In this document: piece by piece, positions 1 to 64,000 of the stretch
Position numbering within the stretch: position 1 is the first letter of the stretch
Layout: each line of letters begins with the position of its first letter
Source of the DNA: Altererythrobacter sp. C41
GTDB lineage: Bacteria > Pseudomonadota > Alphaproteobacteria > Sphingomonadales > Sphingomonadaceae
Assembly: GCF_016803135.1 (NCBI RefSeq)
Contig: NZ_JAEVFE010000006.1
Span: 1-64,000, forward strand
Direction of reading: 5' to 3'
Length of the DNA: 64,000 nucleotides
The notes under the pieces: generated by a model
Seen by the model: the letters and a program-made list of their open reading frames with translations, nothing else
What the model was told of the DNA's origin: nothing
The model's database searches: none
Made by a program: the position numbers and the translations under genes

Positions 1-125
1 AGCATCACCGCGCTGTCCTTGCCCACCGAATACAACATCACAGGCCGCGACGCTTCCGCCGCAACCTCACGCATAATATGTACGCTCTCGGCCTCAAGCC
101 GCTCAAGATGGGTCAGGCGATGCAT
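1..125 (-). CDS. cysD: Sulfate adenylyltransferase subunit 2 (CysD), 5' end only
   Basis: Only the first 41 codons are in the window; the gene runs off the left edge. Reading leftwards from ATG at 125, the protein begins [14 protein letters not shown] and continues through [15 protein letters not shown] to GKDSAVM. This is the typical CysD N-terminus, including the SxGKDS PP-loop that binds ATP. CysD is the catalytic half of ATP sulfurylase, which with the GTPase CysN activates sulfate to APS. The start is placed where family homology begins; the Shine-Dalgarno is weak. Family assignment is confident despite the short length. The neighbouring cysN or cysNC gene would lie outside the window. 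Confidence 0.85.
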
Positions 126-303
126 CGAACAATGTCTTGAAGGCGATCTCTGCCAAGGAAAGGGATGCGACTGGCTAACGGATCGGCGCACAAGGGCAAA
201 AGGGATTTGCTTGAAAGGGACGAAGCGATCGTGTCCCGCGCCGGCAACCGCAAACGCGATGTTGACGAATCCGCGCCGATGATGGCAAGCGGGTCGGCGC
301 CGA

Positions 304-377
304 GCGGGTATAGCTTAGTGGTAAAGCCCCAGCCTTCCAAGCTGGTTATGCGGGTTCGATTCCCGCTACCCGCTCCA
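304..377 (+). tRNA. tRNA-Gly (anticodon TCC)
   Basis: A full cloverleaf can be drawn. The acceptor stem GCGGGTA (304-310) pairs with TACCCGC (367-373), followed by discriminator T and an encoded CCA (375-377). The anticodon stem CCAGC/GCTGG encloses the loop CTTCCAA, giving anticodon TCC, which reads GGA and GGG glycine codons. The T-arm carries GGTTCGATTCC. No integrase gene or duplicated 3' end is visible nearby, so there is no sign that this tRNA serves as an integration site. Confidence 0.97.
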
Positions 378-503
378 ACTCTTCTCTCATGACGTTCCTT
401 CCGGCCCCTGCATGGTCGGTACGCGTGCGCCGTCAGCAGTTCTCCTGAGCTCGGAACCAAGACCGGGCGCGGCCCATTCCCTTGGGCAAAAGGAGATTTT
501 TTG

Positions 504-1400
504 ATGGCGACACGATTCATCGATCGCGGTGAGCCGCAGCGATCGCAGTTCCTGACCGACAGCTTCCAGCGCGGGCTCGCGCATTGGAACCGCGAGCGCC
601 TGCAGCCCGGATTCCCCGGCGAGGCATGGCAGCGCGAGCTGGAGCGAGACTTGCGGATGCAGCGGCTCGAGGGCGCCTTCCTCGAAGGCTTGCGGGCGGA
701 GGTCGTCGCAGAGGCGGCCGAGGCGCCGACCGACGCGGACGGATTCATCGACTGGTTCGAAAGCCTGAAGGAAACCGGCCCTGGACAGGGCGACCCGCTG
801 TTCCCCTGGCTCGCCGAAGAGGCTGACATCGACCAGTTCCGCTGGTTCTTCGAGCAGGAAGCGGCAGGCGAGGCCGGGTTCGACGATCTCGTGGCCATGA
901 CGCAGGTCAAGTTGCCGGTGCGGCCCAAGCTCGAACTGGCCCGCAACTACTGGGACGAAATGGGCCACGGCGTGGAGAAGGGAATGCACGGACCGATGCT
1001 CGATGCGCTGGTCGAAACGCTGCGGGTCGATCCCGTGATCGAGAACACCGTGTGGGAGAGCCTCGCTCTCGCCAACGCGATGACCGCCATGGCGGCCAAC
1101 CGGCGCTATGCCTGGCACTCAGTCGGCGCGCTGGGCGTTATCGAGCTTACCGCGCCCGGCCGCGCCGCGCTGGTCACTAAGGGCCTCGAGCGGCTCGGCT
1201 TCTCGGGCAAGGAGCGGCGCTACTTCGCAGTCCACGCCGTGCTCGACGTCAAGCACAGTGAGGACTGGAACCGCGAGGCGATCCGCCCTGCGGTGGAGGA
1301 GGATCCGGCGCGCGCGACTGCGATGGCCGAAGGCGCATTGATCCGGCTCAAGTGCGGCGAGCGCTGCTTCGAGGCCTATCGCGCGCGGCTGTGGAGCTGA
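504..1400 (+). CDS. Iron-containing redox enzyme family protein (haem-oxygenase-like fold)
   Basis: A 298-residue protein that resembles the iron-containing redox enzyme / TenA-haem-oxygenase-like superfamily. These all-helical enzymes often bind a di-iron centre. Candidate ligand segments are FRWFFEQEAAGE, NYWDEMGHGVEKGMHG, YAWHSVGALGVIE and HAVLDVKHSEDW, all rich in spaced Glu and His on helices, as the family expects. No signal peptide or membrane segment is seen, so it is probably cytosolic. ATG at 504 is preferred to the overlapping TTG at 501 because AGGAG (491-495) sits at ideal spacing. The substrate is unknown. It ends convergent with panC, six bases away. Confidence 0.7.
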   Translation: MATRFIDRGEPQRSQFLTDSFQRGLAHWNRERLQPGFPGEAWQRELERDLRMQRLEGAFLEGLRAEVVAEAAEAPTDADGFIDWFESLKETGPGQGDPLFPWLAEEADIDQFRWFFEQEAAGEAGFDDLVAMTQVKLPVRPKLELARNYWDEMGHGVEKGMHGPMLDALVETLRVDPVIENTVWESLALANAMTAMAANRRYAWHSVGALGVIELTAPGRAALVTKGLERLGFSGKERRYFAVHAVLDVKHSEDWNREAIRPAVEEDPARATAMAEGALIRLKCGERCFEAYRARLWS

Positions 1401-1406
1401 CGGCGG

Positions 1407-2267
1407 TTAACCCGTGCCGACTGCCATATTGTCGATCAGGCGCGTGCCGCCGATCCGTGCGGCGACGAGCAGGCGGGCGGGCGTTTTGCCGAGATGGTCC
1501 AACCGAGCGAGGCTTGCCGCGTCGGCGATGTCGGCATAATCGACCGAGGAGAAACCGGCGTTCGTCAAAGCTTGCTCGAGCGCCCGCATGGTGATCCGCA
1601 GGTCCGCGCCCGCCTCGATCCGTTCGATCGCCTGGCGCATCGCGCGCGGCAGCGTCGCAGCGGCTTCCCGGTGCTCGGGCGAGAGATAGCGGTTGCGGCT
1701 CGACATCGCGAGCCCGTCCGCCTCGCGCACCGTCGGCACGCCGAGGATGGCATCGGCATGCGGCGCGGTGAGATCCAGATCGCGCGTCATGCGGCGGATC
1801 ACGGCGAGCTGCTGCCAGTCCTTCTCGCCGAACAGTGCGACATCGGGCCGCACCTGGTTGAACAGCTTGCAGACGACGGTCGCCACCCCGTCGAAATGCC
1901 CGGGGCGACTCGCACCGCAGAAGCCCTCGCTCACGCCCGCGACCGAGATCGTCGTGGAGAACCCTTCGGGGTACATCTGGGCCACATCGGGCGCCCAGAG
2001 GAGGTCGACGCCCTCTGCCTCCAGCAGGCGCTTGTCCTCCTCCATCTGGCGCGGATAGGCGTCGAGGTCCTCGTTCGGGCCGAACTGCGTCGGGTTCACG
2101 AAGATCGAGACCGCGACCCGATCGGCCCGTGCCCTAGCTTCACGCACGAGCGTCAAATGCCCTTCGTGCAGTGCGCCCATCGTCGGCACGAGCGCCAGGC
2201 TTTCGCCGCCACCGCGGAATTCCGCGACGGCCGTTCTCAACACATCAAGCTCGGTCGCGGTTTGCAC
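1407..2267 (-). CDS. panC: Pantothenate synthetase (pantoate--beta-alanine ligase)
   Basis: Joins D-pantoate and beta-alanine at the expense of ATP to make pantothenate, the precursor of coenzyme A. The 286-residue length is normal for PanC. Near the N-terminus is LVPTMGALHEGHL, which holds the HxGH nucleotidyl-transferase motif. It is followed by IFVNPTQFGPNEDL and FGEKDWQQL, and later by READGLAMSSRN, all PanC signatures. The GTG start at 2267 has GGAGG about ten bases upstream; the longer open frame beyond it would run into the divergent mipZ start. The ketopantoate genes panB/panE are not nearby, so the operon is split in this genome. Confidence 0.95.
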   Translation of the reverse strand: MQTATELDVLRTAVAEFRGGGESLALVPTMGALHEGHLTLVREARARADRVAVSIFVNPTQFGPNEDLDAYPRQMEEDKRLLEAEGVDLLWAPDVAQMYPEGFSTTISVAGVSEGFCGASRPGHFDGVATVVCKLFNQVRPDVALFGEKDWQQLAVIRRMTRDLDLTAPHADAILGVPTVREADGLAMSSRNRYLSPEHREAAATLPRAMRQAIERIEAGADLRITMRALEQALTNAGFSSVDYADIADAASLARLDHLGKTPARLLVAARIGGTRLIDNMAVGTG

Positions 2268-2352
2268 GTCTCCGGGGCCTCCGATAAAGCGAGCACGGGG
2301 CCGCTTAGCCGCTGGCGCCCGGCAATGACAACAGACAGAAAGCCTGCCCGCA

Positions 2353-3162
2353 GTGTCCGCCAAAGTGTCGCAGCGCCCGCACCGGATCGTATTCGCCAAC
2401 GAGAAGGGCGGAACCGGCAAGTCGACCACCGCGGTCCACGTCGCGGTCGCGCTCGCCTATCGCGGGGCCAAGGTCGCCGCGATCGACATCGATTCGCGCC
2501 AGCGCACCATGGACCGCTACTTCGAGAACCGCGCCGAGACCGAGCAGCGGCGTGGGGCCACCTTGCCCAGCGCGCGCTGTGAAGTGTTCTGCGGACAGGC
2601 GATCGAGGAGTTCGACGAGGCGCTCGAACGGGTGGGCGAAGGGGCCGACTTCCTCGTCATCGACACGCCGGGCCGCGACGATCTCCTCGCGCGCCACGCG
2701 GCGGTCGGCGCCGACACGCTGGTTACGCCGCTCAACGACAGCTTCGTCGATTTCGACCTGATCGGCCAGGTCGATCCCGAGACGTTCAAGGTCCGCCGAT
2801 TGAGCTTCTATGCCGAGCTGATCTGGGACACGCGCAAGACGCGCGCGCTCGAGCGGCGGCAGGAAATCGACTGGGTCGTCGTGCGCAACCGCACCGGCCA
2901 TGTAGAGGCGCGCAACATGCAGCGCATCGAGCGGGCGCTTGCCGAACTTTCGAAGCGGGCGGGCTTTCGCGTCGCGCGGGGCCTGTCGGAGCGCGTGATC
3001 TACCGCGAGCTTTTCCCGTCGGGTCTGACGCTGCTCGACAAGGGGCACCTGGGCGAACTCGGCACCAGCCATCTCGTCGCGCGGCAGGAGCTGCGCACGC
3101 TCGTCGCAGGGCTCAACCTGCCCGAACCGGCGAGCAAGGCGGCAGAGCTGGAGCCCGCCTGA
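2353..3162 (+). CDS. mipZ: MipZ-type division-site ParA-family ATPase
   Basis: A 269-residue P-loop ATPase of the MipZ branch of the ParA/MinD family. The deviant Walker A KGGTGKST lies at residues 18-25, followed by AAIDIDSRQRTMDRYFENR, a segment typical of MipZ rather than chromosome-partitioning ParA. FLVIDTPGRDD is the Walker B region. In Caulobacter, MipZ forms a gradient from ParB at the poles and inhibits FtsZ assembly, restricting the ring to midcell. The start is GTG; an in-frame GTG four codons downstream is possible because the Shine-Dalgarno is weak. It is divergent from panC, and the J-domain gene follows four bases after its stop. Confidence 0.85.
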   Translation: MSAKVSQRPHRIVFANEKGGTGKSTTAVHVAVALAYRGAKVAAIDIDSRQRTMDRYFENRAETEQRRGATLPSARCEVFCGQAIEEFDEALERVGEGADFLVIDTPGRDDLLARHAAVGADTLVTPLNDSFVDFDLIGQVDPETFKVRRLSFYAELIWDTRKTRALERRQEIDWVVVRNRTGHVEARNMQRIERALAELSKRAGFRVARGLSERVIYRELFPSGLTLLDKGHLGELGTSHLVARQELRTLVAGLNLPEPASKAAELEPA

Positions 3163-3165
3163 CCC

Positions 3166-3453
3166 ATGCTGCGGCTGATCGTTATCCTTGCGGTCGTATC
3201 GATCGGCTGCCGGATGATCTTCGGCAAGTGGCCGTGGGACTATCTGCGACCCGCTTCGACGCGGGGCCAGGCGCTGTTTCGCGCGCGCAAGCTGCTGGGT
3301 GTTGGCGCCCGTGCCGATCGCGGGGAAATAATCGCAGCCCACAAGCGTTTGGTGGCCATGGTCCACCCCGACCGGGGCGGGACCAGCGATCAGGTGCACG
3401 AGGCGAATGCCGCGCGCGACCTGCTGCTCGACGATCTGCCCGACCAACATTGA
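3166..3453 (+). CDS. Small membrane-anchored J-domain protein
   Basis: A 95-residue protein with an N-terminal hydrophobic stretch (residues 1-20) and a short C-terminal J-like domain. RKLLGVGARADRGEIIAAHKRL is followed by the diagnostic HPD tripeptide at residues 67-69 and a final helix. It is far shorter than DnaJ and resembles DjlA/TIM14-type J proteins that stimulate DnaK at a membrane. It starts four bases after mipZ and is probably co-transcribed. The HPD motif is strong evidence for Hsp70 stimulation; the client is unknown. Confidence 0.8.
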   Translation: MLRLIVILAVVSIGCRMIFGKWPWDYLRPASTRGQALFRARKLLGVGARADRGEIIAAHKRLVAMVHPDRGGTSDQVHEANAARDLLLDDLPDQH

Positions 3454-3479
3454 AGGGCCGCTGACGCTGAAGGGAGCGT

Positions 3480-4883
3480 ATGACTTACAACTTCGACCCG
3501 ACCATCCTGCGCGAATACGACATCCGCGGCATCATCGGCGAAACGCTCGGCCCGGATGACGCGCGCGCGATCGGCCGCAGCTTCGCAACTCTTCTGCGCG
3601 AGGCCGGCGGCAGCAAGGTGGCGGTCGGCTACGACGGCCGGGTGAGCTCGCCGACGCTGGAGCACGCACTGATCGAAGGGCTCACGGCGAGCGGGTGCGA
3701 CGTCGTACGGGTTGGCATGGGGCCGACCCCGATGCTCTACTACGCCGAAGCCTCAGCCGAAGAGGTACATGGCGGCATTCAGATAACTGGCAGCCACAAC
3801 CCCCCCAACTACAACGGCTTCAAGATGGTCTTTCAGGGCCGGCCGTTCTTCGGGGAGGACATCCAGCGGCTCGGCCGCGTCGCCGCCGAAGGCGCCTGGC
3901 GCGACGGGACCGGGACGGTCGAGGAACGCGCGATCCTGGACGAGTACATCGAGCGGCTGCTCTCTGGCCTTGGCGGTGTGGAACCTGCAGCGATCGAGAG
4001 GCTGCGCGTCGGCTGGGATGCCGGTAACGGCGCCGCGGGCCCTGCGCTGGAAGCGCTCGCCGCCCGCCTCCCGGGCGAGCATCACCTCCTCTACACCGAC
4101 GTCGACGGCGACTTTCCCAATCATCATCCCGATCCCACGGTCGAAGCGAACCTGGCGGACCTGCGCACGCTCGTTGCCGAGAAGGATCTCGACTTCGGCA
4201 TCGCGTTCGACGGCGACGGCGACCGCATCGGTGCGATCGACGGCGAAGGCCGCGTGATCTGGGGTGACCAACTACTGATGATCTACGCCGAAGACCTCCT
4301 CGCAAGACTACCTAATGCGACGGTCATCGCCGACGTGAAGGCCAGCCGTGCGCTGTTCGATCACGTCGCGCAGCACGGCGGAACACCGGTGATGTGGAAG
4401 ACCGGCCATTCGCTGATCAAGTCCAAGATGAAGGAAACCGGCGCGCTGCTCGCGGGCGAGATGAGCGGGCACGTGTTCTTCGCCGACGACTATTATGGCT
4501 ACGACGATGCTCTCTACGCAGGGGTCCGCCTGCTCGCCGCCAGCGCGCGGCTCGGCCGCTCGGTGACCGAGCTGCGGGGTGCCATGCCGGCGATGGTCAA
4601 CACGCCGGAGATGCGCTTCCAGGTCGACGAGACGCGCAAGTTCGCCGCGATCGGCGAGGTCAAGGCGCGGCTGGCGGACAGTCCGGCTGACGTCGACGGC
4701 ACCGATGGGGTGCGCGTGACCACTGCGGACGGCTGGTGGCTGCTGCGCGCCTCCAACACGCAGGACGTCCTCGTCGCCCGTGCAGAAAGCGAGAGCGAGG
4801 AAGGGCTGGAGCGTCTGATCGCGCAGATCGACGAACAGCTTGCCCTTTCGGGCCTCGCGCGTGGAGCACAGGCAGGGCACTAG
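3480..4883 (+). CDS. Phosphomannomutase/phosphoglucomutase (alpha-D-phosphohexomutase)
   Basis: A 467-residue member of the phosphohexomutase superfamily that interconverts hexose 1- and 6-phosphates, supplying mannose-1-P or glucose-1-P for LPS and exopolysaccharide. The catalytic phosphoserine loop TGSHNP is at residues 103-108, the Mg-binding DGDGDR at 244-249 and the sugar-binding GEMSGH at 326-331. A C-terminal phosphate-binding loop, LLRASNTQDVLVAR, completes the four-domain layout. N-terminal FDPTILREYDIRG is typical of AlgC/ManB-type bifunctional enzymes. ATG at 3480 follows AGGGAG at 3471-3476. Substrate preference (Man versus Glc) cannot be read from sequence alone. Confidence 0.92.
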   Translation: MTYNFDPTILREYDIRGIIGETLGPDDARAIGRSFATLLREAGGSKVAVGYDGRVSSPTLEHALIEGLTASGCDVVRVGMGPTPMLYYAEASAEEVHGGIQITGSHNPPNYNGFKMVFQGRPFFGEDIQRLGRVAAEGAWRDGTGTVEERAILDEYIERLLSGLGGVEPAAIERLRVGWDAGNGAAGPALEALAARLPGEHHLLYTDVDGDFPNHHPDPTVEANLADLRTLVAEKDLDFGIAFDGDGDRIGAIDGEGRVIWGDQLLMIYAEDLLARLPNATVIADVKASRALFDHVAQHGGTPVMWKTGHSLIKSKMKETGALLAGEMSGHVFFADDYYGYDDALYAGVRLLAASARLGRSVTELRGAMPAMVNTPEMRFQVDETRKFAAIGEVKARLADSPADVDGTDGVRVTTADGWWLLRASNTQDVLVARAESESEEGLERLIAQIDEQLALSGLARGAQAGH

Positions 4884-4903
4884 ATCCCATAGGGGAGGGA
4901 ACG

Positions 4904-5740
4904 ATGAAGAACGGTATTCTGGCGGCGCTCATGCTGTTTGCGGCGGCACCGGCGCTTGCACAGGACGAGAGCCCGCCGGCTGCGGACGCGTCGCCGGACA
5001 TGGAGGCGCTTGCGTCCGCATTCGGCGAGATGTTCCCGGCCGCGCCGCTCACGCCCGAGCAGGAGGCGCGCCTGCCGGCGGCCCAGGCGGTGGTCGCGCA
5101 CATCTTTCCTCCCGGCACCTATGCCCGGATGATGGACGAGATGATGGGGCCGATGATGGACTCGATCCTCGGCTCGATGGCGCAAATTCCCATCGCGCAG
5201 CTCGCCGCGATCGCCGGCATGGAGCAGGCGCAGGTCGCCGCGATGGGCGAGGGGAAGCTGGGCGAGATCATGGCGATCGTCGATCCGGTGTACGAGCGCC
5301 GCAACGCGATCGCGTCGGACGTCATGATGGAGATGATGGGCGACGTGATGAAGCGGATCGAGCCGTCCTACCGCGAGGGGCTGGCGCGTGCCTACGCCGT
5401 GCGCTTCGCACCGTCCGATCTCGCAGAGCTTGAGCGGTTCTTCCAGACGCCGGTGGGCAGCCGCTACGCGGCCGAATCGATGCTGATCTATGCCGACCCG
5501 CAGGTCATGGCCGCGATGAACGAAGTCATGCCTGCCGTGCTGGAGATGATGCCGGCGATGATGGAACAGATGCAGCAGCGCATGGAGGGCCTTCCCGAGC
5601 CGCGCGCCTTGTCCGACCTGAGCGATGCCGAGCTGCAGCGGTTGTCGGCGCTGCTGGGTGTGCCGGCGGAGGAACTGCGTGCCAACGCGGCGGAAAGCGA
5701 GGCGGCGGCGGAAGGCGAAGCGCCCGGCGACGGTGCCTGA
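4904..5740 (+). CDS. Exported DUF2059-family protein, methionine-rich
   Basis: A 278-residue protein with a clear Sec signal peptide (MKNGILAALMLFAAAPALA, cut before QDES). Its C-terminal half carries the DUF2059-like helical pattern, YREGLARAYAVRFAPSDLAE followed by a phenylalanine/glycine stretch and a run of Met-rich helices. Long segments are dominated by Met and Glu (MMDEMMGPMMD), and the tail is alanine/glutamate-rich. The function of DUF2059 proteins is unknown; they are common periplasmic proteins in sphingomonads. ATG at 4904 is chosen because GGGGAGGGA sits just upstream and the signal peptide starts there. It lies 20 bases downstream of the phosphohexomutase gene and may share its transcript. 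Confidence 0.75.
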   Translation: MKNGILAALMLFAAAPALAQDESPPAADASPDMEALASAFGEMFPAAPLTPEQEARLPAAQAVVAHIFPPGTYARMMDEMMGPMMDSILGSMAQIPIAQLAAIAGMEQAQVAAMGEGKLGEIMAIVDPVYERRNAIASDVMMEMMGDVMKRIEPSYREGLARAYAVRFAPSDLAELERFFQTPVGSRYAAESMLIYADPQVMAAMNEVMPAVLEMMPAMMEQMQQRMEGLPEPRALSDLSDAELQRLSALLGVPAEELRANAAESEAAAEGEAPGDGA

Positions 5741-5743
5741 CGC

Positions 5744-5771
5744 AAAAAGGGCCCGGACGCGCCGGGCCCTT
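5744..5771 (-). terminator. Intrinsic terminator of the BON-domain gene
   Basis: AAGGGCCCGG (5747-5756) and CCGGGCCCTT (5762-5771) form a perfect 10-bp stem with a five-base loop. On the minus strand the stem runs into TTTTT (5748-5744), so it terminates the leftward BON gene. It may also help end the convergent DUF2059 transcript, although there is no U-run in that direction. Confidence 0.85.
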
Positions 5772-5794
5772 CGCGTTGCAATGGCGGAGGTGGA

Positions 5795-6670
5795 TCAGAT
5801 CGCCGTGCCCTCGTCGATCGGCGTGCCGGCATCTTCGTTGCGGTAGCTGCGCACGTTGACCCGCAGGTTGTTCTGCACGTGCCCGACACCGGACACGTCC
5901 TCCGCGCAGTCTTCCGCGCGGCGCTTGTCGAAGCGGCTGCCGACGGTCCCGTCGAGCGTGACTTCGCCGTTCTCGACCGTCACCTGGATGCCGCTGGCGT
6001 CGAGATTCCAGTCGTCGGTCAGCGTATCGCACACATCCTCGAGGATGCGCTGGTCCGAACGGGTATAGTTGGTGGGGCCTCGGCCGCGGTGATCCATCCG
6101 CCGGCGGCGCGCAGCGTCCTCGTCGCCGAACCAGCTCGCGACCTCGTCGCCCGCGCGGTCGAGAAAGCCGCGCTCTTCATAGCGGTCGGTATAACCGGAA
6201 TGCGGTTCCGCATCGTAAGTACCGGAGCCATAGGCGGCCGACATGCCGCCGAACCCGGCGCCGTATCCGCCATAAGGCCGGCGGTTGCCGGCCGAGAAAT
6301 CCCCGCCTGCCTGATCGCTCGCGGTGAAGCTCGAGAAACCGCGCCCTTCGCCGGTGTCGTACCGCGCCGGGCCATAGCTCGAACGATAGCGGGACTGCTG
6401 CGCGCCGCGCCGGTCCTGGCGCTCCTGTTCGCGCCAGCCGCGTTTCTGCATGTCGGTGTAGTCGCGTTCGCGATAGTCGTCGCGGTAGCTGCGGCGTTCG
6501 CCCATCTGGCCGGCGAGCGGTTCGTCGTAGCGATCCTCGCGGTAATCGGGCTGCCCGTAGCGGTCGGCCTCGAACTGGTCGGCCTGCGTGTAGTAGTCCT
6601 CGCGGTCGTAGCTGCCGCGGCGCCTTTCGCCATAACGGTCGCCCGGGCGGTAGTCGTTCCTGTAAGCCAT
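5795..6670 (-). CDS. BON-domain protein with long charged N-terminal region
   Basis: A 291-residue protein. The first about 180 residues are low complexity and very rich in Arg, Asp, Tyr and Gly (DDYRERDYTD, GGYGAGFGG) and are probably disordered. The C-terminus (about 195-275) is a BON domain, with LDASGIQVTVENGEVTLDG and a closing segment VGHVQNNLRVNV; this fold is thought to bind membranes or phospholipids. No signal peptide is visible, which is unusual for OsmY-like BON proteins but common in the sphingomonad SWFGDEDAxRRRR subgroup. ATG at 6670 follows AGGAGAG; the open frame upstream of it looks non-coding. It is divergent from the helicase gene. Induction by stress is plausible but not shown. 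Confidence 0.8.
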   Translation of the reverse strand: MAYRNDYRPGDRYGERRRGSYDREDYYTQADQFEADRYGQPDYREDRYDEPLAGQMGERRSYRDDYRERDYTDMQKRGWREQERQDRRGAQQSRYRSSYGPARYDTGEGRGFSSFTASDQAGGDFSAGNRRPYGGYGAGFGGMSAAYGSGTYDAEPHSGYTDRYEERGFLDRAGDEVASWFGDEDAARRRRMDHRGRGPTNYTRSDQRILEDVCDTLTDDWNLDASGIQVTVENGEVTLDGTVGSRFDKRRAEDCAEDVSGVGHVQNNLRVNVRSYRNEDAGTPIDEGTAI

Positions 6671-6890
6671 TGGTCTCTCCTGAAGTTCTCGGGGAAGCTC
6701 CGGCGCGCCGCCTGGGGGGACGGCCGCGTCGCCCTGTTGCATGAAACCAATGCGCGAGCGGGCGGATCGTTGCCCGGCCGGGCGCATGCGGACCGCGCTT
6801 CGGCGACGGCATGTGGTACCGTCGCCGGAACCTTTCGCATCGCGCAGGAATCTGGTGCAGTGGAGGCCATGCACGATCGTTGCTCCGCAC

Positions 6891-9347
6891 ATGCCTGAGG
6901 CGCAGATCCCGCCCGAGATCGCGGCCTGGTTCGACGCGCGCGGCTGGCGGGTGCGGCGGCATCAGGCGGATATGCTGTCGGCGAGCCAGGCGGGGCGGCA
7001 CGCGTTGCTCGTGGCGGATACCGGCGCGGGCAAGACGCTTGCGGGTTTCCTGCCGACGCTGGCGGACTTCTGCCCGTCGCGGCTCGCCGGTGCGGCGCCG
7101 CCGGAGGGGCTGCACACGCTCTACGTCTCGCCGCTCAAGGCGCTCGCGCACGACGTTCAGCGCAATCTTCTCGCCCCGGTCGAGGAAATGCGCCTGCCGC
7201 TGCGGATCGAGACGCGCAGCGGCGATACCCCGGCCGACCGCAAGCGCCGCCAGCGCGGGCGGCCGCCCCATATCCTGCTGACGACGCCTGAATCGCTTTC
7301 GTTGCTGCTCAGCTATCCGGAGAGCTTCGCCATGTTCGCCGGGCTGAAGAGGGTGGTGATAGACGAGGTCCACGCCTTCGCCACCGGCAAGCGCGGCGAC
7401 CTGCTCGCGCTTTCGCTGGCGCGGCTGCAGGCGATCGCGCCGGCGATGCAGCGCGCGGCGCTTTCCGCGACCGTCGCCGATCCGGAGGGCTTCCGCGAGT
7501 GGCTTGCCCCGTGGGGCGAGATCGATTCGGTCGCGCTGGTCGAAGGAGAGAAGGGCGCGCCACCGGAGGTCGAGATCCTGCTGCCGGAAGAGGAGCGCGT
7601 GCCGTGGGGCGGGCATGCAGGGCGTTGGGCGATTCCCCAGCTCTACGACGAGATCCGCCGCAACCGGACGACGCTGGTTTTCACAAACACGCGCTTTCTC
7701 GCCGAATTCGTGTTTCAGCTTCTGTGGGACGTCAACGACGACAACCTGCCGATCGGCATCCACCACGGCTCGCTGTCGAAGGAAGCGCGGCGCAAGGTCG
7801 AAGGGGCGATGGCGCGGGGCGAACTGCGGGCGCTGGTCGCCACGGCCAGCCTCGACCTCGGCGTCGACTGGGGGGACATCGACTGCGTAGTGCAGATGGG
7901 CGCGCCGAAAGGCTCCTCGCGCCTGCTGCAGCGCATCGGGCGGGCGAATCACCGACTGGATCAGCCGAGCCGTGCCATCCTCGTGCCCGGCAACCGCTTC
8001 GAGTTTCTGGAGGCGACCGCGGCCAAGGACGCGGTCGATCAGGGGCAGCGCGACGGCGAGGATTTCCGCCCGGGCGGCCTCGATGTGCTGGCGCAGCATG
8101 TCATGGCCTGCGCCTGTGCGGCGCCGTTCGACGAGACGGCGCTGCTGGCGGAAGTGCGCGCCTCACTCGCCTATGCCTGGGTCGATGAAACCGTTTGGCA
8201 GCGCGTGCTGGGCTTCGTCGAGAACGGCGGCTACGCGCTGCGGGCTTACGACCGGTTCAAGCGCATTGTCCGCGACCGCCATGGCGTCTGGCGGCTAACC
8301 CATCCCGAACACGCCCAGCGGCATCGGATGAACGCGGGGATCATCGTCGATTCCGAAATGCTCACGGTGCGGTTCCGCAATGGCCGTCAGCTCGGCAAAG
8401 TGGAGGAGCGCTTCGCCGCCTCGCTCTCGCCGGGCGACACCTTCTTCTTCGCCGGCATGAGCCTCGAGGTCGAGCGGGTGAAGGATATGGAGGTCACCGT
8501 GCGCGCCGCGAAGAAGTCGGCCACCATCCCCTCCTATGGCGGCCAGCGGCTGCCGCTGACCACCCATCTGGCAGAGCGGGTGCAGGCGATGCTGGTCGAT
8601 CGCGCTGGCTGGGCGCGCTTTCCCGACGACGTGCGCGAATGGCTCGAAGTGCAGGACTGGCGCAGCCGGCTGCCGGGCCCGGGCGAGTTGCTGGTCGAAA
8701 GCTTCCCGCATGCGAAGAAGCACTACAGCGTCTACTACACCTTCGAGGGGTGGAACGCGAACCAGAGCCTCGGCATGCTGATCACGCGGCGGATGGAGGA
8801 CCGCGGGCTGCTGCCCGGCGGCTTCGTCGCCAACGACTATTCGCTTGCGGTCTGGGGTCTGAAGCCTGTCGCCGATCCCGCGCCGCTCCTATCTCCCGAC
8901 ATCCTGGCGCACGAGTTCGTCGACTGGGTGCAGGAATCACACCTCCTGCGCCGCGCGTTTCGCGAAGTCGCAGTGATCGCGGGCCTCGTCGAGCGCCAGC
9001 ATCCGGGCAAGCGCAAGACCGGCAAGCAGGTCACTTTCTCGACCGACCTCATTTACGACGTGCTGCGCAAGTACGAGCCCGATCACGTCCTGCTCGAGGC
9101 TGCCTGGGCCGACGCGCGCGCGCGGCTGACTGACGTCGGGCGACTCGCGAGCCTGCTAGAGCGCTCGGCCGAGCAACTGGTCCATGTCGAACTCGACCGC
9201 GTCAGCCCGCTGGCGGTGCCTGTCATGACCATGATCGGGCGCGAGGCGCTGCCTCAGGGCGCAGTCGATGAGGAGCTTCTGCTCGAGGCGGAGAGCCTCG
9301 CCGCCGCGGCAATGCGGGTGGATGCGGCGGACGACGAGACGGACTAG
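6891..9347 (+). CDS. Ligase-associated DNA damage response DEXH-box helicase (Lhr-like)
   Basis: An 818-residue superfamily 2 helicase. Walker A DTGAGKT is at residues 43-49, motif Ia SPLKALAHD near 80, and motif II DEVH at 158-161. Motif III SAT, an SF2 domain with ATASLDLGVDWGDID, and motif VI QRIGRANH follow. The size and C-terminal Lhr-like segment fit the helicase that usually travels with an ATP-dependent DNA ligase, a metallo-beta-lactamase-fold exonuclease and the PdeM phosphoesterase in a repair cassette. Here it stands alone, with exbD convergent 13 bases downstream. ATG at 6891 agrees with the normal N-terminus; upstream in-frame codons look like divergent promoter DNA. Confidence 0.88.
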   Translation: MPEAQIPPEIAAWFDARGWRVRRHQADMLSASQAGRHALLVADTGAGKTLAGFLPTLADFCPSRLAGAAPPEGLHTLYVSPLKALAHDVQRNLLAPVEEMRLPLRIETRSGDTPADRKRRQRGRPPHILLTTPESLSLLLSYPESFAMFAGLKRVVIDEVHAFATGKRGDLLALSLARLQAIAPAMQRAALSATVADPEGFREWLAPWGEIDSVALVEGEKGAPPEVEILLPEEERVPWGGHAGRWAIPQLYDEIRRNRTTLVFTNTRFLAEFVFQLLWDVNDDNLPIGIHHGSLSKEARRKVEGAMARGELRALVATASLDLGVDWGDIDCVVQMGAPKGSSRLLQRIGRANHRLDQPSRAILVPGNRFEFLEATAAKDAVDQGQRDGEDFRPGGLDVLAQHVMACACAAPFDETALLAEVRASLAYAWVDETVWQRVLGFVENGGYALRAYDRFKRIVRDRHGVWRLTHPEHAQRHRMNAGIIVDSEMLTVRFRNGRQLGKVEERFAASLSPGDTFFFAGMSLEVERVKDMEVTVRAAKKSATIPSYGGQRLPLTTHLAERVQAMLVDRAGWARFPDDVREWLEVQDWRSRLPGPGELLVESFPHAKKHYSVYYTFEGWNANQSLGMLITRRMEDRGLLPGGFVANDYSLAVWGLKPVADPAPLLSPDILAHEFVDWVQESHLLRRAFREVAVIAGLVERQHPGKRKTGKQVTFSTDLIYDVLRKYEPDHVLLEAAWADARARLTDVGRLASLLERSAEQLVHVELDRVSPLAVPVMTMIGREALPQGAVDEELLLEAESLAAAAMRVDAADDETD

Positions 9348-9360
9348 GCCCTGCGCCGGC

Positions 9361-9777
9361 TCAGCGCGCGGCGAAAGTCCGGTAGTTCTCGTTGCCGACG
9401 AAGCCGAATCTGGTGATCCCCGCCGCCTCGATCGCGTGCAGCGTGCGTGCCGAGATGTCGTAGCTTGCCTGCGAAGCGGGTTCGAACTGCAGCTCCGGCT
9501 CGATTGGCAGGCGGCGGGTTTCGGCCAGAAGTGCGCCGAGCTGCGCGTGGCTCACGGAGTTGCCGTTCCAGAGGACCCGGTCGCTGCCGTCGATGACGAT
9601 GCGGTTCTTCACGTTATCGACCGCGGGACAGTCCGTGCAATCGCGTGGCAAATCGACTTCGACCGAATGTGTCGCCGCCGGGATCGTGATCACGAACATG
9701 ATCAGGAGGACGAGCATCACGTCGATGAGCGGGGTGGTGTTGATTTCGCCCAATGGCCGGCTGCCGGGTACTGACAT
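9361..9777 (-). CDS. ExbD/TolR-family biopolymer transport protein (third copy)
   Basis: A 138-residue ExbD-like protein. LGEINTTPLIDVMLVLLIMF is the canonical entry into the single transmembrane helix with its essential aspartate, followed by a periplasmic domain that ends GFVGNENYRTF, almost the same as in the neighbouring exbD (9912-10370). It lies downstream of a strong terminator and has its own hairpin-sequestered Shine-Dalgarno, so it looks like a tandem duplicate now expressed separately. A Cys pair (RDCTDC) after the helix replaces the Pro-rich linker of the neighbour. Start ATG at 9777 has GGGAG upstream. It presumably pairs with ExbB to energise TonB, perhaps for a subset of receptors. 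Confidence 0.85.
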   Translation of the reverse strand: MSVPGSRPLGEINTTPLIDVMLVLLIMFVITIPAATHSVEVDLPRDCTDCPAVDNVKNRIVIDGSDRVLWNGNSVSHAQLGALLAETRRLPIEPELQFEPASQASYDISARTLHAIEAAGITRFGFVGNENYRTFAAR

Positions 9778-9783
9778 CGCACT

Positions 9784-9801
9784 TCTCCCACAGTTGGGAG
9801 A
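9784..9801. promoter_or_regulatory. Perfect hairpin over the exbD (third copy) ribosome-binding site
   Basis: TCTCCCA (9784-9790) and TGGGAGA (9795-9801) form a 7-bp perfect stem with a four-base loop. On the minus strand the second arm holds the GGGAG Shine-Dalgarno of the exbD gene starting at 9777. It could be a translational switch or a protein-binding operator; which one is not determinable from sequence. Confidence 0.5.
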
Positions 9802-9858
9802 TGTCATACCATGACGCGTCGCGTTCACCAAGCGCACCTGCGCCCTCGGAGCGCAACG

Positions 9859-9888
9859 AAAAAGGGGGCGGATCGCTCCGCCCCCTTT
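9859..9888 (-). terminator. Intrinsic terminator after the second exbD
   Basis: AAAGGGGGCGGA (9861-9872) and TCCGCCCCCTTT (9877-9888) form a 12-bp perfect stem with loop TCGC. On the minus strand the stem runs into five T. It closes the tonB-exbB-exbD-exbD operon and separates the third exbD gene from it. Confidence 0.9.
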
Positions 9889-9911
9889 CGGTGTTCGTTC
9901 GTACGTTCGGA

Positions 9912-10370
9912 TCAGCCGGTCGGGTTGGCCGGCCCGCCGGTGGTGAACGTCCGGTACTTCTCGTTGCCGACGAAGCCGAATTTGGTCACGCCGGAAACCT
10001 TGATGATGTTCAGCACCTTGGCCGAGAGATCGTAGCTCGCGAACTGCTCGGGCTCGAACTGCAGCTCGGGCTCCGGGTCGATCGACTTGCTGATCTCGAG
10101 GTTGCGGACCAGTTCGCTCTGATCGATCGAATCGCCGTTCCAGAGGATCTCGCCCGTCTGGGTGATGACGATCTTGTTCTTGATCGGATCGATCTGGTCT
10201 TCCGGCGGCGGATTCGGGTTCGGCGCCGGAAGATCGATGTCGACCGAGTGCGTCGCAACCGGGATCGTGATGATGAACATGATGAGGAGAACGAGCATGA
10301 CGTCGATCAGCGGCGTCGTGTTCATCTCCATCATCGGGGTGCCGTCGTCGCGGCCGCCTGACATTGCCAT
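9912..10370 (-). CDS. exbD: ExbD biopolymer transport protein (second of operon)
   Basis: A 152-residue ExbD. EMNTTPLIDVMLVLLIMF marks the cytoplasmic start and single membrane helix with the proton-carrying Asp. A proline/asparagine-rich linker (PAPNPNPPPEDQ) precedes the periplasmic domain, which ends GFVGNEKYRTF. With ExbB it forms the proton-driven motor that energises TonB for outer-membrane receptors. ATG at 10370 has AGGAG upstream. It is last in the tonB-exbB-exbD-exbD order and is followed by a terminator. Sphingomonads and xanthomonads often carry two different ExbD subunits in this operon. Confidence 0.92.
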   Translation of the reverse strand: MAMSGGRDDGTPMMEMNTTPLIDVMLVLLIMFIITIPVATHSVDIDLPAPNPNPPPEDQIDPIKNKIVITQTGEILWNGDSIDQSELVRNLEISKSIDPEPELQFEPEQFASYDLSAKVLNIIKVSGVTKFGFVGNEKYRTFTTGGPANPTG

Positions 10371-10405
10371 GGTGGGCTACTCCTGAATTCTATCCGCGGA
10401 CCGGA

Positions 10406-10939
10406 TCACGCGTTCGGATCGACCGGGTTCGAGATGAAGCCGATCGTGGGATAACCGGCCGCCTGGACGTTGTAGATCGTGCCCGCAACGCACCGCCACG
10501 GGGCATTCACGTCGCCGCGGATGTGGACCTGCGGGATCTTGTCGGGATCTTCCATGATCGCCTCCGGACCACCCGCGCGCTGCACGATCGCGTCGAGCCG
10601 TTCGAACGCCCGGTCGTAGAGCTCCTGCGAGTCCACCGGGGTCGTGTTGTTGAAGTAGACCCGGCACTCGCCTTCGCGCGAGGCGCCTTCGAAACCAGGC
10701 TCACCCGCACTGCGGCCCGCGGCATCGGTGGTGCTCACGGTCAGCTGCAGGTTCTCGACCTTGTCCTTGGATTCGGTCGACTCGAACACGGGGATGCGGA
10801 GCTTTTCGATGGTCTGGATCGCAACCGGCACCGCGATGAGGAAGATGATGAGAAGCACCAGCATCACGTCCACGAGCGGCGTGGTGTTGATCTCCGACAT
10901 CGGCCTTTCGTCGCCGCCGCCTCCCGTCGAAATCGCCAT
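10406..10939 (-). CDS. exbD: ExbD biopolymer transport protein (first of operon)
   Basis: A 177-residue ExbD paralogue, longer than its neighbour. EINTTPLVDVMLVLLIIF gives the membrane helix with the conserved Asp. The periplasmic part is enlarged, with inserted segments rich in Asp/Glu and a Cys in GECRVYFNN and another in WRCVAGTIYN that could form a disulphide. It ends PTIGFISNPVDPNA. It lies between exbB and the second exbD and is co-transcribed with them. Having two ExbD types suggests hetero-oligomeric ExbB-ExbD complexes, but this is inference. Confidence 0.9.
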   Translation of the reverse strand: MAISTGGGGDERPMSEINTTPLVDVMLVLLIIFLIAVPVAIQTIEKLRIPVFESTESKDKVENLQLTVSTTDAAGRSAGEPGFEGASREGECRVYFNNTTPVDSQELYDRAFERLDAIVQRAGGPEAIMEDPDKIPQVHIRGDVNAPWRCVAGTIYNVQAAGYPTIGFISNPVDPNA

Positions 10940-11013
10940 GACTATATCCTATCCAACTTATCTATTTCGGAGGTCATGCTGGTCCGGCCGAAGCCGGCCC
11001 AGCATCACGGCTA

Positions 11014-11811
11014 TCAGCGCTTCGTCGTGGTGGTCGTGGTCGTGCCCGTAGCCGGGGCGGTGGCCGCAGCCTTGCCCGCCTGCTGGGTCGACGCCGCCTT
11101 GGTCAGCACCGCCGGCTTCACCGCACCCTTCGAATTGATGTTCGCGAGGATGTCGGTCGAGAAGCCCGAAAGCAGCTCGGCGATACGCTTGTTGCGGCTC
11201 TGAAGCCAGTTGTAGGCGAGCACCGCGGGAACGGCGACGAGCAGACCGATGGCGGTCATGATCAGCGCTTCACCGACCGGACCGGCGACCTTGTCGATCG
11301 AGGCCGAACCGGCGATGCCGATGTTGATCAGCGCGCGGTAGATACCGATAACGGTACCGAGCAGACCGACGAACGGTGCGGTCGCACCCACGGTCGCGAG
11401 GAACGGCAGACCGCCCGCGAGCTTGGAGTTGATCGACGCTTCCGAACGGGCCAGCGAGCCGTGCAGCCAGTCGTGTGCTTCGAGGCTGTCGGTCATCTTG
11501 CTGTGCGCGTCTTCGGCGGCAAGGCCGTCGTCGACGAGCTGGCGCCATGCGCTGTTCTTGTTGAGCTTGGTCGCGCCCTCGCGCAGCGTGCTCGCACGCC
11601 AGAACTGGCCGCGCACGTTCTTGTACTCGGCAAAAATCTTCCGCTGCTCGAGCAGCTTGGTGATCAGGATGTAGAACGATCCGACCGACATGATGACGAG
11701 CACGCCGAAGATCGACCAGGCGATCACGCCGCCCTGTTCCATGGCTTCCATGAAGCCGAAGGAGTTCTGGGGGGCAGCCTCTCCGGCGGCGGCAAGAAGT
11801 TCGATAAGCAT
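11014..11811 (-). CDS. exbB: ExbB/TolQ/MotA-family proton channel protein
   Basis: A 265-residue inner-membrane protein. An N-terminal helix (GGVIAWSIFGVLVIMSVGSFYI) is followed by a cytoplasmic stretch. The paired C-terminal helices carry FLATVGATAPFVGLLGTVIG and EALIMTAIGLLVAVPAVLAYN, the MotA/TolQ/ExbB signature. The tail is rich in Ala and Thr (TTTTTTTKR). It is the pentameric stator subunit of the TonB energising complex. The gene lies directly downstream of tonB and upstream of the two exbD genes, as expected for a complete TonB system. ATG at 11811 follows AGGAC/AGAGG-type sequence. Confidence 0.93.
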   Translation of the reverse strand: MLIELLAAAGEAAPQNSFGFMEAMEQGGVIAWSIFGVLVIMSVGSFYILITKLLEQRKIFAEYKNVRGQFWRASTLREGATKLNKNSAWRQLVDDGLAAEDAHSKMTDSLEAHDWLHGSLARSEASINSKLAGGLPFLATVGATAPFVGLLGTVIGIYRALINIGIAGSASIDKVAGPVGEALIMTAIGLLVAVPAVLAYNWLQSRNKRIAELLSGFSTDILANINSKGAVKPAVLTKAASTQQAGKAAATAPATGTTTTTTTKR

Positions 11812-11889
11812 TGCGAAAGTCCTCTCAGAAAGAAGCAGATTGGGAAGAAGAGACCCGCCGCCGCGCCCTGCGCGGCGGCGGAAAAACAG

Positions 11890-12558
11890 CTAGTTCGGGA
11901 TCTCCCAGCGAACGGTGCTGGAGTAGTTCCCCGCAACCTCGTCACCGTTGCCGTTCGTCGCCGGACGGAAGCGGGCGCGCCGTTCGATCAGGCTGCAAGT
12001 CGCTTCCTTGAGTTCCGACGGAGCCGAGCCGCCGGTGATCGAGCACGATTCGACGCGGCCGTTTGCTCCCACACGCACGGTGAACGAAGCGGTGCCGGTG
12101 TATTCGCGGTTGATCCAGCTGCTGCGATAGTCCGAGGTCGTAACCCAGCTACCGGGATTGTTCCGCGGCTCGGGGTTCTTCGGCGGGAACCGCGGCGGCG
12201 GCGGGGGCGGGGGAGCCGGCGGGGCCGGCGGCGGCACGCGCAGCACGGGCGGTGCGGGCGGCGGAATCGTCGGCTGCGTGCGGATCGGCGGCGGAGCCGG
12301 CGCGATACTGATCGGCGGCGGCGGTGCGACCGGCGGCGGCGGCGCGGTGTCGGGTTCCGGCGGCGGCGGCGGTTCGTCTTCCGGCTCGGGTGGCGGCGGC
12401 TCCTCGATATCCACCGTCGTCACGCGTTCGACCACCTGGGTAACCGCCTCATAGGCGAGACCGGTGATCAGCGCATATCCGAGCAGGATATGGATAACCG
12501 CCACTATGACCAGGGCGACGACCCGGTTTCCGCTCATTTGTTGGTCAGCGTAGGCCAT
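11890..12558 (-). CDS. tonB: Energy transducer TonB
   Basis: A 222-residue protein with a short cytoplasmic start, one signal-anchor helix (VVALVIVAVIHILLGYALI), and a periplasmic spacer of about 90 residues made mainly of proline with Glu and Ala. The C-terminal TonB domain contains YTGTASFTVRVGANGRVESC and FRPATNGNGDEVAGNYSSTVRW. It transmits proton-motive force from ExbB/ExbD to TonB-dependent receptors such as the one at 58570. It heads the leftward operon tonB-exbB-exbD-exbD. The presumptive promoter lies in 12559-12898. No Fur box could be called with confidence. Confidence 0.93.
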   Translation of the reverse strand: MAYADQQMSGNRVVALVIVAVIHILLGYALITGLAYEAVTQVVERVTTVDIEEPPPPEPEDEPPPPPEPDTAPPPPVAPPPPISIAPAPPPIRTQPTIPPPAPPVLRVPPPAPPAPPPPPPPRFPPKNPEPRNNPGSWVTTSDYRSSWINREYTGTASFTVRVGANGRVESCSITGGSAPSELKEATCSLIERRARFRPATNGNGDEVAGNYSSTVRWEIPN

Positions 12559-12898
12559 TCAGTCGCATCACTCCATCGTCTCTCGCCGAGGGTAGCCCCG
12601 GCGATTCTCCTCACGACAAGCAAATCCCTTGCCAGAGGGCAATCCCAAATGTCCACCCTGCCGGCCGACTTCGAAAAACGCGAAGGCCGATGGGCCCAGG
12701 CGCCGCGAGGCCAGCATGGGCCTGTCTGCCGCGCATCATGTTGTCTGTTGCGGCAAACTGCCGCGAGCTTTAGCTTCGATGCCGAGGGCGCGCAAACGCT
12801 TTATCGGTTAACTGCGAATTCACGATCGCAAGAGTGAATGGGAACGGAACGACGCAAGGCATCGCGCATTGCGAAAAATGCCCCAAAACTGGAATTTT
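12559..12898. other. Intergenic region with divergent promoters of tonB and a secreted-protein gene
   Basis: No credible gene is seen in these 340 bases. The stretch must hold the promoters for the leftward tonB operon and the rightward gene at 12899. It contains a perfect inverted repeat GCGGCA-aac-TGCCGC (12750-12764), which could be an operator, and a GC-rich imperfect palindrome around 12690-12725. There is no U-run, so these are not terminators. Confidence 0.5.
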
Positions 12899-13741
12899 AT
12901 GGCGGATATGCAGAAACTCACCAAGCTTACGCTCACGCTCGCGGCGGGCCTTTCGGCATTGGCCGCGCCGGCCGCCGCGCAGCCGGCTCCGGCGCCCAAT
13001 GCGCCGACTTATGCCGATCTGGTGGACCTCGCGGACCCGGCCGATCTGGTGATCCGCGCGCAGATTCGCGACCAGGCCCTGCTCAGGCCCGAACGCGCTC
13101 CGGGCGTGCGCCCCGGTTACGGGCGGCTCTATGTCGAGGCGCGTACGCTCGCGCTGATCGCGGGTTCGGAGCCGATCGGCGAATCGATCCGCTACCTGGT
13201 CGACGTGCCGCTGGACGAGGACGGCGATCCGCCCAAGCTGAAGAAGCAGGAGGTGATCCTGTTCGCCAGATCGGCGGGCCGGCCGGGCGAGATCCAGCTC
13301 ATCGCGCCCACCGCCCAGTTGCCCTGGAGCGAAGCGCTCGCGGGCAGATTGCGCCCCGTCCTGGCGGAACTGTCGGCTGCCGACACGCCGCCTTCGGTCC
13401 TCGGCGTGCGCGACATTCTCTCGATGCCGGGCAACCTCGCGGGGGAATCGGAGACCCAAATGTTCCTCAATACGGACGGCGACGGGCCGGTCTCGATCAC
13501 CGTCGTGCGGCGTCCGAACATGGCGCCGGTGTGGGGAGTCTCGTGGACCGAGATCGTCGACCAGGCCGCGCGACCGCCGGCGAAGGACACGCTCGCCTGG
13601 TACCGGATCGCTTGCTTCCTGCCCGACGATCTCCCGGCCGACGCCAACCTCGCGCAGGACCCGGCCTCCCGCGCGCAGGCGGAGGAGGACTTCCGCTTCG
13701 TGCAGCAGAGCCTCGGGCCCTGCCGGCGCAACCGCAGCTAG
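12899..13741 (+). CDS. Secreted protein of unknown function
   Basis: A 280-residue protein with a Sec signal peptide (QKLTKLTLTLAAGLSALAAPAAAQ, cut after AAA). The mature part starts with a proline/alanine stretch, then YADLVDLADPADLVIRAQIRDQA, and is a mixed alpha/beta protein with no motif I recognise; a C-terminal Cys (SLGPCRRNR) may pair with that in RIACFLPDD. The start is uncertain: ATG at 12899 (MADMQK) or 12908 (MQKLTK) both give a good signal peptide. Homologues are expected in Sphingomonadales, but no function is known. It stands between tonB and hom as a single gene. Confidence 0.6.
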   Translation: MADMQKLTKLTLTLAAGLSALAAPAAAQPAPAPNAPTYADLVDLADPADLVIRAQIRDQALLRPERAPGVRPGYGRLYVEARTLALIAGSEPIGESIRYLVDVPLDEDGDPPKLKKQEVILFARSAGRPGEIQLIAPTAQLPWSEALAGRLRPVLAELSAADTPPSVLGVRDILSMPGNLAGESETQMFLNTDGDGPVSITVVRRPNMAPVWGVSWTEIVDQAARPPAKDTLAWYRIACFLPDDLPADANLAQDPASRAQAEEDFRFVQQSLGPCRRNRS

Positions 13742-13830
13742 CGCGCGCCCAAGCGAAACTGGTTCCCATGCCGCCGCCTCGCGGGTTAGGGGCGGCGCCA
13801 TGAAACGCGTCGCCAACAAACGCCGCCGCC

Positions 13831-15141
13831 ATGGCTGAGCCGCTGCGCATCGCGCTGGCCGGGCTCGGCACAGTGGGGGCGGGCGTGATCCGCCTGCTCG
13901 AAACCAACGCCGCGCTGCTGCGTGCCCGCTCCGGGCGCGAGCTGCAGATCGTCGCAGTCAGCGCGCGCGAGCGCCACAAGAACCGCGGCGTCGACCTCTC
14001 CTCCTTCGCCTGGGTCGACGACATGGCGGAGCTGGCCGCGCGCGACGATGTCGACGTCGTGGTGGAGCTCGTCGGCGGGTCGGACGGGCCAGCGCTGGCC
14101 CTGGCGCGCCGGGCGATCGGCTCGGGCAAGGCGCTGGTTACGGCGAACAAGGCGATGATCGCGCACCACGGTGCCGAACTTGCTGGCGCCGCCGAGCAGG
14201 CCGGCATCGCGCTCAAGTTCGAAGCCGCGGTCGCGGGCGGCATTCCGGTGGTCAAGGCCCTGCGCGAAGGCGCGGCCGCGAACGCCATCGGGCGCATCTA
14301 CGGCATTCTCAACGGCACTTCGAACTACATCCTCTCGACCATGGAGGCGACCGGCGCCGGCTTCGACGAGACGCTGGCCGAGGCGCAGAGGAAGGGGTTC
14401 GCAGAGGCCGATCCCGCGTTCGACATCGAAGGCACCGACGCCGCGCACAAGCTCGCGATCCTCGCTGCGATCTGCTTCGGCGCCGAGGTCGATTTCACCG
14501 GGGTGACTTGCGAGGGCATCACCCGCGTGCGGGCGGAGGACATCGCCCGCGCCGACACGCTCGGCTACGTCGTGCGACTGATCGGCATGGCGGATCTGGA
14601 AGCGGGGGAGGACGGTGCGACGGCCCTGCTCCAGCGGGTCAGGCCGTGCCTGGTACCCAAGGGCCACCCGCTCGCGCACGTCACCGGAGCGACCAACGCG
14701 GTCGTGGCCGAGGGCAATTTCTCGGGCCGCCTGCTGTTCCAGGGCGCCGGGGCGGGTGCGGGACCGACCGCGAGCGCGGTCGTTGCCGACCTGATCGACA
14801 TCGCCCGCGGAGAAATCGGCGCGCCGTTCTCCATCCCTTCGGCCGAGATAGCGCCGATGCCGCGCGCCGAGGCTGGACACCGCACCGGCCGCACTTACCT
14901 GCGCTTCACCGTCGCCGACCGTCCCGGGGTGCTGGCCGAGATGACCGCCGCGATGCGCGACGCGGGCGTCTCGATCGAAAGCCTGATCCAGCAGGGCCGG
15001 CAGGAGGAAGGCGGCGAGGTCCTCGTCGCGATGGTCGCGCACGAGGGGCCCGAGCGGAACGTACAGCACGCACTGGAGCTCCTGCGCGGCTCCGACAGCT
15101 TCACCGCGCCGCCGCTGTCGATGCAGATCCTCGGCGACTGA
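13831..15141 (+). CDS. hom: Homoserine dehydrogenase
   Basis: Reduces aspartate semialdehyde to homoserine, the branch point to threonine, isoleucine and methionine. The 436-residue length matches the long, ACT-containing form. The NAD(P)-binding loop GLGTVGAG is at residues 11-18, the homoserine-binding block has GGIPVVKALREG and LNGTSNYIL, and the C-terminal ACT domain (from about 355) reads LRFTVADRPGVLAEM. The ACT domain normally mediates feedback inhibition by threonine. There is no clear Shine-Dalgarno; ATG at 13831 fits the family N-terminus. The downstream neighbour on the opposite strand ends three bases away. Confidence 0.96.
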   Translation: MAEPLRIALAGLGTVGAGVIRLLETNAALLRARSGRELQIVAVSARERHKNRGVDLSSFAWVDDMAELAARDDVDVVVELVGGSDGPALALARRAIGSGKALVTANKAMIAHHGAELAGAAEQAGIALKFEAAVAGGIPVVKALREGAAANAIGRIYGILNGTSNYILSTMEATGAGFDETLAEAQRKGFAEADPAFDIEGTDAAHKLAILAAICFGAEVDFTGVTCEGITRVRAEDIARADTLGYVVRLIGMADLEAGEDGATALLQRVRPCLVPKGHPLAHVTGATNAVVAEGNFSGRLLFQGAGAGAGPTASAVVADLIDIARGEIGAPFSIPSAEIAPMPRAEAGHRTGRTYLRFTVADRPGVLAEMTAAMRDAGVSIESLIQQGRQEEGGEVLVAMVAHEGPERNVQHALELLRGSDSFTAPPLSMQILGD

Positions 15142-15144
15142 GCG

Positions 15145-15681
15145 CTATTGCGGCGGCGGGTCGGCGGCAGGTTCCGGCTCGCTCGCGGTCTGCTCCTCCG
15201 GCTCCCCATCGTAGCCGCGCGGTGCGAGCCCGCGCCCGACGCGTGCCGCATCGGAGCCGGGCGGCGTCTCGGGCAGTTCCTCGAAGTCGATCATGTAGGC
15301 GGGAGGCGCCGGGCAGGGCGGGATCACGCACATGCCGGAGATGGTCGCGGGCCCCTTGAAAATTCCCGGTCCGGACACGTCTGGCGCCTTGGGATCGCCC
15401 TTGTTCATCGTCGCCGCCGCGTATTCGTTCTCCGCGTCCTCGTCGGAGCGGACGCGGAATTGCGACTGCTCCTCCAGCCGCGCACAGACCACGATCTCGT
15501 CGCCTTCGGGCTGCTCGCAATCGGGTTGCGGCGGCGCGGGGGGCGGCGGGCCGTAGGCGTCGCGGGTCGCCTCGAACGCCTGCTCCACCGGATCGGTCAC
15601 GCCGGGGTCCGGGTCGCTCGTCTGCGCCCCGGCCGGTGCGGCGACGAGGCAGAGGGCAAGCGCCAGGTGGTTTCTCGACAT
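15145..15681 (-). CDS. Secreted proline-rich protein of unknown function
   Basis: A 178-residue protein with signal peptide MSRNHLALALCLVAAPAGA (cut before QTSD). The mature chain is rich in Pro, Glu and Asp, with the motif EIVVCAR found near the start of many small sphingomonad exported proteins, and four to five cysteines (CEQPEG, VVCAR, GMCVIPPCP) that could make two disulphides. It starts divergent from glpX and ends convergent with hom. No enzymatic motif is seen. The family is conserved in the order as far as I can judge, but its job is unknown. Confidence 0.6.
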   Translation of the reverse strand: MSRNHLALALCLVAAPAGAQTSDPDPGVTDPVEQAFEATRDAYGPPPPAPPQPDCEQPEGDEIVVCARLEEQSQFRVRSDEDAENEYAAATMNKGDPKAPDVSGPGIFKGPATISGMCVIPPCPAPPAYMIDFEELPETPPGSDAARVGRGLAPRGYDGEPEEQTASEPEPAADPPPQ

Positions 15682-15737
15682 TCCCGCTCCCGCTGTCTAA
15701 GCGCGCTTCCAAGCACTCCCGGAGGACTGAATCCAGT

Positions 15738-16721
15738 ATGAATAGCAAGAATCCGCCCGCGGGCTCGCAGCTCGATCGCGTCCTGGTGCTTGAACTGGTC
15801 CGCGTCACCGAAGCCGCCGCGATCGCCGCGAGCGAGCTGATCGGGCGCGGCGACGAGAAGGCGGCCGATGCCGCCGCGGTCGAAGCCATGCGCCACGCCT
15901 TCGACCAGCTCGAGATCGACGGGACCGTGGTGATCGGCGAGGGCGAACGCGACGAGGCGCCGATGCTCTACATCGGGGAGAAAGTCGGTGGAGCGCCGGG
16001 CAAGGGGCCGAAGATCGACATCGCGCTCGATCCGCTCGAAGGGACCACCATCACCGCCAAGGCAGGCCCCAATGCGCTCGCCGTGCTGGCCGCTGCGGAA
16101 AAGGGCTGCCTGCTCAACGCGCCCGACACCTACATGGACAAGCTCGCGGTCGGTCCGGGGTATCCCGAGGGGATCATCGATCTCGCCAAGACCCCGACCG
16201 AGAACGTCTGCGCGGTGGCCGAGGCCAAGGGCGTCGAGCCCAAGGACATCATCGTCTGCGTGCTCGACCGGCCACGCCATGCGGAGCTGATCGCCGAGCT
16301 GCGCGGACTCGGCTGCGGCGTGGTGCTGATCGGCGACGGCGACGTGGCGGGCGTGATCGCGACGACCGATCCCGAAACCACGATCGACATGTACATGGGC
16401 CAGGGCGGTGCACCCGAAGGCGTGCTCGCGGCCGCCGCGCTGCGCTGCGTCGGCGGGCAGTTCAACGGCCGGCTGGTGTTCCGCAACGAGGACGAGAAGC
16501 GCCGCGCGGCCAAGTGGGGTATCGAGGACCTCGACCGGATCTACAAGCTGGAGGATCTGGCCAAGGGCGACTGCATCTTCGCCGCGACCGGCGTCACCTC
16601 AGGATCGCTGCTCGAAGGCGTGAAGCGCCTGCGCGGCGGCAGGATGACGACCGAAAGCGTCGTCATGCGCGCCAGCAGCGGCACGGTGCGCTGGATCAAG
16701 GGCGAACATCGGCTCCCCTAA
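15738..16721 (+). CDS. glpX: Class II fructose-1,6-bisphosphatase (GlpX type)
   Basis: Dephosphorylates fructose-1,6-bisphosphate in gluconeogenesis. The 327-residue length is right for GlpX. Diagnostic are TVVIGEGERDEAPMLYIGE and the metal/phosphate block IDIALDPLEGTTITAK, with KLAVGPGYPEG and a C-terminal ATGVTSGSLLEGVKR. The class II fold is a Mg/Mn-dependent lithium-sensitive phosphatase. GGAGG (about 15721) precedes ATG 15738, and homology also begins there, so the longer open frame is ignored. It is not adjacent to glycerol genes here, so a housekeeping gluconeogenic role is likely. Confidence 0.95.
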   Translation: MNSKNPPAGSQLDRVLVLELVRVTEAAAIAASELIGRGDEKAADAAAVEAMRHAFDQLEIDGTVVIGEGERDEAPMLYIGEKVGGAPGKGPKIDIALDPLEGTTITAKAGPNALAVLAAAEKGCLLNAPDTYMDKLAVGPGYPEGIIDLAKTPTENVCAVAEAKGVEPKDIIVCVLDRPRHAELIAELRGLGCGVVLIGDGDVAGVIATTDPETTIDMYMGQGGAPEGVLAAAALRCVGGQFNGRLVFRNEDEKRRAAKWGIEDLDRIYKLEDLAKGDCIFAATGVTSGSLLEGVKRLRGGRMTTESVVMRASSGTVRWIKGEHRLP

Positions 16722-16846
16722 AGATCCTCCTTATTTGCTCCTGCAGCGAAAACGGGGAGGATCGGGTGCCCCCTGTTGCAATCGCGTGACGCCGGGCTAA
16801 GCGAAGCGGACCGATTCCCGCCGCAGCAACGAAGGTACCCCGCGCG

Positions 16847-17782
16847 ATGAAGATCATGTCCGGCAACTCGAACCTGCCGCTCGCCCGCGCGGTCGCCGCC
16901 TATCTCGAGATGCCGCTGACAGACGCCAGCGTCCGCCGCTTCGCCGACGAGGAGGTTTTCGTCGAGATCCACGAGAACGTGCGCGGCGAGGATGTCTTCC
17001 TGATCCAGCCGACCAGCTTCCCGGCGAACGACAACCTGATGGAACTGCTGATCTGCATCGACGCGCTCAAGCGCGCCTCGGCCACGCGGATCACCGCGGT
17101 CGTGCCTTACTTCGGCTATGCCCGGCAGGACCGGAAGCCGGGTCCGCGCACGCCGATCTCGGCCAAGCTGGTCGCCAACCTGATCACCCAGGCGGGCGCC
17201 GACCGCGTGCTCGCGGTCGATCTCCATGCCGGGCAGATCCAGGGCTTCTTCGATATCCCGACCGACAACCTCTACGCCGCACCGGTCATGGCCGCCGACA
17301 TCCAGGCGCGCTACGGCGACCGCGACCTGATGGTCGTCAGCCCCGACGTCGGCGGCGTGGTCCGCGCCCGTGCGCTGGCCAAGCGGCTCGACAACGCGCC
17401 GCTGGCGATCGTCGACAAGCGCCGCGACCGCCCCGGCGAGAGCGAGGTCATGAACATCATCGGCGATGTGAAGGGCCGCCACTGCATCCTGATCGACGAC
17501 ATCGTCGATTCGGGCGGTACGCTGTGCAACGCGGCGCAGGCGCTGCTCGACCAGGGCGCGACCTCGGTCGCGGCCTATATCACTCACGGCGTGCTTTCGG
17601 GCGGCGCGGTGGCGCGGGTGGACGGCTCGACGCTGACCGAGCTGGTCATCACCGACACGATCCGCCCGACCGACGCGGCGCAGGATTCGGACAAGATCCG
17701 TATTCTCACCGTTGCCCCGCTGATCGGCGAAGCCGTTCGCCGCATCGCCGACGAAAGCTCCGTCAGCTCGCTTTTCGACTGA
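16847..17782 (+). CDS. prs: Ribose-phosphate pyrophosphokinase
   Basis: Makes PRPP from ribose-5-phosphate and ATP for purine, pyrimidine, histidine and NAD synthesis. A 311-residue class I enzyme. The N-terminal [19 protein letters not shown], the catalytic flexible-loop region [11 protein letters not shown], the ribose-phosphate loop and the PRPP-binding [11 protein letters not shown] are all present. hisN starts one base after its stop, so both are probably co-transcribed, and PRPP feeds the histidine pathway. Confidence 0.97.
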
Positions 17783-17783
17783 C

Positions 17784-18590
17784 ATGGCGACGGACAGCGA
17801 TATCGCGCTCGCCAACCGGCTGGCGGACGCGGCGGGCGAGGCGATCCGCCCGCTGTTTCGCGGCGAATGGGCCGAGGAACGCAAGAGCGACGCAACGTTC
17901 GTGACCGAAGCCGACCGCGCCGCCGAGGCGGCCATGCGCGCGATCATCGAGAGCGAGCGGCCGGGCGACGGGATCATCGGCGAGGAATATGGCAACCGCA
18001 ACCCGGCCGCCGCGCGCCAGTGGGTGCTCGACCCTATCGACGGCACGACCAGTTTCATCGCCGGGCGGCCGATCTTCGGCACGCTGATCGCGCTGATGGA
18101 AGATGGCTGGCCGGTGCTGGGCGTGATCGATCAGCCGGTCCTGCGCGAACGGTGGGTCGGACGTGTCGGTCATGGCACAACCTTCAACGGCAAGCCTGTC
18201 CGTTCGGCGCCCTGTCCGGAGCTTTCCAACGCGGTGCTCGGCACGACCAGCCCCCACTGTTTCTCGGGCGAGCAGGTCGACGCCTTCATGAGCCTCGCCA
18301 AGGCGGTGGCCGAGCGCAAGATCGTCTACGGAGGCGACTGCTACAGCTACGGCCTCGTCGCCTCGGGCCATATGGACCTGGTGTGCGAGGCGGGGCTGCA
18401 ACTGCACGATTTCGCCGCGCTCGTGCCGGTGGTCGAGGGAGCCGGCGGAACCATGTGCGACTGGCAAGGCGAACCGCTCAACGCTCATTCGACCGGTGAA
18501 GTGCTCGCGATCGGCGATCCCGCCCGGCTGGAGGACGTGATCGAGGCGATGGCCGGCATTGCGCACGGGGCAGAGCACTCGCACGGTTAG
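17784..18590 (+). CDS. hisN: Histidinol-phosphatase, inositol-monophosphatase family (HisN type)
   Basis: A 268-residue Mg-dependent phosphatase of the IMPase fold. GEEYG (about residues 66-70) and the metal-binding LDPIDGTTSF (82-91) are followed by a C-terminal HDFAALVPVVEGAGG. The family includes the HisN histidinol-phosphatases of actinobacteria and alphaproteobacteria, which lack the HisB-type enzyme. Its position directly behind prs favours a histidine-pathway role, but a generic inositol-phosphatase or CysQ activity cannot be excluded from sequence. There is only one base between prs stop and this start. Confidence 0.82.
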   Translation: MATDSDIALANRLADAAGEAIRPLFRGEWAEERKSDATFVTEADRAAEAAMRAIIESERPGDGIIGEEYGNRNPAAARQWVLDPIDGTTSFIAGRPIFGTLIALMEDGWPVLGVIDQPVLRERWVGRVGHGTTFNGKPVRSAPCPELSNAVLGTTSPHCFSGEQVDAFMSLAKAVAERKIVYGGDCYSYGLVASGHMDLVCEAGLQLHDFAALVPVVEGAGGTMCDWQGEPLNAHSTGEVLAIGDPARLEDVIEAMAGIAHGAEHSHG

Positions 18591-18626
18591 CCAAATGCTA
18601 AGCCCTGCGCGCTAATCCTCGCGCGC

Positions 18627-20651
18627 ATGGCGACCACACCTTTCGAAGGCAACCTCGTTCCCGCGCCCGGAGCGCTGCGCGCGCGCAGCGCATGGGCGCG
18701 CCTCGTCGTTGCGTTCCCGTTCGCGCTCATGGCGCTCGTCTCGCTGATCGAGCTGGCGCTCGCCGATCGCAAGTATGGGCTGTTCACCGGCGGTTTCGGC
18801 CAGTCGCGTGCGGTCGATACGCCGGGCGAGATCGCCTTGTTCTTCCTCGGCTATATTGCCGCACAGGCCGTGATCGCGCTGGCAGGCTGGGCGCTTGCCC
18901 TGCGTCTCGCGCGGCGCGGCCCCGCCTGGGCGACCTGCTTTGCCTTCGCGCTCCTGAACGGCGCACTGTTCTGCGGGTTGCTTGCCGCGCAGTACCAGCT
19001 CCATTCCTACTTCAGCGACGCGGTCGGCTTCGCGCTGCTCAAGCAGCTCGGCGGCGGGAGCCTGGTCGATGCGATCCTGTTCGGGCTGAGCGAGATCGGC
19101 GTGGCCCTGATCGCGTTGCTGGCCGTCGTCATCGGCGCATGGATCGTGTGGAGATCGCTTGCCTGGCTGCTGCCGCGAAACCTGCCGCGCCCGACCGCGC
19201 CGCGACGGGCGGTGTGGGTGGCAGTGATCGCCGGATTTCTCCTTGCCGCCTTCGCCATCCCGCGCACCGGAAGCGACGCCGCCTTCGGACTCAACCGCAC
19301 GCTCGCATGGCAGGCGCTGACGGGGACGCTCGATCTCGCAAGCGACGTCGACCGTGACGGCTACGGCCTGTTCGGCATCCAGCACGACACCGCGCCGTTC
19401 GATGGTAGCCGCCATCCGCTGGCGCTCGATGTCCCCGGCAACGGGGTGGACGAGGACGGCTATGGCGGTGATCTGCGCCTGGTTCCACTCGCTGCGCCGC
19501 TGGGCCAGCAGGTGTTTACCGGCGATCGCCCGCATGTCGTGATCGTGGTGATGGAATCGACCCGCGGCGACGTGCTCGGCAAGCGGATTGGCGGCAAGCC
19601 GGTCGCGCCCAACCTCGAGGCGATCGCGGCAGCGGGCAGCGCGGTCTATCCCGCTTACAGCCATGTCGGCTTCACCACCGAATCGCTCAAGTCGATCTTC
19701 TCCGGCCAGCTCGCCCCGCGCGAGGGCGATCCCTCGCTGTTCCGCGATCTGAAGGCGAGCGGCTATCGCATCGGAGTTTTCTCGGGTCAGCCTGAGGATT
19801 TCGGCGGGATTTCGGAGACGGTCGGCATGCGCGAGAGCGCCGAGGTCTTCGTCGATGCAGAACGCTTGCGGAACAAGCGGGCGTTCGACTTCGCCGCGCA
19901 GGGCAGCCTGCTGGTCGACGAAAGCCATTTGCTCGCCGCCTTCGATCGTACGCTCGGTGCGGAGGACTGGCAGGCGCGGCCGCACTTCGTCTATTTCAAC
20001 TTCCAGTCGCCGCATTTCCCCTACGATCACGAAGGCGTGCCGGCGCGCATGGTCGATACTCCGATCGAGCGCGGCGCGATCGGCGCGGACCGGGCGGAGG
20101 ACGTGCAGGCGACCTACTGGAACGCAGTGGCCAACGCCGATGCCTGGCTGGGCGAGGTCGTGCAGCGGCTCAAGGCGAAGGGCGTGTGGGAGAACACCTT
20201 GCTGATCGTCACCGGCGATCATGGCGAGGATCTGTTCGAAGATGGCTTTCTCGGTCACGGCCATGTGATCAACGCCCGCCAGTTCGGCACGATGCTGGTC
20301 GCCAACCGCCCCGGCATTCTGCCGCCCGCGCCAATCGCACTGGCGGACTATCGCGCTATCCTGACGGCCGCACTGCGGAGCGAGCCGCCCGGAGTGCCTG
20401 CCGCGCCGCCTTTCCTCCATATCGGCCCGCTCGATACGCCGACGGCAATCGGGCTCGCCGGGCCGGGGGGAGAACTCGCCAGCCTGCGCCTCGACACCGG
20501 CGAGGCCTGCCTCGTCGAACGCGGCGAATGCGCACCGCATGGCACGTTCACGGGGGCCGCGAAGACGCGAATCGAGGCGTTGATCGCCCGCTGGGGCTCC
20601 GAACGCTGGCGTGCCCATGAGCGCGCTGAAGGAACTTCGGCGGTGGAATGA
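18627..20651 (+). CDS. Membrane-bound sulfatase/LtaS-like hydrolase-transferase
   Basis: A 674-residue protein. About five hydrophobic helices occupy residues 25-215, followed by a short linker and a sulfatase-family alkaline phosphatase-like domain. The domain holds HVVIVVMESTRGD with the nucleophile position, FTTESLKSIFSG, HFVYFNFQSPHFPYDH and LIVTGDHGEDLFEDG (metal ligands). The membrane-plus-sulfatase layout is that of lipoteichoic acid synthase and phosphoethanolamine/phosphoglycerol transferases; in Gram-negative bacteria these usually modify LPS or periplasmic glucans. The substrate cannot be named. A DxDxDGYG-like repeat (DVDRDGYG ... NGVDEDGYGGD) between helices and enzyme may bind calcium. 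Confidence 0.8.
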   Translation: MATTPFEGNLVPAPGALRARSAWARLVVAFPFALMALVSLIELALADRKYGLFTGGFGQSRAVDTPGEIALFFLGYIAAQAVIALAGWALALRLARRGPAWATCFAFALLNGALFCGLLAAQYQLHSYFSDAVGFALLKQLGGGSLVDAILFGLSEIGVALIALLAVVIGAWIVWRSLAWLLPRNLPRPTAPRRAVWVAVIAGFLLAAFAIPRTGSDAAFGLNRTLAWQALTGTLDLASDVDRDGYGLFGIQHDTAPFDGSRHPLALDVPGNGVDEDGYGGDLRLVPLAAPLGQQVFTGDRPHVVIVVMESTRGDVLGKRIGGKPVAPNLEAIAAAGSAVYPAYSHVGFTTESLKSIFSGQLAPREGDPSLFRDLKASGYRIGVFSGQPEDFGGISETVGMRESAEVFVDAERLRNKRAFDFAAQGSLLVDESHLLAAFDRTLGAEDWQARPHFVYFNFQSPHFPYDHEGVPARMVDTPIERGAIGADRAEDVQATYWNAVANADAWLGEVVQRLKAKGVWENTLLIVTGDHGEDLFEDGFLGHGHVINARQFGTMLVANRPGILPPAPIALADYRAILTAALRSEPPGVPAAPPFLHIGPLDTPTAIGLAGPGGELASLRLDTGEACLVERGECAPHGTFTGAAKTRIEALIARWGSERWRAHERAEGTSAVE

Positions 20652-20679
20652 GCGCCGCGCATGGTCCACTAGGGCGCGC

Positions 20680-21429
20680 ATGACAGCATCGGCATCGTTG
20701 GAAGGGCGGATCGCCCTCGTCACCGGCGCAGCGCGCGGGCTCGGATACGCGATTGCCCGGCGGCTTGCCGCGGGGGGAGCGGCCGTCTGGCTCAACGGGC
20801 GCGACCCCGCCGCGCTCGACGCGGCGGCGGAGCGGATCGGCGATTTGGCGCGGCCGATCGCCTTCGATATCGCCGACGACGCGGCGAGCGCGGACGCCTT
20901 CGCGCGGATCGAGCGCGAGGGCGGGCTCGATATCCTCGTGAACAATGCCGGAGCCCGTGACCGGCGCGGGATGGCGGAGCTCGACCGGGAGGCCGTGCGC
21001 GCCATGCTGGATACCAATCTGGTCGCGCCTTTCGATCTCGCGCGCCGCGCCGCACCATTGATGCGCGCGCGCGGTTACGGGCGGATCGTCAACATCACCT
21101 CGATCGCCGCCGAGATCGCGCGCGGCGATGCGGCCTATACCGCGAGCAAGGGCGGACTTGCCGCTTTGACCCGCGCATTCGCGGCGGAACTCGGCGGCGA
21201 CGGCATCACCGTCAACTCGGTCGCGCCGGGCTATTTCGCGACCGATGCAAACGCGGAGATGGTCGCCGATCCCGCGATCGCCGCGCATCTCGCCCGGCGC
21301 ACATCGCTCGGCCGCTGGGGCAAGCCGCACGAGATCGCAGGCGCGGTCGCCTTCCTCGCTTCGCCCGAGGCATCCTATGTCACCGGGCAGACGCTCGCGG
21401 TCGACGGCGGCTATCTCGCCCACTTCTGA
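20680..21429 (+). CDS. SDR-family oxidoreductase (FabG/gluconate-5-dehydrogenase-like)
   Basis: A 249-residue classical short-chain dehydrogenase. It has the TGAARGLG dinucleotide-binding loop, NNAG (NNAGARDR), the catalytic S-x(n)-YxxxK (ITSIAAEIARGDAAYTASKGG), and a C-terminal AVDGGYLAHF. It ends with the AVDGGY typical of FabG-like enzymes. The exact substrate is open; gluconate 5-dehydrogenase or 3-oxoacyl-ACP reductase-like roles are possible. ATG at 20680 follows AGGG; an upstream ATG overlapping the sulfatase end is an alternative start. It lies close downstream of the sulfatase gene. Confidence 0.82.
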   Translation: MTASASLEGRIALVTGAARGLGYAIARRLAAGGAAVWLNGRDPAALDAAAERIGDLARPIAFDIADDAASADAFARIEREGGLDILVNNAGARDRRGMAELDREAVRAMLDTNLVAPFDLARRAAPLMRARGYGRIVNITSIAAEIARGDAAYTASKGGLAALTRAFAAELGGDGITVNSVAPGYFATDANAEMVADPAIAAHLARRTSLGRWGKPHEIAGAVAFLASPEASYVTGQTLAVDGGYLAHF

Positions 21430-21552
21430 AAGCTTGCATTCCGCGCCGATTTCGCTAGGGGCGCGTGCTTCACCGACACGTGTTTCATGTGCCGGCCTGG
21501 CGACAAGGGCTGCCAGGGCTGGTTCGACGTGTCTCTGTTACAGGAGATGAAA

Positions 21553-21756
21553 ATGCCCAAACTGAAGACCAAGAGCGGCGTGAAGAAGCGCTTCAAGCTC
21601 ACCGCGACCGGCAAGGTCAAGCACGGTGTTGCCGGCAAGCGCCACCGCCTGATCAGCCACAACGCGAAGTACATCCGCCAGAACCGCGGCACCACCGTCC
21701 TGTCCGAAGCGGACAGCCGCACGGTGAAGAAGTGGGCCCCGTACGGGCTTGATTGA
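21553..21756 (+). CDS. rpmI: 50S ribosomal protein L35
   Basis: A 67-residue basic protein beginning [17 protein letters not shown] and continuing with [13 protein letters not shown], the L35 pattern. It lies upstream of rplT as usual. infC is not adjacent, which is typical for alphaproteobacteria with dispersed ribosomal genes. AGGAG precedes ATG 21553. The leader (21430-21552) contains a short stem-loop CCTGGC/GCCAGG, which could take part in L20-type autoregulation but does not obviously match a known L20 leader. Confidence 0.97.
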
Positions 21757-21773
21757 TAGCTGAGCGGCTCCAG

Positions 21774-21840
21774 CCCGCTCCCTCGCCCTTCCACCCGGAT
21801 TATGCCCGGGAGGATCCGGGTGGAAGGGCGGGGGAGCGGG
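21774..21840. repeat. 27-bp inverted repeat (long hairpin) between rpmI and rplT
   Basis: The left arm is 21774-21800 and the right arm 21814-21840. They pair over 27 bases with one G.U wobble and enclose a 13-base loop. It is the longest and most perfect hairpin in the window and sits in the 112-base gap between L35 and L20, with no U-run after it. It could be an attenuator, an RNA-processing site (RNase III substrate) or a mobile palindromic element. The loop itself carries CCCGGG. Confidence 0.8.
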
Positions 21841-21868
21841 CCGGCACCGCATTCTGAAAGGATAACAC

Positions 21869-22228
21869 ATGCCTCGCATCAAACGCGGCGTTACCACGCG
21901 CCAGAAGCACAAGCGGATTCTCGACCAGGCCAAGGGCTATCGCGGTCGCCGCAAGAACACCATCCGCATCGCCCGTCAGGCGGTCGAGAAGGCCGGGCAG
22001 TATGCCTACCGCGACCGCAAGGTTAAGAAGCGGAACTTCCGCGCGCTGTGGATCCAGCGCATCAATGCGGCGGTTCGCGCAGAGGGCCTGACCTACTCGC
22101 AGTTCATGCACGGCGTGAAGCTCGCCGGCATCGAGCTCGACCGCAAGGTCATGGCGGACCTCGCGATGAACGAAGGCGGCGCCTTCCAGTCGATCATCGC
22201 GCAGGCGAAGAAGGCCCTTCCGGCCTGA
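21869..22228 (+). CDS. rplT: 50S ribosomal protein L20
   Basis: A 119-residue protein, the standard L20 length, beginning [26 protein letters not shown] and ending in a helix-rich C-terminal domain ([16 protein letters not shown]). L20 binds 23S rRNA early in 50S assembly and in other bacteria represses its own operon. AAAGGA precedes ATG 21869. The coupling with rpmI is broken by the long hairpin at 21774-21840. A strong terminator follows the gene. Confidence 0.98.
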
Positions 22229-22263
22229 CGCATAAGGGGTTTCGAGCCCCATCGATGCTCAAG

Positions 22264-22309
22264 AGAGGGCGCGGCAGGCATATCGCCTGCCGCGCCCTCT
22301 AAGTTTTTT
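22264..22309 (+). terminator. Intrinsic terminator of rpmI-rplT
   Basis: AGAGGGCGCGGCAGGC (22264-22279) pairs perfectly with 22285-22300 (GCCTGCCGCGCCCTCT) over 16 bases with a five-base loop, then AAG and six T (22304-22309). It is a textbook rho-independent terminator for the rplT transcript. Confidence 0.97.
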
Positions 22310-22388
22310 GGGGTCGTATCGCTTCCCCCCGCGCCCGGCGCCCGGTATTCTCCGCAGGCAAAGGGGGGCAAACGGGGCGCGAATTAGG

Positions 22389-23270
22389 ATGGCGACGCAA
22401 TGCGACATCGCGGTGCGCTTCCATGCACCGCCGGCGGATCTCGCGAGGTTCTTCACGACCTTCTACCGGGTCGAGATCACCGTCGCGCAAGGCGCACGCG
22501 TTGCCGATGCCCTGCAGCCCGAATGGGGCAACCTGCGCTTCTTCAGGGGCGATCTGCCCGTCACCCGCTCGGTGAGCGGAGACGAAGTTCGCGGCGCCGA
22601 CTTCGTACCGACCGGGCCGAGCACGAGCCTCCTCGAATTCACTCTCGGCAATACGCGTATCTGGGGCATCGGTCTGCTACCGCTCGGCTGGAGCACGTTC
22701 ATCGGCAGCCCTGCCGACCGGATGGCCAACCGCGTGTTCGACGGCCGCGCCGAGCCCGCCTTCGCGCCTTTCGTGCCGCTCGCCGACGAGCTCACCGGCA
22801 GTGCGGAGCGCGAAAGCGAGGAATACGACCGATTGGTCGCGTTCTTTCGGGACGAAGCGCCCCGGCACGGGCCCGAGGACTCGCGCATCCAGGCGATCCA
22901 CGCGATGCTGCTGGAAGAAGACCTGCCCGACGTCGCCACGCTGGCCGAGCGGACGGGTCTCAATCAGCGCACGCTGGAGCGGATCTCGCACCGCGCGTTC
23001 GGGTTCTCGCCCAAGCTGCTCCTGCGGCGCCAGCGCTTCATGCGCAGCCTTGCCGCCTTCATGGTCCGGCCCGACGCGCGCTGGAGCGGTTCGATCGACA
23101 GGCGCTATTGCGACCAGTCCCATTTCGTCCGCGATTGCCACGCGTTCCTCGGCATGGCGCCGAGCGAATATGCGGCGATGGACCACCCCGTCATGGCGAG
23201 CTTCCTGCGCGAACGTCTCCGCCTCCACGGCAGCCCTGTGCAGACCCTCGACGCACCTGGACGCGATTGA
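22389..23270 (+). CDS. AraC-family transcriptional regulator
   Basis: A 293-residue protein. The N-terminal two thirds form an effector-type domain, with an alpha/beta pattern (DIAVRFHAPPADLARFFTTFY, WGIGLLPLGWSTFIG) as in AraC regulators of sphingomonads that sense small ligands. The C-terminus carries two helix-turn-helix units: LPDVATLAERTGLNQRTLERISHRAFGFSP and the second from RRQRFMRSL to FVRDCHAFLG, the AraC signature. Start ATG 22389 is chosen because the conserved region starts there; the Shine-Dalgarno is weak. No obvious target gene lies next to it. Ligand and regulon are unknown. Confidence 0.82.
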   Translation: MATQCDIAVRFHAPPADLARFFTTFYRVEITVAQGARVADALQPEWGNLRFFRGDLPVTRSVSGDEVRGADFVPTGPSTSLLEFTLGNTRIWGIGLLPLGWSTFIGSPADRMANRVFDGRAEPAFAPFVPLADELTGSAERESEEYDRLVAFFRDEAPRHGPEDSRIQAIHAMLLEEDLPDVATLAERTGLNQRTLERISHRAFGFSPKLLLRRQRFMRSLAAFMVRPDARWSGSIDRRYCDQSHFVRDCHAFLGMAPSEYAAMDHPVMASFLRERLRLHGSPVQTLDAPGRD

Positions 23271-23334
23271 CGCGCGCCCGTGCGCGCGATGGCGCTTTGC
23301 GTTGGCGCGGATTTGGCGCTAGCGGGCCATCGCG

Positions 23335-24435
23335 ATGAGTGAACTGCAAACCCGCAAGGACCAAGCGATCGCGGCCATCGATGCCGCCGACAATCTGGAT
23401 GCGCTCGAGGCGCTGCGTGTCGAGGCGTTGGGCAAGCAGGGCTGGATCAGCCTGCTGCTCAAGACGCTCGGCCAGATGTCGCCCGAAGAGCGGCAGAACC
23501 AGGCGCCTGCGATCCAGGCTGCGCGAGGCGAAGTCGCCGACGCGATCGCCGCGCGCAAGGCCGCGCTCGAGAATGCCGAGCTGGAACGCCGGCTGGCGAG
23601 CGAGACTCTCGACCTTTCGCTGCCCGCGCCTCAGGCGCCGCGCGGCTCGGTGCACCCGGTCAGCCAGGTGATGGACGAACTGGCGGAGATCTTCGCCGAT
23701 CTCGGCTTCTCGGTTGCCACGGGTCCGGAGATCGAGGACGACTGGCACAACTTCACCGCGCTCAACATGGCCGAGACACACCCGGCGCGGGCGATGCACG
23801 ATACGTTCTACTTCCCGGACCGCGATGCGGAGAAGCGGCAAATGCTGCTGCGAACGCACACTTCGCCGGTGCAGATCCGCAGCATGGTGGCGCAGGGCGC
23901 GCCGATCCGCATCATTGCGCCCGGCCGCGTCTATCGCTCCGACAGCGATGCGACGCATACGCCGATGTTCCACCAGATCGAAGGCCTGGTGATCGACCGC
24001 GATATTCACCTCGGGCATCTCAAGTGGACGCTGGAGACCTTCCTCAAGGCCTTCTTCGAGCGCGACGACATCGTCCTGCGCCTGCGCCCGAGCTACTTCC
24101 CCTTCACCGAGCCTTCGGTGGAGGTCGATGTCGGCTGGCAGGCCGTGAACGGCAGGCGCGTGCTCGGCGGCGACGGCGATGCGCCGGGCCACGGCTGGAT
24201 GGAACTCCTTGGCAGCGGCATGGTCAACCGACGGGTGCTCGAATTCGCCGGGCTCGATCCCGACGAATGGCAGGGCTTCGCCTTCGGCGTCGGCGTCGAC
24301 CGCCTCGCCATGCTCAAATACGGGATGGACGACTTGCGCGCCTTCTTCGACGGCGATGCGCGGTGGCTTGCGCATTACGGCTTCTCGGCGTTCGATCAGC
24401 CGTCGATCTCGGCCGGCGTGGGAGCACGCGCATGA
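23335..24435 (+). CDS. pheS: Phenylalanyl-tRNA synthetase alpha subunit
   Basis: A 366-residue class II aminoacyl-tRNA synthetase subunit. An N-terminal coiled-coil tRNA-binding region (residues 1-90) precedes the catalytic domain. [10 protein letters not shown], motif 2 ([20 protein letters not shown]), the ATP/Phe region [13 protein letters not shown] and motif 3 [13 protein letters not shown] are seen. It overlaps pheT through ATGA (24432-24435), giving translational coupling for the alpha2-beta2 enzyme. Confidence 0.98.
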
Positions 24436-26825
24436 AGTTCTCGCTCGAATGGCTGAAGGATTACCTCGAAACCGAGGCGAGCGCCGCCGAGATCGCGGCC
24501 GCGCTCAACGCGATCGGGCACGAGGTCGAAGGGATCGAAGACCCAGCCGAACGGCTGGCCGGCTTTCGCGTGGCGGAGGTGCTGACCGCCGCGCCGCACC
24601 CCGATGCCGACAAGCTGCAAGTGCTCACGGTGAATACGGGCGAGGGTGACCCACTGCAGGTCGTCTGCGGTGCGCCGAACGCGCGGGCCGGGATGAAGGG
24701 CGTGCTCGGTCTACCGGGCGCGGTCGTGCCGGCGAACGGCATGGAACTGCGCAAGAGCGCGATCCGCGGCGTCGAATCGAACGGCATGATGTGCTCGGTG
24801 CGCGAGCTCGAACTGGGCGACGAGCACGACGGCATCATCGAGCTGCCGGCAGATGCGCCGGTGGGAACGGCCTTCGCCAACTACCACGGCGCCAGCCCGG
24901 TGTTCGATGTGGCGATCACGCCCAACCGCCCGGACTGCATGGGTGTCTACGGCATCGCCCGCGATCTTGCGGCGGCCGGGCTGGGCACGCTCAAGCCGAT
25001 CGCGGTGCCCGAGATTGCGGGCGAGGGCGCGTGCCCGGTCGAGATCCGCACCGACGATTCCGAGGGTTGCCCCGCGTTCTATGGTCGCGTGGTCAAGGGT
25101 GTGCGCAACGGCGCGAGCCCTGAATGGATGCAACGGCGTCTCATCGCCGCTGGCCAGCGATCGATCAGCGCGATCGTCGACCTGACCAATTATCTCATGC
25201 TCGGCTTCGGGCGCCCGGCGCATGCCTACGATCTCGCAAAGCTGACCGGCGCGGTTGTGGCGCGGCGCGCGAAGAACGGCGAACAGGTGCTCGCCCTCAA
25301 CGAGAAGACCTACACGCTCGACGACACGATGACCGTGATCGCCGACGATGCCGGTGTGCACGACATTGCAGGCATCATGGGCGGCGAGCATTCGGGTGTC
25401 AGCGAGGGCACGACCGATGTCCTGCTCGAGATCGCCTATTTCGATCCTGCGCGGATCGGCGTGACGGGTCGCAAGCTCGGCCTCACTTCGGACGCACGCA
25501 CGCGCTTCGAGCGCGGGGTGGACCCGGCCTTCCTCGACGACGGGCTGGCCCTGCTGACCGGCCTGATCGTGGAAACCTGCGGCGGCGAGGCGAGCGAGAT
25601 CGTGCGCGCAGGCTCACCGCGGGTCGAGCCCAGGGTCGTGGCATTCGACCCGGCGCTGACGCGGCGGCTGGGTGGGGTAGAGATCGCCGAAGCCGAACAG
25701 CGCCGCATTCTCGAAGCGCTCGATTTCCGCGTGGGGGATGGCTGGCAAGTCACCTGTCCCCCGCGTCGCCACGACATCGAAGGCGGGGCCGATCTGGTCG
25801 AGGAAGTCGTCCGCATCCACGGGCTCGACAAGGTCGAAAGCGTCGCGCTGCCGCGGGCCGAAGGTGTGGCGAAGCCCACCGCTACGCCGCTGCAGCAGAT
25901 CGAGCGGAAGCTGCGCCGCACGGCGGCAGCGCGCGGTCTGAACGAGGCGGTGACCTGGTCCTTCCTCCCCGAAACCGACGCCGATCACTTCGCGGACGGC
26001 AACGGCGGCCTGTGGATCCTCGAGAACCCGATCAGCGAGGACATGAAGGCCATGCGCCCCTCGCTGCTGCCTGGTCTCCTCGCTGCGGCCAAGCGCAATG
26101 CCGATCGCGGCGCTGCCGGCTCGCGCCTGTTCGAGATCGGCCGCCGCTATTTCCGCGGGGAGGGCGGCGCAAGCGACGAGCGCCCGACGCTGGGCGTGAT
26201 CCTGGCGGGTGAGAAGTCGCCGCGCGGCTGGGCGACGGGCAAGGCGCAGGGCGTCGATGCCTACGACGCCAAGGCCGAGGCCGAGTCCTTGCTCGAAGCC
26301 GCCGGCGCGCCGGTCGGCAACCTCATGGTCATGGGGGAGGCAGGGCCGCAGTTCCATCCCGGGCAGTCCGCCACCTTGCGCCTCGGCCCCAAGAACGTGC
26401 TCGCCCGCTTCGGCGCGCTGCACCCGAACACGCTCAGGGCGTTCGACATCGAGGGGCCAGTCGTCGCGGTGGAGATCTTCCTCGATGCGATTCCGGCGAG
26501 GAAGGGCGGCGGCGCGTTCGCTCGCCCGGCTTATTCGCCGCCTGCGCTGCAGCCGGTCACGCGCGACTTCGCGTTTCTGGTGCCTGCTGACCTTGCCGCC
26601 GGCGATCTTGTCCGCGCGGTCAAGGGGGCGGACAAGCAGGCAATCGTCGATGCGCGGGTGTTCGACGTCTTTGCCGGCCAGGGCGTGCCTGAAGGCCGCA
26701 AGTCGGTTGCGGTCGAGGTCGTGCTGCAACCCGGCGAGAAGAGCTTCACCGATGCGGACATCAAGGCGATCTCGGACCGGATCGTCGCGGCCGCTGGCAA
26801 GCAGGGCGCGGAGCTGAGAGCATGA
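24432..26825 (+). CDS. pheT: Phenylalanyl-tRNA synthetase beta subunit
   Basis: A 797-residue PheT, normal length. The N-terminus [18 protein letters not shown] leads into a tRNA-binding EMAP-like domain ([20 protein letters not shown]). The B3/B4 editing domain follows, then a B5 domain and a C-terminal ferredoxin-fold anticodon-binding domain ([16 protein letters not shown]). It acts with PheS to charge tRNA-Phe and to hydrolyse Tyr-tRNA-Phe. It overlaps the pheS stop by four bases and its own stop overlaps the next SDR gene in the same way. Confidence 0.98.
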
Positions 26826-27577
26826 GCCGGACGGCGCTTGTCACCGGAGCGACTGCGGGGATCGGCGAGGCCTGCGTGCGCAGCCTCGTCGCCAGCGGCT
26901 GGCGCTGCGTTGCTACGGGGCGCCGGGCGGAGCGGCTGGAGAAGCTGGTTGCCGATCTCGGGACGGACAAGGTGCATGCTGCGGTGTTCGACGTGCGCGA
27001 CGAGGCGGCGCGCGACGCCGCGCTCGATGCGCTGCCGGAGGCGTTCGCGAACATCGACCTGCTGGTGAACAATGCCGGCCTCGCGCTCGGCACTGCGCCG
27101 GCGCAGGACGCGAGCCTGGCGGACTGGAAGACCATGATCGAGACCAACGTCACCGCGCTGGTCTCGCTCACCCATAAGCTCCTGCCGGGCCTGATCGCGC
27201 GCAAGGGCGGGGTGGTCAACATCTCCTCGGTGGCGGCGAACTATCCGTATACGGGCGGCAACGTCTATGGCGGGACCAAGGCCTTCGTGCGCCAGTTCAC
27301 GCTGGGCCTGCGCGCTGACCTGCACGGCACCGGCGTGCGCGTGACGTCGATCGAGCCGGGCATGGTCGAAACCGAGTTCACCCTGGTGCGCACAGGCGGG
27401 AACCAGGAGGCACACGAGCGGCTCTACGGCGGCGCGGACCCGATGACGGCCGACGACATCGCCGAAACCGTCCGCTGGGTCGCGGAACTGCCGCCGCATC
27501 TCAATATCAACACGCTAGAGCTGATGCCGGTGAGCCAGAGCTTCGCCGGATTCCAGGTCGCGCGGGAGCACCATTAA
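26822..27577 (+). CDS. SDR-family NADP-dependent 3-hydroxy acid dehydrogenase (YdfG-like)
   Basis: A 251-residue short-chain dehydrogenase with TGATAGIGEA at the N-terminus, NNAGLALG, and the catalytic ISSVAANYPYTGGNVYGGTK (Ser, Tyr, Lys). The C-terminal NINTLELMPVSQSFAGF is characteristic of YdfG-type enzymes, which oxidise L-allo-threonine and reduce malonic semialdehyde and other 3-oxo acids. It overlaps the pheT stop (ATGA), so it is co-translated with pheST, a linkage with no obvious functional reason. The activity call comes from family resemblance. Confidence 0.85.
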   Translation: MSRTALVTGATAGIGEACVRSLVASGWRCVATGRRAERLEKLVADLGTDKVHAAVFDVRDEAARDAALDALPEAFANIDLLVNNAGLALGTAPAQDASLADWKTMIETNVTALVSLTHKLLPGLIARKGGVVNISSVAANYPYTGGNVYGGTKAFVRQFTLGLRADLHGTGVRVTSIEPGMVETEFTLVRTGGNQEAHERLYGGADPMTADDIAETVRWVAELPPHLNINTLELMPVSQSFAGFQVAREHH

Positions 27578-27661
27578 CGTCACCCCCGCGCAGGCGGGGG
27601 TCCAGCTAGCCTCGCCGCACGGGTCGAGGTCAGATGGATTCCCGCCTGCGCGGGAATGACG
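27578..27661. repeat. Pair of REP-like palindromes, inverted to each other
   Basis: Two 27-base units occupy 27578-27604 and, inverted, 27635-27661. Each is CGTCA + palindrome + TCCA. The first folds with CCCCCGC/GCGGGGG and the second with TTCCCGC/GCGGGAA around the same GCAG-type loop. Where their arms differ, both strands of the stem changed together. This is the organisation of REP doublets mobilised by RAYT transposases. It lies between an SDR gene and prfC, ending 14 bases before the prfC start, so it will be in the prfC leader. Confidence 0.82.
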
Positions 27662-27675
27662 AAGGAAGAAACCAT

Positions 27676-29196
27676 ATGTCCAACCGCCGCACCTTCGCCA
27701 TCATCTCTCACCCCGACGCGGGCAAGACCACGCTGACCGAGAAGCTGCTGCTTCAGGGCGGGGCGATTCATCTCGCAGGCGAGGTCAAGGCGCGGGGGCA
27801 GGCGCGGCGGGCGCGGTCGGACTGGATGAAAATCGAGCAGCAGCGCGGGATTTCGGTGACCAGCTCGGTCATGACGTTCGAGCGCGACGGGATCACCTTC
27901 AACCTGCTCGACACGCCGGGGCACGAGGACTTCTCGGAAGACACCTACCGCACTCTGACCGCGGTCGACTCGGCGATCATGGTGATCGATGCGGCCAAGG
28001 GGATCGAGCCGCAGACGCGCAAGCTGTTCGAGGTCTGCCGCCTGCGTTCGGTGCCGATCATCACCTTCGTCAACAAGGTCGATCGCGAGGGCAAGAGCGG
28101 CTTCGAGCTGCTCGACGAAGTGGCCGACACGCTGGCGCTCGACGTGTCGCCGCAAGGCTGGCCGGTCGGCATGGGCGGCACCTTTCAGGGCATTCTCGAC
28201 TTCGCTTCCGGCGAAGTCAGCCGGCCGGAAGGGCCGAGCAAGGAGTTCCAGGGCACGCGCGAAGCGGACGCCGTGCTGCCGGACGATGTGGCCGAGGAGG
28301 CCGAGCTGGCGCGGATCGGCTATCCCGAGTTCGACCTCGAAGCCTACCGCAACGGCGATCTTACGCCGGTCTATTTTGGCAGCGCGCTCAAGAATTTCGG
28401 CGTGACCGAGCTGATCGAGGCGATCGCGACCCACGCGCCGCCGCCGCGCCCGCAACCCGCCGGCGAGGAGCAGGTGAGCCCAGAGCGGGACGAGGTCACC
28501 GGCTTCATCTTCAAGGTCCAGGCCAACATGGACCCGAACCACCGCGACCGCATCGCCTTCATGCGGCAGGTCTCCGGCACCTTCAAGCGCGGCATGAAGC
28601 TGACCCCGAGCGGGCTGGGCAAGCCGATCGCGATCCACTCGCCGATTCTGTTCTTCGCGCAGGACCGCGAGCTCGCCGACACGGCGGAAGCGGGCGACAT
28701 CATCGGCATTCCAAACCACGGCACGCTGCGCGTCGGCGACACGCTGAGCGAGAAGAACCAGATCCGCTTCACCGGCCTGCCGAACTTCGCGCCGGAGATC
28801 CTGCGCCGTGTGGTGCTCAGGGACCCGACCAAGACCAAGCAGCTCAGGAAGGCGCTCGACGACTTGTCCGAAGAGGGCGTGATCCAGGTCTTCTATCCCG
28901 AGATCGGCGCGCAGTGGATCGTCGGCGTCGTGGGCCAGCTCCAGCTCGACGTGCTCGTCAGCCGGCTGGAGGCGGAATACAAGGTCGAGGCCGCGCTCGA
29001 ACCCGCACCCTTCGCCACCGCTCGCTGGCTCAAGGGCGATGCCAGGGCGCTGGGCGAGTTCGAAAGCTTCAACCGCGCCAATCTCGCGCGCGACCGCGAT
29101 GGCGATCTGGTGTTCATGGCCAAGAGCCCATGGGATGTCGGCTATCAGCAGGAAAAGAACCCCGACCTGACCTTCTCCGCGACCAAGGAGCGGTGA
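27676..29196 (+). CDS. prfC: Peptide chain release factor 3
   Basis: A 506-residue translational GTPase that recycles RF1/RF2 from the ribosome after termination. The G1 loop SHPDAGKTTLTEK, the G3 DTPGHEDF and G4 NKVDREG are present. The arrangement SNRRTFAIISHPDAGKTT at the N-terminus is RF3-specific and separates it from EF-G and LepA. ATG at 27676 has GGAAG upstream; a longer open frame reaching into the REP repeat (27634) is not used. The leader contains the REP doublet. Confidence 0.96.
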   Translation: MSNRRTFAIISHPDAGKTTLTEKLLLQGGAIHLAGEVKARGQARRARSDWMKIEQQRGISVTSSVMTFERDGITFNLLDTPGHEDFSEDTYRTLTAVDSAIMVIDAAKGIEPQTRKLFEVCRLRSVPIITFVNKVDREGKSGFELLDEVADTLALDVSPQGWPVGMGGTFQGILDFASGEVSRPEGPSKEFQGTREADAVLPDDVAEEAELARIGYPEFDLEAYRNGDLTPVYFGSALKNFGVTELIEAIATHAPPPRPQPAGEEQVSPERDEVTGFIFKVQANMDPNHRDRIAFMRQVSGTFKRGMKLTPSGLGKPIAIHSPILFFAQDRELADTAEAGDIIGIPNHGTLRVGDTLSEKNQIRFTGLPNFAPEILRRVVLRDPTKTKQLRKALDDLSEEGVIQVFYPEIGAQWIVGVVGQLQLDVLVSRLEAEYKVEAALEPAPFATARWLKGDARALGEFESFNRANLARDRDGDLVFMAKSPWDVGYQQEKNPDLTFSATKER

Positions 29197-29314
29197 CAGG
29201 CCGGGCCATGCGCCCTAGAAGGCCGGTGATGGGCGATCCTGCAGACATGCCGCGCCGCGACCGATCGTGCGGCGCACCCGGTACCGATCGGCGCTAGATC
29301 GCGTTTCCTTCCGC

Positions 29315-30016
29315 GTGCAGCTCACCTTCGCCAGCTACAACATTCACAAGGCCGTCGGGGTCGACCGGCGGCGCGATCCCGATCGGATCATTTCGGTATT
29401 GCGCGAGGTCGATGCCGATGTGATCGCGCTGCAGGAAGTCGACCGGCGGATCGGCGACCGGGCGAGCGTTCTGTCGCGCGCGGCGCTGGACGACACGCCG
29501 TGGAAGCCGGTCCAGCTCGCGAAGCGGCCGCGCAGCCTCGGCTGGCACGGGAACGCGATCCTCGTGCGCCGCGAATACGAGGTGATCGAGGCCGAGCCGC
29601 TCGACCTTCCCACGCTCGAGCCGCGCGGCGCCGTGCGGGCGGACATCGACTGCCACGGCCGGCGCGTGCGCGTGATCGGAACACATCTCGACCTCTCCGG
29701 TCTCCGGCGCCGCGACCAGATCAAGGCGATCCTTGCACATCACGGGCAATGTGCGGGCGGCTGCCCGACGATCCTGATGGGCGATTTCAACCAGTGGGGC
29801 GCCCGCAGCGGCGCGATGCGCGAGTTCGGCGACGGGTGGCAACTGCTCGATCCCGGGCGGAGCTTCCCCAGCCGCCAGCCGGTCGCGCGGCTCGACCGGA
29901 TCATCGCCTCGGGCGATTGGGACGTGCATGCGGCCGGGGTGCACCATAGCGCTCTGGCGGCCCAGGCCTCCGACCATCTGCCGGTGCTTGCCACGCTTGA
30001 AATGCGTAAAATATAG
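29315..30016 (+). CDS. Endonuclease/exonuclease/phosphatase-fold protein
   Basis: A protein of 233 residues (GTG start) with the full DNase I-like fold motifs: FASYNIHKAVG, LREVDADVIALQEVDRR with the metal Glu, GTHLDLSGLRRRDQ, LMGDFNQW and a final SDHLPVLATLE. The family includes nucleases, phosphatases and sphingomyelinases. In sphingomonads this protein often precedes phospholipase-D-type genes, but none is seen here. GTG at 29315 is the family-consistent start, although an ATG at 29267 cannot be excluded and no good Shine-Dalgarno marks either. The substrate is unknown. Confidence 0.78.
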   Translation: MQLTFASYNIHKAVGVDRRRDPDRIISVLREVDADVIALQEVDRRIGDRASVLSRAALDDTPWKPVQLAKRPRSLGWHGNAILVRREYEVIEAEPLDLPTLEPRGAVRADIDCHGRRVRVIGTHLDLSGLRRRDQIKAILAHHGQCAGGCPTILMGDFNQWGARSGAMREFGDGWQLLDPGRSFPSRQPVARLDRIIASGDWDVHAAGVHHSALAAQASDHLPVLATLEMRKI

Positions 30017-30032
30017 GCATTGCTTAATGATT

Positions 30033-30046
30033 GAGCATTAATGCTC
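30033..30046. promoter_or_regulatory. 14-bp perfect palindrome upstream of the sigma-54 promoter
   Basis: GAGCATTAATGCTC (30033-30046) is a perfect palindrome about 60 bases upstream of the sigma-54 box at 30104. Position and symmetry suit an activator site such as NtrC, although it does not exactly match the GCAC(N)nGTGC enteric consensus. Function is inferred. Confidence 0.45.
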
Positions 30047-30073
30047 TAGCTAACGAAACGTAGTTGCGCATAA

Positions 30074-30505
<432 letters not shown>

Positions 30506-30534
30506 GTGCGGCAACAGACAAGAGGGACCAGACG

Positions 30535-31860
30535 ATGATCCGCAACATGCTTTGCGGTGCAGGCGCGCTCGGCGCCGCGCTGTTCGCCGCCGCGCCCGCA
30601 CTCGCGCAGGACGCCGCTGCCGTGCCCAACCCGGGCAACAATGCCTGGATGATGACCGCAACGGTCCTCGTCCTGATGATGATCCTGCCCGGCCTCGCGC
30701 TGTTCTACGGCGGGCTCACGCGGCAGAAGAACATGCTCTCGACGATGACCCAGGTCGGCGCGACCGCCGCGCTCGCGATGCTGATCTGGGTCATGTGGGG
30801 CTATTCGCTCGCTTTCGGGGACACGACTTACGAAGGCATGCTCGGCCTGTTCGTCAGCGGCGGCAGCTATTTCCTTGCCGGAACCGACGCGAGCAGCACC
30901 GCCGCGACCTTCACCGACGAGGTGATCAGCAAGTACGTCTTCATCAGCTTCCAGATGACCTTCGCTGCGATCACCGCCGCGCTGATCCTCGGTGCGACGG
31001 CGGAGCGGCTCAAGTTCTCCGCCCTCATGGCCTTCGTCCCGATCTGGCTGACGATCGTCTACTTCCCGATCGCGCACATGGTCTGGGCCGGCGGCGGGCT
31101 GCTGTTCGAAGACGGCGCGCTCGACTTCGCGGGCGGCACGGTGGTGCACATCAATGCCGGCGTATCGGGCCTGGTGCTCGCCTATCTCCTCGGCAGGCGC
31201 CGCGGCTATCCGGCCGAGCCGATGCCGCCGCACTCGATGACTCTGACGATGGTCGGCACTGGCCTGCTGTGGGTCGGCTGGTTCGGGTTCAACGCCGGTT
31301 CGGCGCTGGAAGCGGACGGCTCGGCAGGCCTGGCGATGATCAACACTTTCGTCGCCACCGCGGCTGCCGCGCTGGCCTGGATGATGATCGAGCGACTCGC
31401 GGGCCACAAGGGGTCGGCGCTCGGCTTCTGCTCGGGTGTGATCGCGGGCCTCGTTGCGGTAACCCCGGCAGCTGGGAACTCGGGCCCGTTCGGCGCGATC
31501 CTGCTCGGCATCCTCTCCTCGACCGTATGCTACTTCGCCGTGGCGAAAGTGAAGGCGAAGTTCGGCTACGACGACTCGCTCGACGCCTTCGGCATTCACG
31601 GGGTGGGCGGCATCGTCGGCGCGATCGGCACGGCGGTGGTCTACCAGCCGTTCCTCGGCGGGCCCGGCGACGGCTCGACCGCGCTCGGCGCACAGCTCGG
31701 GGTCCAGATCTTCAGCGTGCTCGTCACGATCGTCTGGGCCGGCGTCGGCACTCTGGTGGCCGGCACGATCGTCAAGGCGCTGATGGGCCTCCGGGTCTCG
31801 GAGGAGAGCGAGGTCGACGGTCTCGACATCTCCGAACACGGGGAGCGCGCCTACAACTGA
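30535..31860 (+). CDS. amtB: Ammonium transporter
   Basis: A 441-residue Amt-family channel with an N-terminal signal-like leader (MIRNMLCGAGALGAALFAAAPALA before QDAAA) and eleven membrane helices. Markers are GLALFYGGLTRQKNMLSTM, the His/Trp pore segment HMVWAGGGLLFEDGALDFAGG, VHINAGVSGLVLA, and DSLDAFGIHGVGGIVGAIGT. Residues FYGG, GWFGFNAGS and HGVGG are the family signatures. ATG at 30535 with GAGGGA upstream is preferred to the long upstream frame. It is co-transcribed with glnK under the sigma-54 promoter and ends before a strong terminator. Confidence 0.96.
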   Translation: MIRNMLCGAGALGAALFAAAPALAQDAAAVPNPGNNAWMMTATVLVLMMILPGLALFYGGLTRQKNMLSTMTQVGATAALAMLIWVMWGYSLAFGDTTYEGMLGLFVSGGSYFLAGTDASSTAATFTDEVISKYVFISFQMTFAAITAALILGATAERLKFSALMAFVPIWLTIVYFPIAHMVWAGGGLLFEDGALDFAGGTVVHINAGVSGLVLAYLLGRRRGYPAEPMPPHSMTLTMVGTGLLWVGWFGFNAGSALEADGSAGLAMINTFVATAAAALAWMMIERLAGHKGSALGFCSGVIAGLVAVTPAAGNSGPFGAILLGILSSTVCYFAVAKVKAKFGYDDSLDAFGIHGVGGIVGAIGTAVVYQPFLGGPGDGSTALGAQLGVQIFSVLVTIVWAGVGTLVAGTIVKALMGLRVSEESEVDGLDISEHGERAYN

Positions 31861-31942
31861 CGGACAAGTTTGGCGGACTGGGGCCTACCTCCTCTCCACC
31901 CGGTCCGCCTTCCAGCGTTCCTCCTGCGAACGCCACCTTTAT

Positions 31943-31974
31943 GGGCCGGAGCCAGCCGCTCCGGCCCGTTTTTT
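31943..31974 (+). terminator. Intrinsic terminator of glnK-amtB
   Basis: GGGCCGGAGC (31943-31952) and GCTCCGGCCC (31958-31967) form a 10-bp stem with a five-base loop, then G and six T. It ends the amtB transcript. The stretch 31975-32121 after it, up to the convergent GMC gene, is non-coding and GC-rich with several short palindromes. Confidence 0.95.
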
Positions 31975-32121
31975 ATGCCTCAAGCGCCGGCGCGCGCATA
32001 CGCGCGCTTGGCTATCCTCCGCGCGGAGCGCTCCGGACGGGCGGTCGCCCTTGCGGGCCGCCTGCGGCGGACCGGACATTCCGATCCCCCAATTGCGCTG
32101 CGCGACAACCGGCAGGATCGC

Positions 32122-33708
32122 TCAGGCCAGGCTGCGCTTCATGAAATCCGCGCAGCGTTCGCCGATCATGATGCTCGGCGCATTGGTATTGCCGCCGATC
32201 AACTGGGGCATGATCGAGGCGTCGGCGACCCACAGGCCGTCGACTTCGCGCACCTCGAGCGTGGGGTCGACCACCGCCTGCTCGTCCGCGCCCATGCGGC
32301 AGGTGCCGACGGGATGGTAGACGGTGTCGGCCCGGTTGCGGATCAGCTCGTCGAGCGGTTGATCATCGTCGAGGTCGATCGGGTAACGGTCCTTGGGGCG
32401 GTATCCGCTCATCGGCGGCGCCCCGACGATCCGGTGCGAGAGCCGCACGCCGGCCCGCAGCACGGCCATGTCGCGCTCGTCGGCCAGGAAATTCGGGTCG
32501 ATCACCGGCGCGGCGGCCGCATCGGGCGAGGCGAGCCGCACCGTGCCGCGGCTCTCGGGCCGCAGCACGCAGGCATGGAGCGAGAAGCCGTGGCCCTTGA
32601 CCTTGGTCCGCCCGTGATCCTCGAGCATGGCGGGCACGAAGTGCCATTGCACATCGGGTGCCGGGGAATCGGGCAGGACGCGCCAGAACCCGCCCGCTTC
32701 CGCATAGGGCGTGGTCATCGCGCCGGTCCGGCGGCGACGGTGCTCGGCGATCGCCTTCAGCATGCGCCATGTCCCGGCGAGGCTGTCGCCGATGAAGTCG
32801 CGGCTCTCGGTCTCCCAGCTAGAGACATAGTCGATGTGGTCCTGCAGATCGCTGCCGACGGCGGGTCGGTCGAGTACGACCTCGATCCCGTGCTCGCGCA
32901 AATGCTCGCCGGGCCCCACGCCCGAGAGCATCAGGATCTGCGGACTGTTGAATGCGCCGGCCGAGAGCACCACGCCGCCGCCCGCGCGCAGCGTCTCGCG
33001 CCTGCCGCCGCGCCGGATGGTCACGCCGGTCGCCCGGCCGTCCTCGATCACGATCCGCTCGACCAGCGTTCCGGTCAGGACCGCGAGGTTCGCACGGGCA
33101 CGCAGCGGTTCGACATAGGCGCGTGCCGCGGACCAGCGCTCGCCGCCCTTCTGGGTCACCTGATAGAGCCCGAAGCCTTCCTGCTTCGCCCCGTTGAAGT
33201 CATGGTTCACCGGCAGTTGCAGCGCGGCGGCGCTCTCGACGAAGGCGAGACTGCCGGGATTGGGCCACTTCTGATCGGAGACGCATAGCGGCCCTGCCTC
33301 TCCATGGAATTCGTCCGCGCCGCGCACGTTGTCTTCGGCACGCTTGAAGTAGGGCAGAACGTCCTCGTAAGCCCACCCGGCACAACCGAGCGCCGCCCAG
33401 TTGTCGTAGTCCCAGGCGTGCCCGCGGATGTAGATCATCGCGTTGATAGCGCTGGACCCGCCAAGCCCTCGTCCGCGCGGCTGATAGCCGGTCCGGCCGT
33501 TCAGCCCCTTCTGCGGCGCCGTTTCGTAGCGGTAGTTCGCGGCCTTGGGCAGGAAGGGCATGAAGCCCGGCGTCTTCACCAGGAAGTTGTCGTTCGTCCC
33601 GCCCGCTTCGAGCAGGCAGACCTTGCGCCTGCCGTCTTCCGCCAGCCGTCCGGCGACCGCGCTCCCCGCGCTGCCGCCGCCGATTACGATCACGTCGAAT
33701 TCCGCCAT
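32122..33708 (-). CDS. GMC-family FAD oxidoreductase (choline dehydrogenase-like)
   Basis: A 528-residue glucose-methanol-choline oxidoreductase. The N-terminal FDVIVIGGGSAGSAVAGRLAED binds FAD, then RGLGGSSAINAMIYIRGHAWDYDNWA is the first GMC signature and LSAGAFNSPQILMLSGVGP the second. Near the C-terminus VGTCRMGADEQAVVDPTLEVREVDGLWVAD carries the catalytic His region. It could oxidise choline, an aliphatic alcohol or polyethylene glycol; the sequence alone does not say. It is preceded by a sterol-desaturase gene on the same strand. A 20-base palindrome (33713-33732) overlaps its Shine-Dalgarno. Confidence 0.9.
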   Translation of the reverse strand: MAEFDVIVIGGGSAGSAVAGRLAEDGRRKVCLLEAGGTNDNFLVKTPGFMPFLPKAANYRYETAPQKGLNGRTGYQPRGRGLGGSSAINAMIYIRGHAWDYDNWAALGCAGWAYEDVLPYFKRAEDNVRGADEFHGEAGPLCVSDQKWPNPGSLAFVESAAALQLPVNHDFNGAKQEGFGLYQVTQKGGERWSAARAYVEPLRARANLAVLTGTLVERIVIEDGRATGVTIRRGGRRETLRAGGGVVLSAGAFNSPQILMLSGVGPGEHLREHGIEVVLDRPAVGSDLQDHIDYVSSWETESRDFIGDSLAGTWRMLKAIAEHRRRRTGAMTTPYAEAGGFWRVLPDSPAPDVQWHFVPAMLEDHGRTKVKGHGFSLHACVLRPESRGTVRLASPDAAAAPVIDPNFLADERDMAVLRAGVRLSHRIVGAPPMSGYRPKDRYPIDLDDDQPLDELIRNRADTVYHPVGTCRMGADEQAVVDPTLEVREVDGLWVADASIMPQLIGGNTNAPSIMIGERCADFMKRSLA

Positions 33709-33712
33709 GTTT

Positions 33713-33732
33713 CATCCTCCCCGGGAAGGATG
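33713..33732. promoter_or_regulatory. Inverted repeat over the GMC-gene ribosome-binding site
   Basis: CATCCT (33713-33718) and AGGATG (33727-33732) flank CCCGGG with one mismatched pair between. On the minus strand the repeat contains the GGAGG Shine-Dalgarno of the gene starting at 33708 and lies between two same-strand genes 25 bases apart. It may be an RNA hairpin limiting translation or a binding site. Confidence 0.4.
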
Positions 33733-33733
33733 G

Positions 33734-34669
33734 TTAGGCAGGCTCGCCCTCCGCGGCAATCGGGTTTTCGTTTGGAACCTTTTCTTCGCCGCCGCGCCGC
33801 TGGCGCCAGCGTGCGCGGATCATGTCCGAGGTCTCGCGGCTGCCGTCGTGAGACCAGCCGGGCTCGCGCAAGAGGTAGGACAGCTTGTGCCGCCACGGCG
33901 CGCGCCAGATGTCCTGCAGCATGCCGATCCATTCGTGGAACACCGACCATAGAAGGTTGAACGAGCCGAGCTGCTTTACGATGCCGTATCGGATCCGCTC
34001 CTCGTCGTTTTCCGGCTCGAACGTGCCGAACAGGCGGTCCCACACGATGAACACGCCGGCGTAGTTGCGGTCGAGGTAGCGCGGGTTGGTCGCGTGATGC
34101 ACACGGTGGTGGCTGGGGGTGTTCATCACCGCCTCGAACCAGCGCGGCATCCGCCCGACCGCCTCGGTGTGGATCCAGAACTGGTAGATCAGGTTGAAGC
34201 CTGCGCAGATCGCGATCATCGCCGGGTGGAAGCCGAGCAGCACCAGCGGCAGCTTGAACGCGAACCCGAGCGTGAAGGCGCCGGTCCAGCTCTGCCGCAG
34301 CGCGGTGCTGAGGTTGTAGTGCTGGCTCGAATGATGATTGACGTGGCTGGCCCAGAACCAGCGCACGCGGTGACCCGCCCGGTGAACCCAATAGTAGGCG
34401 AGATCGTCGAGTACGAAGCAGGCGATCCACACCCACCACGCCCAGCCGATGTCGAACAGACGGTACTCGTAGGCGGCAAGGAAGACGAACAGGGCGAACC
34501 CGCCGAACAGCACCCCGGCGACCGTGCTGCCGAGCCCGAAGGCGAGGCTCGTGAGGGTGTCCTTCGGCTCGTAAGCCTCCGGCCGCCGCTTCCACGCCCA
34601 TAGTATCTCGGCGAGGACGAGCAGCACGAAGGCCGGGATCGCATAGTCGACGGGGGAAAAATCGGGCAT
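33734..34669 (-). CDS. Sterol-desaturase/fatty-acid-hydroxylase family membrane protein
   Basis: A 311-residue integral membrane di-iron protein. It has the characteristic histidine boxes WVHRAGH, SHVNHHSSQHYN and HRVHHATN, spread between four to five hydrophobic helices. A start of MPDFSPVDYAIPAFVLLVLAE gives the first helix. The family (FA_hydroxylase, PF04116) hydroxylates or desaturates lipids at the membrane; sphingomonad members act on hopanoids, sphingolipids or carotenoid-like substrates, but the substrate is not fixed here. ATG 34669 was chosen by homology, and the long upstream open frame is not coding. It is 11 bases downstream of a small membrane protein gene, probably one operon with it and possibly with the GMC gene. 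Confidence 0.87.
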   Translation of the reverse strand: MPDFSPVDYAIPAFVLLVLAEILWAWKRRPEAYEPKDTLTSLAFGLGSTVAGVLFGGFALFVFLAAYEYRLFDIGWAWWVWIACFVLDDLAYYWVHRAGHRVRWFWASHVNHHSSQHYNLSTALRQSWTGAFTLGFAFKLPLVLLGFHPAMIAICAGFNLIYQFWIHTEAVGRMPRWFEAVMNTPSHHRVHHATNPRYLDRNYAGVFIVWDRLFGTFEPENDEERIRYGIVKQLGSFNLLWSVFHEWIGMLQDIWRAPWRHKLSYLLREPGWSHDGSRETSDMIRARWRQRRGGEEKVPNENPIAAEGEPA

Positions 34670-34680
34670 GATGGACCGGG

Positions 34681-35079
34681 TCACAGCCTCCTGAGGCTTG
34701 CCGCCCAATACTGCGCCTGAGGGCCGAGGTCGAGGGTGACCTCGCCGAAGCGCCTCTCCGCCGTTCCGACCACGAGTTGGTGGCGGTCGAGCCGCGCGTG
34801 GGTGTGGCCGGTCAGCAGTCGTGCAGCGAAGTGAGCCCCGTGGCGGCGCAGCAGCAGGACGCGGCCGTTCGCATCGCGCAGCAGGGCGGCATGGCCAGCG
34901 CGGTCGATCGCGACGTCGGCGGCGTCGAACCCGTACACCGCCTCCTCCGCCAGTTCGCGCGCATGGGCCTCGTCGCGGATCCGCAAGTCGCCGCCGAGAC
35001 GAAGCTTCCAGGCAAGCCCGGCCAGCGCGAAGATCGCGAGAAGCGAGCCGCCGAGGCGGAGAAGGAGGTCGAGATCCAT
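34681..35079 (-). CDS. Small single-pass membrane protein of unknown function
   Basis: A 132-residue protein with one N-terminal membrane helix (LLLRLGGSLLAIFALAGLAW) and a soluble C-terminal domain. The pattern RDEAHARELAEEAVYGFDAADVAIDRAGHAALLRD is followed by beta-like segments (RVLLLRRHGAHFAARLL). I do not recognise the domain. It sits 11 bases upstream of the sterol-desaturase gene on the same strand, a pairing conserved in sphingomonads as far as I remember, so a regulatory or partner role is plausible. Start ATG 35079 is chosen since the membrane helix begins there. Confidence 0.65.
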   Translation of the reverse strand: MDLDLLLRLGGSLLAIFALAGLAWKLRLGGDLRIRDEAHARELAEEAVYGFDAADVAIDRAGHAALLRDANGRVLLLRRHGAHFAARLLTGHTHARLDRHQLVVGTAERRFGEVTLDLGPQAQYWAASLRRL

Positions 35080-35177
35080 CGCTTGCGATCTGCCACGCAC
35101 CTGCGAGCGTGTCGAGCGGTCCACATTTGCAAATCGGCAGGGCCGCTTTAGACCTCCTTCGACAGAGGGAGAGATCA

Positions 35178-36599
35178 ATGAGGAAAACAGCGTTTCTGCT
35201 CACCGTCGCCGCGCTGGCGGCGCAGCCGGCCTTCGCCCAGACGTTCGACGCCGTGGAGGCGGTCGACGCGCAGTACGACCGCACCGAACGGGTTGCGCGC
35301 CAACTCTGGGAATGGGCGGAGGTCGGCTATCAGGAAACGAAGTCGAGCGGGCTGCTCCAGTCCGAGCTCGAGGCCAACGGCTTCACGGTGCAGGAACGCG
35401 TCGCCGGCATCCCGACGGCATTTGTCGCAGAGTACGGCAGCGAAGGCCCGGTGATCGCCATTCTGGGCGAGTTCGATGCCTTGCCCGGCCTCAGCCAGTC
35501 CGTCTCGCCGCTGCGTGAGGCCGTGGCGGGCAAGCATGCCGTCCACGCCTGTGGGCACAACCTGTTCGGCGCCGGCTCGCTGACCGCCGCCATTGCGGTG
35601 AAGCAATGGCTCCAGGAAACGGGTACGCCCGGCCGCATCCGGTTCTACGGCACCCCGGCCGAGGAAGGCGGGTCGGGCAAGGTCTACATGACCCGCGCAG
35701 GCCTGTTCGACGACGTGGACGTCGCCATCCACTGGCATGCGGATGACGAGAACAGCGCGGCGGCCCAGACCAGCCTCGCCAACCGTTCGGCCAAGTTCCG
35801 CTTCCGCGGACGCTCCGCACATGCCGCCGGCGCACCGGAACAGGGCCGCTCGGCGCTCGACGGGGTCGAGGCGATGAACATGATGGTCAACATGATGCGC
35901 GAGCACACGACGATGGATTCGCGCATCCACTATGTCATCACCGAAGGCGGAACCGCGCCGAACGTGATCCCGGACTTTGCCGAAGTGTTCTACTACGTGC
36001 GCCATTCGGACACTGCCGAGGTCGAGGCGATGTGGAAGCGGCTCGAAGCCGCGGCCAAAGGCGCCGCCATGGGCACCGGAACCGAAGTGGAATGGGAGAT
36101 CATCCACGGAAACAACCCGCTGCTCGTGAATGAGACGCTGGCGAAGATGATGGACGCCAAGCTGCGCCGGGTCGGCGGCGTGGACTACACGGCCGAGGAA
36201 CTGGCGTGGGCCGAGCAGCTCTCAACGACCTTGGGCGACGCGGCGGAGCCTCTGACCGGCGCGGCGCAAGTGCAGCCCTACGAGACGTCGCTCGGCTACG
36301 GTTCGACCGATGTGGGCGACGTCTCGTGGGCGACGCCCACCGTCGGGCTGCGCACGGCAACATGGGTGCCCGGCACTTCGGCCCATAGCTGGCAGTCGGC
36401 CGCCGCTAGCGGCACCACGATCGGCTTCAAGGGTGCGCAAGTGGCGGCGAAAGCGATGACGCTGGCCTCGATCGAGCTCTACACGAACCCCGAACTGCGT
36501 ACGCAGGCGCGCGCCGAGTTCGATGCAGCGCGCGGGGAAGGCTACGAATATCGCTCGCTGCTCGGCGACCGCGATCCGCCGCTAGATTTCCGCAAGTGA
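35178..36599 (+). CDS. Exported M20-family amidohydrolase (AbgB-like)
   Basis: A 473-residue protein with a Sec signal peptide (MRKTAFLLTVAALAAQPAFA, cut before QTFD), so it works in the periplasm. Metal-site motifs of the M20 family are complete: a Cys/His-type ligand loop in HACGHNLFGAGS, Glu-Glu in YGTPAEEGGSGK and the dimerisation domain after HWHADDENSAAAQ, then SAHSWQSAAASGTTIG with the last His. It most resembles AbgB-type p-aminobenzoyl-glutamate or N-acyl-amino-acid amidohydrolases. AGGGAG precedes ATG 35178. A second, diverged M20 enzyme lies at 61534-63117. The substrate is open. Confidence 0.82.
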   Translation: MRKTAFLLTVAALAAQPAFAQTFDAVEAVDAQYDRTERVARQLWEWAEVGYQETKSSGLLQSELEANGFTVQERVAGIPTAFVAEYGSEGPVIAILGEFDALPGLSQSVSPLREAVAGKHAVHACGHNLFGAGSLTAAIAVKQWLQETGTPGRIRFYGTPAEEGGSGKVYMTRAGLFDDVDVAIHWHADDENSAAAQTSLANRSAKFRFRGRSAHAAGAPEQGRSALDGVEAMNMMVNMMREHTTMDSRIHYVITEGGTAPNVIPDFAEVFYYVRHSDTAEVEAMWKRLEAAAKGAAMGTGTEVEWEIIHGNNPLLVNETLAKMMDAKLRRVGGVDYTAEELAWAEQLSTTLGDAAEPLTGAAQVQPYETSLGYGSTDVGDVSWATPTVGLRTATWVPGTSAHSWQSAAASGTTIGFKGAQVAAKAMTLASIELYTNPELRTQARAEFDAARGEGYEYRSLLGDRDPPLDFRK

Positions 36600-37040
36600 T
36601 CAGCCGCGCGCGCGGGTCGAGAGCATGTCGATCGCGGGCCGCACGGGCGTGACGTCGTAACCGGCGGCGGCTGCGGCGGCCGCGATCTCTTCGGGATCGC
36701 CGCCGCTATGCGCCTGCGCGAGCGCCCAGAGAAGCGTCGAACGCGTGCCCGACCGGCAATAGGCGAGCACCTTGCCCTCGGCGCTCGCGAGCGCGTCGGC
36801 CATTGCACTGACCTGCGGTTCGCCGAAGCCCGCGCCGCCGATGGGAATGGCCACGTAATCGAGCCCCGCGGCGCGCGCCGCCGCTTCGATCTCTGTGCCG
36901 GGCGTCTGGTCCTCGGCTTCGCCCTCGGGACGATTGTTCACGATCAGGGTCACGCCTTCGGCCTGCGCCGCCGCGATATCGCCCGGTGTGATCTGAGGGC
37001 TTGCGAGAACCGACTCGCTCAGGGTCCGGAAGTCGCTCAT
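36600..37040 (-). CDS. TIGR01244-family (BLH-like) sulfur transferase / phosphatase
   Basis: A 146-residue protein with a dual-specificity-phosphatase-like fold: [29 protein letters not shown] and a catalytic Cys loop [17 protein letters not shown]. The loop CRSGTRS is that of the beta-lactamase hydrolase-like (BLH) N-terminal domain, implicated in sulfide detoxification in Xylella and Agrobacterium (bigR operon). There is no C-terminal metallo-beta-lactamase part, so this is the stand-alone domain. Its start (37040) overlaps the terC stop through four bases, so the pair is translationally coupled. Confidence 0.82.
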
Positions 37041-37843
37041 TGCGAGCCGGCCCGTGCGGCCTTGGTTCGCCGATTGCGCTGCACCATGTTGAGCAGCTCG
37101 ACGCCGACCGAGAACCCCATCGCCGCGTAGATGTAGCCCTTGGGAACGTGGAAACCGAAGCCGTCGGCGATCAGCACCAGGCCGATCATCACGAGGAAGG
37201 CGAGCGCGAGCATCACCAGCGTCGGGTTTTTCTCGATGAAGCGGGCGAGCGGATCGGCGGCGATCATCATGATGCCGACGGTGATCACCACGGCGGTCAC
37301 CATGATCGGAATGTCGTCGGTCATGCCCACCGCGGTGAGGATCGAATCGACCGAGAAGACGATGTCGATCGCGACGATCTGCGCGATCACCGCACCGAAG
37401 GTGGCGGTCGCCGCGGCCGCGATGCCGGGGGTCTTGTCGAGCAGGTCGCCCGAAGGATCGGCAGGCTCCATCGAGTGGTGGATTTCCTTGGTCGCCTTCC
37501 ACAGCAGGAAGAGACCGCCGACGAGCAGGATCAGGTCACGGCCCGAGAATGCGGTCTCGAAGCTGGGCTCGCCGTACTGATTGGGCGCGCCCTGCAAGCC
37601 GAGGTCGAACAGCGGCGTCTGCAGCGTCACGATCCAGCCGATCAGCATCAGCAGGCCGATCCGCATGACCAGCGCCAGCGTCAGGCCGATGCGGCGCGCG
37701 CGCTGCTGCTGGTGTTCGGGCAGCTTGTTCGACAGGATCGCGATGAAGATCAGATTGTCGACCCCGAGAACGACCTCGAGCGCAATCAGCGTGAGCAGAG
37801 CGGCCCATGCGGCCGGGTCGGAAAGGAGCGCGACGATGTCCAT
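37037..37843 (-). CDS. TerC-family integral membrane protein
   Basis: A 268-residue protein with seven to eight membrane helices. The TerC/YoaE motif pairs [20 protein letters not shown] and [18 protein letters not shown] hold the buried acidic residues thought to bind metal. TerC proteins export manganese or other divalent metals and help metalate secreted proteins. ATG 37843 is chosen because the first helix ([18 protein letters not shown]) starts soon after; further upstream codons are GC-rich and atypical. Overlap of four bases with the TIGR01244 gene indicates coupling. Metal specificity is not predicted. Confidence 0.9.
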
Positions 37844-38107
37844 GCCGCGCCTGATGCCGCAAGCGCGAGTCGCAGGCAAGCGTCTGTGCGAGCGAAAGAC
37901 GCAATGCCAAAATGTCACAATTTTGCGCCAAGGTGGGCGAAGCCGTTAAATCGTTCGCGCAGGCACACTTTCTGCGCTATGGTTGGCGTTTGGCAGGTGG
38001 GGATCCAGCGCATTCGCGTGGTTGGCCACCGACGTGACCTTGCCGGGGCCCGTCCGTCCGGTAGGCATGGGAGAGTTCGGGGGCGGTGCGAAGGTACGTG
38101 TTGAACT

Positions 38108-38896
38108 ATGGGTTACGATAGAGGCCGCCGGGGTCGCGGACGCGACAAGCGCGATGGTTTCGGTGAAGACGGGTTCGATCCTTTCGGTGGACCTGGCGGA
38201 GATTTCGGACAGGGCGGTTTCGGCGGCGATCGGTTCGGCGGCGGTGACCGCTTCGGTGGCGGTGGCGATCGTTTCGGTGGCGGCGGAGGCGGTGGTCGCT
38301 TCGGCGGCGACCGTGGCGGACCGCGCGGCGGCGGTGGTGGCGGTGGTGGCGGTTTCAGCCGCATGCCGGCACAGGTCGTCGGCACCGGCAAGGGCACGGT
38401 CAAGTTCTTCAACGGACAGAAAGGCTTCGGCTTCATCCAGCAGGAAGGCGGCGGTGAGGACGTGTTCGTCCATATCAGCGCTGTCGAGCGCGCCGGCCTC
38501 GAAGGTCTGGGCGAGGGGCAGGAGCTCGAATTCAACCTGGTCGATCGTGGCGGCAAGATTTCCGCGCAGGATCTGCAGATCGTGGGCGACGTCGTGCCGG
38601 TGCAGGCGCGCAGCGGCGACCGCGAGGATCGCGGCGACCGGGGCGACCGCGGGGGTGCTCCCCAGCGTGAGCTGACCGGTGAGAAAGCGACCGGCACGGT
38701 CAAGTTCTTCAACGCGATGAAAGGCTTCGGCTTCCTCGTCCGCGACGATGGACAGCCCGATGCCTTCGTGCACATCAGCGCGGTGGAGCGTTCCGGCCTG
38801 GCCGGCATCAACGAGGGCGAACGCTACGAGTTCGATCTCGAGGTCGATCGACGAGGCAAGTACTCGGCGGTCAACCTGGTGCCCGTCCAGGGCTGA
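38108..38896 (+). CDS. Two-domain cold-shock protein with glycine-rich N-terminus
   Basis: A 262-residue protein. Residues 1-85 are almost only Gly, Arg, Asp and Phe (repeats of GGDRFGGG and GGRFGG), an RGG-like disordered region. Two cold-shock domains follow: one at about 94-160 with [17 protein letters not shown] and [13 protein letters not shown], and one at 195-262 with [17 protein letters not shown] and [13 protein letters not shown]. Both have intact RNP1 (KGFGF) and RNP2 motifs. Two tandem CSDs plus an RGG tail is unlike the single-CSD CspA and suggests RNA binding and possibly condensate formation. The leader between terC and ATG 38108 is about 260 bases long, as in cold-regulated mRNAs. 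The ATG directly follows a G-rich leader and a precise Shine-Dalgarno is weak. Confidence 0.85.
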
Positions 38897-38953
38897 CACG
38901 CCCGCTTCCCGCCCGGTGTTTGACCGGACGGCAGCGAAAAACTAAACGGTGCG

Positions 38954-38979
38954 AATGGCGGCTCTCAGGGGCCGCCATT
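38954..38979 (+). terminator. Weak hairpin after the cold-shock gene
   Basis: AATGGCGGC (38954-38962) and GCCGCCATT (38971-38979) form a 9-bp stem with an 8-base loop, about 60 bases after the cold-shock stop. Only a short TTTGTCGTTT follows, so it is a weak rho-independent terminator at best. Confidence 0.5.
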
Positions 38980-39016
38980 TGTCGTTTCCCGATCCCGTTC
39001 GCGAAGGATTCTGCCG

Positions 39017-40207
39017 ATGTCGATCACCCCGCTCATGCCCGTTTACCCACGCTGCGGTGTGCGCCCGGTGCGCGGCGATCACTGCCATCTGATCGACGAA
39101 GGCGGCACGCGTTACCTCGATTTCGCGAGCGGCATCGCGGTCAACCTGCTCGGCCACAGCCACGAGGGCCTCATCGGCGCCATCCAGCGCCAGGCCGCGA
39201 CGCTGATGCACGTCTCTAACCTCTATGGCAGCCCCCAAGGCGAGGCCCTGGCGCAGCGGCTGGTGGACAAGACCTTCGCCGACACGGTGTTCTTCACCAA
39301 TTCGGGCGCGGAAGCGGTCGAGTGCGCGATCAAGACGGCGCGTGCCTACCATCAGGCGGCCGGCAACGACGGGCGTTACGAGCTGATCACGTTCACCAAC
39401 GCCTTCCACGGACGGACGATGGCGACCATCAGCGCTTCCAATCAGGAGAAGATGCACAAGGGCTTCATGCCCCTGCTCGGCGGCTTCAGGTACGTCGAGT
39501 TCGACGATCTCGAAGGTGCGAAGGCGGCGATCGGTCCCGATACGGCCGGCTTCCTGGTCGAGCCGATCCAGGGCGAAGGCGGCATTCGCCCCGCGTCCGA
39601 GGCGTTCATGAAGGGGCTGCGAGCCCTGGCCGACGAGCACGACCTCATGCTGGTGCTCGACGAGGTTCAGTGCGGCGTCGCGCGCACGGGCAAGTTCTAC
39701 GCGCACGAGCACTACGGGATCGAGCCCGACATCCTCGCCTCGGCCAAGGGGATCGGCGGCGGCTTCCCGCTCGGCGCCTGCCTTGCGACCGAGAAGGCTG
39801 CGCGCGGGATGGGCTTCGGCACGCACGGCTCGACCTACGGCGGCAACCCGCTGGCGATGGCCGCCGGCACGGCAGTGATGGACGCGGTCGCGAACGACGA
39901 ATTCCTCGCCGAAGTGACCGAGAAGGGCGAGCGCATCCGCGCCCGGCTCGAACAGTTCATCGGCAACTATCCCGACCTGTTCGAGCTCGTCCGCGGCAAG
40001 GGCCTCATGCTCGGGCTGAAGATGAAGGTCGAAAGCCGCCCGTTCTTCGTCCACCTGCGCGACAATCATCAGTTGCTGACAGTGGCCGCGGGCGACAACA
40101 CCCTGCGCGTCCTGCCGCCGCTGGTGATCGGCGATGCCGAGATCGACGAGTTCTTCGACAAGCTCTCGGCCGGCGCGGCGGACTACGTGATCCCTGAGGC
40201 CGCCTGA
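39017..40207 (+). CDS. argD: Acetylornithine aminotransferase (class III)
   Basis: A 396-residue PLP enzyme of arginine synthesis, converting N-acetylglutamate semialdehyde to N-acetylornithine. The PLP-phosphate and carboxylate segments [19 protein letters not shown] and EPIQGEGGI are followed by [12 protein letters not shown], with the PLP lysine in [16 protein letters not shown]. Length and motifs fit ArgD; succinyldiaminopimelate transaminase activity (DapC) may be shared. argF begins within the TGATG of the argD stop, so the two are translationally coupled. Confidence 0.95.
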
Positions 40208-41136
40208 TGGCCGTTCGCCACTTCCTCGACCTTTCCGATGCGGGGACCGACGCGCTCGCCGCGATGATCGACGATGCGCAGCAGCGCAAGGTGGCGCGCC
40301 GCGAGTGGCCCAGAGGCAAGGCCGACGCCGACGCTCCGCTCGCCGGGCATGTACTGGCGATGGTGTTCGAGAAGAATTCGACGCGCACCCGGGTCAGCTT
40401 CGATATCGCCATGCGCCAGCTCGGCGGCTCGGCGCTGGTGCTCGATTCCGCGTCGAGCCAGCTCGGCCGCGGCGAATCGATCGCCGACACCGCGCGCGTG
40501 CTCAGCCGCATGGCCGACGCGATCATGCTCCGCACCGACGATCACGCGAAGGCGGAGGAGATGGCGCGCCATGCCAGCGTGCCGGTGATCAACGGGCTGA
40601 CCGACCGGTCGCATCCGTGCCAGATCGTCGCCGATCTGCTGACAGTCATCGAACAGGGCAAACCGCTGCCCGGGCTCGAGCTCGCCTGGCTCGGCGACGG
40701 CAACAACGTTCTGCACTCGATCCTCGAGGCGGCCGGCCTGTTCAAGTTCAACGTCCGCGTCGCCACTCCGCCTGGCTACGAACCGGACGGAGAGTTCGTC
40801 GAGGCCGCGCGGGCGAACGGTGCGCGTATCCTGTTGACGAACGACGCGGCTGCAGCCGCGGAAGGCGCAGACATCCTCGTCACCGACACCTGGATTTCGA
40901 TGGGGCAGGAGCATGCCGAGGCCAAGCTCGCGGCGATGGCGCCGTTCCAGGTGAACGAAACGCTGATGGCACGTGCCAAGCCTGATGCGCGCTTCCTCCA
41001 CTGCCTGCCGGCGCATGTCGGCGAGGAAGTGAGCGAGGGCGTATTCGAAGGCTCGCAATCGGTCGTCTTCGACGAGGCGGAGAACCGCATTCACGCACAG
41101 AAGTCGGTCCTGCTCTGGTGCTTCGGGAAGCTTTGA
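40207..41136 (+). CDS. argF: Ornithine carbamoyltransferase
   Basis: A 309-residue transcarbamylase. The carbamoyl phosphate motif [12 protein letters not shown], the second domain's [11 protein letters not shown], and the ornithine-binding DTWISMGQE and HCLPAH are all present. It condenses carbamoyl phosphate and ornithine to citrulline, the sixth step of arginine synthesis. It overlaps argD by one base and is followed by hslO, 48 bases on, which may be read through. Confidence 0.97.
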
Positions 41137-41184
41137 GCGCGTCCACGCCTTACTTTCGCTGACTCGCTGCCCCATATGCGCGGC

Positions 41185-42078
41185 ATGACGGACCAGACCG
41201 AAACCTTCTCCGACAAGCTGCTGGGCTTCACGATCCCGGCGCGCAATGCGCGCGGCAAGGCCGTGCGACTCGATCGCGCGATCGACGAAATTCTCGCGGC
41301 GCACGATTATCCGCCCGCCATTACCCATCTGCTGGCCGAAGCGCTCGTGCTCGCGACCCTGATCGGCGGGCTGCTCAAGGACGAGAGCGGCCAGTTGACG
41401 ATGCAGGCCCAGACCGAAAGCGGCGTGGTGCGCCTGCTGGTGTGCGACTACCGCGACGGGCAGCTTCGCGGCTACGTCGATTTCGACCGCGAACGGCTGA
41501 CCGAGCTCGGCGCCAATCCATCGCTCTTAGCGCTGTTCGGCAAGGGCTACCTCGCGATCACCTTCGACATGGCTGGCGGCAAGGGGCGTTACCAAGGCGT
41601 CGTGCCCCTCGAAGGTGAAACGCTGGCGGAAGCCTGCGAGACCTATTTCGCGCAGTCGGAACAGATCCCCACGCTCATCCGGGTCGCCGCGCGCGCCGGA
41701 GAGGACGGCTGCGTCGCCGGGGGTCTGCTCATCCAGCATCTGGCGGACGGCGAGGAGGGCCGCGAGCGGCTTCACACGCGAATGGATCATCCGGAATGGG
41801 AACACGTGGTCGCGCTTGCCGGGAGCACGCGGCACGAGGAACTCGTCGATCCGGCGCTTTCGCTCGACGCACTGGTGTGGCGGTTGTTTCACGAGGAGGA
41901 GGAAGTGCGTGTCCAGCCGGGCGCGCCGATCGCGCGGGGATGCCGTTGCTCGGTCGAACACTATACGCAGATCATCGAGCGCTTTCCTGAGGAGGACCGG
42001 GCGGACATGCGAGACGAAAGCGGAAAGATTATGGTCGACTGCGCGTTCTGTTCGAAAGTGTTCGAGATCGAGGCCTGA
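41185..42078 (+). CDS. hslO: Redox-regulated chaperone Hsp33
   Basis: A 297-residue Hsp33. The N-terminal core includes LLGFTIPARNARGKAVRLD, and a redox-sensing zinc centre is at the C-terminus: CRCS (CxC) and, about 30 residues later, DCAFC (CxxC), exactly the Hsp33 zinc-binding spacing. Oxidation releases zinc and activates its holdase function. Placed after argD-argF, as in several alphaproteobacteria. Start is taken at MTDQTETF (41185); an ATG at 41176 is also open. Confidence 0.95.
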   Translation: MTDQTETFSDKLLGFTIPARNARGKAVRLDRAIDEILAAHDYPPAITHLLAEALVLATLIGGLLKDESGQLTMQAQTESGVVRLLVCDYRDGQLRGYVDFDRERLTELGANPSLLALFGKGYLAITFDMAGGKGRYQGVVPLEGETLAEACETYFAQSEQIPTLIRVAARAGEDGCVAGGLLIQHLADGEEGRERLHTRMDHPEWEHVVALAGSTRHEELVDPALSLDALVWRLFHEEEEVRVQPGAPIARGCRCSVEHYTQIIERFPEEDRADMRDESGKIMVDCAFCSKVFEIEA

Positions 42079-42163
42079 ACGGACTGTCGCATTCGTGCAA
42101 CGACTTGCCGTCACGAGCATGATACATATTTAACAGTCAGGCGTGTTGTCTGGAGATAGATCG

Positions 42164-42571
42164 ATGCTCAAGTCGTCCGTCGCTGCATTTCGATCGATTG
42201 CGATAGCTGTCGGGCTCGCAGCCGGGATTTCTGCTGCTGCGCAATCGCCGAGCCTGTCGATGCTCGACAGGCTCGAACCGGGACAGTGGCAGTTGCGTTT
42301 CCGAGACGGCAGCCCGGCGCAGCAGATCTGCGTCAGGACCGGGCGCGAACTGATCCAGTTGCGCCATCAGAACAGCAAGTGCTCGCGTTACGTGATCGAG
42401 GACGGGCGCGACGAAGTGACGATCCAGTATACCTGCCGCGGCGCGAATTACGGGCGAACCAGCATTCGCCGGGAAACAGGCTCGCTGGCCCAAGTGGAAA
42501 GCCAGGGAATCGCCGGCGGCCTCCCGTTCCAGTTCACTGCCGAGGCGCGCCGGACGGGGACCTGCCGCTGA
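42164..42571 (+). CDS. Secreted DUF3617-like protein
   Basis: A 135-residue protein with a Sec signal peptide (AIAVGLAAGISAAAQ, cut near AAAQ). The mature part, LSMLDRLEPGQWQLRF, C-x(15-20)-C and a final C, resembles the DUF3617 family of small periplasmic proteins of unknown function. Cysteines at QICVRTG, KCSRY, YTCRG and TCR may form two disulphides. TGGAGA precedes ATG 42164. It lies alone between hslO and queC. Family attribution is tentative. Confidence 0.55.
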   Translation: MLKSSVAAFRSIAIAVGLAAGISAAAQSPSLSMLDRLEPGQWQLRFRDGSPAQQICVRTGRELIQLRHQNSKCSRYVIEDGRDEVTIQYTCRGANYGRTSIRRETGSLAQVESQGIAGGLPFQFTAEARRTGTCR

Positions 42572-42632
42572 CTCGGGCGACGGGGCAACGCTTTCGATTG
42601 CTCCGTCCGGCTTTTCTCCCTAGCCCGGAACA

Positions 42633-43337
42633 ATGGGATCGAATGCGGACAATCGGCGCGACGCTGCGGTGGTGCTGCTCTCCGGTGGACTCGACTCGAT
42701 GGTATCCGCTGCCCTGGCGCGCGAGCGTGGCTTTGCCTTGCATGCGCTGACGATCGATTACGGTCAGCGCCACCGGGTCGAGATCGAGGCCGCGAGGAAC
42801 ATCGCCGCCATGCTCGGGTGCACGCGGCATATCGTCCTTCCGCTCGACCTCACCGTCTTCGGTGGTTCGGCGCTTACCGACGACATCGAAGTGCCGACCG
42901 GCGGCGTGGGGGAAGAGATCCCCGTCACTTACGTCCCCGCGCGCAACATCGTGTTTCTTTCGCTCACGCTGGCCTGTGCCGAGGCTGTCGGCGCGCGCGA
43001 CATCTTCATCGGCGTGAACGCGCTCGACTATTCGGGTTACCCCGATTGCCGGCCGGAATTCATCGCCGCGTTCGAGGAGATGGCGCGGCTCGGCACCAAG
43101 GCCGGCGTCGAGGGGCGTGCGATCGCCATCAACGCGCCGCTACAGCACATGAGCAAGGCCGAGATCGCCGCAGAGGCGCATCGCCTGGGCCTGGACACCG
43201 GGCTGAGCTGGTCGTGCTACGCGCCCGGCCCGACCGGCCGCGCGTGCGGGGTATGCGACAGCTGCCGCTTGCGTCAAAAGGGGTTTGCGGAGGCGGGGTT
43301 GGAGGACGGGATCACGTATGAACGACATCCAGACTGA
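42633..43337 (+). CDS. queC: 7-cyano-7-deazaguanine synthase
   Basis: A 234-residue QueC that converts carboxy-deazaguanine to preQ0 with ATP and ammonia in queuosine synthesis. The PP-loop VVLLSGGLDS near the N-terminus is followed by DYGQRHRVEIE and YVPARN. The C-terminal zinc centre has a Cys cluster in SWSCYAPGPTGRACGVCDSC. Length and order are normal. The following MFS gene begins 20 bases inside the queC end in another frame. Confidence 0.96.
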   Translation: MGSNADNRRDAAVVLLSGGLDSMVSAALARERGFALHALTIDYGQRHRVEIEAARNIAAMLGCTRHIVLPLDLTVFGGSALTDDIEVPTGGVGEEIPVTYVPARNIVFLSLTLACAEAVGARDIFIGVNALDYSGYPDCRPEFIAAFEEMARLGTKAGVEGRAIAINAPLQHMSKAEIAAEAHRLGLDTGLSWSCYAPGPTGRACGVCDSCRLRQKGFAEAGLEDGITYERHPD

Positions 43338-44934
43338 CGAGTCGCCCGCGCCCGCCGATGCGGAGCGGTCGCGGGAAACGGTACCGGCTTATAGCTGGTA
43401 CGCACTCGGCGTTCTGGTGATCGTCTACGTACTCAACTTCATCGACCGGCAGATTCTCTCGATCCTCGCGAACGACATCAAGCTCGATCTGGGGGTGGAG
43501 GACGATTACCTCGGCTTCCTCTACGGCACGGCTTTCGCGGTGTTCTACGCGCTGTTCGGCATTCCGCTCGGGCGGCTGGCGGATAGCTGGAGGCGCCTGC
43601 GGCTGATGAGCCTCGGTCTGGCGCTGTGGTCGGCGATGACCGCACTCTCCGGCTTCGCGCGCAATGCCGCAACGCTGACCGTGGCGCGCATCGGTGTCGG
43701 TGTGGGGGAGGCGACCGCCAGCCCTGCCGCCTATTCGCTGATTTCGGACTGGTTTCCCGCCCGCCTGCGCGCGACCGCGCTCGCGATCTATTCCTCGGGC
43801 CTCTATCTCGGTGGCGGCATATCGCTGCTGATCGGCGGGTTGGTGGTCGAAAACTGGAACGCGGCCTATCCCGAGGGCGGACCGCTGGGGCTCGTAGGCT
43901 GGCAAGCCGCCTTTCTCTCGGTGGGCATTCCCGGCCTGCTCCTGGCATTGTGGATCCTGACGCTGCGCGAGCCGATCCGCGGCGCGATGGACGGATTGCC
44001 GACGCCGGAAGATCCACACCCGTTCCGCGGGTTCCTGGAGGAGCTGGTCCAGGTGATCCCGCCCTTCACTCTGATCGGCGCAGCCATGCGGGGACTCGGC
44101 GCCTTGGCCGTGAATATCGCCGGCGCGATCTTCTTCGCCATGCTCGTGGTGCTGCTCTCGTCGCTCGTTCCAGCGACTTCGGCGCTCGTTCCCGGCGTGT
44201 CCGACCAATGGCTGTTCCTCGGCGTCGGTTATTACGCGGTGTTCAGCTGGACGATGTCGCTCAAGTCGCGCGACCTGCCGACATTCCGGCTCACCTGGGG
44301 ATCGCCCGCATTCCTGACGGTCGTGCTCGGCTACGGCACGGTGGCCTTCGTTGCCTATTCCGCGGCTTACTGGGGCGCGCCTTATGCGGAGCGCGCGCTG
44401 GGGGCCGACAAGAGCGATCTCGGCTGGTTTCTCGGCGCGCCTTCGGCGTTGGCGGGCTTCCTGGGTGTCATCGGCGGCGGCCGAATGGCGGACTTCCTGC
44501 TGGAACGCCGCCCGACGGGACGCGTCTGGGTGATCATGTTCGGGCTTCTGTCCTCGGTGCCGCCGCTCGTGCTCGCCTACAACACCTCCAGCCTGACGGT
44601 CTTCTACATCGCCAGCTTCTTCGCGCAGTTGACGTCGGCGTCGGCGCTCGGGGCGGCGGCCGCAAGCAGTCAGGCGCTCGTGCTGCCGCGCATGCGCGGT
44701 CTCGCCACGGCGATCTTCTTCCTCTCGACCACGCTGATCGGGCTCGGAATCGGCCCCTTCATGGCGGGCTACGTGTCCGCGATCAGCGGAGACGACCTGA
44801 CCCTCGGCATCATGTCCACGCTGGTGGCCGTGCCGATCGGCTTCGTATTGCTGCTCGCCGCGCTCAAGCTCGTGCCTGCTGCGGGCGCGACCGTGGTCGA
44901 ACGCGCACGCGCAGCAGGTGAAGAGTTGCGCTAG
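43318..44934 (+). CDS. MFS transporter, spinster-like
   Basis: A 538-residue transporter with twelve predicted helices. The N-terminus (YSWYALGVLVIVYVLNFIDRQILSILA) has the DRQ signature of the spinster/ACS-type MFS group. The cytoplasmic loop between helices 2 and 3 (GIPLGRLADSWRR) is the MFS motif, and the region after FPARLRATALAIYSSGLYLGGG is typical. An enlarged central loop occurs after helix 6. GGAGG precedes ATG 43318. It overlaps queC by 20 bases and may be translationally coupled, perhaps by chance. The substrate is unknown; related sphingomonad proteins are annotated for sphingolipid-like or aromatic acids without proof. Confidence 0.8.
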   Translation: MNDIQTDESPAPADAERSRETVPAYSWYALGVLVIVYVLNFIDRQILSILANDIKLDLGVEDDYLGFLYGTAFAVFYALFGIPLGRLADSWRRLRLMSLGLALWSAMTALSGFARNAATLTVARIGVGVGEATASPAAYSLISDWFPARLRATALAIYSSGLYLGGGISLLIGGLVVENWNAAYPEGGPLGLVGWQAAFLSVGIPGLLLALWILTLREPIRGAMDGLPTPEDPHPFRGFLEELVQVIPPFTLIGAAMRGLGALAVNIAGAIFFAMLVVLLSSLVPATSALVPGVSDQWLFLGVGYYAVFSWTMSLKSRDLPTFRLTWGSPAFLTVVLGYGTVAFVAYSAAYWGAPYAERALGADKSDLGWFLGAPSALAGFLGVIGGGRMADFLLERRPTGRVWVIMFGLLSSVPPLVLAYNTSSLTVFYIASFFAQLTSASALGAAAASSQALVLPRMRGLATAIFFLSTTLIGLGIGPFMAGYVSAISGDDLTLGIMSTLVAVPIGFVLLLAALKLVPAAGATVVERARAAGEELR

Positions 44935-44946
44935 ACGCGCTTCGCG

Positions 44947-45537
44947 TCAGGTGCGTGCGAGCACTCCGCAGGCGAGACGCGAGCCGGCATTGCCGGTGGG
45001 ATCGGTGCGATAGTCGTCCGCATCAGCGTGCACGACCACTGCAGTGCCGTCGGCGTCGAACAGCGAGTCGATCACGCTCTGGTCTCCGCTGCCCAGGTCG
45101 GCCGTGGTCGACGCAGTGCCATCGGCAGCGACTTCGAGGTTGGGGAGGTCGCCCATATGGCTCCCGGCGGGATTCTCGTGGCCATGCTCCTTGCCGGCGG
45201 GATTGAGGTGCCCGCCCGCGGAGGTGAAGTCGGGCGGCGTGCATTCGCCCGTCGTGTGCAGATGGAAGCCATGGGTCCCTTCCGGAATTCCCGTGACCGC
45301 GATCTTCAGCGAAAGATTGCCGCCATTGGACAGCAGTTCGACCGTCCCGGCAGGCGTGCCGTCGGCGAGCGCCAGCGAGGCCGATCCGACCGTCCCGCTC
45401 GAGGGAGTCTCAGTCGCTGCAGTATCATTCGAAGAAGTCTCGCTCGATGCGTCCTGTTCCGCGGTATCCGAAGCGGGAGAGCATGCGGCAAGCGCGACCA
45501 CGGCGGTCAGGGCGATGGGGAAAGATAGGCGAATCAT
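44947..45537 (-). CDS. sodC: Periplasmic Cu/Zn superoxide dismutase lipoprotein
   Basis: A 196-residue lipoprotein. The lipobox LAAC (after a short helix) is followed by an acidic Ser/Thr-rich linker (EQDASSETSSNDTAATETPSS) and then a Cu/Zn-SOD domain. It has copper ligands in GFHLHTTGEC, the zinc loop GGHLNPAGKEHGHENPAGSHMGD, and the catalytic Arg in GNAGSRLACG. It scavenges superoxide in the periplasm, anchored to the membrane. It is downstream of ompA on the same strand but behind a terminator, so it has its own transcription unit. Confidence 0.93.
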   Translation of the reverse strand: MIRLSFPIALTAVVALAACSPASDTAEQDASSETSSNDTAATETPSSGTVGSASLALADGTPAGTVELLSNGGNLSLKIAVTGIPEGTHGFHLHTTGECTPPDFTSAGGHLNPAGKEHGHENPAGSHMGDLPNLEVAADGTASTTADLGSGDQSVIDSLFDADGTAVVVHADADDYRTDPTGNAGSRLACGVLART

Positions 45538-45572
45538 GAAAGGCTCCTGTCTTGCGAGGACCCTAGCTTAAC

Positions 45573-45602
45573 AAAAAAGGGGCCGGATTGCTCCGGCCCC
45601 TT
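45573..45602 (-). terminator. Intrinsic terminator of the ompA gene
   Basis: AAGGGGCCGGA (45577-45587) and TCCGGCCCCTT (45592-45602) form an 11-bp stem with loop TTGC. On the minus strand the stem runs into six T. It ends the leftward ompA transcript. Confidence 0.93.
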
Positions 45603-45629
45603 CCATTGAAATCGTCGCTTTCGCGAGAC

Positions 45630-46715
45630 TTACATGCCCGAACCCGGACCGTAGGTGATTTCCACCCGGCGGTTCTGGAGTTCGCGCACGCCGTCGGCGG
45701 TCGGAACGCGCGGCTGCGATTCGCCGAACGCTTCGCTCGAGATCCGCGCGTCGGGAACACCTCGGCCGCTGAGGTACGAACGGACCGACTCGTTACGACG
45801 CTCGGCCAGACCCATGTTGTAGGTCTGCGTACCCGACCGGTCGGTGTGACCGGCGAGCATGACCGAAGCCGTGCCGCAGTTGGTGTACGCCGACACCGCG
45901 TTGTCGAGAATGGTGGCTGCTTCGGGCGTGATGTCCGACTTGTCCCATTCGAAGAACACGATGTACGGCCCCTGGTTGCACACCGGCGGCGGAGGCGGCG
46001 GAGGCGGCGGGGGCGGCGGAGGCGGCGGGGGCGGCGGCGGAGGCGGCGGGGGCGGCGGAGCCGCGGGTTCGCCACCGAAGTTGAACGTCAGCGTGCCCAG
46101 GATCGAGTGCGACCGGAACCGCGTGTCCACTTCGCCACCGTCCGCGTCGACAAGCGTGACGTCGTCGGCGTTGAAGAAGCGATAGCGCAGACCGACGTCG
46201 ATGCTGTCGGTCAGCGGAGCGCGAATGCCGGCGAGAGCCTGCCACGCGAAGCCCGTGTCCGAATCGTCGAGCACGTCGACACCACCAACCGTCGCGTCGA
46301 GGCTGGTGCGCGCAACACCGGCACCGGCACCGACGAAGCCCTGCAGGCCGTCGTCTTCACCGAAGTCGGCCAGCGCGTTCAGCATGAACGCGAGGGCGCT
46401 GGCGTCACCACCGGCGCCGAACTGGTCGCCCTCGGTGGTCAGCGTGTCGATCGACGCGGAGCGATAGCTGGCGTCGGCTTCGAGGCGGAAGCCACCGAAG
46501 TCGTAACCAACCACACCACCGAAGTCGTAGCCTTTGTCCATGTCGGCGCCGGCGGTGTCGATGACCTCGCCGTCGGCATCGACGATGTCGAAGTCGAGAT
46601 CTTCGACGATCATCGGGCCGCCTTGGCCTTCGATGTACCACTGGCCGTCACGTGCGAGGGCCGGCGATGCAAGGGCCGTAGAGGCCATCGCCAATCCAAT
46701 GACGAGTTTCCGCAT
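45630..46715 (-). CDS. OmpA-family outer-membrane protein with polyproline linker
   Basis: A 361-residue protein. It has a signal peptide (MRKLVIGLAMASTALASPALA), an eight-strand beta-barrel resembling the OmpA/OmpX group (aromatic girdles, GYDFGGVVGYDFGGFRLEAD), a linker of 25 consecutive prolines at 45984-46058, and an OmpA-like peptidoglycan-binding domain. That domain has YIVFFEWDKSDITPEA, LAGHTDRSGTQ, and SGRGVPDARISSEAFGES. It ties the outer membrane to the cell wall. ATG 46715 starts the signal peptide; a long open frame continuing leftwards (towards 47732) belongs to the neighbouring capsid relic. Such long runs of proline codons are unusual and may need EF-P. Confidence 0.92.
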   Translation of the reverse strand: MRKLVIGLAMASTALASPALARDGQWYIEGQGGPMIVEDLDFDIVDADGEVIDTAGADMDKGYDFGGVVGYDFGGFRLEADASYRSASIDTLTTEGDQFGAGGDASALAFMLNALADFGEDDGLQGFVGAGAGVARTSLDATVGGVDVLDDSDTGFAWQALAGIRAPLTDSIDVGLRYRFFNADDVTLVDADGGEVDTRFRSHSILGTLTFNFGGEPAAPPPPPPPPPPPPPPPPPPPPPPPPPVCNQGPYIVFFEWDKSDITPEAATILDNAVSAYTNCGTASVMLAGHTDRSGTQTYNMGLAERRNESVRSYLSGRGVPDARISSEAFGESQPRVPTADGVRELQNRRVEITYGPGSGM

Positions 46716-46908
46716 TATATAATTCCCCTTTTCAGCGAAATAGAGCCACCGTGTGCTCTGTTTTCTAACTTTTCCCCAAGAGGGAGGCAAGCGGCCAATA
46801 TCCCGAAACTGTTGCAATAATGCCTCGCTTTGGGATGCTCCGGCCGAAATCTTGAACGAAAAAGACCCTCCTGTGCCACCCCGAACGCGCGACCCACGAT
46901 TGGGTTCC

Positions 46909-47370
46909 TCAATCGGTGCGGGGTAAAATTCCTGCGAGGCGGAGGGTTTCGATAAGGTTATCAATCGCAGCGCGCGCCTCGGCATCCACGGTGGACCCTC
47001 CCGCGGGGCTCTCCGGGGCGACCGCCCGCACCCATTCGCCTTGGTGAAGCGCGGCCTGCCGTGCCGCCCTGTCGAACACTCGCATGCCGTCCTGCGGCGC
47101 AGCGAACAGCCAGGCTCCCGCCTGGCGCCCGGCGAGCTGGCCTGCGTGCTCGTTCCACTCGCCGGTCGGTGCAGGGCCGACGATCCAGACTTCGCCCTCC
47201 GTGGGCGCAGGGGGCGGATCGTTCGCCTCGCCCTCGACCGCGCAGTGCAGGAGCATGTCGAGAAGCGCATGCGATTCGTTGACGATGAATTCTTTCTGGG
47301 ATTGCGCCGGAAAAAGATGGCGCAGACCGAAGCGCGGGGTCGCGGATTCGAAAGTGACGGGCTGTGACAT
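46909..47370 (-). CDS. DUF2793 protein, GTA/prophage-derived
   Basis: A 153-residue protein matching the DUF2793 family (PF10983), found near phage-like and gene-transfer-agent head genes. The opening TPRFGLRHLFPAQSQKEFIVNESHAL and the motif VGPAPTGEWNEHAGQLAGRQAGAWLF are characteristic. Its start at 47370 lies exactly at the point where capsid homology ends, so a deletion seems to have joined the two. The reading frame itself is intact. Usually other structural genes separate capsid and DUF2793, so its presence here marks a shrunken cluster. Function is unknown. Confidence 0.8.
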   Translation of the reverse strand: MSQPVTFESATPRFGLRHLFPAQSQKEFIVNESHALLDMLLHCAVEGEANDPPPAPTEGEVWIVGPAPTGEWNEHAGQLAGRQAGAWLFAAPQDGMRVFDRAARQAALHQGEWVRAVAPESPAGGSTVDAEARAAIDNLIETLRLAGILPRTD

Positions 47371-48213
47371 CGGCAGTCTTGAGCTTGCGTACTTCGGCCA
47401 GCGTGGACGAGTTCATGGACGAGGCTCGCCCCCTGCTGGTGCCCCGCCTTGAGGGTGTGCACCAGCACGATCAGCGCCAGGTCGGGATCGCTCCCGAAGC
47501 CCGTGGCATCGCCGCTGCGGACATATTGCAACGTGCCGAACGCCCGCGCGCCATCGTCGACGGCCGACGAAGGTGCGGCGAGAAAGCCCGCCGGCTGGTT
47601 CGCGCCGGTGCCGTTGACGAACGCGGCCCCTTCCGCGCGGGCGAACTCCATCGCGATCTCGCTGGCCAGCCAGGCCTCGACGTCGAAACGCCGCGTCGTC
47701 GAGCATAGCCTGACTCGCCGCCGGGTTGGCATAGAGCTCGCCGCTCGGCGGGGCGATTTCGGTGAACTGCGGCGTCGCGGTCTCGGGCCGCCCGGCGGTC
47801 TCGCTGACCCAGCCCGAGGCGGTGCCGCCGGTGCTCACCAGCTTGCGGTAGCCGCTCGTGCCGGTCTGCACGACTTGCGCGATCGAGCGGATCGGGCTGA
47901 TATCGGTGAGGGCGCGGGCGATCTCCGCGTCGATCTCGCGCGGCACGGCGTAGCCGCCGTCGGCCGGAACGCCGGTCGAAAGCGACTTGACCTCGGCGAT
48001 GGAGCCGCGGCGCAAGTATCCGTCGACGAAGCCCTTGACCTCGGGGTTGTCATTCGCGCCGGAAATGGCGGGCCGCTGGGCGGCACGGCCGATTTCGTCG
48101 ACATCGGTGCGCAGTGCCGCGACATCGGTCTCGGTCTTCTCCTGCCGTGCGACGAGATCGAAGCTTTCCTCGAGCGAGTCGGCGGGGGCGGTGGGCGTAA
48201 CGGGCATATCCAT
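47371..48213 (-). pseudogene. HK97-type major capsid protein, frameshifted and truncated
   Basis: The capsid precursor starts at MDMPVTPTAP (48213) and reads through GFVDGYLRRG, KSLSTGVPADGGYAVPREID and LYANPAASQAMLDDAAF, all HK97-capsid hallmarks. A +1 insertion in an A-run (plus strand 47686-47688) then shifts the frame; FDVEAWLASEIAMEFARAEG continues in the next frame to LKAGHQQGAS. A second +1 event near 47417-47418 restores homology as MNSSTLAEVRKLKTAD in a third frame, ending at 47371 where the DUF2793 start begins. About the last third of the protein is missing. So it is a true pseudogene of an RcGTA g5-like capsid. Two single-base changes and a deletion are seen directly; the order of events is inferred. 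Confidence 0.85.
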
Positions 48214-48245
48214 CGGGCAATTCACCTTTCTTCGGGCTGACAAAA

Positions 48246-48274
48246 AATAGCCCCCTCCTCTTCAGAGGAGGGGG
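48246..48274 (-). terminator. Terminator-like hairpin inside the GTA relic
   Basis: CCCCCTCCTC (48251-48260) and GAGGAGGGGG (48265-48274) form a 10-bp perfect stem with loop TTCA. On the minus strand the stem is followed by TATTTTTTG, so transcription from the protease would stop before the capsid. Intact GTA operons are read through, so this hairpin may itself be a mark of decay or an insertion. Confidence 0.6.
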
Positions 48275-48275
48275 G

Positions 48276-48665
48276 TCAGATGATCAGATGCACCCGCGCC
48301 GCGTGCTGCAGCGGATGCGTGACGAGGCTCACCTCGAACAGCTCGACATCCTCCAGCACGCGGCCCGCGGGTTCGTGCCGGAAGCGCCGCGCGCGGTAGC
48401 CGAAGCTCAGCCCGCTCACCGCGCGCCGGCGGAGCATCGCAGAGGCGCGACCGTCCGGGTTGTCGAGTGCGGCGATCACGCGCAGGCCGCGCGCGTCCTC
48501 CGCGATCCGTTCGACCCAGCCGATCCGCTGCTCGGGCCGGTGCTGCCAATAGAGCGGCAGCGGCTCCTGCCGCTCGGCAAGCGTGCGGGCGAAGGCGCCG
48601 GGCCGGATCGTATCGCGGCTCGCATCCGCGCGGCCGAACAGTGCCGCGTAACCGGCCAGCCGCAT
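48276..48665 (-). CDS. HK97-family prohead protease (GTA g4-like)
   Basis: A 129-residue phage prohead protease. FAGYAALFGRADASRDTIRPGAF at the start, with WQHRPEQRIGWVERI (catalytic His) and the later LSFGYRARRF (catalytic Ser) and EVSLVTHPLQHAARV (Glu), is the U35 protease pattern. It normally trims the capsid delta domain; here the capsid gene downstream is broken, so the enzyme has no substrate in the relic. The frame is intact at 129 residues. The start (48665) overlaps the preceding small gene by one base (TGATG). Confidence 0.88.
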   Translation of the reverse strand: MRLAGYAALFGRADASRDTIRPGAFARTLAERQEPLPLYWQHRPEQRIGWVERIAEDARGLRVIAALDNPDGRASAMLRRRAVSGLSFGYRARRFRHEPAGRVLEDVELFEVSLVTHPLQHAARVHLII

Positions 48666-48973
48666 CACCGCAGTACCTCGGTCAATCCAAGCCGCACGGC
48701 GATGCCGATCAGCACCAGCGCCAGCACCCCGCGTACGAGCCACGCCAGCGCCGCGCGCCACACGCTCGCCTTGGCGTCGCGCCAGGCCTGGAGCAGCTTG
48801 CGCAGCTCGTCGAGATCGTCGCGCGCATCGGGATCGGCGAGCCCGGTACGCTGAAGCGCGCGGTCGGCGCCGAGATCGGTCGCTTCTTCGACGATCGCGC
48901 GCAGCGTCACCAGCTCGCAGCCGCCTTCCTTCGCCTCGGCGATCAGCCGGGCGATCATGTCCTCACGGATCAT
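48665..48973 (-). CDS. DUF6127-type small GTA-associated protein
   Basis: A 102-residue protein beginning MIREDMIARLIAEAKEGGCE with a C-terminal hydrophobic helix (AALAWLVRGVLALVLIGIAVRLGL). It resembles the small DUF6127 family, usually next to the GTA prohead protease in sphingomonads. It overlaps the protease start. Its function is unknown; one membrane helix and an Asp/Glu-rich N-terminus are all that can be seen. Given the decay around it, it may be only residually expressed. Confidence 0.6.
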   Translation of the reverse strand: MIREDMIARLIAEAKEGGCELVTLRAIVEEATDLGADRALQRTGLADPDARDDLDELRKLLQAWRDAKASVWRAALAWLVRGVLALVLIGIAVRLGLTEVLR

Positions 48974-49117
48974 GTTCGTTTCTCCAAAAAATTGCTGATC
49001 TCGATGCGCTGGGCTTCGATGATCAGGCATGGGCCAATCCCGTGCGACATTCCGACTATCGGCGGTTCTCGCTGAAGGTGCAGGTGAGCTGGCTCACCCC
49101 CATGCATTTTTTGCTGC

Positions 49118-49396
49118 TTACTCCAGCTCGAGGATGGCGCGCTTCTCATCCGCAGAGAGAGACTCGGCCGATGAAACCTGCGTCCACAGCCGCTCCCGAT
49201 CCTCGGCCAGCGCGGGCACCCGGTCGAGGTCGACCGCCAGCGCGGCCTCGGGGAACCACGGTGCCAGCCCCTCACAGGCCGGCGAGGATCTTGCCCACAG
49301 CGCGCGGTTGGCCTCGCGGCAGTTGGCGTAGGTGTTGTCGCCTAGCAGCCCGAGCAGCATCGGCGGCACCCCGAAGGCGAGCGCGATGTCGCGAGC
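49118..49396 (-). pseudogene. Phage portal protein, C-terminal fragment
   Basis: About 90 residues of the portal (GTA g3-like) survive: RDIALAFGVPPMLLGLLGDNTYANCREANRALW, then LAPWFPEAALAVDLDRVPAL and a stop after ILELE. The usual segment after REANRALW (LTLLPLAG-type) is reduced to nine residues. A neighbouring frame encodes GKILAGL, so small compensating indels seem to have occurred. The N-terminal three quarters are missing. At 49396 it runs into another gene's 5' end, a deletion scar. It cannot make a working portal. Confidence 0.8.
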
Positions 49397-49512
49397 TCCT
49401 GCAGGAAATAGGTCCGCCAGTGCTTGTCGAGAATGCCTTCGCCACCTCGCGCCTTCTGCGTGGGCGAGATCCTCACCTGTTTGCGCAGGGTGTTCGTACG
49501 GCGTTGAGCCAT
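49342..49512 (-). pseudogene. N-terminal fragment of a phage-type small protein (terminase-small-like)
   Basis: ATG 49512 starts MAQRRTNTLRKQVRISPTQ, with ARGGEGILDKHWRTYFLQELA following. After LQELA (at 49393) the sequence switches to portal DNA, read out of frame until a stop at 49342. The basic N-terminus resembles the small terminase-like or HTH proteins encoded at the head of sphingomonad GTA/prophage clusters (KARGGEGVLDKHWRK-type), but I am not certain of the family. The junction shows that a deletion removed the rest of this gene, the large terminase and most of the portal. A hairpin AAACGGGCGG/CCGCCCGTTT (49554-49589) lies upstream. Confidence 0.5.
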
Positions 49513-49633
49513 GATGTCGCTCCCGGTTCGATCTGTGCGACGGCCCGAGACGCAAACGGGCGGCGCCGGAAGCCCGGCACCGCCCGTTTCGAATCACACC
49601 ATCGCGATATTTTGCTTTTCTAACCAAAGAGCG

Positions 49634-49879
49634 TCACGATGTCAATAAAAAAGTGCCAAACAGGTTATTTCGGGTTTGTTTTGCGCGGAGGCGCAGAGGT
49701 ACGACGCACCCGCCCGCCTTGAGCAAGGCTCCGCGCGCGCCATGGAAATAGAAATAGCCGTCGAGTTCCGGCACCAAGGGCTCGATCAACTCGATCGCAG
49801 CCTCGACGCCGTGCACTCTGGCCACTGGCACCGCACGATTGAGCATCATCACCGGTGCCGGCGTGGTTGCTGGATCGAA
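49634..49879 (-). pseudogene. C-terminal fragment of a DUF6596-type sigma factor
   Basis: Reading leftwards from 49879, FDPATTPAPVMMLNRAVPVARVHGVEAAIEL and then LDGYFYFHGARGALL resembles the C-terminal DUF6596 region of ECF sigma factors (SPVVALNRAVAVAE-type, ending RGDLL). The sigma domains 2 and 4 are absent. The frame then drifts into CVVPLRLRAK and stops at 49634. It abuts the end of the ROK kinase at 49882 and so marks the left edge of the catabolic island. Evidence is by remembered family pattern. Confidence 0.6.
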
Positions 49880-49881
49880 AG

Positions 49882-50781
49882 TTACCGGCTGGCGCCGCTC
49901 AAAGCTTCCAGTCCAGTCGCGAGCGCCCCCAATGGACCGGTCATCGGCCCCAGCTTCGGCGGGGCCAGACGGTGGCCAAGTTGTTCCGCATAGGCCGCAA
50001 GCGATCCATACCCGGCAATGCTTGCAGCGAGCGCTACACGCAACTTCGGAAACAACTCCGCTCGTGATGCCATCACGCCGCCGCCGATTGCGATCCGCTC
50101 CGGTGCGGCAGTGACGATCAGGTTATGCAACAGCCCTGCGAGGTCATGGACAAACAGATCCCATTCGGGGCCGTCTTCGGCAAGATCTTGTCCGGGTCGG
50201 CCGAACCTCTCGACAAGAGCCGGTCCCGAGATGAGCCCCTCGACGCAATCACCGTGAAACGGGCAGCAGCCGGCATAGCCGTCGCCGGTTGCGCGGCGCA
50301 CGCGCATATGCCCTGCCTCGCCATGCGCTACGCCCTGCACCGGCTGGTTGCCCGAGATCAGCCCGACACCAACACCCGTGCCGATCGTGATATAGCAATG
50401 GCTCGACAGCCCCTGCGCACCGCCCCAGCGCTGCTCCGCAAGCGCGGCGCCGATCACGTCGGTCTGGATCGCCAACGGCTTGCCGTAGCGTGCGGCGAAC
50501 CGGCGCATGAGATCGGTTCCCGTCCAGCCGGGTTTGGGGGTTGCGCTGACGGATCCGAAGCCGGGGCTGTGCGGATCGAGATCCAGCGGTCCGAAGGAGG
50601 CGACGCCGAGCGCATCGAAGCGCCAGCTGTCGAGCACCTTTTCCAGCGCAGCCAACGTCGCGGCGGGATCGGTGGTCGGCACCGTTTCGCAAGCCCGAAC
50701 ATCGTCGGGTTCGGTTCCCAGAATGGCGACGCATTTGGTGCCGCCCAGTTCGAGACCGGCAATCAATGGAGAACGTGTCAT
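49882..50781 (-). CDS. ROK-family sugar kinase (fructokinase-like)
   Basis: A 299-residue ROK kinase. The N-terminal ATP loop LIAGLELGGTKCVAILG, the substrate motif QTDVIGAALAEQRWGGAQG and YITIGTGVGVGLI, and the zinc-binding HGEAGHMRVRR...CCPFHGDCVEG (His plus three Cys) are all present, and the ADP-binding APERIAIGGGVM follows. Zinc-dependent ROK enzymes of this type phosphorylate fructose, mannose or glucose. Next to a mannitol-type dehydrogenase, fructose is the natural substrate. ATG 50781 with GGAAG upstream is preferred to the ATG at 50793. It is the last gene of a leftward operon and ends three bases from a sigma-factor fragment. Confidence 0.88.
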   Translation of the reverse strand: MTRSPLIAGLELGGTKCVAILGTEPDDVRACETVPTTDPAATLAALEKVLDSWRFDALGVASFGPLDLDPHSPGFGSVSATPKPGWTGTDLMRRFAARYGKPLAIQTDVIGAALAEQRWGGAQGLSSHCYITIGTGVGVGLISGNQPVQGVAHGEAGHMRVRRATGDGYAGCCPFHGDCVEGLISGPALVERFGRPGQDLAEDGPEWDLFVHDLAGLLHNLIVTAAPERIAIGGGVMASRAELFPKLRVALAASIAGYGSLAAYAEQLGHRLAPPKLGPMTGPLGALATGLEALSGASR

Positions 50782-50826
50782 TGGAACTTCCAAATGAGAG
50801 ATGAAATCCGCCGCCTTGAGCGGTGA

Positions 50827-52386
50827 TCAGACCTTGACTGCTTGCGGCCTGCCGGGCTCCACGACGTAGCGCGCCAGCGTGCTGATGCGGCCACCTGGTG
50901 TGAACACCTGATCGACAACGCGCAGATCGGCGTGCCAGGTCTTGGGGGCCACATCGAACAGCAGATAGCCGCGCTGATCGTGGATCATCGAGATATGCGG
51001 GTTGGTCGCCGCGCGCGGATCGGGGCCGATGGGCAATCCGTTGGTGCTGATCGAGCTGACCGACGTTCCGTGGAACTCGGGCGCGATCGATGGGCTTTCG
51101 AGATCTCCGCGACGCGACGGCAGGTTGCCGATGAAGAACATGTGGCTGTCGCCCCCGGTGATGACGACATTCTTGCCGCGTTCCCCGATCATCCCGATCA
51201 ACCGCTCGCGTGCATCGGGATAGCCCGTCCAGTTGTCGTAGCCGTTCGAGGGAACCGCTTGCGCCGACCGATCGAACGGCATGACGAGCCCGCCGAGTCC
51301 CAGCAGATTCCACGCGAAAGCAGGCGTGAGACCTTCACCCAGCCAGCGCTCCTGCGCCCCGCCCAGCAGGGTGTCCGGCGTGTCGCGCGTATCGACGCAA
51401 TTGCCGTTGCCGGGCTTCTCGCACAGACGGATGCTGCGATAGCTGCGCTTGTCGAGGACGTGGAGGCGCACGAGCTGGCCGAAATCGAGCCGCCGGTAGG
51501 TGCGCGGCGACCCCCGATACGGAAACTGGGTCATCCGCACGGGCATATGTTCGTACCAGGCCTGCATCGCGGCGGCACGGCGCAGCAGGAACACTTCCGG
51601 GGGCGTGGTGCCGGCATCGAGATCGCCCGCCCAGTCATTCTCGACCTCGTGATCGTCGAAGGTCGATACGAACGCCGCGGCCGCGTGCGCCGCCTTCAGA
51701 TCGGGATCGGTCTTGTAGAGCGCATAGCGCTGCCGATAGTCGTCGAGGCTGTATATCTCGTCGCTGTTGTGGTGGCGCACGAGGGGCGCCTTGGCTGCCG
51801 CCGCCAGGCCGGCCGCCTTTCCTTCGTAGATATAGTCGCCGTAATGATAGACGAGATCCAGGTCGGCTTCCTGGCTGATATGGTGCCAAGCCGTGAAGAG
51901 CCCGCGCTCGTAATGCTGGCATCCGGCGACCGCCATGCGCAACCGGTCCAGCGTCGCTCCGGCGGCGGGCGCCGTGCGGACGGTGCCGATGTCGCTCGCG
52001 ATCCCGTCGACGACGAAGCGATACCAGTAGCGGCGATGGCTGCCGAGGCCCCCAACCTCGACATGAACCGAATGCGCCAGTTCGGGCCGTGCCAGCGCCA
52101 CGCCGGTACGCACGATCCGGCGGAACGATTCGTCCTCGGCGACGTCCCAGCCGACCGGCACGGCCTCGGCTGGCATGCCGCCATGGGGTTCGAGCGGTTT
52201 CGGCGCCAGGCGGGTCCAGATGACGAAGCCATCGGGCGCCGGATCGCCCGAGGCGACGCCCAGCGTGAACGGATCGTCGAGGAATTTCGGCGCGGCGAGT
52301 GCGGGCGCCCGCGCCAGCGCAGCGACCAGCGCGGCGTGTCCGCCGGCGCGAAGAAGGGTGCGGCGGCTGAACGGATATCCCGTCAT
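50827..52386 (-). CDS. phoD: Tat-exported PhoD-type alkaline phosphatase/phosphodiesterase
   Basis: A 519-residue protein with a twin-arginine signal (SRRTLLRAG, then a hydrophobic stretch ending ARAPALA), so it is folded before export to the periplasm. PhoD fold motifs are visible: FTLGVASGDPAPDGFVIWTRL, VAGCQHYERGLFTAWHH (iron Cys ligand), YHYGDYIYEG, STFDDHEVENDW and VITGGDSHMFF (metal ligands). PhoD enzymes cleave phosphomonoesters or diesters with Fe/Ca. The presence in a sugar/polyol cluster suggests it releases a phosphate- or phosphodiester-linked polyol, but this is inference. It lies between the polyol dehydrogenase and the ROK kinase. Confidence 0.88.
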   Translation of the reverse strand: MTGYPFSRRTLLRAGGHAALVAALARAPALAAPKFLDDPFTLGVASGDPAPDGFVIWTRLAPKPLEPHGGMPAEAVPVGWDVAEDESFRRIVRTGVALARPELAHSVHVEVGGLGSHRRYWYRFVVDGIASDIGTVRTAPAAGATLDRLRMAVAGCQHYERGLFTAWHHISQEADLDLVYHYGDYIYEGKAAGLAAAAKAPLVRHHNSDEIYSLDDYRQRYALYKTDPDLKAAHAAAAFVSTFDDHEVENDWAGDLDAGTTPPEVFLLRRAAAMQAWYEHMPVRMTQFPYRGSPRTYRRLDFGQLVRLHVLDKRSYRSIRLCEKPGNGNCVDTRDTPDTLLGGAQERWLGEGLTPAFAWNLLGLGGLVMPFDRSAQAVPSNGYDNWTGYPDARERLIGMIGERGKNVVITGGDSHMFFIGNLPSRRGDLESPSIAPEFHGTSVSSISTNGLPIGPDPRAATNPHISMIHDQRGYLLFDVAPKTWHADLRVVDQVFTPGGRISTLARYVVEPGRPQAVKV

Positions 52387-52472
52387 AATATAAGGCTCGC
52401 AGGGTTTGTCTGGAAGGCGGTGTTCGACAGCGTCAGACCGTCATCGATCCGGGTGGGCGCGCGTCGCATCGG

Positions 52473-53906
52473 TCAGCCTTCGATGTAGCGCGCCATGGCC
52501 CCGCGCACTCCCTCATCCCAGACGAGATGCAGCGCCTCCGCGAACGCGGCGACGAGGGCGGGATCGTTCGCAAGGTTGCCGTAGATCGCACGCATTCCGA
52601 TCCATCCGACGGGATCCTGCTTCGCCGCGCGGGCTGTGGCCGTCAGCTTGTCCCAATCGGGATCGTTCGGGGCGATCGCGCGGCCATTGGGGGCGGTGCC
52701 GTAGCAATAGCGGCACCATAGGGCGCTGGCGAGGATCAGTCCCTTCGGCATGACGCCTCTGGCGATATTGTCGCGGATCGACGGGATGATGAACTTCGGC
52801 TGCCGGTTCGATCCGTCGAAGCACAGGCGGTGCGCGGTGTCGGCGATCTCGGGATTCGAGAAACGCTGCAGGATGAGTTGCTTGTAGTCGCTCAGGTCAT
52901 GACCCGGAACGAGGGGGACGATCGGCACGATCTCGTCGCTTTCGATCTTGTCGACGAAGGCCGCGATCGTGGGGTCGGCCATCGCCTCGTGGACATGCTC
53001 GATTCCCAGAAGTTCCGCCGGATAGCCGATGATCGCGTGGCCGCCATTGAGGATGCGGATCTTCATCGTCTCGAAATCGTGGACACAAGAGCTGAAGGTA
53101 GCGCCGACCTTCTCGAGGGCAGGGCGACCGGCCGAGAAGCGGTCTTCGATCACCCACTGGCGGAACGGCTCGCACGTCACCGGCACTGGATCGTCGCCGA
53201 GGCCGAAGGCCGCCGCCATCGCGCGCTCGCGTGGGCCGGTCGCCGGCGCGATGCGATCGACCATGGCGTTCGGAAAGGCGACATGGGCGTCGATCCAGTC
53301 GGCGAGGCCGGGATCGGACAGGCGGGCCAGCCCCACCACCGCGGCGCGCGCGACATCGCCGTTGCCGGGCAGATTGTCGCACGACAGCACCGTGAACGGC
53401 ACGACGCCGGCGTCGCGGCGCGCCGCCAGCGCCGCGACGATCGCTCCGAAGGCGGTCGCCGGGCGATCGGGCATGGTACCGTCGGCGACGATCTCGGGCG
53501 CCGACGGGTCGAAGCGGCCGGTCGCGGGATCGATGAAATAGCCGCCTTCGGTAACGGTCAGCGAGACGATGCGGATTTCCGGCCGGCGCATCGCGGCGAT
53601 CAGGGGGCCGTTCGCGGGATCGACCTCCACGAAGCCGATCATGGAACCGATACGGCGCGCGCGCTTGCCCTGGGGGTCGAGCTCGATCACCGTCGACAGC
53701 CAGTCCTGCGCCATGAGCGCATCGCGCATCCGCGCATCGGCCGGGCGCACCCCCGCGCCGAGGATGGCCCAGTCGTGATCCTCGCCCAGCGCGAACAGAT
53801 CGTCGAGATAGGCCGCCATATGGGCGCGGTGGAAATTGCCCAGGCCGATATGGACGATCCCGGCTGTCAGGCGTGCGCGATCATAGCGGGGCTGGGCGAC
53901 GCTCAT
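52473..53906 (-). CDS. Mannitol dehydrogenase family polyol 2-dehydrogenase
   Basis: A 477-residue long-chain polyol dehydrogenase. The NAD loop IVHIGLGNFHRAHMAAYLDDL, the catalytic K-x5-N-x2-H motif in ETMKIRILNGGHAIIGY (Lys, Asn and His as in Pseudomonas mannitol 2-dehydrogenase) and VLSCDNLPGNGDVAR place it in this family. It oxidises mannitol, arabinitol or sorbitol to the 2-ketose; fructuronate/tagaturonate reductases are related, but their motifs differ. With the fructokinase-type ROK protein downstream it forms a route polyol to fructose to fructose-6-phosphate. It is co-transcribed with the FAD oxidoreductase 24 bases upstream and PhoD. Confidence 0.9.
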   Translation of the reverse strand: MSVAQPRYDRARLTAGIVHIGLGNFHRAHMAAYLDDLFALGEDHDWAILGAGVRPADARMRDALMAQDWLSTVIELDPQGKRARRIGSMIGFVEVDPANGPLIAAMRRPEIRIVSLTVTEGGYFIDPATGRFDPSAPEIVADGTMPDRPATAFGAIVAALAARRDAGVVPFTVLSCDNLPGNGDVARAAVVGLARLSDPGLADWIDAHVAFPNAMVDRIAPATGPRERAMAAAFGLGDDPVPVTCEPFRQWVIEDRFSAGRPALEKVGATFSSCVHDFETMKIRILNGGHAIIGYPAELLGIEHVHEAMADPTIAAFVDKIESDEIVPIVPLVPGHDLSDYKQLILQRFSNPEIADTAHRLCFDGSNRQPKFIIPSIRDNIARGVMPKGLILASALWCRYCYGTAPNGRAIAPNDPDWDKLTATARAAKQDPVGWIGMRAIYGNLANDPALVAAFAEALHLVWDEGVRGAMARYIEG

Positions 53907-53930
53907 CTCATGCTCTTTCGGGAGGCAGCA

Positions 53931-55316
53931 TCACCGGGCAGCGCTGACCGCGGGATAGGTGGTCAGTTCGATCGGTGCCGCCGGGGCGACGACATTGTCG
54001 AAATCGACCACCGCGCCCTGCGCGATCAGCGTTTCGCGCAGATGCTCGAAGTTCATCGCCGACATGCTGTAGCCGTGCTTGACGCTCAGGGCGGCCGCCG
54101 TTCCTGCGCCCTGGCCCATCGCCATGCAGGTCGCCATCACACGAACCGAGCCGAAGCCGGGGCCGTCCGCGCTCAGGCAGCGGCCCGCCGTGACGAGGTT
54201 GACGCTGCCTCGCGGCACCAGGCAGCGGAAGGGAACGTTATATTCCTGCCGCGGGATGACGAGGCCGTTCTGATCGTTGCTGTCGCTCGCATGGATATCG
54301 ATCACGTGCGCGCCCTTCGCGATCGTGTCGGGGAAGGCCTTCGGGGACAGGATGTCGTCGCGCTGCAACTCGTAGAGGCCGACGATGTGATAGGATTCGC
54401 GCACGCCTGTCTGGATGCCCGATTTCGCCAGCCAGCAGTCGCGGAATTCCGGAAATTCGCGGCGCAGCACTTCGATGATGAGCTGCAGATTCTCGCGCAG
54501 GCTGCATTCGGTCTTGGTGAACCACTCGGGATCGCTGGCGTCGGTCGCCTCGCGGAGCACGTTGATGCTCACCATGCCGTCGTGGAAGAACTTGTTGATC
54601 CAGGGGCCGCCGAAAATCGGAATCTCGCCCTGTTCGTTGAGTTCGAGCAGCCGGCCGCGGATGGCCTCGGACACCGGCAGCATCCCGTCGACCGCGTCGC
54701 CGAACAGATAACCGAGCGCGTCGGTATCGACGCCGCCCAACTGGAACCACAGTGTCGCCGGCTGCAGCACGTCTCCCTTCGTGGTCGGGAAGCCGGCCGC
54801 GCGCACGAGGTCGGCGTCGCCGGTGCAATCGACGAACACCTCCGCCTCGTAGGCGACGCGGCCCGCCTTGTTCTGCACGATGACATGGGTGACGCGGTCG
54901 CCCTCGACGACACAGTCCGAAAACCAGGAGTGGTAGAGCAGCGTCACCCCGCTTTCGAGCAGCAGACGCTGGGCAGCGAGTTTCAGGATCTCGTCGTTGA
55001 CAGGAAAATTGCCGCTCTCGCGCGTGACGTCTGCGCCGCCGAGTTCGGCCGCTTTCTCCAGCAGCTCGAAGGGGATGCCGCCGATATGCTGCTTGCCGAA
55101 ATGCCGGAATTCGCTGATCGGCGTCACCAACGCACTCGTCGACATGCCGCCAACGAAGCCATAGCGTTCGATCAGCAGCGTCCTCGCGCCGTTTCGCGCC
55201 GCCGCGACCGCGGCGATCAGCCCCGCCGGACCGCCGCCGCAGACGACGACGTCATAGCTTCCGATAACCGGAACCTCGCTGCGGGGGACGCTGATTGACG
55301 CATTGTGCTTGGGCAT
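53931..55316 (-). CDS. FAD-dependent oxidoreductase (PF12831-like)
   Basis: A 461-residue flavoprotein. YDVVVCGGGPAGLIAAVAAARNG is the FAD dinucleotide fold, LIERYGFVGGMSTSALVTPI follows, and AEVFVDCTGDADLVRAAGFP and TAGRCLSADGPGFGSVRVMATCMAMGQGAG close the FAD site. The family (FAD_oxidored) is widespread in carbohydrate- and xenobiotic-degrading loci, with unknown electron donors. It heads the leftward operon. ATG 55316 follows AGGAAAG; an in-frame ATG at 55364 with GAGG upstream is an equal alternative and would add 16 residues. The substrate is not known. Confidence 0.82.
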   Translation of the reverse strand: MPKHNASISVPRSEVPVIGSYDVVVCGGGPAGLIAAVAAARNGARTLLIERYGFVGGMSTSALVTPISEFRHFGKQHIGGIPFELLEKAAELGGADVTRESGNFPVNDEILKLAAQRLLLESGVTLLYHSWFSDCVVEGDRVTHVIVQNKAGRVAYEAEVFVDCTGDADLVRAAGFPTTKGDVLQPATLWFQLGGVDTDALGYLFGDAVDGMLPVSEAIRGRLLELNEQGEIPIFGGPWINKFFHDGMVSINVLREATDASDPEWFTKTECSLRENLQLIIEVLRREFPEFRDCWLAKSGIQTGVRESYHIVGLYELQRDDILSPKAFPDTIAKGAHVIDIHASDSNDQNGLVIPRQEYNVPFRCLVPRGSVNLVTAGRCLSADGPGFGSVRVMATCMAMGQGAGTAAALSVKHGYSMSAMNFEHLRETLIAQGAVVDFDNVVAPAAPIELTTYPAVSAAR

Positions 55317-55507
55317 TGCGGGGCGTTTCTTTCCTGTTGGTGATCTGAATTCGTACGCGGCCATGCCGCGACGCCTCGGTGGATGAGCGGCCGGCCGAGA
55401 ATGAAAGTGCTGGCGGTACTGGAACGGTGGGGGGGCGTGCGCCACTCGGAACTCCCTGCCTGATCCCACTCCTTCCCGTGTCGTTATCTACAATGACGAT
55501 ATATCTA

Positions 55508-55524
55508 GATATCGATAATGTTAT
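55508..55524. promoter_or_regulatory. Operator-like site 1 (LacI regulon, predicted)
   Basis: GATATCGATAATGTTAT contains a core that matches AACGATAATGTT at 11 of 12 positions. The same core recurs at 55643-55658 and, inverted, at 58306-58322. The site is in the divergent promoter of the FAD-oxidoreductase operon and the LacI gene. Confidence 0.6.
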
Positions 55525-55642
55525 TCCTGCCATAACCCGTCAACCCAGTCAACGTGCTTATAGATAGTTGATATATTGATGGTTTTATCATCCCGTCCAG
55601 TGATGGGAGGACTTGATGTGTGGGGAATCAAGCCCATTTAGA

Positions 55643-55658
55643 GATAACGATAATGTAT
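55643..55658. promoter_or_regulatory. Operator-like site 2 (LacI regulon, predicted)
   Basis: GATAACGATAATGTAT holds AACGATAATGTA, differing from the consensus core by one base. It lies about 58 bases upstream of the LacI start, so autoregulation is likely if it is an operator. Confidence 0.6.
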
Positions 55659-55715
55659 GTTTGGCGACTGGAGCATCGGACGCTAGACTCATGAGCCAGA
55701 TCAAGGGGCGTAGGC

Positions 55716-56774
55716 ATGACTGACGAAACCAGGGGGCGGCGTCAGCCCACTCTTCAGGATTTGGCGAAAGTCGCCGGCGTGACGGCGAACACTGTTTCCC
55801 GCGCACTCAACGATCGGCCGGGCGTCAGCCCGGCCACGCGGGCCCTCATCAAGGCCGAGGCCGAACGCCTGGGCTACGTGCCCAATGTCCACGCTCGCTC
55901 GCTCGTCCTCGGCGCGCGCAAGACGATCGGCGTGATCATCGCCAACATTTCGAATCCCTTCTTCGCCGACCTCGTCAGCGAGGTCGAGTTGCAGGCGCAG
56001 CATGCCGGCTACACGGTGCTGCTGCTGCTGTCCTACGAATCGGCGGAGCGCGAGCGCGACGCCATCAACCGCGCGCTGCGATCCGGCCTGGACGGTCTCA
56101 TCGCGGCGCCGGTGCAGGAACGCTCCGATGCCTGGACGCCGGTGATCAAGGCGGGCATTCCGCTCGTTCTCGTCAGCCGCGAGCTGCCCGAGCTGGGTGT
56201 CGACTTCTACTCGACCGACAACGAGGCTGGCATCCAGCTCACCACGGAGGCGGTTCTGGCGCGCGGCGCGAAGGACATCGTGCTGCTTGATGAGGACATG
56301 CCGTTTTCAACCATCCGGCTGCGCACCGAAGGGTTTCGGCACGCGCTCGAGCGGCACGGTTTGGCCTTCGATCCCCGCAACAATCTCGCGCTGATTCCGC
56401 CGCCGCGCTCGTTCCGCGTCTCGCAATCGTGGCATGCCGACGATGCCTATCGCGTCGCCAGCGATCTGCTGGATCGCGGCCGGCGGCCGGACGCCTTCGT
56501 CGTCGGCGACGACTATTACGCGCTCGGTCTGTATCGCGCGCTGCGCGAGCGCGGTATCCGCGTCCCAGACGACGTACTGGTCATGGGCTGGGGCAACCAT
56601 CCCTTCACCCGGTTTATGGAACCGCCGCTTTCCACGCTGCTGCTGCCGTTTGAGGAGGTCGCCCGCCGCGCCACGCGCCGGCTACTCGACCGGATCCAGG
56701 GCACGGCAGACGATCGGGTCGTCACCGACCGAATCGTGCCGGAACTCGTGATCCGCGCATCAAGCACGCGCTGA
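55716..56774 (+). CDS. LacI-family transcriptional regulator
   Basis: A 352-residue regulator. The N-terminal helix-turn-helix TLQDLAKVAGVTANTVSRALNDRPGVS (residues 10-40) with hinge helix LGYVPNVHARSL is the LacI signature. A periplasmic-binding-protein-like sensor follows, with TIGVIIANISNPFFADLVSEVE and VLVMGWGNHPFTRFMEPPLSTLLLP. It is divergent from the FAD-oxidoreductase operon and convergent with the MFS gene (their ends overlap by 15 bases), and two operator-like repeats lie on each side. It probably represses the cluster until a sugar or sugar-like inducer binds. Confidence 0.9.
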   Translation: MTDETRGRRQPTLQDLAKVAGVTANTVSRALNDRPGVSPATRALIKAEAERLGYVPNVHARSLVLGARKTIGVIIANISNPFFADLVSEVELQAQHAGYTVLLLLSYESAERERDAINRALRSGLDGLIAAPVQERSDAWTPVIKAGIPLVLVSRELPELGVDFYSTDNEAGIQLTTEAVLARGAKDIVLLDEDMPFSTIRLRTEGFRHALERHGLAFDPRNNLALIPPPRSFRVSQSWHADDAYRVASDLLDRGRRPDAFVVGDDYYALGLYRALRERGIRVPDDVLVMGWGNHPFTRFMEPPLSTLLLPFEEVARRATRRLLDRIQGTADDRVVTDRIVPELVIRASSTR

Positions 56775-58046
56775 AATCGCGCGCCGGCTGCGCCCGATTA
56801 CCACGATCAGGATCACCGCCGACAGCGGGTGCAGGACCGCGAGCCCGACGAACAGCGCGACGTAGTCGAACTGTTCGAGGATCGATCCGGCGAGCAGGTT
56901 GAGGATCAGCGAGGTACTGGCGCCGACCGCGCCGAGAATCCCGACCGCCGACGCGTTGACACGAGCGGAAAACAGCCCGGCCAGGAGCACGTTATAGCCG
57001 ACGAACCAGGCCTGGCAGACCACAACGACGATCGTGATGATGGCAATCGCCAGGGCGGCGCTGGAGGTCATGGTGATGATGGCGCCCAACGGCATCAGCG
57101 CGGCAGTGAATGCGAAAATGCGAAGCTGGACCCGGATGGGGTCATGCCCGCGTTCGGTGAATCGGTCGACCACCCGGCCGAGCACCATGCACATCAATAC
57201 GGCGGCGATGAATGGCAGGCCGCCGACCAACCCGAGTTCCGACAGCGACAGACCGACGCGTTCCTGCAGATAACCGGGAATCCAGAACAGATAGAAATAC
57301 CAGACCGGATCGCTGAGCATGCGGACCGCAATGATCGACCAGAATCTCTTGTCGCGCATCAGTCCGCGGACCGATGCGTCGCCGTCGTCGACCGGCTCGG
57401 GCAAGGTCGGCGCCGCGTCCGCCATCGGCTGAGCGGGCGGAGTGTGCCGGGTGTCGGCGAACCACCACAGGATGGCTACGATGATTCCGATCACCCCCGG
57501 AATTACGAATGCCGCGCGCCAGCCGATTCCGGTCGCCAGCAAGGCGATCAAAGGTGGTGCGAGGATGGCCCCGATATTGCCGGCCGGCGTAGCTATGCTG
57601 ATCGCCAGCGCGCGTCGCTCGATCGGCACCCAGTTCAGAATGGCGCGCTGGACGACCGGAAACGCGCCGGGCTCGGCGGCGCCCATCAGGACGCGCGACG
57701 CGACGAGATGCCCGAAGTTATGCGACAGACCCGACACGATATTGGCGACCGACCAGCCGATCGCGAACACCGTCATTGAGGCCCGAGTGCCGAACCGGTC
57801 GATCAGCCGGCCACTCACCACGTACATGAGGATGTAGGGCAGCATGAACGCGAAGGTCAGCAGCGAATAGGCTTCGTCGTCGAACGCCAGCTCGGCCTTC
57901 ATGATTGGCTTGAGGATCGAGAGCGTTTGCCGATCGAAATAGTTCAGCACCAGCAATGCCATCAGCAGCCCGATGATAAGCCAGGCTTTGCGCGGCATCT
58001 TCTTGATCGGTGCCGCGTCGGCGGTCGCTGTCTGGGCGTCGGTCAT
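56760..58046 (-). CDS. MFS transporter, ACS (hexuronate/anion-cation symporter) type
   Basis: A 428-residue transporter with twelve helices. KAWLIIGLLMALLVLNYFDRQTLSILKPIM carries the ACS-type DRQ signature, and the loops include YVVSGRLIDRFGTRASM, LMGAAEPGAFPVVQRAI and IGYVLVDR-like patterns. ACS members carry hexuronates, glucarate or sugar acids by proton symport. The promoter region is shared divergently with the TonB-dependent receptor, so the two probably serve outer- and inner-membrane transport of the same compound. The gene end overlaps the LacI end by 15 bases. ATG 58046 is the family-consistent start; an upstream in-frame extension is possible. Confidence 0.85.
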   Translation of the reverse strand: MTDAQTATADAAPIKKMPRKAWLIIGLLMALLVLNYFDRQTLSILKPIMKAELAFDDEAYSLLTFAFMLPYILMYVVSGRLIDRFGTRASMTVFAIGWSVANIVSGLSHNFGHLVASRVLMGAAEPGAFPVVQRAILNWVPIERRALAISIATPAGNIGAILAPPLIALLATGIGWRAAFVIPGVIGIIVAILWWFADTRHTPPAQPMADAAPTLPEPVDDGDASVRGLMRDKRFWSIIAVRMLSDPVWYFYLFWIPGYLQERVGLSLSELGLVGGLPFIAAVLMCMVLGRVVDRFTERGHDPIRVQLRIFAFTAALMPLGAIITMTSSAALAIAIITIVVVVCQAWFVGYNVLLAGLFSARVNASAVGILGAVGASTSLILNLLAGSILEQFDYVALFVGLAVLHPLSAVILIVVIGRSRRAISARA

Positions 58047-58305
58047 CTGGCTGGTCCAATCGATTGCTGGCGGCGTGCGAGAGCGGGCGGCGTTTGTGGG
58101 GCGCGCGTCGCGACGCCCTGGTTGAGGAGCAGTGACCGAGAAGCCTGGGCGCCGCAACGATGTGCGATGGCCGAGCCGTCATCGCGCCGCCGCGTCGGCG
58201 GCCAAGGACGAGCGCCGGACATCGAACGGTGAGCCGCTGTCAGGCGTGTGTGCAAGTACGACGAACGGGCAATTGCGCTACGGGCCATCCGGCGACATCT
58301 CCCTC

Positions 58306-58322
58306 ATAACATTATCGTTATC
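58306..58322. promoter_or_regulatory. Operator-like site 3 (LacI regulon, predicted)
   Basis: ATAACATTATCGTTATC, reverse complement GATAACGATAATGTTAT, matches sites 1 and 2 on the opposite strand almost perfectly. It has arms ATAAC and GTTAT. It lies about 260 bases before both start codons, mid-way in the shared region. Confidence 0.65.
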
Positions 58323-58447
58323 GTAGAATCGCCCAGAGCTCTTGTCCAGTGAGCGATTCTCCCGCGGATCATATTCATAAAAATGCCATAAAACAGAGAG
58401 ATAAAGAAGAAGTTGACTATCGCTGGGTCATCTGGCAGGTCTACATT

Positions 58448-58459
58448 AACGCTATCGTT
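58448..58459. promoter_or_regulatory. Operator-like site 4 (LacI regulon, predicted)
   Basis: AACGCTATCGTT is a perfect 4-bp-arm palindrome (AACG-CTAT-CGTT) with the same AAC-N6-GTT frame as the other sites. It lies about 110 bases before the receptor start, a typical operator position. Confidence 0.5.
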
Positions 58460-58569
58460 CATGTCGTAGCTGTCGGCCATCAGGCTGACGGCAATTAGGC
58501 GATCCGGCGGGGCGACCTTGAAACGGATACAGATTCAATAACAAACACAATGGTTTAGTGGAGGAACTA

Positions 58570-61464
58570 ATGGGATCGAAGGCAAGCCTATTCCGCGCGA
58601 CATCAGCCATCTCCCTTTTGATGGCGGGCGTCTCACCGGCATTTGCGCAGCAAGCATCGTCGTCACCCGACGAAGGACTCGCGGCCGATGCCGCGTCACA
58701 AGTGGCGCCCGGCGACATGATCGTCGTGACCGGGTCGCGCATCGCCCGACCGGAACTCGAGTCGCCCATGCCCGTCAGCGTCACCAGCATGGAGCAGGCG
58801 CTCGATATCGGCCGAACCAGTGCCATCGAGGCGCTGGAACTGGACCCTGCGCTCGGCACCAACCAGAATCTCAGCAGCGACGTCCGGGGCTGGGATGCGG
58901 GGATCGCGGCGGTAAACCTGCGCAATCTCGGCACCAATCGCAGTCTGACGCTTATCGACGGACAGCGTCGCGTGTCCGGTTCGGCACGATCCTCCGCGGT
59001 CGACATCGGCATGATTCCGGTAAGCATGATCGAGCGGATCGAGGTCGTGACCGGCGGCGCTGCCGCAATTTACGGGGCGGACGCGGTCACCGGCGCGGTC
59101 AATGTCATCACCAAGCGCGACATCGAAGGCCTCCACATTTCGGGACTGGCCGGTATTTCGGAGCAAGGCGATGCCGCGAAATACCTTGTCTCCGTCGCCA
59201 CTGGCGGCAAGTTTGCCGGGGGCCGCGGCTCGTTCTCGATCGGGGGCACCTACTCACAATCCAATCCCCTGATCTATACCGACCGCTTCGACTGGCGGGA
59301 TTGGCCGACCTACCGGGCAAATCCCGACAATACCGGGATCGATGACGGAATTCCCGATCGTGTGCTGTCCCCGAACACCAGGCAGATCTATTATGACTAT
59401 GTCCCGACCTACTGGCTGAACGGCCAGCGCTACATGGTCGAGAACGGCAATATCCGCGAATCCCGCTGCGACATCGAATACAGCCCCGGCCAATATGCGG
59501 TGTGCGATGGGGGCGACGGCCGGAACCTGAGCGACCGCGACCAATTCCGCGGCGGCCTGAAGTCGTTGGCGCTGATGGGGCGGGTCGATTACCAGATCAC
59601 CGACGCCATCGAATTCGGCACGCACTTCTCCTATGCGCGGCAGAAGTACGATGGAACGTACAATTATTGGCGTGACGACAGCCGGACCACCTATTTCTCC
59701 GGCCCGGTTCCCGGTGGACGCGGCGCCAGCGCCACGCTGGACAACCCCTATCTGCCCGACTCCGTCCGGCAGGTGATGATCGATAACAACCTCACGTCGC
59801 TGTATATCGACCGCACCTACGGCAACTTCCCGGAACGGGAAGAAGATCACGACCGGGAAAGCTATACCATCGGCGCCTCGCTTGGCGGGGATCTGGGCTC
59901 CGGTTTCAAATGGGAAGCATTCTGGCAATATGGCCGCGTGACCGACAACGTCACCGAAGCGAATGTCCCGTGGAAATCGCACTGGATCGCTGCGCGCGAC
60001 GCGATTGCCGATCCCGTTACCGGCGAACCCGTTTGCCGCGACGAGGCAGCTCGTGCCGCCGGCTGCGTGCCGTTCGATATCTTCAGCACGGAACCGGCGA
60101 CCGAGGCGCAGATCAAATGGGCAATGGCCGATCGGCACGAGCGGCGGGTCAACACGCAGCAGGTCTACGGCGCGAATATCAACGGTCCGCTGTTCGCACT
60201 TCCTTATGGAGACGTTTCGGTCGCCGTAGGTGTCGAGCATCGCAAGGAAACGCTGACGACGCGGGACGATCCGCTCGCACTCGCCGGCGAGCTTGTCTAC
60301 GGCGCCGGTCCATCCGAACATCCGGAACTCGACGCGTCGTTCGATGTGAGCGAAGCCTATGGGGAAATGGTCATTCCGGTCCTGAGCGATCTGCCGTTCG
60401 CCCGCCGGCTCGAGGTCGAGGGCGCCTATCGCTATTCGGATTACAGCACTGTCGGCAGCACGCACGCCTGGAAAGCTGGCGCCATTTGGTCGCCGGTTGA
60501 CGGGATCAGCTTCCGCGGCGTCCGCTCACGCAGCGTGCGCACGCCGAATTTCGGCGAGCTCTACGAAGCGAAGGTCGAGACGCTCACCGGGGCTTATACC
60601 GATGCCTGTTCGCTGGCGCTGTATTACGCCTCCGAGACGCGAGCCGCGAACTGCAAGGCGCTGGGGATCGATACTCCCTTCGAGACCCCCAGGATCGGGC
60701 CGGTGGTCGTCACCGGCGGCAACCCCGATCTCAAGCCGGAAACCTCGAACAGCCTGACGCTCGGCGTCATTCTGCAACCCGGTTTCCTGCCCGGTCTCGA
60801 TGTGACGGTTGATTATTGGGATATCGACATCAAGAATGTCATCACCCAGTTCTCCTACGCCACCCTCATCCGGCTCTGCGTGGATGCGCCCACGATCGAC
60901 AACCCCTATTGCGCGCGGGTGACGCGCGATCCGACCACCCATTATGCGACGCGGGTCGAATCGAACCAGCTGAACGCGGCGCGGCTCTATGCGCGCGGCA
61001 TCGACATCGGGGCGGCTTATCGCCGGCCGGTGGGCGGCGGCGTCCTCAGCCTCTCGTTCAAGGGCAGCTACCTGCTCGACAAGGTGACGGAAACCACTCC
61101 TGGAATCCCCGAAGGCGATGTCGTGTCCGATGGCGCCTGGGAGAATCCCCGGTTTCGGGCGAACTTGCTGACCGCATACAGGGTCGGCGACCTCAACATC
61201 GCACTTAATACGCGCTTCATCAGCGCCGCCACCTACGAGCTGAATACCGATTCCGACGAAGCCTATCCGCGGCAGCATATCCCGGCCAAGGTCTACAACG
61301 ACCTGACCCTGCAATATGATATCACGGAGAAATACCAGTTTGGCATCGGGGTGAACAACATCCTCAACATCATGCCTACGCACATGCCGACGATCTATCG
61401 CGACGACAGAATCTACGGCGTCGTCGGCCGGTATTTCTTCGCGACGGTCAAGATGGACTTCTGA
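58570..61464 (+). CDS. TonB-dependent receptor, oar/FecA-type plug
   Basis: A 964-residue outer-membrane receptor. A signal peptide (SLLMAGVSPAFA, cut before QQASSS) is followed by the plug domain with IVVTGSRIARPELESPMPV (TonB box-like start), VNLRNLGTNRSLTLIDGQRR and IEVVTGGAAAIYGADAVTGAVNVITK. The rest forms a 22-stranded barrel, ending at FFATVKMDF with a final aromatic residue. The ligand is not predictable from sequence, but the associated MFS, M20 and polyol genes suggest a bulky polyol- or sugar-containing organic compound. GAGGA precedes ATG 58570; a GTG 12 bases earlier is less likely. Confidence 0.93.
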   Translation: MGSKASLFRATSAISLLMAGVSPAFAQQASSSPDEGLAADAASQVAPGDMIVVTGSRIARPELESPMPVSVTSMEQALDIGRTSAIEALELDPALGTNQNLSSDVRGWDAGIAAVNLRNLGTNRSLTLIDGQRRVSGSARSSAVDIGMIPVSMIERIEVVTGGAAAIYGADAVTGAVNVITKRDIEGLHISGLAGISEQGDAAKYLVSVATGGKFAGGRGSFSIGGTYSQSNPLIYTDRFDWRDWPTYRANPDNTGIDDGIPDRVLSPNTRQIYYDYVPTYWLNGQRYMVENGNIRESRCDIEYSPGQYAVCDGGDGRNLSDRDQFRGGLKSLALMGRVDYQITDAIEFGTHFSYARQKYDGTYNYWRDDSRTTYFSGPVPGGRGASATLDNPYLPDSVRQVMIDNNLTSLYIDRTYGNFPEREEDHDRESYTIGASLGGDLGSGFKWEAFWQYGRVTDNVTEANVPWKSHWIAARDAIADPVTGEPVCRDEAARAAGCVPFDIFSTEPATEAQIKWAMADRHERRVNTQQVYGANINGPLFALPYGDVSVAVGVEHRKETLTTRDDPLALAGELVYGAGPSEHPELDASFDVSEAYGEMVIPVLSDLPFARRLEVEGAYRYSDYSTVGSTHAWKAGAIWSPVDGISFRGVRSRSVRTPNFGELYEAKVETLTGAYTDACSLALYYASETRAANCKALGIDTPFETPRIGPVVVTGGNPDLKPETSNSLTLGVILQPGFLPGLDVTVDYWDIDIKNVITQFSYATLIRLCVDAPTIDNPYCARVTRDPTTHYATRVESNQLNAARLYARGIDIGAAYRRPVGGGVLSLSFKGSYLLDKVTETTPGIPEGDVVSDGAWENPRFRANLLTAYRVGDLNIALNTRFISAATYELNTDSDEAYPRQHIPAKVYNDLTLQYDITEKYQFGIGVNNILNIMPTHMPTIYRDDRIYGVVGRYFFATVKMDF

Positions 61465-61533
61465 CCCGGTAGGATGGAATCGCAAGCGAGGGCAGCCGCT
61501 CTCGCTTGCCGCTCGAACGAGGAGAGCAGAGGC

Positions 61534-63117
61534 ATGATCCGATCCCTCATCACGATCGCGGGGGCGCTGGCATTCGCCGTCCCCGCCGCCTCGCAGACCC
61601 CGCCGCGGGCCGCCAAGGCCGAGGTGGTGCGCGGTGTGGAATCGCGGGCGAAGCTGTCGCAGGTGATCAACGATCAGTTGTTCAGCTATGCCGAGATCGG
61701 ATTCCAGGAGCATGAGACGGGGCGGTTCCTGACCGCTCTGCTCGAAGAACATGGCTTTGCGATCGATCGCGATGTCGCGGACCTGCCGACCGGATGGGTG
61801 GCGCGGTGGACGAACGGCACCGGCGGCCCGGTGATCGCCTTGGGAAGCGACATCGACGGCATCCCGAAAGCAAGCCAGACGCCGGGTATCCCGTGGCACC
61901 AGCCGATGGTCGATGGTGCTCCGGGTCATGGCGAAGGGCATAATAGCGGCCAGGCGATGAACATCGTCGCAGCGCTGGCGGTGAAGGACTGGATGGTCCG
62001 GACGCAGACGCCGGGGACACTGGTGATCTGGCCCGGCGTCGCCGAGGAGTTGCTGGGCGGCAAGGCCCGCTTCGTCCGTGCCGGCGTGTTCAAGGATGTC
62101 GACGCGGTGATCTTCAGTCACGTCAGCAGTCAGCTCGCCACCAGTTGGGGCCGGCCGAACGGCACCGGCATGGTCAGCGTCGAGTATACGTTCGAAGGCA
62201 AGAGTGCGCATGCCGCGGGTGCGCCGTGGCGGGGAAGATCGGCTCTCGACGGCGTGATCGCGATGGCGGATGGCTGGGAGATGCGGCGCGAGCACCTTCG
62301 CCCCGTACAACGGTCGCATTACGTCATCAGCGAAGGCGGGGACCAGCCCAACGTGGTGCCGTCCGAAGCGAAGATCTGGTTCTACCTGCGCGAGATGGAT
62401 TTCGAGGCCATCAACGAGATGCTGGCGACCGCCGATGCCGTTGCCGACGGGGCAGCCAAGATGACCAACACGACGGTCAGCCGGCAGATTCTCGGCGTGG
62501 CGGCAACCCAGCATTTCAACCGGCCGATGGCAGAAGCCGCCCACGCCAATATCGTCGCTGTCGGCTTGCCCGAATGGGACGCCAACGACCAGGCGTTCGC
62601 GCGTGCCGTGCAGGAAAATGTCGGCGCCACGGTGAAGACCGGATTGCCCACCGAACTGGCGGCATTCGGCCCGCCACCGAAGGAGCCGAAATCGGCCGGG
62701 TCGGACGATATCGGGGACGTGAGCTGGACAGTGCCTACGATCACCATCCGCTATCCGGCCAACATCCCTGGTCTGCCGGGGCACAATTGGGCGAACGCCA
62801 TCGCGATGGCCACCCCGATCGCGCACAAGGGCGTGCAGGCCGGCGCCAAGGTGATGGCTATGACGGTCGTCGACCTGCTGACCAGGCCCAAGCTGATGGC
62901 GGAGGCGAAACGCTATTTCCGTGAGGTGCAGACGAAGGATCAGAACTATGTCTCGATGCTGGCGCAGGACGATGCGCCGCCGACATGGCTGAACTCGGAA
63001 ACCACAACGCGCTACACGCCCGAGCTGCAAAAGCATTATTACGATCCGGAGCAGTATGGATCGTATCTCGAACAGCTTGGGGTCGAGTGGCCGACACTTA
63101 CTCGACCGGAGAAATAG
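61534..63117 (+). CDS. Exported M20-family amidohydrolase, variant metal site
   Basis: A 527-residue M20 protein with a Sec signal peptide (SLITIAGALAFAVPAASQ). Domain order matches the enzyme at 35178: metal loop APGHGEGHNSGQAMN, EE-containing WPGVAEELLGGKAR, the dimerisation domain and last-His loop PGLPGHNWANAIAM. The usual Cys of the metal loop (HACGHN in the paralogue) is replaced by Glu (HGEGHN). It lies 69 bases behind the receptor, probably one transcript. It would cleave an amide in the periplasm from a compound taken up by the receptor. A GAGG motif precedes ATG 61534. The substrate is unknown. Confidence 0.82.
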   Translation: MIRSLITIAGALAFAVPAASQTPPRAAKAEVVRGVESRAKLSQVINDQLFSYAEIGFQEHETGRFLTALLEEHGFAIDRDVADLPTGWVARWTNGTGGPVIALGSDIDGIPKASQTPGIPWHQPMVDGAPGHGEGHNSGQAMNIVAALAVKDWMVRTQTPGTLVIWPGVAEELLGGKARFVRAGVFKDVDAVIFSHVSSQLATSWGRPNGTGMVSVEYTFEGKSAHAAGAPWRGRSALDGVIAMADGWEMRREHLRPVQRSHYVISEGGDQPNVVPSEAKIWFYLREMDFEAINEMLATADAVADGAAKMTNTTVSRQILGVAATQHFNRPMAEAAHANIVAVGLPEWDANDQAFARAVQENVGATVKTGLPTELAAFGPPPKEPKSAGSDDIGDVSWTVPTITIRYPANIPGLPGHNWANAIAMATPIAHKGVQAGAKVMAMTVVDLLTRPKLMAEAKRYFREVQTKDQNYVSMLAQDDAPPTWLNSETTTRYTPELQKHYYDPEQYGSYLEQLGVEWPTLTRPEK

Positions 63118-63144
63118 CGACCTTCAAGCGTCGCGATCGGGTCG

Positions 63145-63396
63145 GTTCGACCGGCCGACGCCGTCCGGCACCTGCATCCAGGGGAGCGGATCTATACGTT
63201 CTGGAAATACTGGCGCGGCGCTTTCGAGCGCAACGCAGGCCTCAGGATCGACCATTTCCTCCTCAATGGTCCCGCCGCCGCACGCCTGACGAAAGCGGCG
63301 GTCGATACGCGCCCGCGAAGCTGGGAGAAGACCAGCGACCATGCGCCGGTCTGGATCGAGCTCGCGGAACGGATGCCGCGAAAGCGTCGCGGCTGA
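63145..63396 (+). pseudogene. xthA: Exodeoxyribonuclease III, C-terminal fragment
   Basis: Reading from about 63145, PADAVRHLHPGERIYTFWKY followed by GAFERNAGLRIDHFLLNGP and EKTSDHAPVWIEL is the last about 80 residues of an ExoIII-type AP endonuclease, ending RKRRG-stop at 63396. The catalytic N-terminal two thirds are missing and no start codon fits. It lies directly behind the M20 gene and so marks the right edge of the catabolic island. The symbol is assigned only by resemblance to xth. Nothing recognisable follows in 63397-63621. Confidence 0.75.
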
Positions 63397-63621
63397 ACAA
63401 CGCCCAATGCCCATTCGGGCCCATGTACGAACTGGCGCGGTGCCATCCGCGTTGTTCTGGGCGCTGTTCGAGGAGGCGCCGCGCAAACCGGGTCACCCCC
63501 TCTTACGCGGCGATCGTTTGCAAAGGACGCATCGATCTCGAGGAGCCCCTAAGAGGAGCCGGCTCATCACGGGCCGGGTAGGGTCTGCCGCCTCAGCATC
63601 ACCTCGAGCAGCGACGCGGCC

Positions 63622-64000
63622 CTAACCCTCGAACGTCGTCTCCAGCGTAATCTCGGCCTTGAGCAGCTTCGAGATCGGGCAGTTCGCCTTCGCCTCGGCG
63701 GCCAGCTTCTCGAACTCCTCGCGTTCGATGCCGTCGACCCGGCCGGTCAGCGTCAGGTCGGAACGGGTGACGGTGAAGCCTTCGCCTTCCTTCTCCAGCG
63801 TCACCTTGGCCTCGGTGTCGAGCGTGCCGGCGGTGTGCCCGGCGCGCGCCAGCGCGAAGCTCAGCGCCATGGTGAAGCAGCTCGCATGCGCTGCCGCGAT
63901 CAGCTCCTCGGGATTGGTGCCCGGCGCGCCTTCGAATCGCGTCGCGAACCCATAGGGCTGGTCCTTGAGCGCGCCCGATCCGGTCGAGACATGGCCCTTG
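63622..64000 (-). CDS. osmC: OsmC-family peroxiredoxin (5' end outside the window)
   Basis: The gene runs off the right edge; the last about 125 residues are present. From the edge it reads KGHVSTGSGALKDQPYGFATRFEGAPGTNPEELIAAAHASC-FTMALSFALARAG, ending LLKAEITLETTFEG. The first redox Cys (HASCFTMA) and the second (KANCPISKLLKA) are those of OsmC organic-hydroperoxide reductases, which reduce peroxides with lipoyl thiols. An internal Met at 63870 is not the start. Neighbouring Ohr is not visible. Confident family call, partial gene. Confidence 0.9.
   Translation of the reverse strand, partial: KGHVSTGSGALKDQPYGFATRFEGAPGTNPEELIAAAHASCFTMALSFALARAGHTAGTLDTEAKVTLEKEGEGFTVTRSDLTLTGRVDGIEREEFEKLAAEAKANCPISKLLKAEITLETTFEG

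What the first reader, a model, noticed from the sequence alone, without database searches (positions are those of the whole stretch)
46909..49512. A gene-transfer-agent head cluster frozen in the middle of decay
On the minus strand the order is small terminase-like protein, portal, DUF6127, prohead protease, capsid and DUF2793, which follows RcGTA-like clusters of sphingomonads. Two genes (DUF6127, protease) keep full frames, one (capsid) has point frameshifts and truncation, and two (small protein, portal) are fused by a deletion. The tail genes are absent. Seeing every stage in 2.6 kb is unusual; GTAs are normally kept intact by selection or lost cleanly.
Basis: partly seen in the sequence, partly recalled or inferred. 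Interest (0 to 1): 0.7.

Follow-up and report, generated by a model that had tools for sequence, protein, structure and literature searches.

The report
Freshly broken gene-transfer-agent cluster
This stretch is the recently broken remains of a domesticated virus-like DNA-transfer machine (a gene transfer agent); such wrecks are common in this bacterial family, and one identical breakage recurs in many of its genera, which I cannot yet explain.

Summary
On the minus strand at 46909-49512 lie 41 codons of a small terminase, a portal tail, full DUF6127 and prohead-protease frames, a capsid with two +1 shifts cut near codon 290 of 384, and a full DUF2793 (tail-fibre) frame. Two large deletions removed the large terminase and the tail genes. 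Clusters complete by gene content stand at the same place in four of seven held genomes of the genus (Pelagerythrobacter); the window's genome has no other capsid.

The interpretation needs correcting. Broken pieces are as constrained (dN/dS 0.135) as in intact sisters: a young collapse, not a slow decay caught halfway. Nor is it unusual: all three genus members without a complete cluster are relics with different breakpoints, and 28 of 43 capsid-less genomes in a 149-genome family sample keep the GTA gene DUF2793. The kind is known in print.

Following the relics outward gave a surprise. Another deletion (TerL codon ~157 joined to DUF2793 codon ~20) has the same junction in 25 of 397 family genomes, 15 genera. 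Flanks look native, microhomology is mostly absent, and a single clade is rejected. A travelling null allele or a site-specific event remain open.

The parts
49590..49671 (-). promoter-like block upstream of the cluster (TTGACA ... GGTTAG, then ATCGCGAT)
   Evidence: conserved in all 7 genus members, complete and relic alike; that it is the promoter is inference
49390..49512 (-). first 41 codons of the small terminase (terS), rest deleted
   Evidence: 73% identity over 41 aa to terS of G006, E 5e-17
49391..49396 (-). junction of deletion 1 (~2.7 kb: rest of terS, whole terL, portal codons 1 to ~277)
   Evidence: blastn against G006, 5401 then 8086; about 3 nt (CGC) shared at the ends, read
49118..49396 (-). 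C-terminal remnant of the portal gene with 25-nt and 2-nt deletions
   Evidence: Phage_portal 224-320; alignment with five relatives
48665..48973 (-). DUF6127 gene, full frame (102 aa from the start shared with relatives)
   Evidence: PF19622 8.9e-26; 84% identity to G002
48276..48665 (-). prohead protease, full frame (129 aa)
   Evidence: PF04586 1.2e-23; 82% identity to G002
47372..48213 (-). major capsid gene, codons 1 to ~290 of 384, with +1 insertions near 47688 and 47418
47364..47372 (-). junction of deletion 2 (rest of capsid and the connector, tail and baseplate genes; about 9.5 kb in G005)
   Evidence: blastn against G005 and G006; both ends shown, 1-2 nt shared at most
46909..47370 (-). 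DUF2793 (GTA tail-fibre family) gene, full frame, 153 aa
   Evidence: PF10983 1.8e-24; naming as tail fibre from PMC10883770
45630..46715 (-). OmpA-family gene, the usual right-hand neighbour of the GTA locus

Best explanation
The locus is the genus's chromosomal gene-transfer-agent (RcGTA-like) head-tail cluster, inactivated recently in this lineage by two large deletions plus four small indels. It can no longer make particles: no large terminase, no complete portal or capsid, no tail genes. The conserved promoter-like block remains and may still drive the remnant. The open genes are most simply leftovers not yet hit. The cell has become a GTA non-producer (shown: the gene losses; inferred: the phenotype, and that it may still receive GTA-borne DNA).
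For: Clusters with the same order at the same place, beside OmpA, in G002, G003, G005 and G006. The only capsid matches in the genome are these two pieces; no TerL match, no tail-sheath TIM match. Window-lineage dN/dS: broken pieces 0.135 (95% 0.075-0.222; 46 synonymous, 18 nonsynonymous changes, 276 codons), DUF6127 plus protease 0.185 (0.071-0.388), DUF2793 0.156 (0.050-0.360). The same broken-gene pieces in the intact lineages: G005 0.185 (0.058-0.448), G006 0.203 (0.098-0.361).
Against: DUF6127 alone is higher on the window lineage (0.295, 0.068-0.808) than on G005 (0) or G006 (0.152), though with wide limits, and two nonsynonymous against one synonymous change in portal segment A (0.71) hint at some relaxation. 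dN/dS is Nei-Gojobori without transition bias, on few codons and a partly unresolved tree. Whole-genome searches of the window's genome covered capsid, TerL, two TIM families, DUF2793 and DUF6127, not every GTA gene. Production was not assayed.
Confidence: 0.92

Rival explanations
1. The breaks are assembly or sequencing errors and the cluster is intact.
For: Low dN/dS in the broken pieces is also what an intact gene would show; the two +1 insertions lie in short runs (TTT, CC); the genome is a 30-contig draft.
Against: Two deletions of about 2.7 and 9.5 kb inside a 166-kb contig, and no TerL or tail-sheath match anywhere in a 99.95% complete genome. Relatives G001 and G004 have their own partial losses.
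Confidence: 0.04
2. It is a remnant of an unrelated prophage or a second, redundant GTA copy.
For: Gene families are shared with phages; six phage records match parts of the stretch, annotated there as capsid or portal.
Against: Same genomic place and gene order as the genus GTA; G002's cluster carries RcGTA g15-type Rcc01698_C and DUF2460; no other copy found; phage matches cover at most 14% of the query.
Confidence: 0.03
3. The full frames (DUF6127, protease, DUF2793) are kept for a function outside the GTA.
For: DUF6127 is still a full frame in the far more eroded relic of G001; DUF2793 is found in 28 of 43 capsid-less family genomes, with a stop inside the matched domain in one.
Against: Their dN/dS on the window lineage is no lower than that of the broken pieces; DUF6127 on the G001 lineage is 0.26 with 16 nonsynonymous changes; DUF2793 lacks its start in several relics and most of itself in G001; some relics were found because they have DUF6127 or DUF2793.
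Confidence: 0.1
4. Slow decay caught midway, as first read.
For: Genes are broken to different degrees.
Against: Pooled broken pieces show no relaxed constraint.
Confidence: 0.08

Closest known systems
RcGTA-like head-tail clusters of Alphaproteobacteria (Kogay et al. 2019, PMC6821227; passages read)
   Same: gene set and order terS, terL, portal, protease, capsid, connectors, tail tube, tape-measure-like, DUF2460, g13, g15, DUF2793 in the complete relatives (g13/g15 labels are mine, from position and Pfam)
   Different: the window keeps only three full genes and fragments of three
Pseudogenised GTA clusters in several alphaproteobacterial lineages (Kogay et al. 2024, PMC10883770; passages read)
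   Same: broken clusters, proposed there as recently emerged cheater lineages
   Different: the passages I saw name no loci or breakpoints; here breakpoints, constraint and a family tally are given
[quoted passage not shown] 2017; not held; known only from its citation in PMC6821227)
   Same: predicted there to be an RcGTA-like element, so probably the same one
   Different: could not be read, so overlap with the relic tally is unknown
Transformation asymmetry / chromosomal curing (PMC4774983, passages read; PMC5850275, start of abstract in a listing)
   Same: homologous import can favour short, deleted alleles, a possible route for the recurrent deletion
   Different: 'gene transfer agent' does not occur in the main text of PMC4774983

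Membership tests
RcGTA-like GTA cluster | ordered RcGTA-type gene set at one chromosomal locus | tested here: met
   complete relatives at the same place; window fragments in the same order
RcGTA-like GTA cluster | near-complete cluster (14 of 17 genes, criterion of PMC10883770) | tested here: not met
   three full genes plus three fragments
RcGTA-like GTA cluster | produces particles that package host DNA | not testable with these tools
   no assay; gene loss makes it very unlikely
pseudogenised GTA relic | disrupted genes orthologous to a complete cluster in close relatives | tested here: met
pseudogenised GTA relic | relaxed constraint after inactivation | tested here: inconclusive
   pooled w 0.135 (0.075-0.222) in broken pieces, no relaxation seen; inactivation may be too recent to show
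ordinary prophage remnant | integrase, attachment sites or phage regulatory genes nearby | not tested
   no dedicated search was made

The most novel reading that the evidence does not exclude
Outside the window, one GTA-null deletion recurs with the same junction across the family: TerL codon ~157 (QHSHA) joined to DUF2793 codon ~20 (AGQAQKE), in 25 of 397 genomes and 15 genera. Flanks look native to each genus from about 24 nt outward, the ends share no microhomology in 27 of 32 junction-free relatives, and one clade is rejected. Boldest reading: a single null ('cheater') allele that moves between species by recombination through the conserved blocks that abut it, or is held as a very old producer/non-producer polymorphism. 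GTA particles could carry the short null allele more easily than the ~14-kb complete one.
Probability: 0.35. Interest if true: 0.85.

Novelty: new member of a known kind. Interest (0 to 1): 0.5.

Why it matters
GTAs look like costly public goods, and how producers persist while non-producers arise is open (PMC10883770, passages). The window adds a very young loss with complete sister species for comparison, in a genus with 4 complete and 3 differently broken clusters: a natural series. The family-wide recurrence of one exact deletion would, if it is one travelling or balanced allele, make the spread of GTA non-producers directly observable; if it is a site-specific event, it would mean an unknown mechanism that switches GTAs off.

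Tried and rejected
Microhomology for the recurrent junction: 27 of 32 usable junction-free relatives (of 44 loci; two of the 32, G066 and G098, are themselves relics) share 0 nt at the exact cut, and the junction diagonal is at background. Inverted-repeat bridging: the duplex energy of the two ends ranks near the middle (median 0.43; 3 of 32 at or below 0.05). Foreign tract beside the junction: by eye none in G197/G069 and G007/G093; in G080/G141 mismatches look somewhat denser near the junction. Over all pairs the flanks look native beyond about 24 nt; nearer, the intact-intact control also loses the same-genus signal, so it cannot be judged. In one search the DUF2793 side was mis-registered; it was redone and one search's B rows are not used. 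Carriage on viral contigs (0 exact matches to a slightly narrower pattern) or plasmids (8 records match, none over 80% of the query): not supported. The two window junctions were not found in viral contigs, which says little. A TerL hit in G001 is an unrelated prophage by its ORFs. G001 first seemed GTA-free and was then found to be a relic. A first rpoB tree with two loci on the wrong strand was discarded. One search failed on a wrong BLAST option and was redone. In one search the G095 locus was scanned on the wrong strand; one search is used for it.

Full report
WHAT IS THERE. The window is 64 kb of a 166-kb contig of a 3.2-Mb draft genome, 99.95% complete. On the minus strand, from 49.67 to 46.91 kb, lie: a promoter-like block shared by all seven genus members; 41 codons of a small terminase (73% identical to that of G006); a C-terminal portal remnant; full DUF6127 and protease frames; a capsid with two +1 shifts, cut near codon 290; and a full DUF2793 frame. 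Deletion 1 removes about 2.7 kb (G006 5401 to 8086) and deletion 2 about 9.5 kb (G005 11918 to 21457). The ends share about 3 nt and 1-2 nt (read); the larger overlaps in the BLAST table include chance matches.

IT IS THE GENUS'S GTA LOCUS. Clusters with a complete gene set, as far as tested, stand at the same place, left of an OmpA gene and what look by eye like SOD and MFS genes, in G002, G003, G005 and G006; G006's is split by a contig end, and gene g14 was not examined in any. The G002 cluster holds a terS-type protein, Terminase_6, Phage_portal, tail tube, a tape-measure-like protein, DUF2460 and a g15-type protein (Rcc01698_C, Phage-tail_3), that is, an RcGTA-like head-tail cluster. The window's genome has no capsid match beyond the two broken pieces, no TerL match, no tail-sheath TIM match, and no GTA_TIM match, a family absent from all seven genomes.

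HOW OLD IS THE DAMAGE. Broken pieces were compared as separate in-frame segments. At codons where G005 and G006 agree, the window lineage has 46 synonymous and 18 nonsynonymous changes in the capsid and portal pieces (w 0.135, 95% 0.075-0.222, 276 codons). DUF6127 plus protease give 0.185 (0.071-0.388) and DUF2793 gives 0.156 (0.050-0.360). The same broken-gene pieces give 0.185 (0.058-0.448) on the G005 lineage and 0.203 (0.098-0.361) on G006. Against this, DUF6127 alone is 0.295 (0.068-0.808) and the 28-codon portal segment A 0.71 (1 synonymous, 2 nonsynonymous changes). Pooled, there is no trace of a neutral period: with a constrained value near 0.19 the upper bound leaves about 4% of the branch, with 0.10 about 14% (my arithmetic; Nei-Gojobori, no transition bias). 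The collapse looks young, and the open frames need no special reason.

NOT UNUSUAL. In the genus, 4 of 7 genomes have the complete set. G004 keeps terS, TerL, portal, DUF6127, protease, the 778-aa tail gene, g13, g15 and DUF2793 but has lost capsid to tape measure. G001 keeps the promoter block, a terS stub, a DUF6127 frame and the last 58 codons of DUF2793. The rpoB-region tree puts G000 and G001 with G005 and G006, and G004 with G002 and G003; since breakpoints differ, I infer three independent losses. Across 149 family genomes of at least 95% completeness, a capsid relative was found in 106, DUF6127 in 98 and DUF2793 in 132. Of the 43 without a capsid match, 28 keep DUF2793 (comparison of the lists). 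I fetched all 28: in 26 at least one more GTA gene or fragment lies beside it; the exceptions are G148 and G135, the latter at a contig end. The scan shows OmpA after DUF2793 in 22 of the 28. Split, truncated or stop-bearing capsids were also seen in G040, G042, G076, G102, G134 and G146 besides G000. Capsid matches include prophages, and several relics were chosen because a marker was present, so these are tallies, not rates. Kogay et al. 2024 already state that pseudogenisation and loss occur in several lineages and may mark cheaters (PMC10883770, passages).

AN UNEXPECTED REPEAT. Several relics from different genera ended at the same two points: TerL after ...QHSHA (codon ~157) and DUF2793 from AGQAQKE (codon ~20). 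A 33-base degenerate pattern made from six of these genomes, with up to 2 mismatches, found the junction in 25 of 397 family genomes, 15 of 96 genera (14 exact, 10 with one mismatch, 1 with two), those six included; the reversed control pattern found none. In 24 of the 25 a TerL piece ends at the junction, without stops in the matched stretch; in G346 only codons 108-155 match; in G169 terS runs directly into it. OmpA follows in the fetched stretch in 18 of 25. G130 is a single-contig genome, so assembly error is an unlikely general cause. Among the 28 relics of the smaller sample the junction is in 6 (G007, G079, G080, G084, G130, G149). Other TerL-DUF2793 fusions there have other ends: G121 and G077, and G073 lies close but does not match. 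The window's genus does not have the junction.

TESTS ON THE REPEAT. The comparison rows without the junction ('I', 44 loci) are mostly complete clusters but include relics such as G041, G066 and G098. TerL codons ~10-156 of junction rows group with congeners (for example G079-G140, G080-G141, G197-G069, G395-G016): 20 label changes against a shuffled mean of 19, at least 8 forced by well-supported branches (23 junction and 42 other rows). Holding the 23 junction rows as one clade is rejected (p-AU 1e-56; two long-branch rows dropped). The DUF2793 side agrees (20 changes, shuffled 20.5, at least 6 forced; 25 and 43 rows). Cross-genus junction-junction identity equals junction-other identity outside the searched pattern, to within 0.03 (TerL side, DUF2793 side). 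From about 24 nt outward junction rows resemble their own genus about as much as intact rows do; nearer, the data cannot decide. There is no microhomology at the cut in 27 of 32 usable relatives and no special pairing between the ends. The 20-nt bins that abut the cut on the kept sides are the most conserved of the 16 and 9 bins scanned (0.858 and 0.733). TerL pieces are as constrained among junction genomes as among others (median pN/pS, same-genus pairs with pS under 0.6: 0.36, n 8, against 0.36, n 5; mixed pairs 0.34, n 18). So the same junction keeps appearing in lineages that seem to have been functional until recently. Remaining readings: one allele moved by recombination or kept as an old polymorphism; a site-specific event of unknown kind; or a sampling effect that I have missed. 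Against transfer: between genera, exact runs of 20 nt or more within 60 nt of the cut occur in 66 of 489 pairs on the TerL side and 1 of 489 on the DUF2793 side, short for ordinary recombination; in g2, g31 and g79 the residues next to the junction match the genus, while in g11, g73 and g89 they differ from the congeners compared. On particle size: the abstract of PMC9632790 (listing) gives 5-15 kb packaged, so a complete ~14-kb cluster is not wholly beyond transfer.

LITERATURE. Searches for GTA with Sphingomonadales, pseudogene, loss, terminase, cheater, identical deletion and DUF2793 listed no paper whose title or abstract start reports a shared GTA deletion. One search listed 15 of 112 and 12 of 60 papers; the library holds open-licence PMC papers only, and the 2017 paper on the sphingomonad element is not held.

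VERDICT. The window finding is real, correctly identified and ordinary in kind: a very young GTA loss. Its value is as an entry to the recurrent identical deletion, which is the part a specialist would not expect.

Noticed in passing
L085-L109, junction near position 1500 of each locus: Same GTA deletion junction (TerL codon ~157 :: DUF2793 codon ~20) in 25 of 397 family genomes, 15 genera.
   Followed up: yes
L073 (G098), about 338-1070: TerL stops at the same residue (~157) but is followed by g10/tape-measure genes: same left end, other right end.
   Followed up: no
L017:10158-12494: A 778-aa tail gene of the complete GTA carries NCTSP_N and TIM-barrel_NCTSP (non-contractile tail sheath) with DUF2460, while GTA_TIM is absent from all seven genus genomes.
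   Followed up: partly
L026:5199-7331 (G001): Large terminase of an unrelated prophage has a long intein-like insertion in its ATPase half ('intein-like' by eye).
   Followed up: no
L039 and L084 (G007): Two GTA relics in one genome: a scrambled one near C1:597 kb and the recurrent-junction one near C1:1289 kb.
   Followed up: partly
window 45630-46715 and relatives: An OmpA-family gene follows DUF2793 in many complete and broken GTA loci: 22 of 28 relics, 18 of 25 junction loci.
   Followed up: partly
window 44947-46715 against 47413-48961: Flank genes are closest to G006 (OmpA dS 0.18) while the capsid is closer to G005 (dS 0.28 against 0.39), hinting at recombination within the locus.
   Followed up: no
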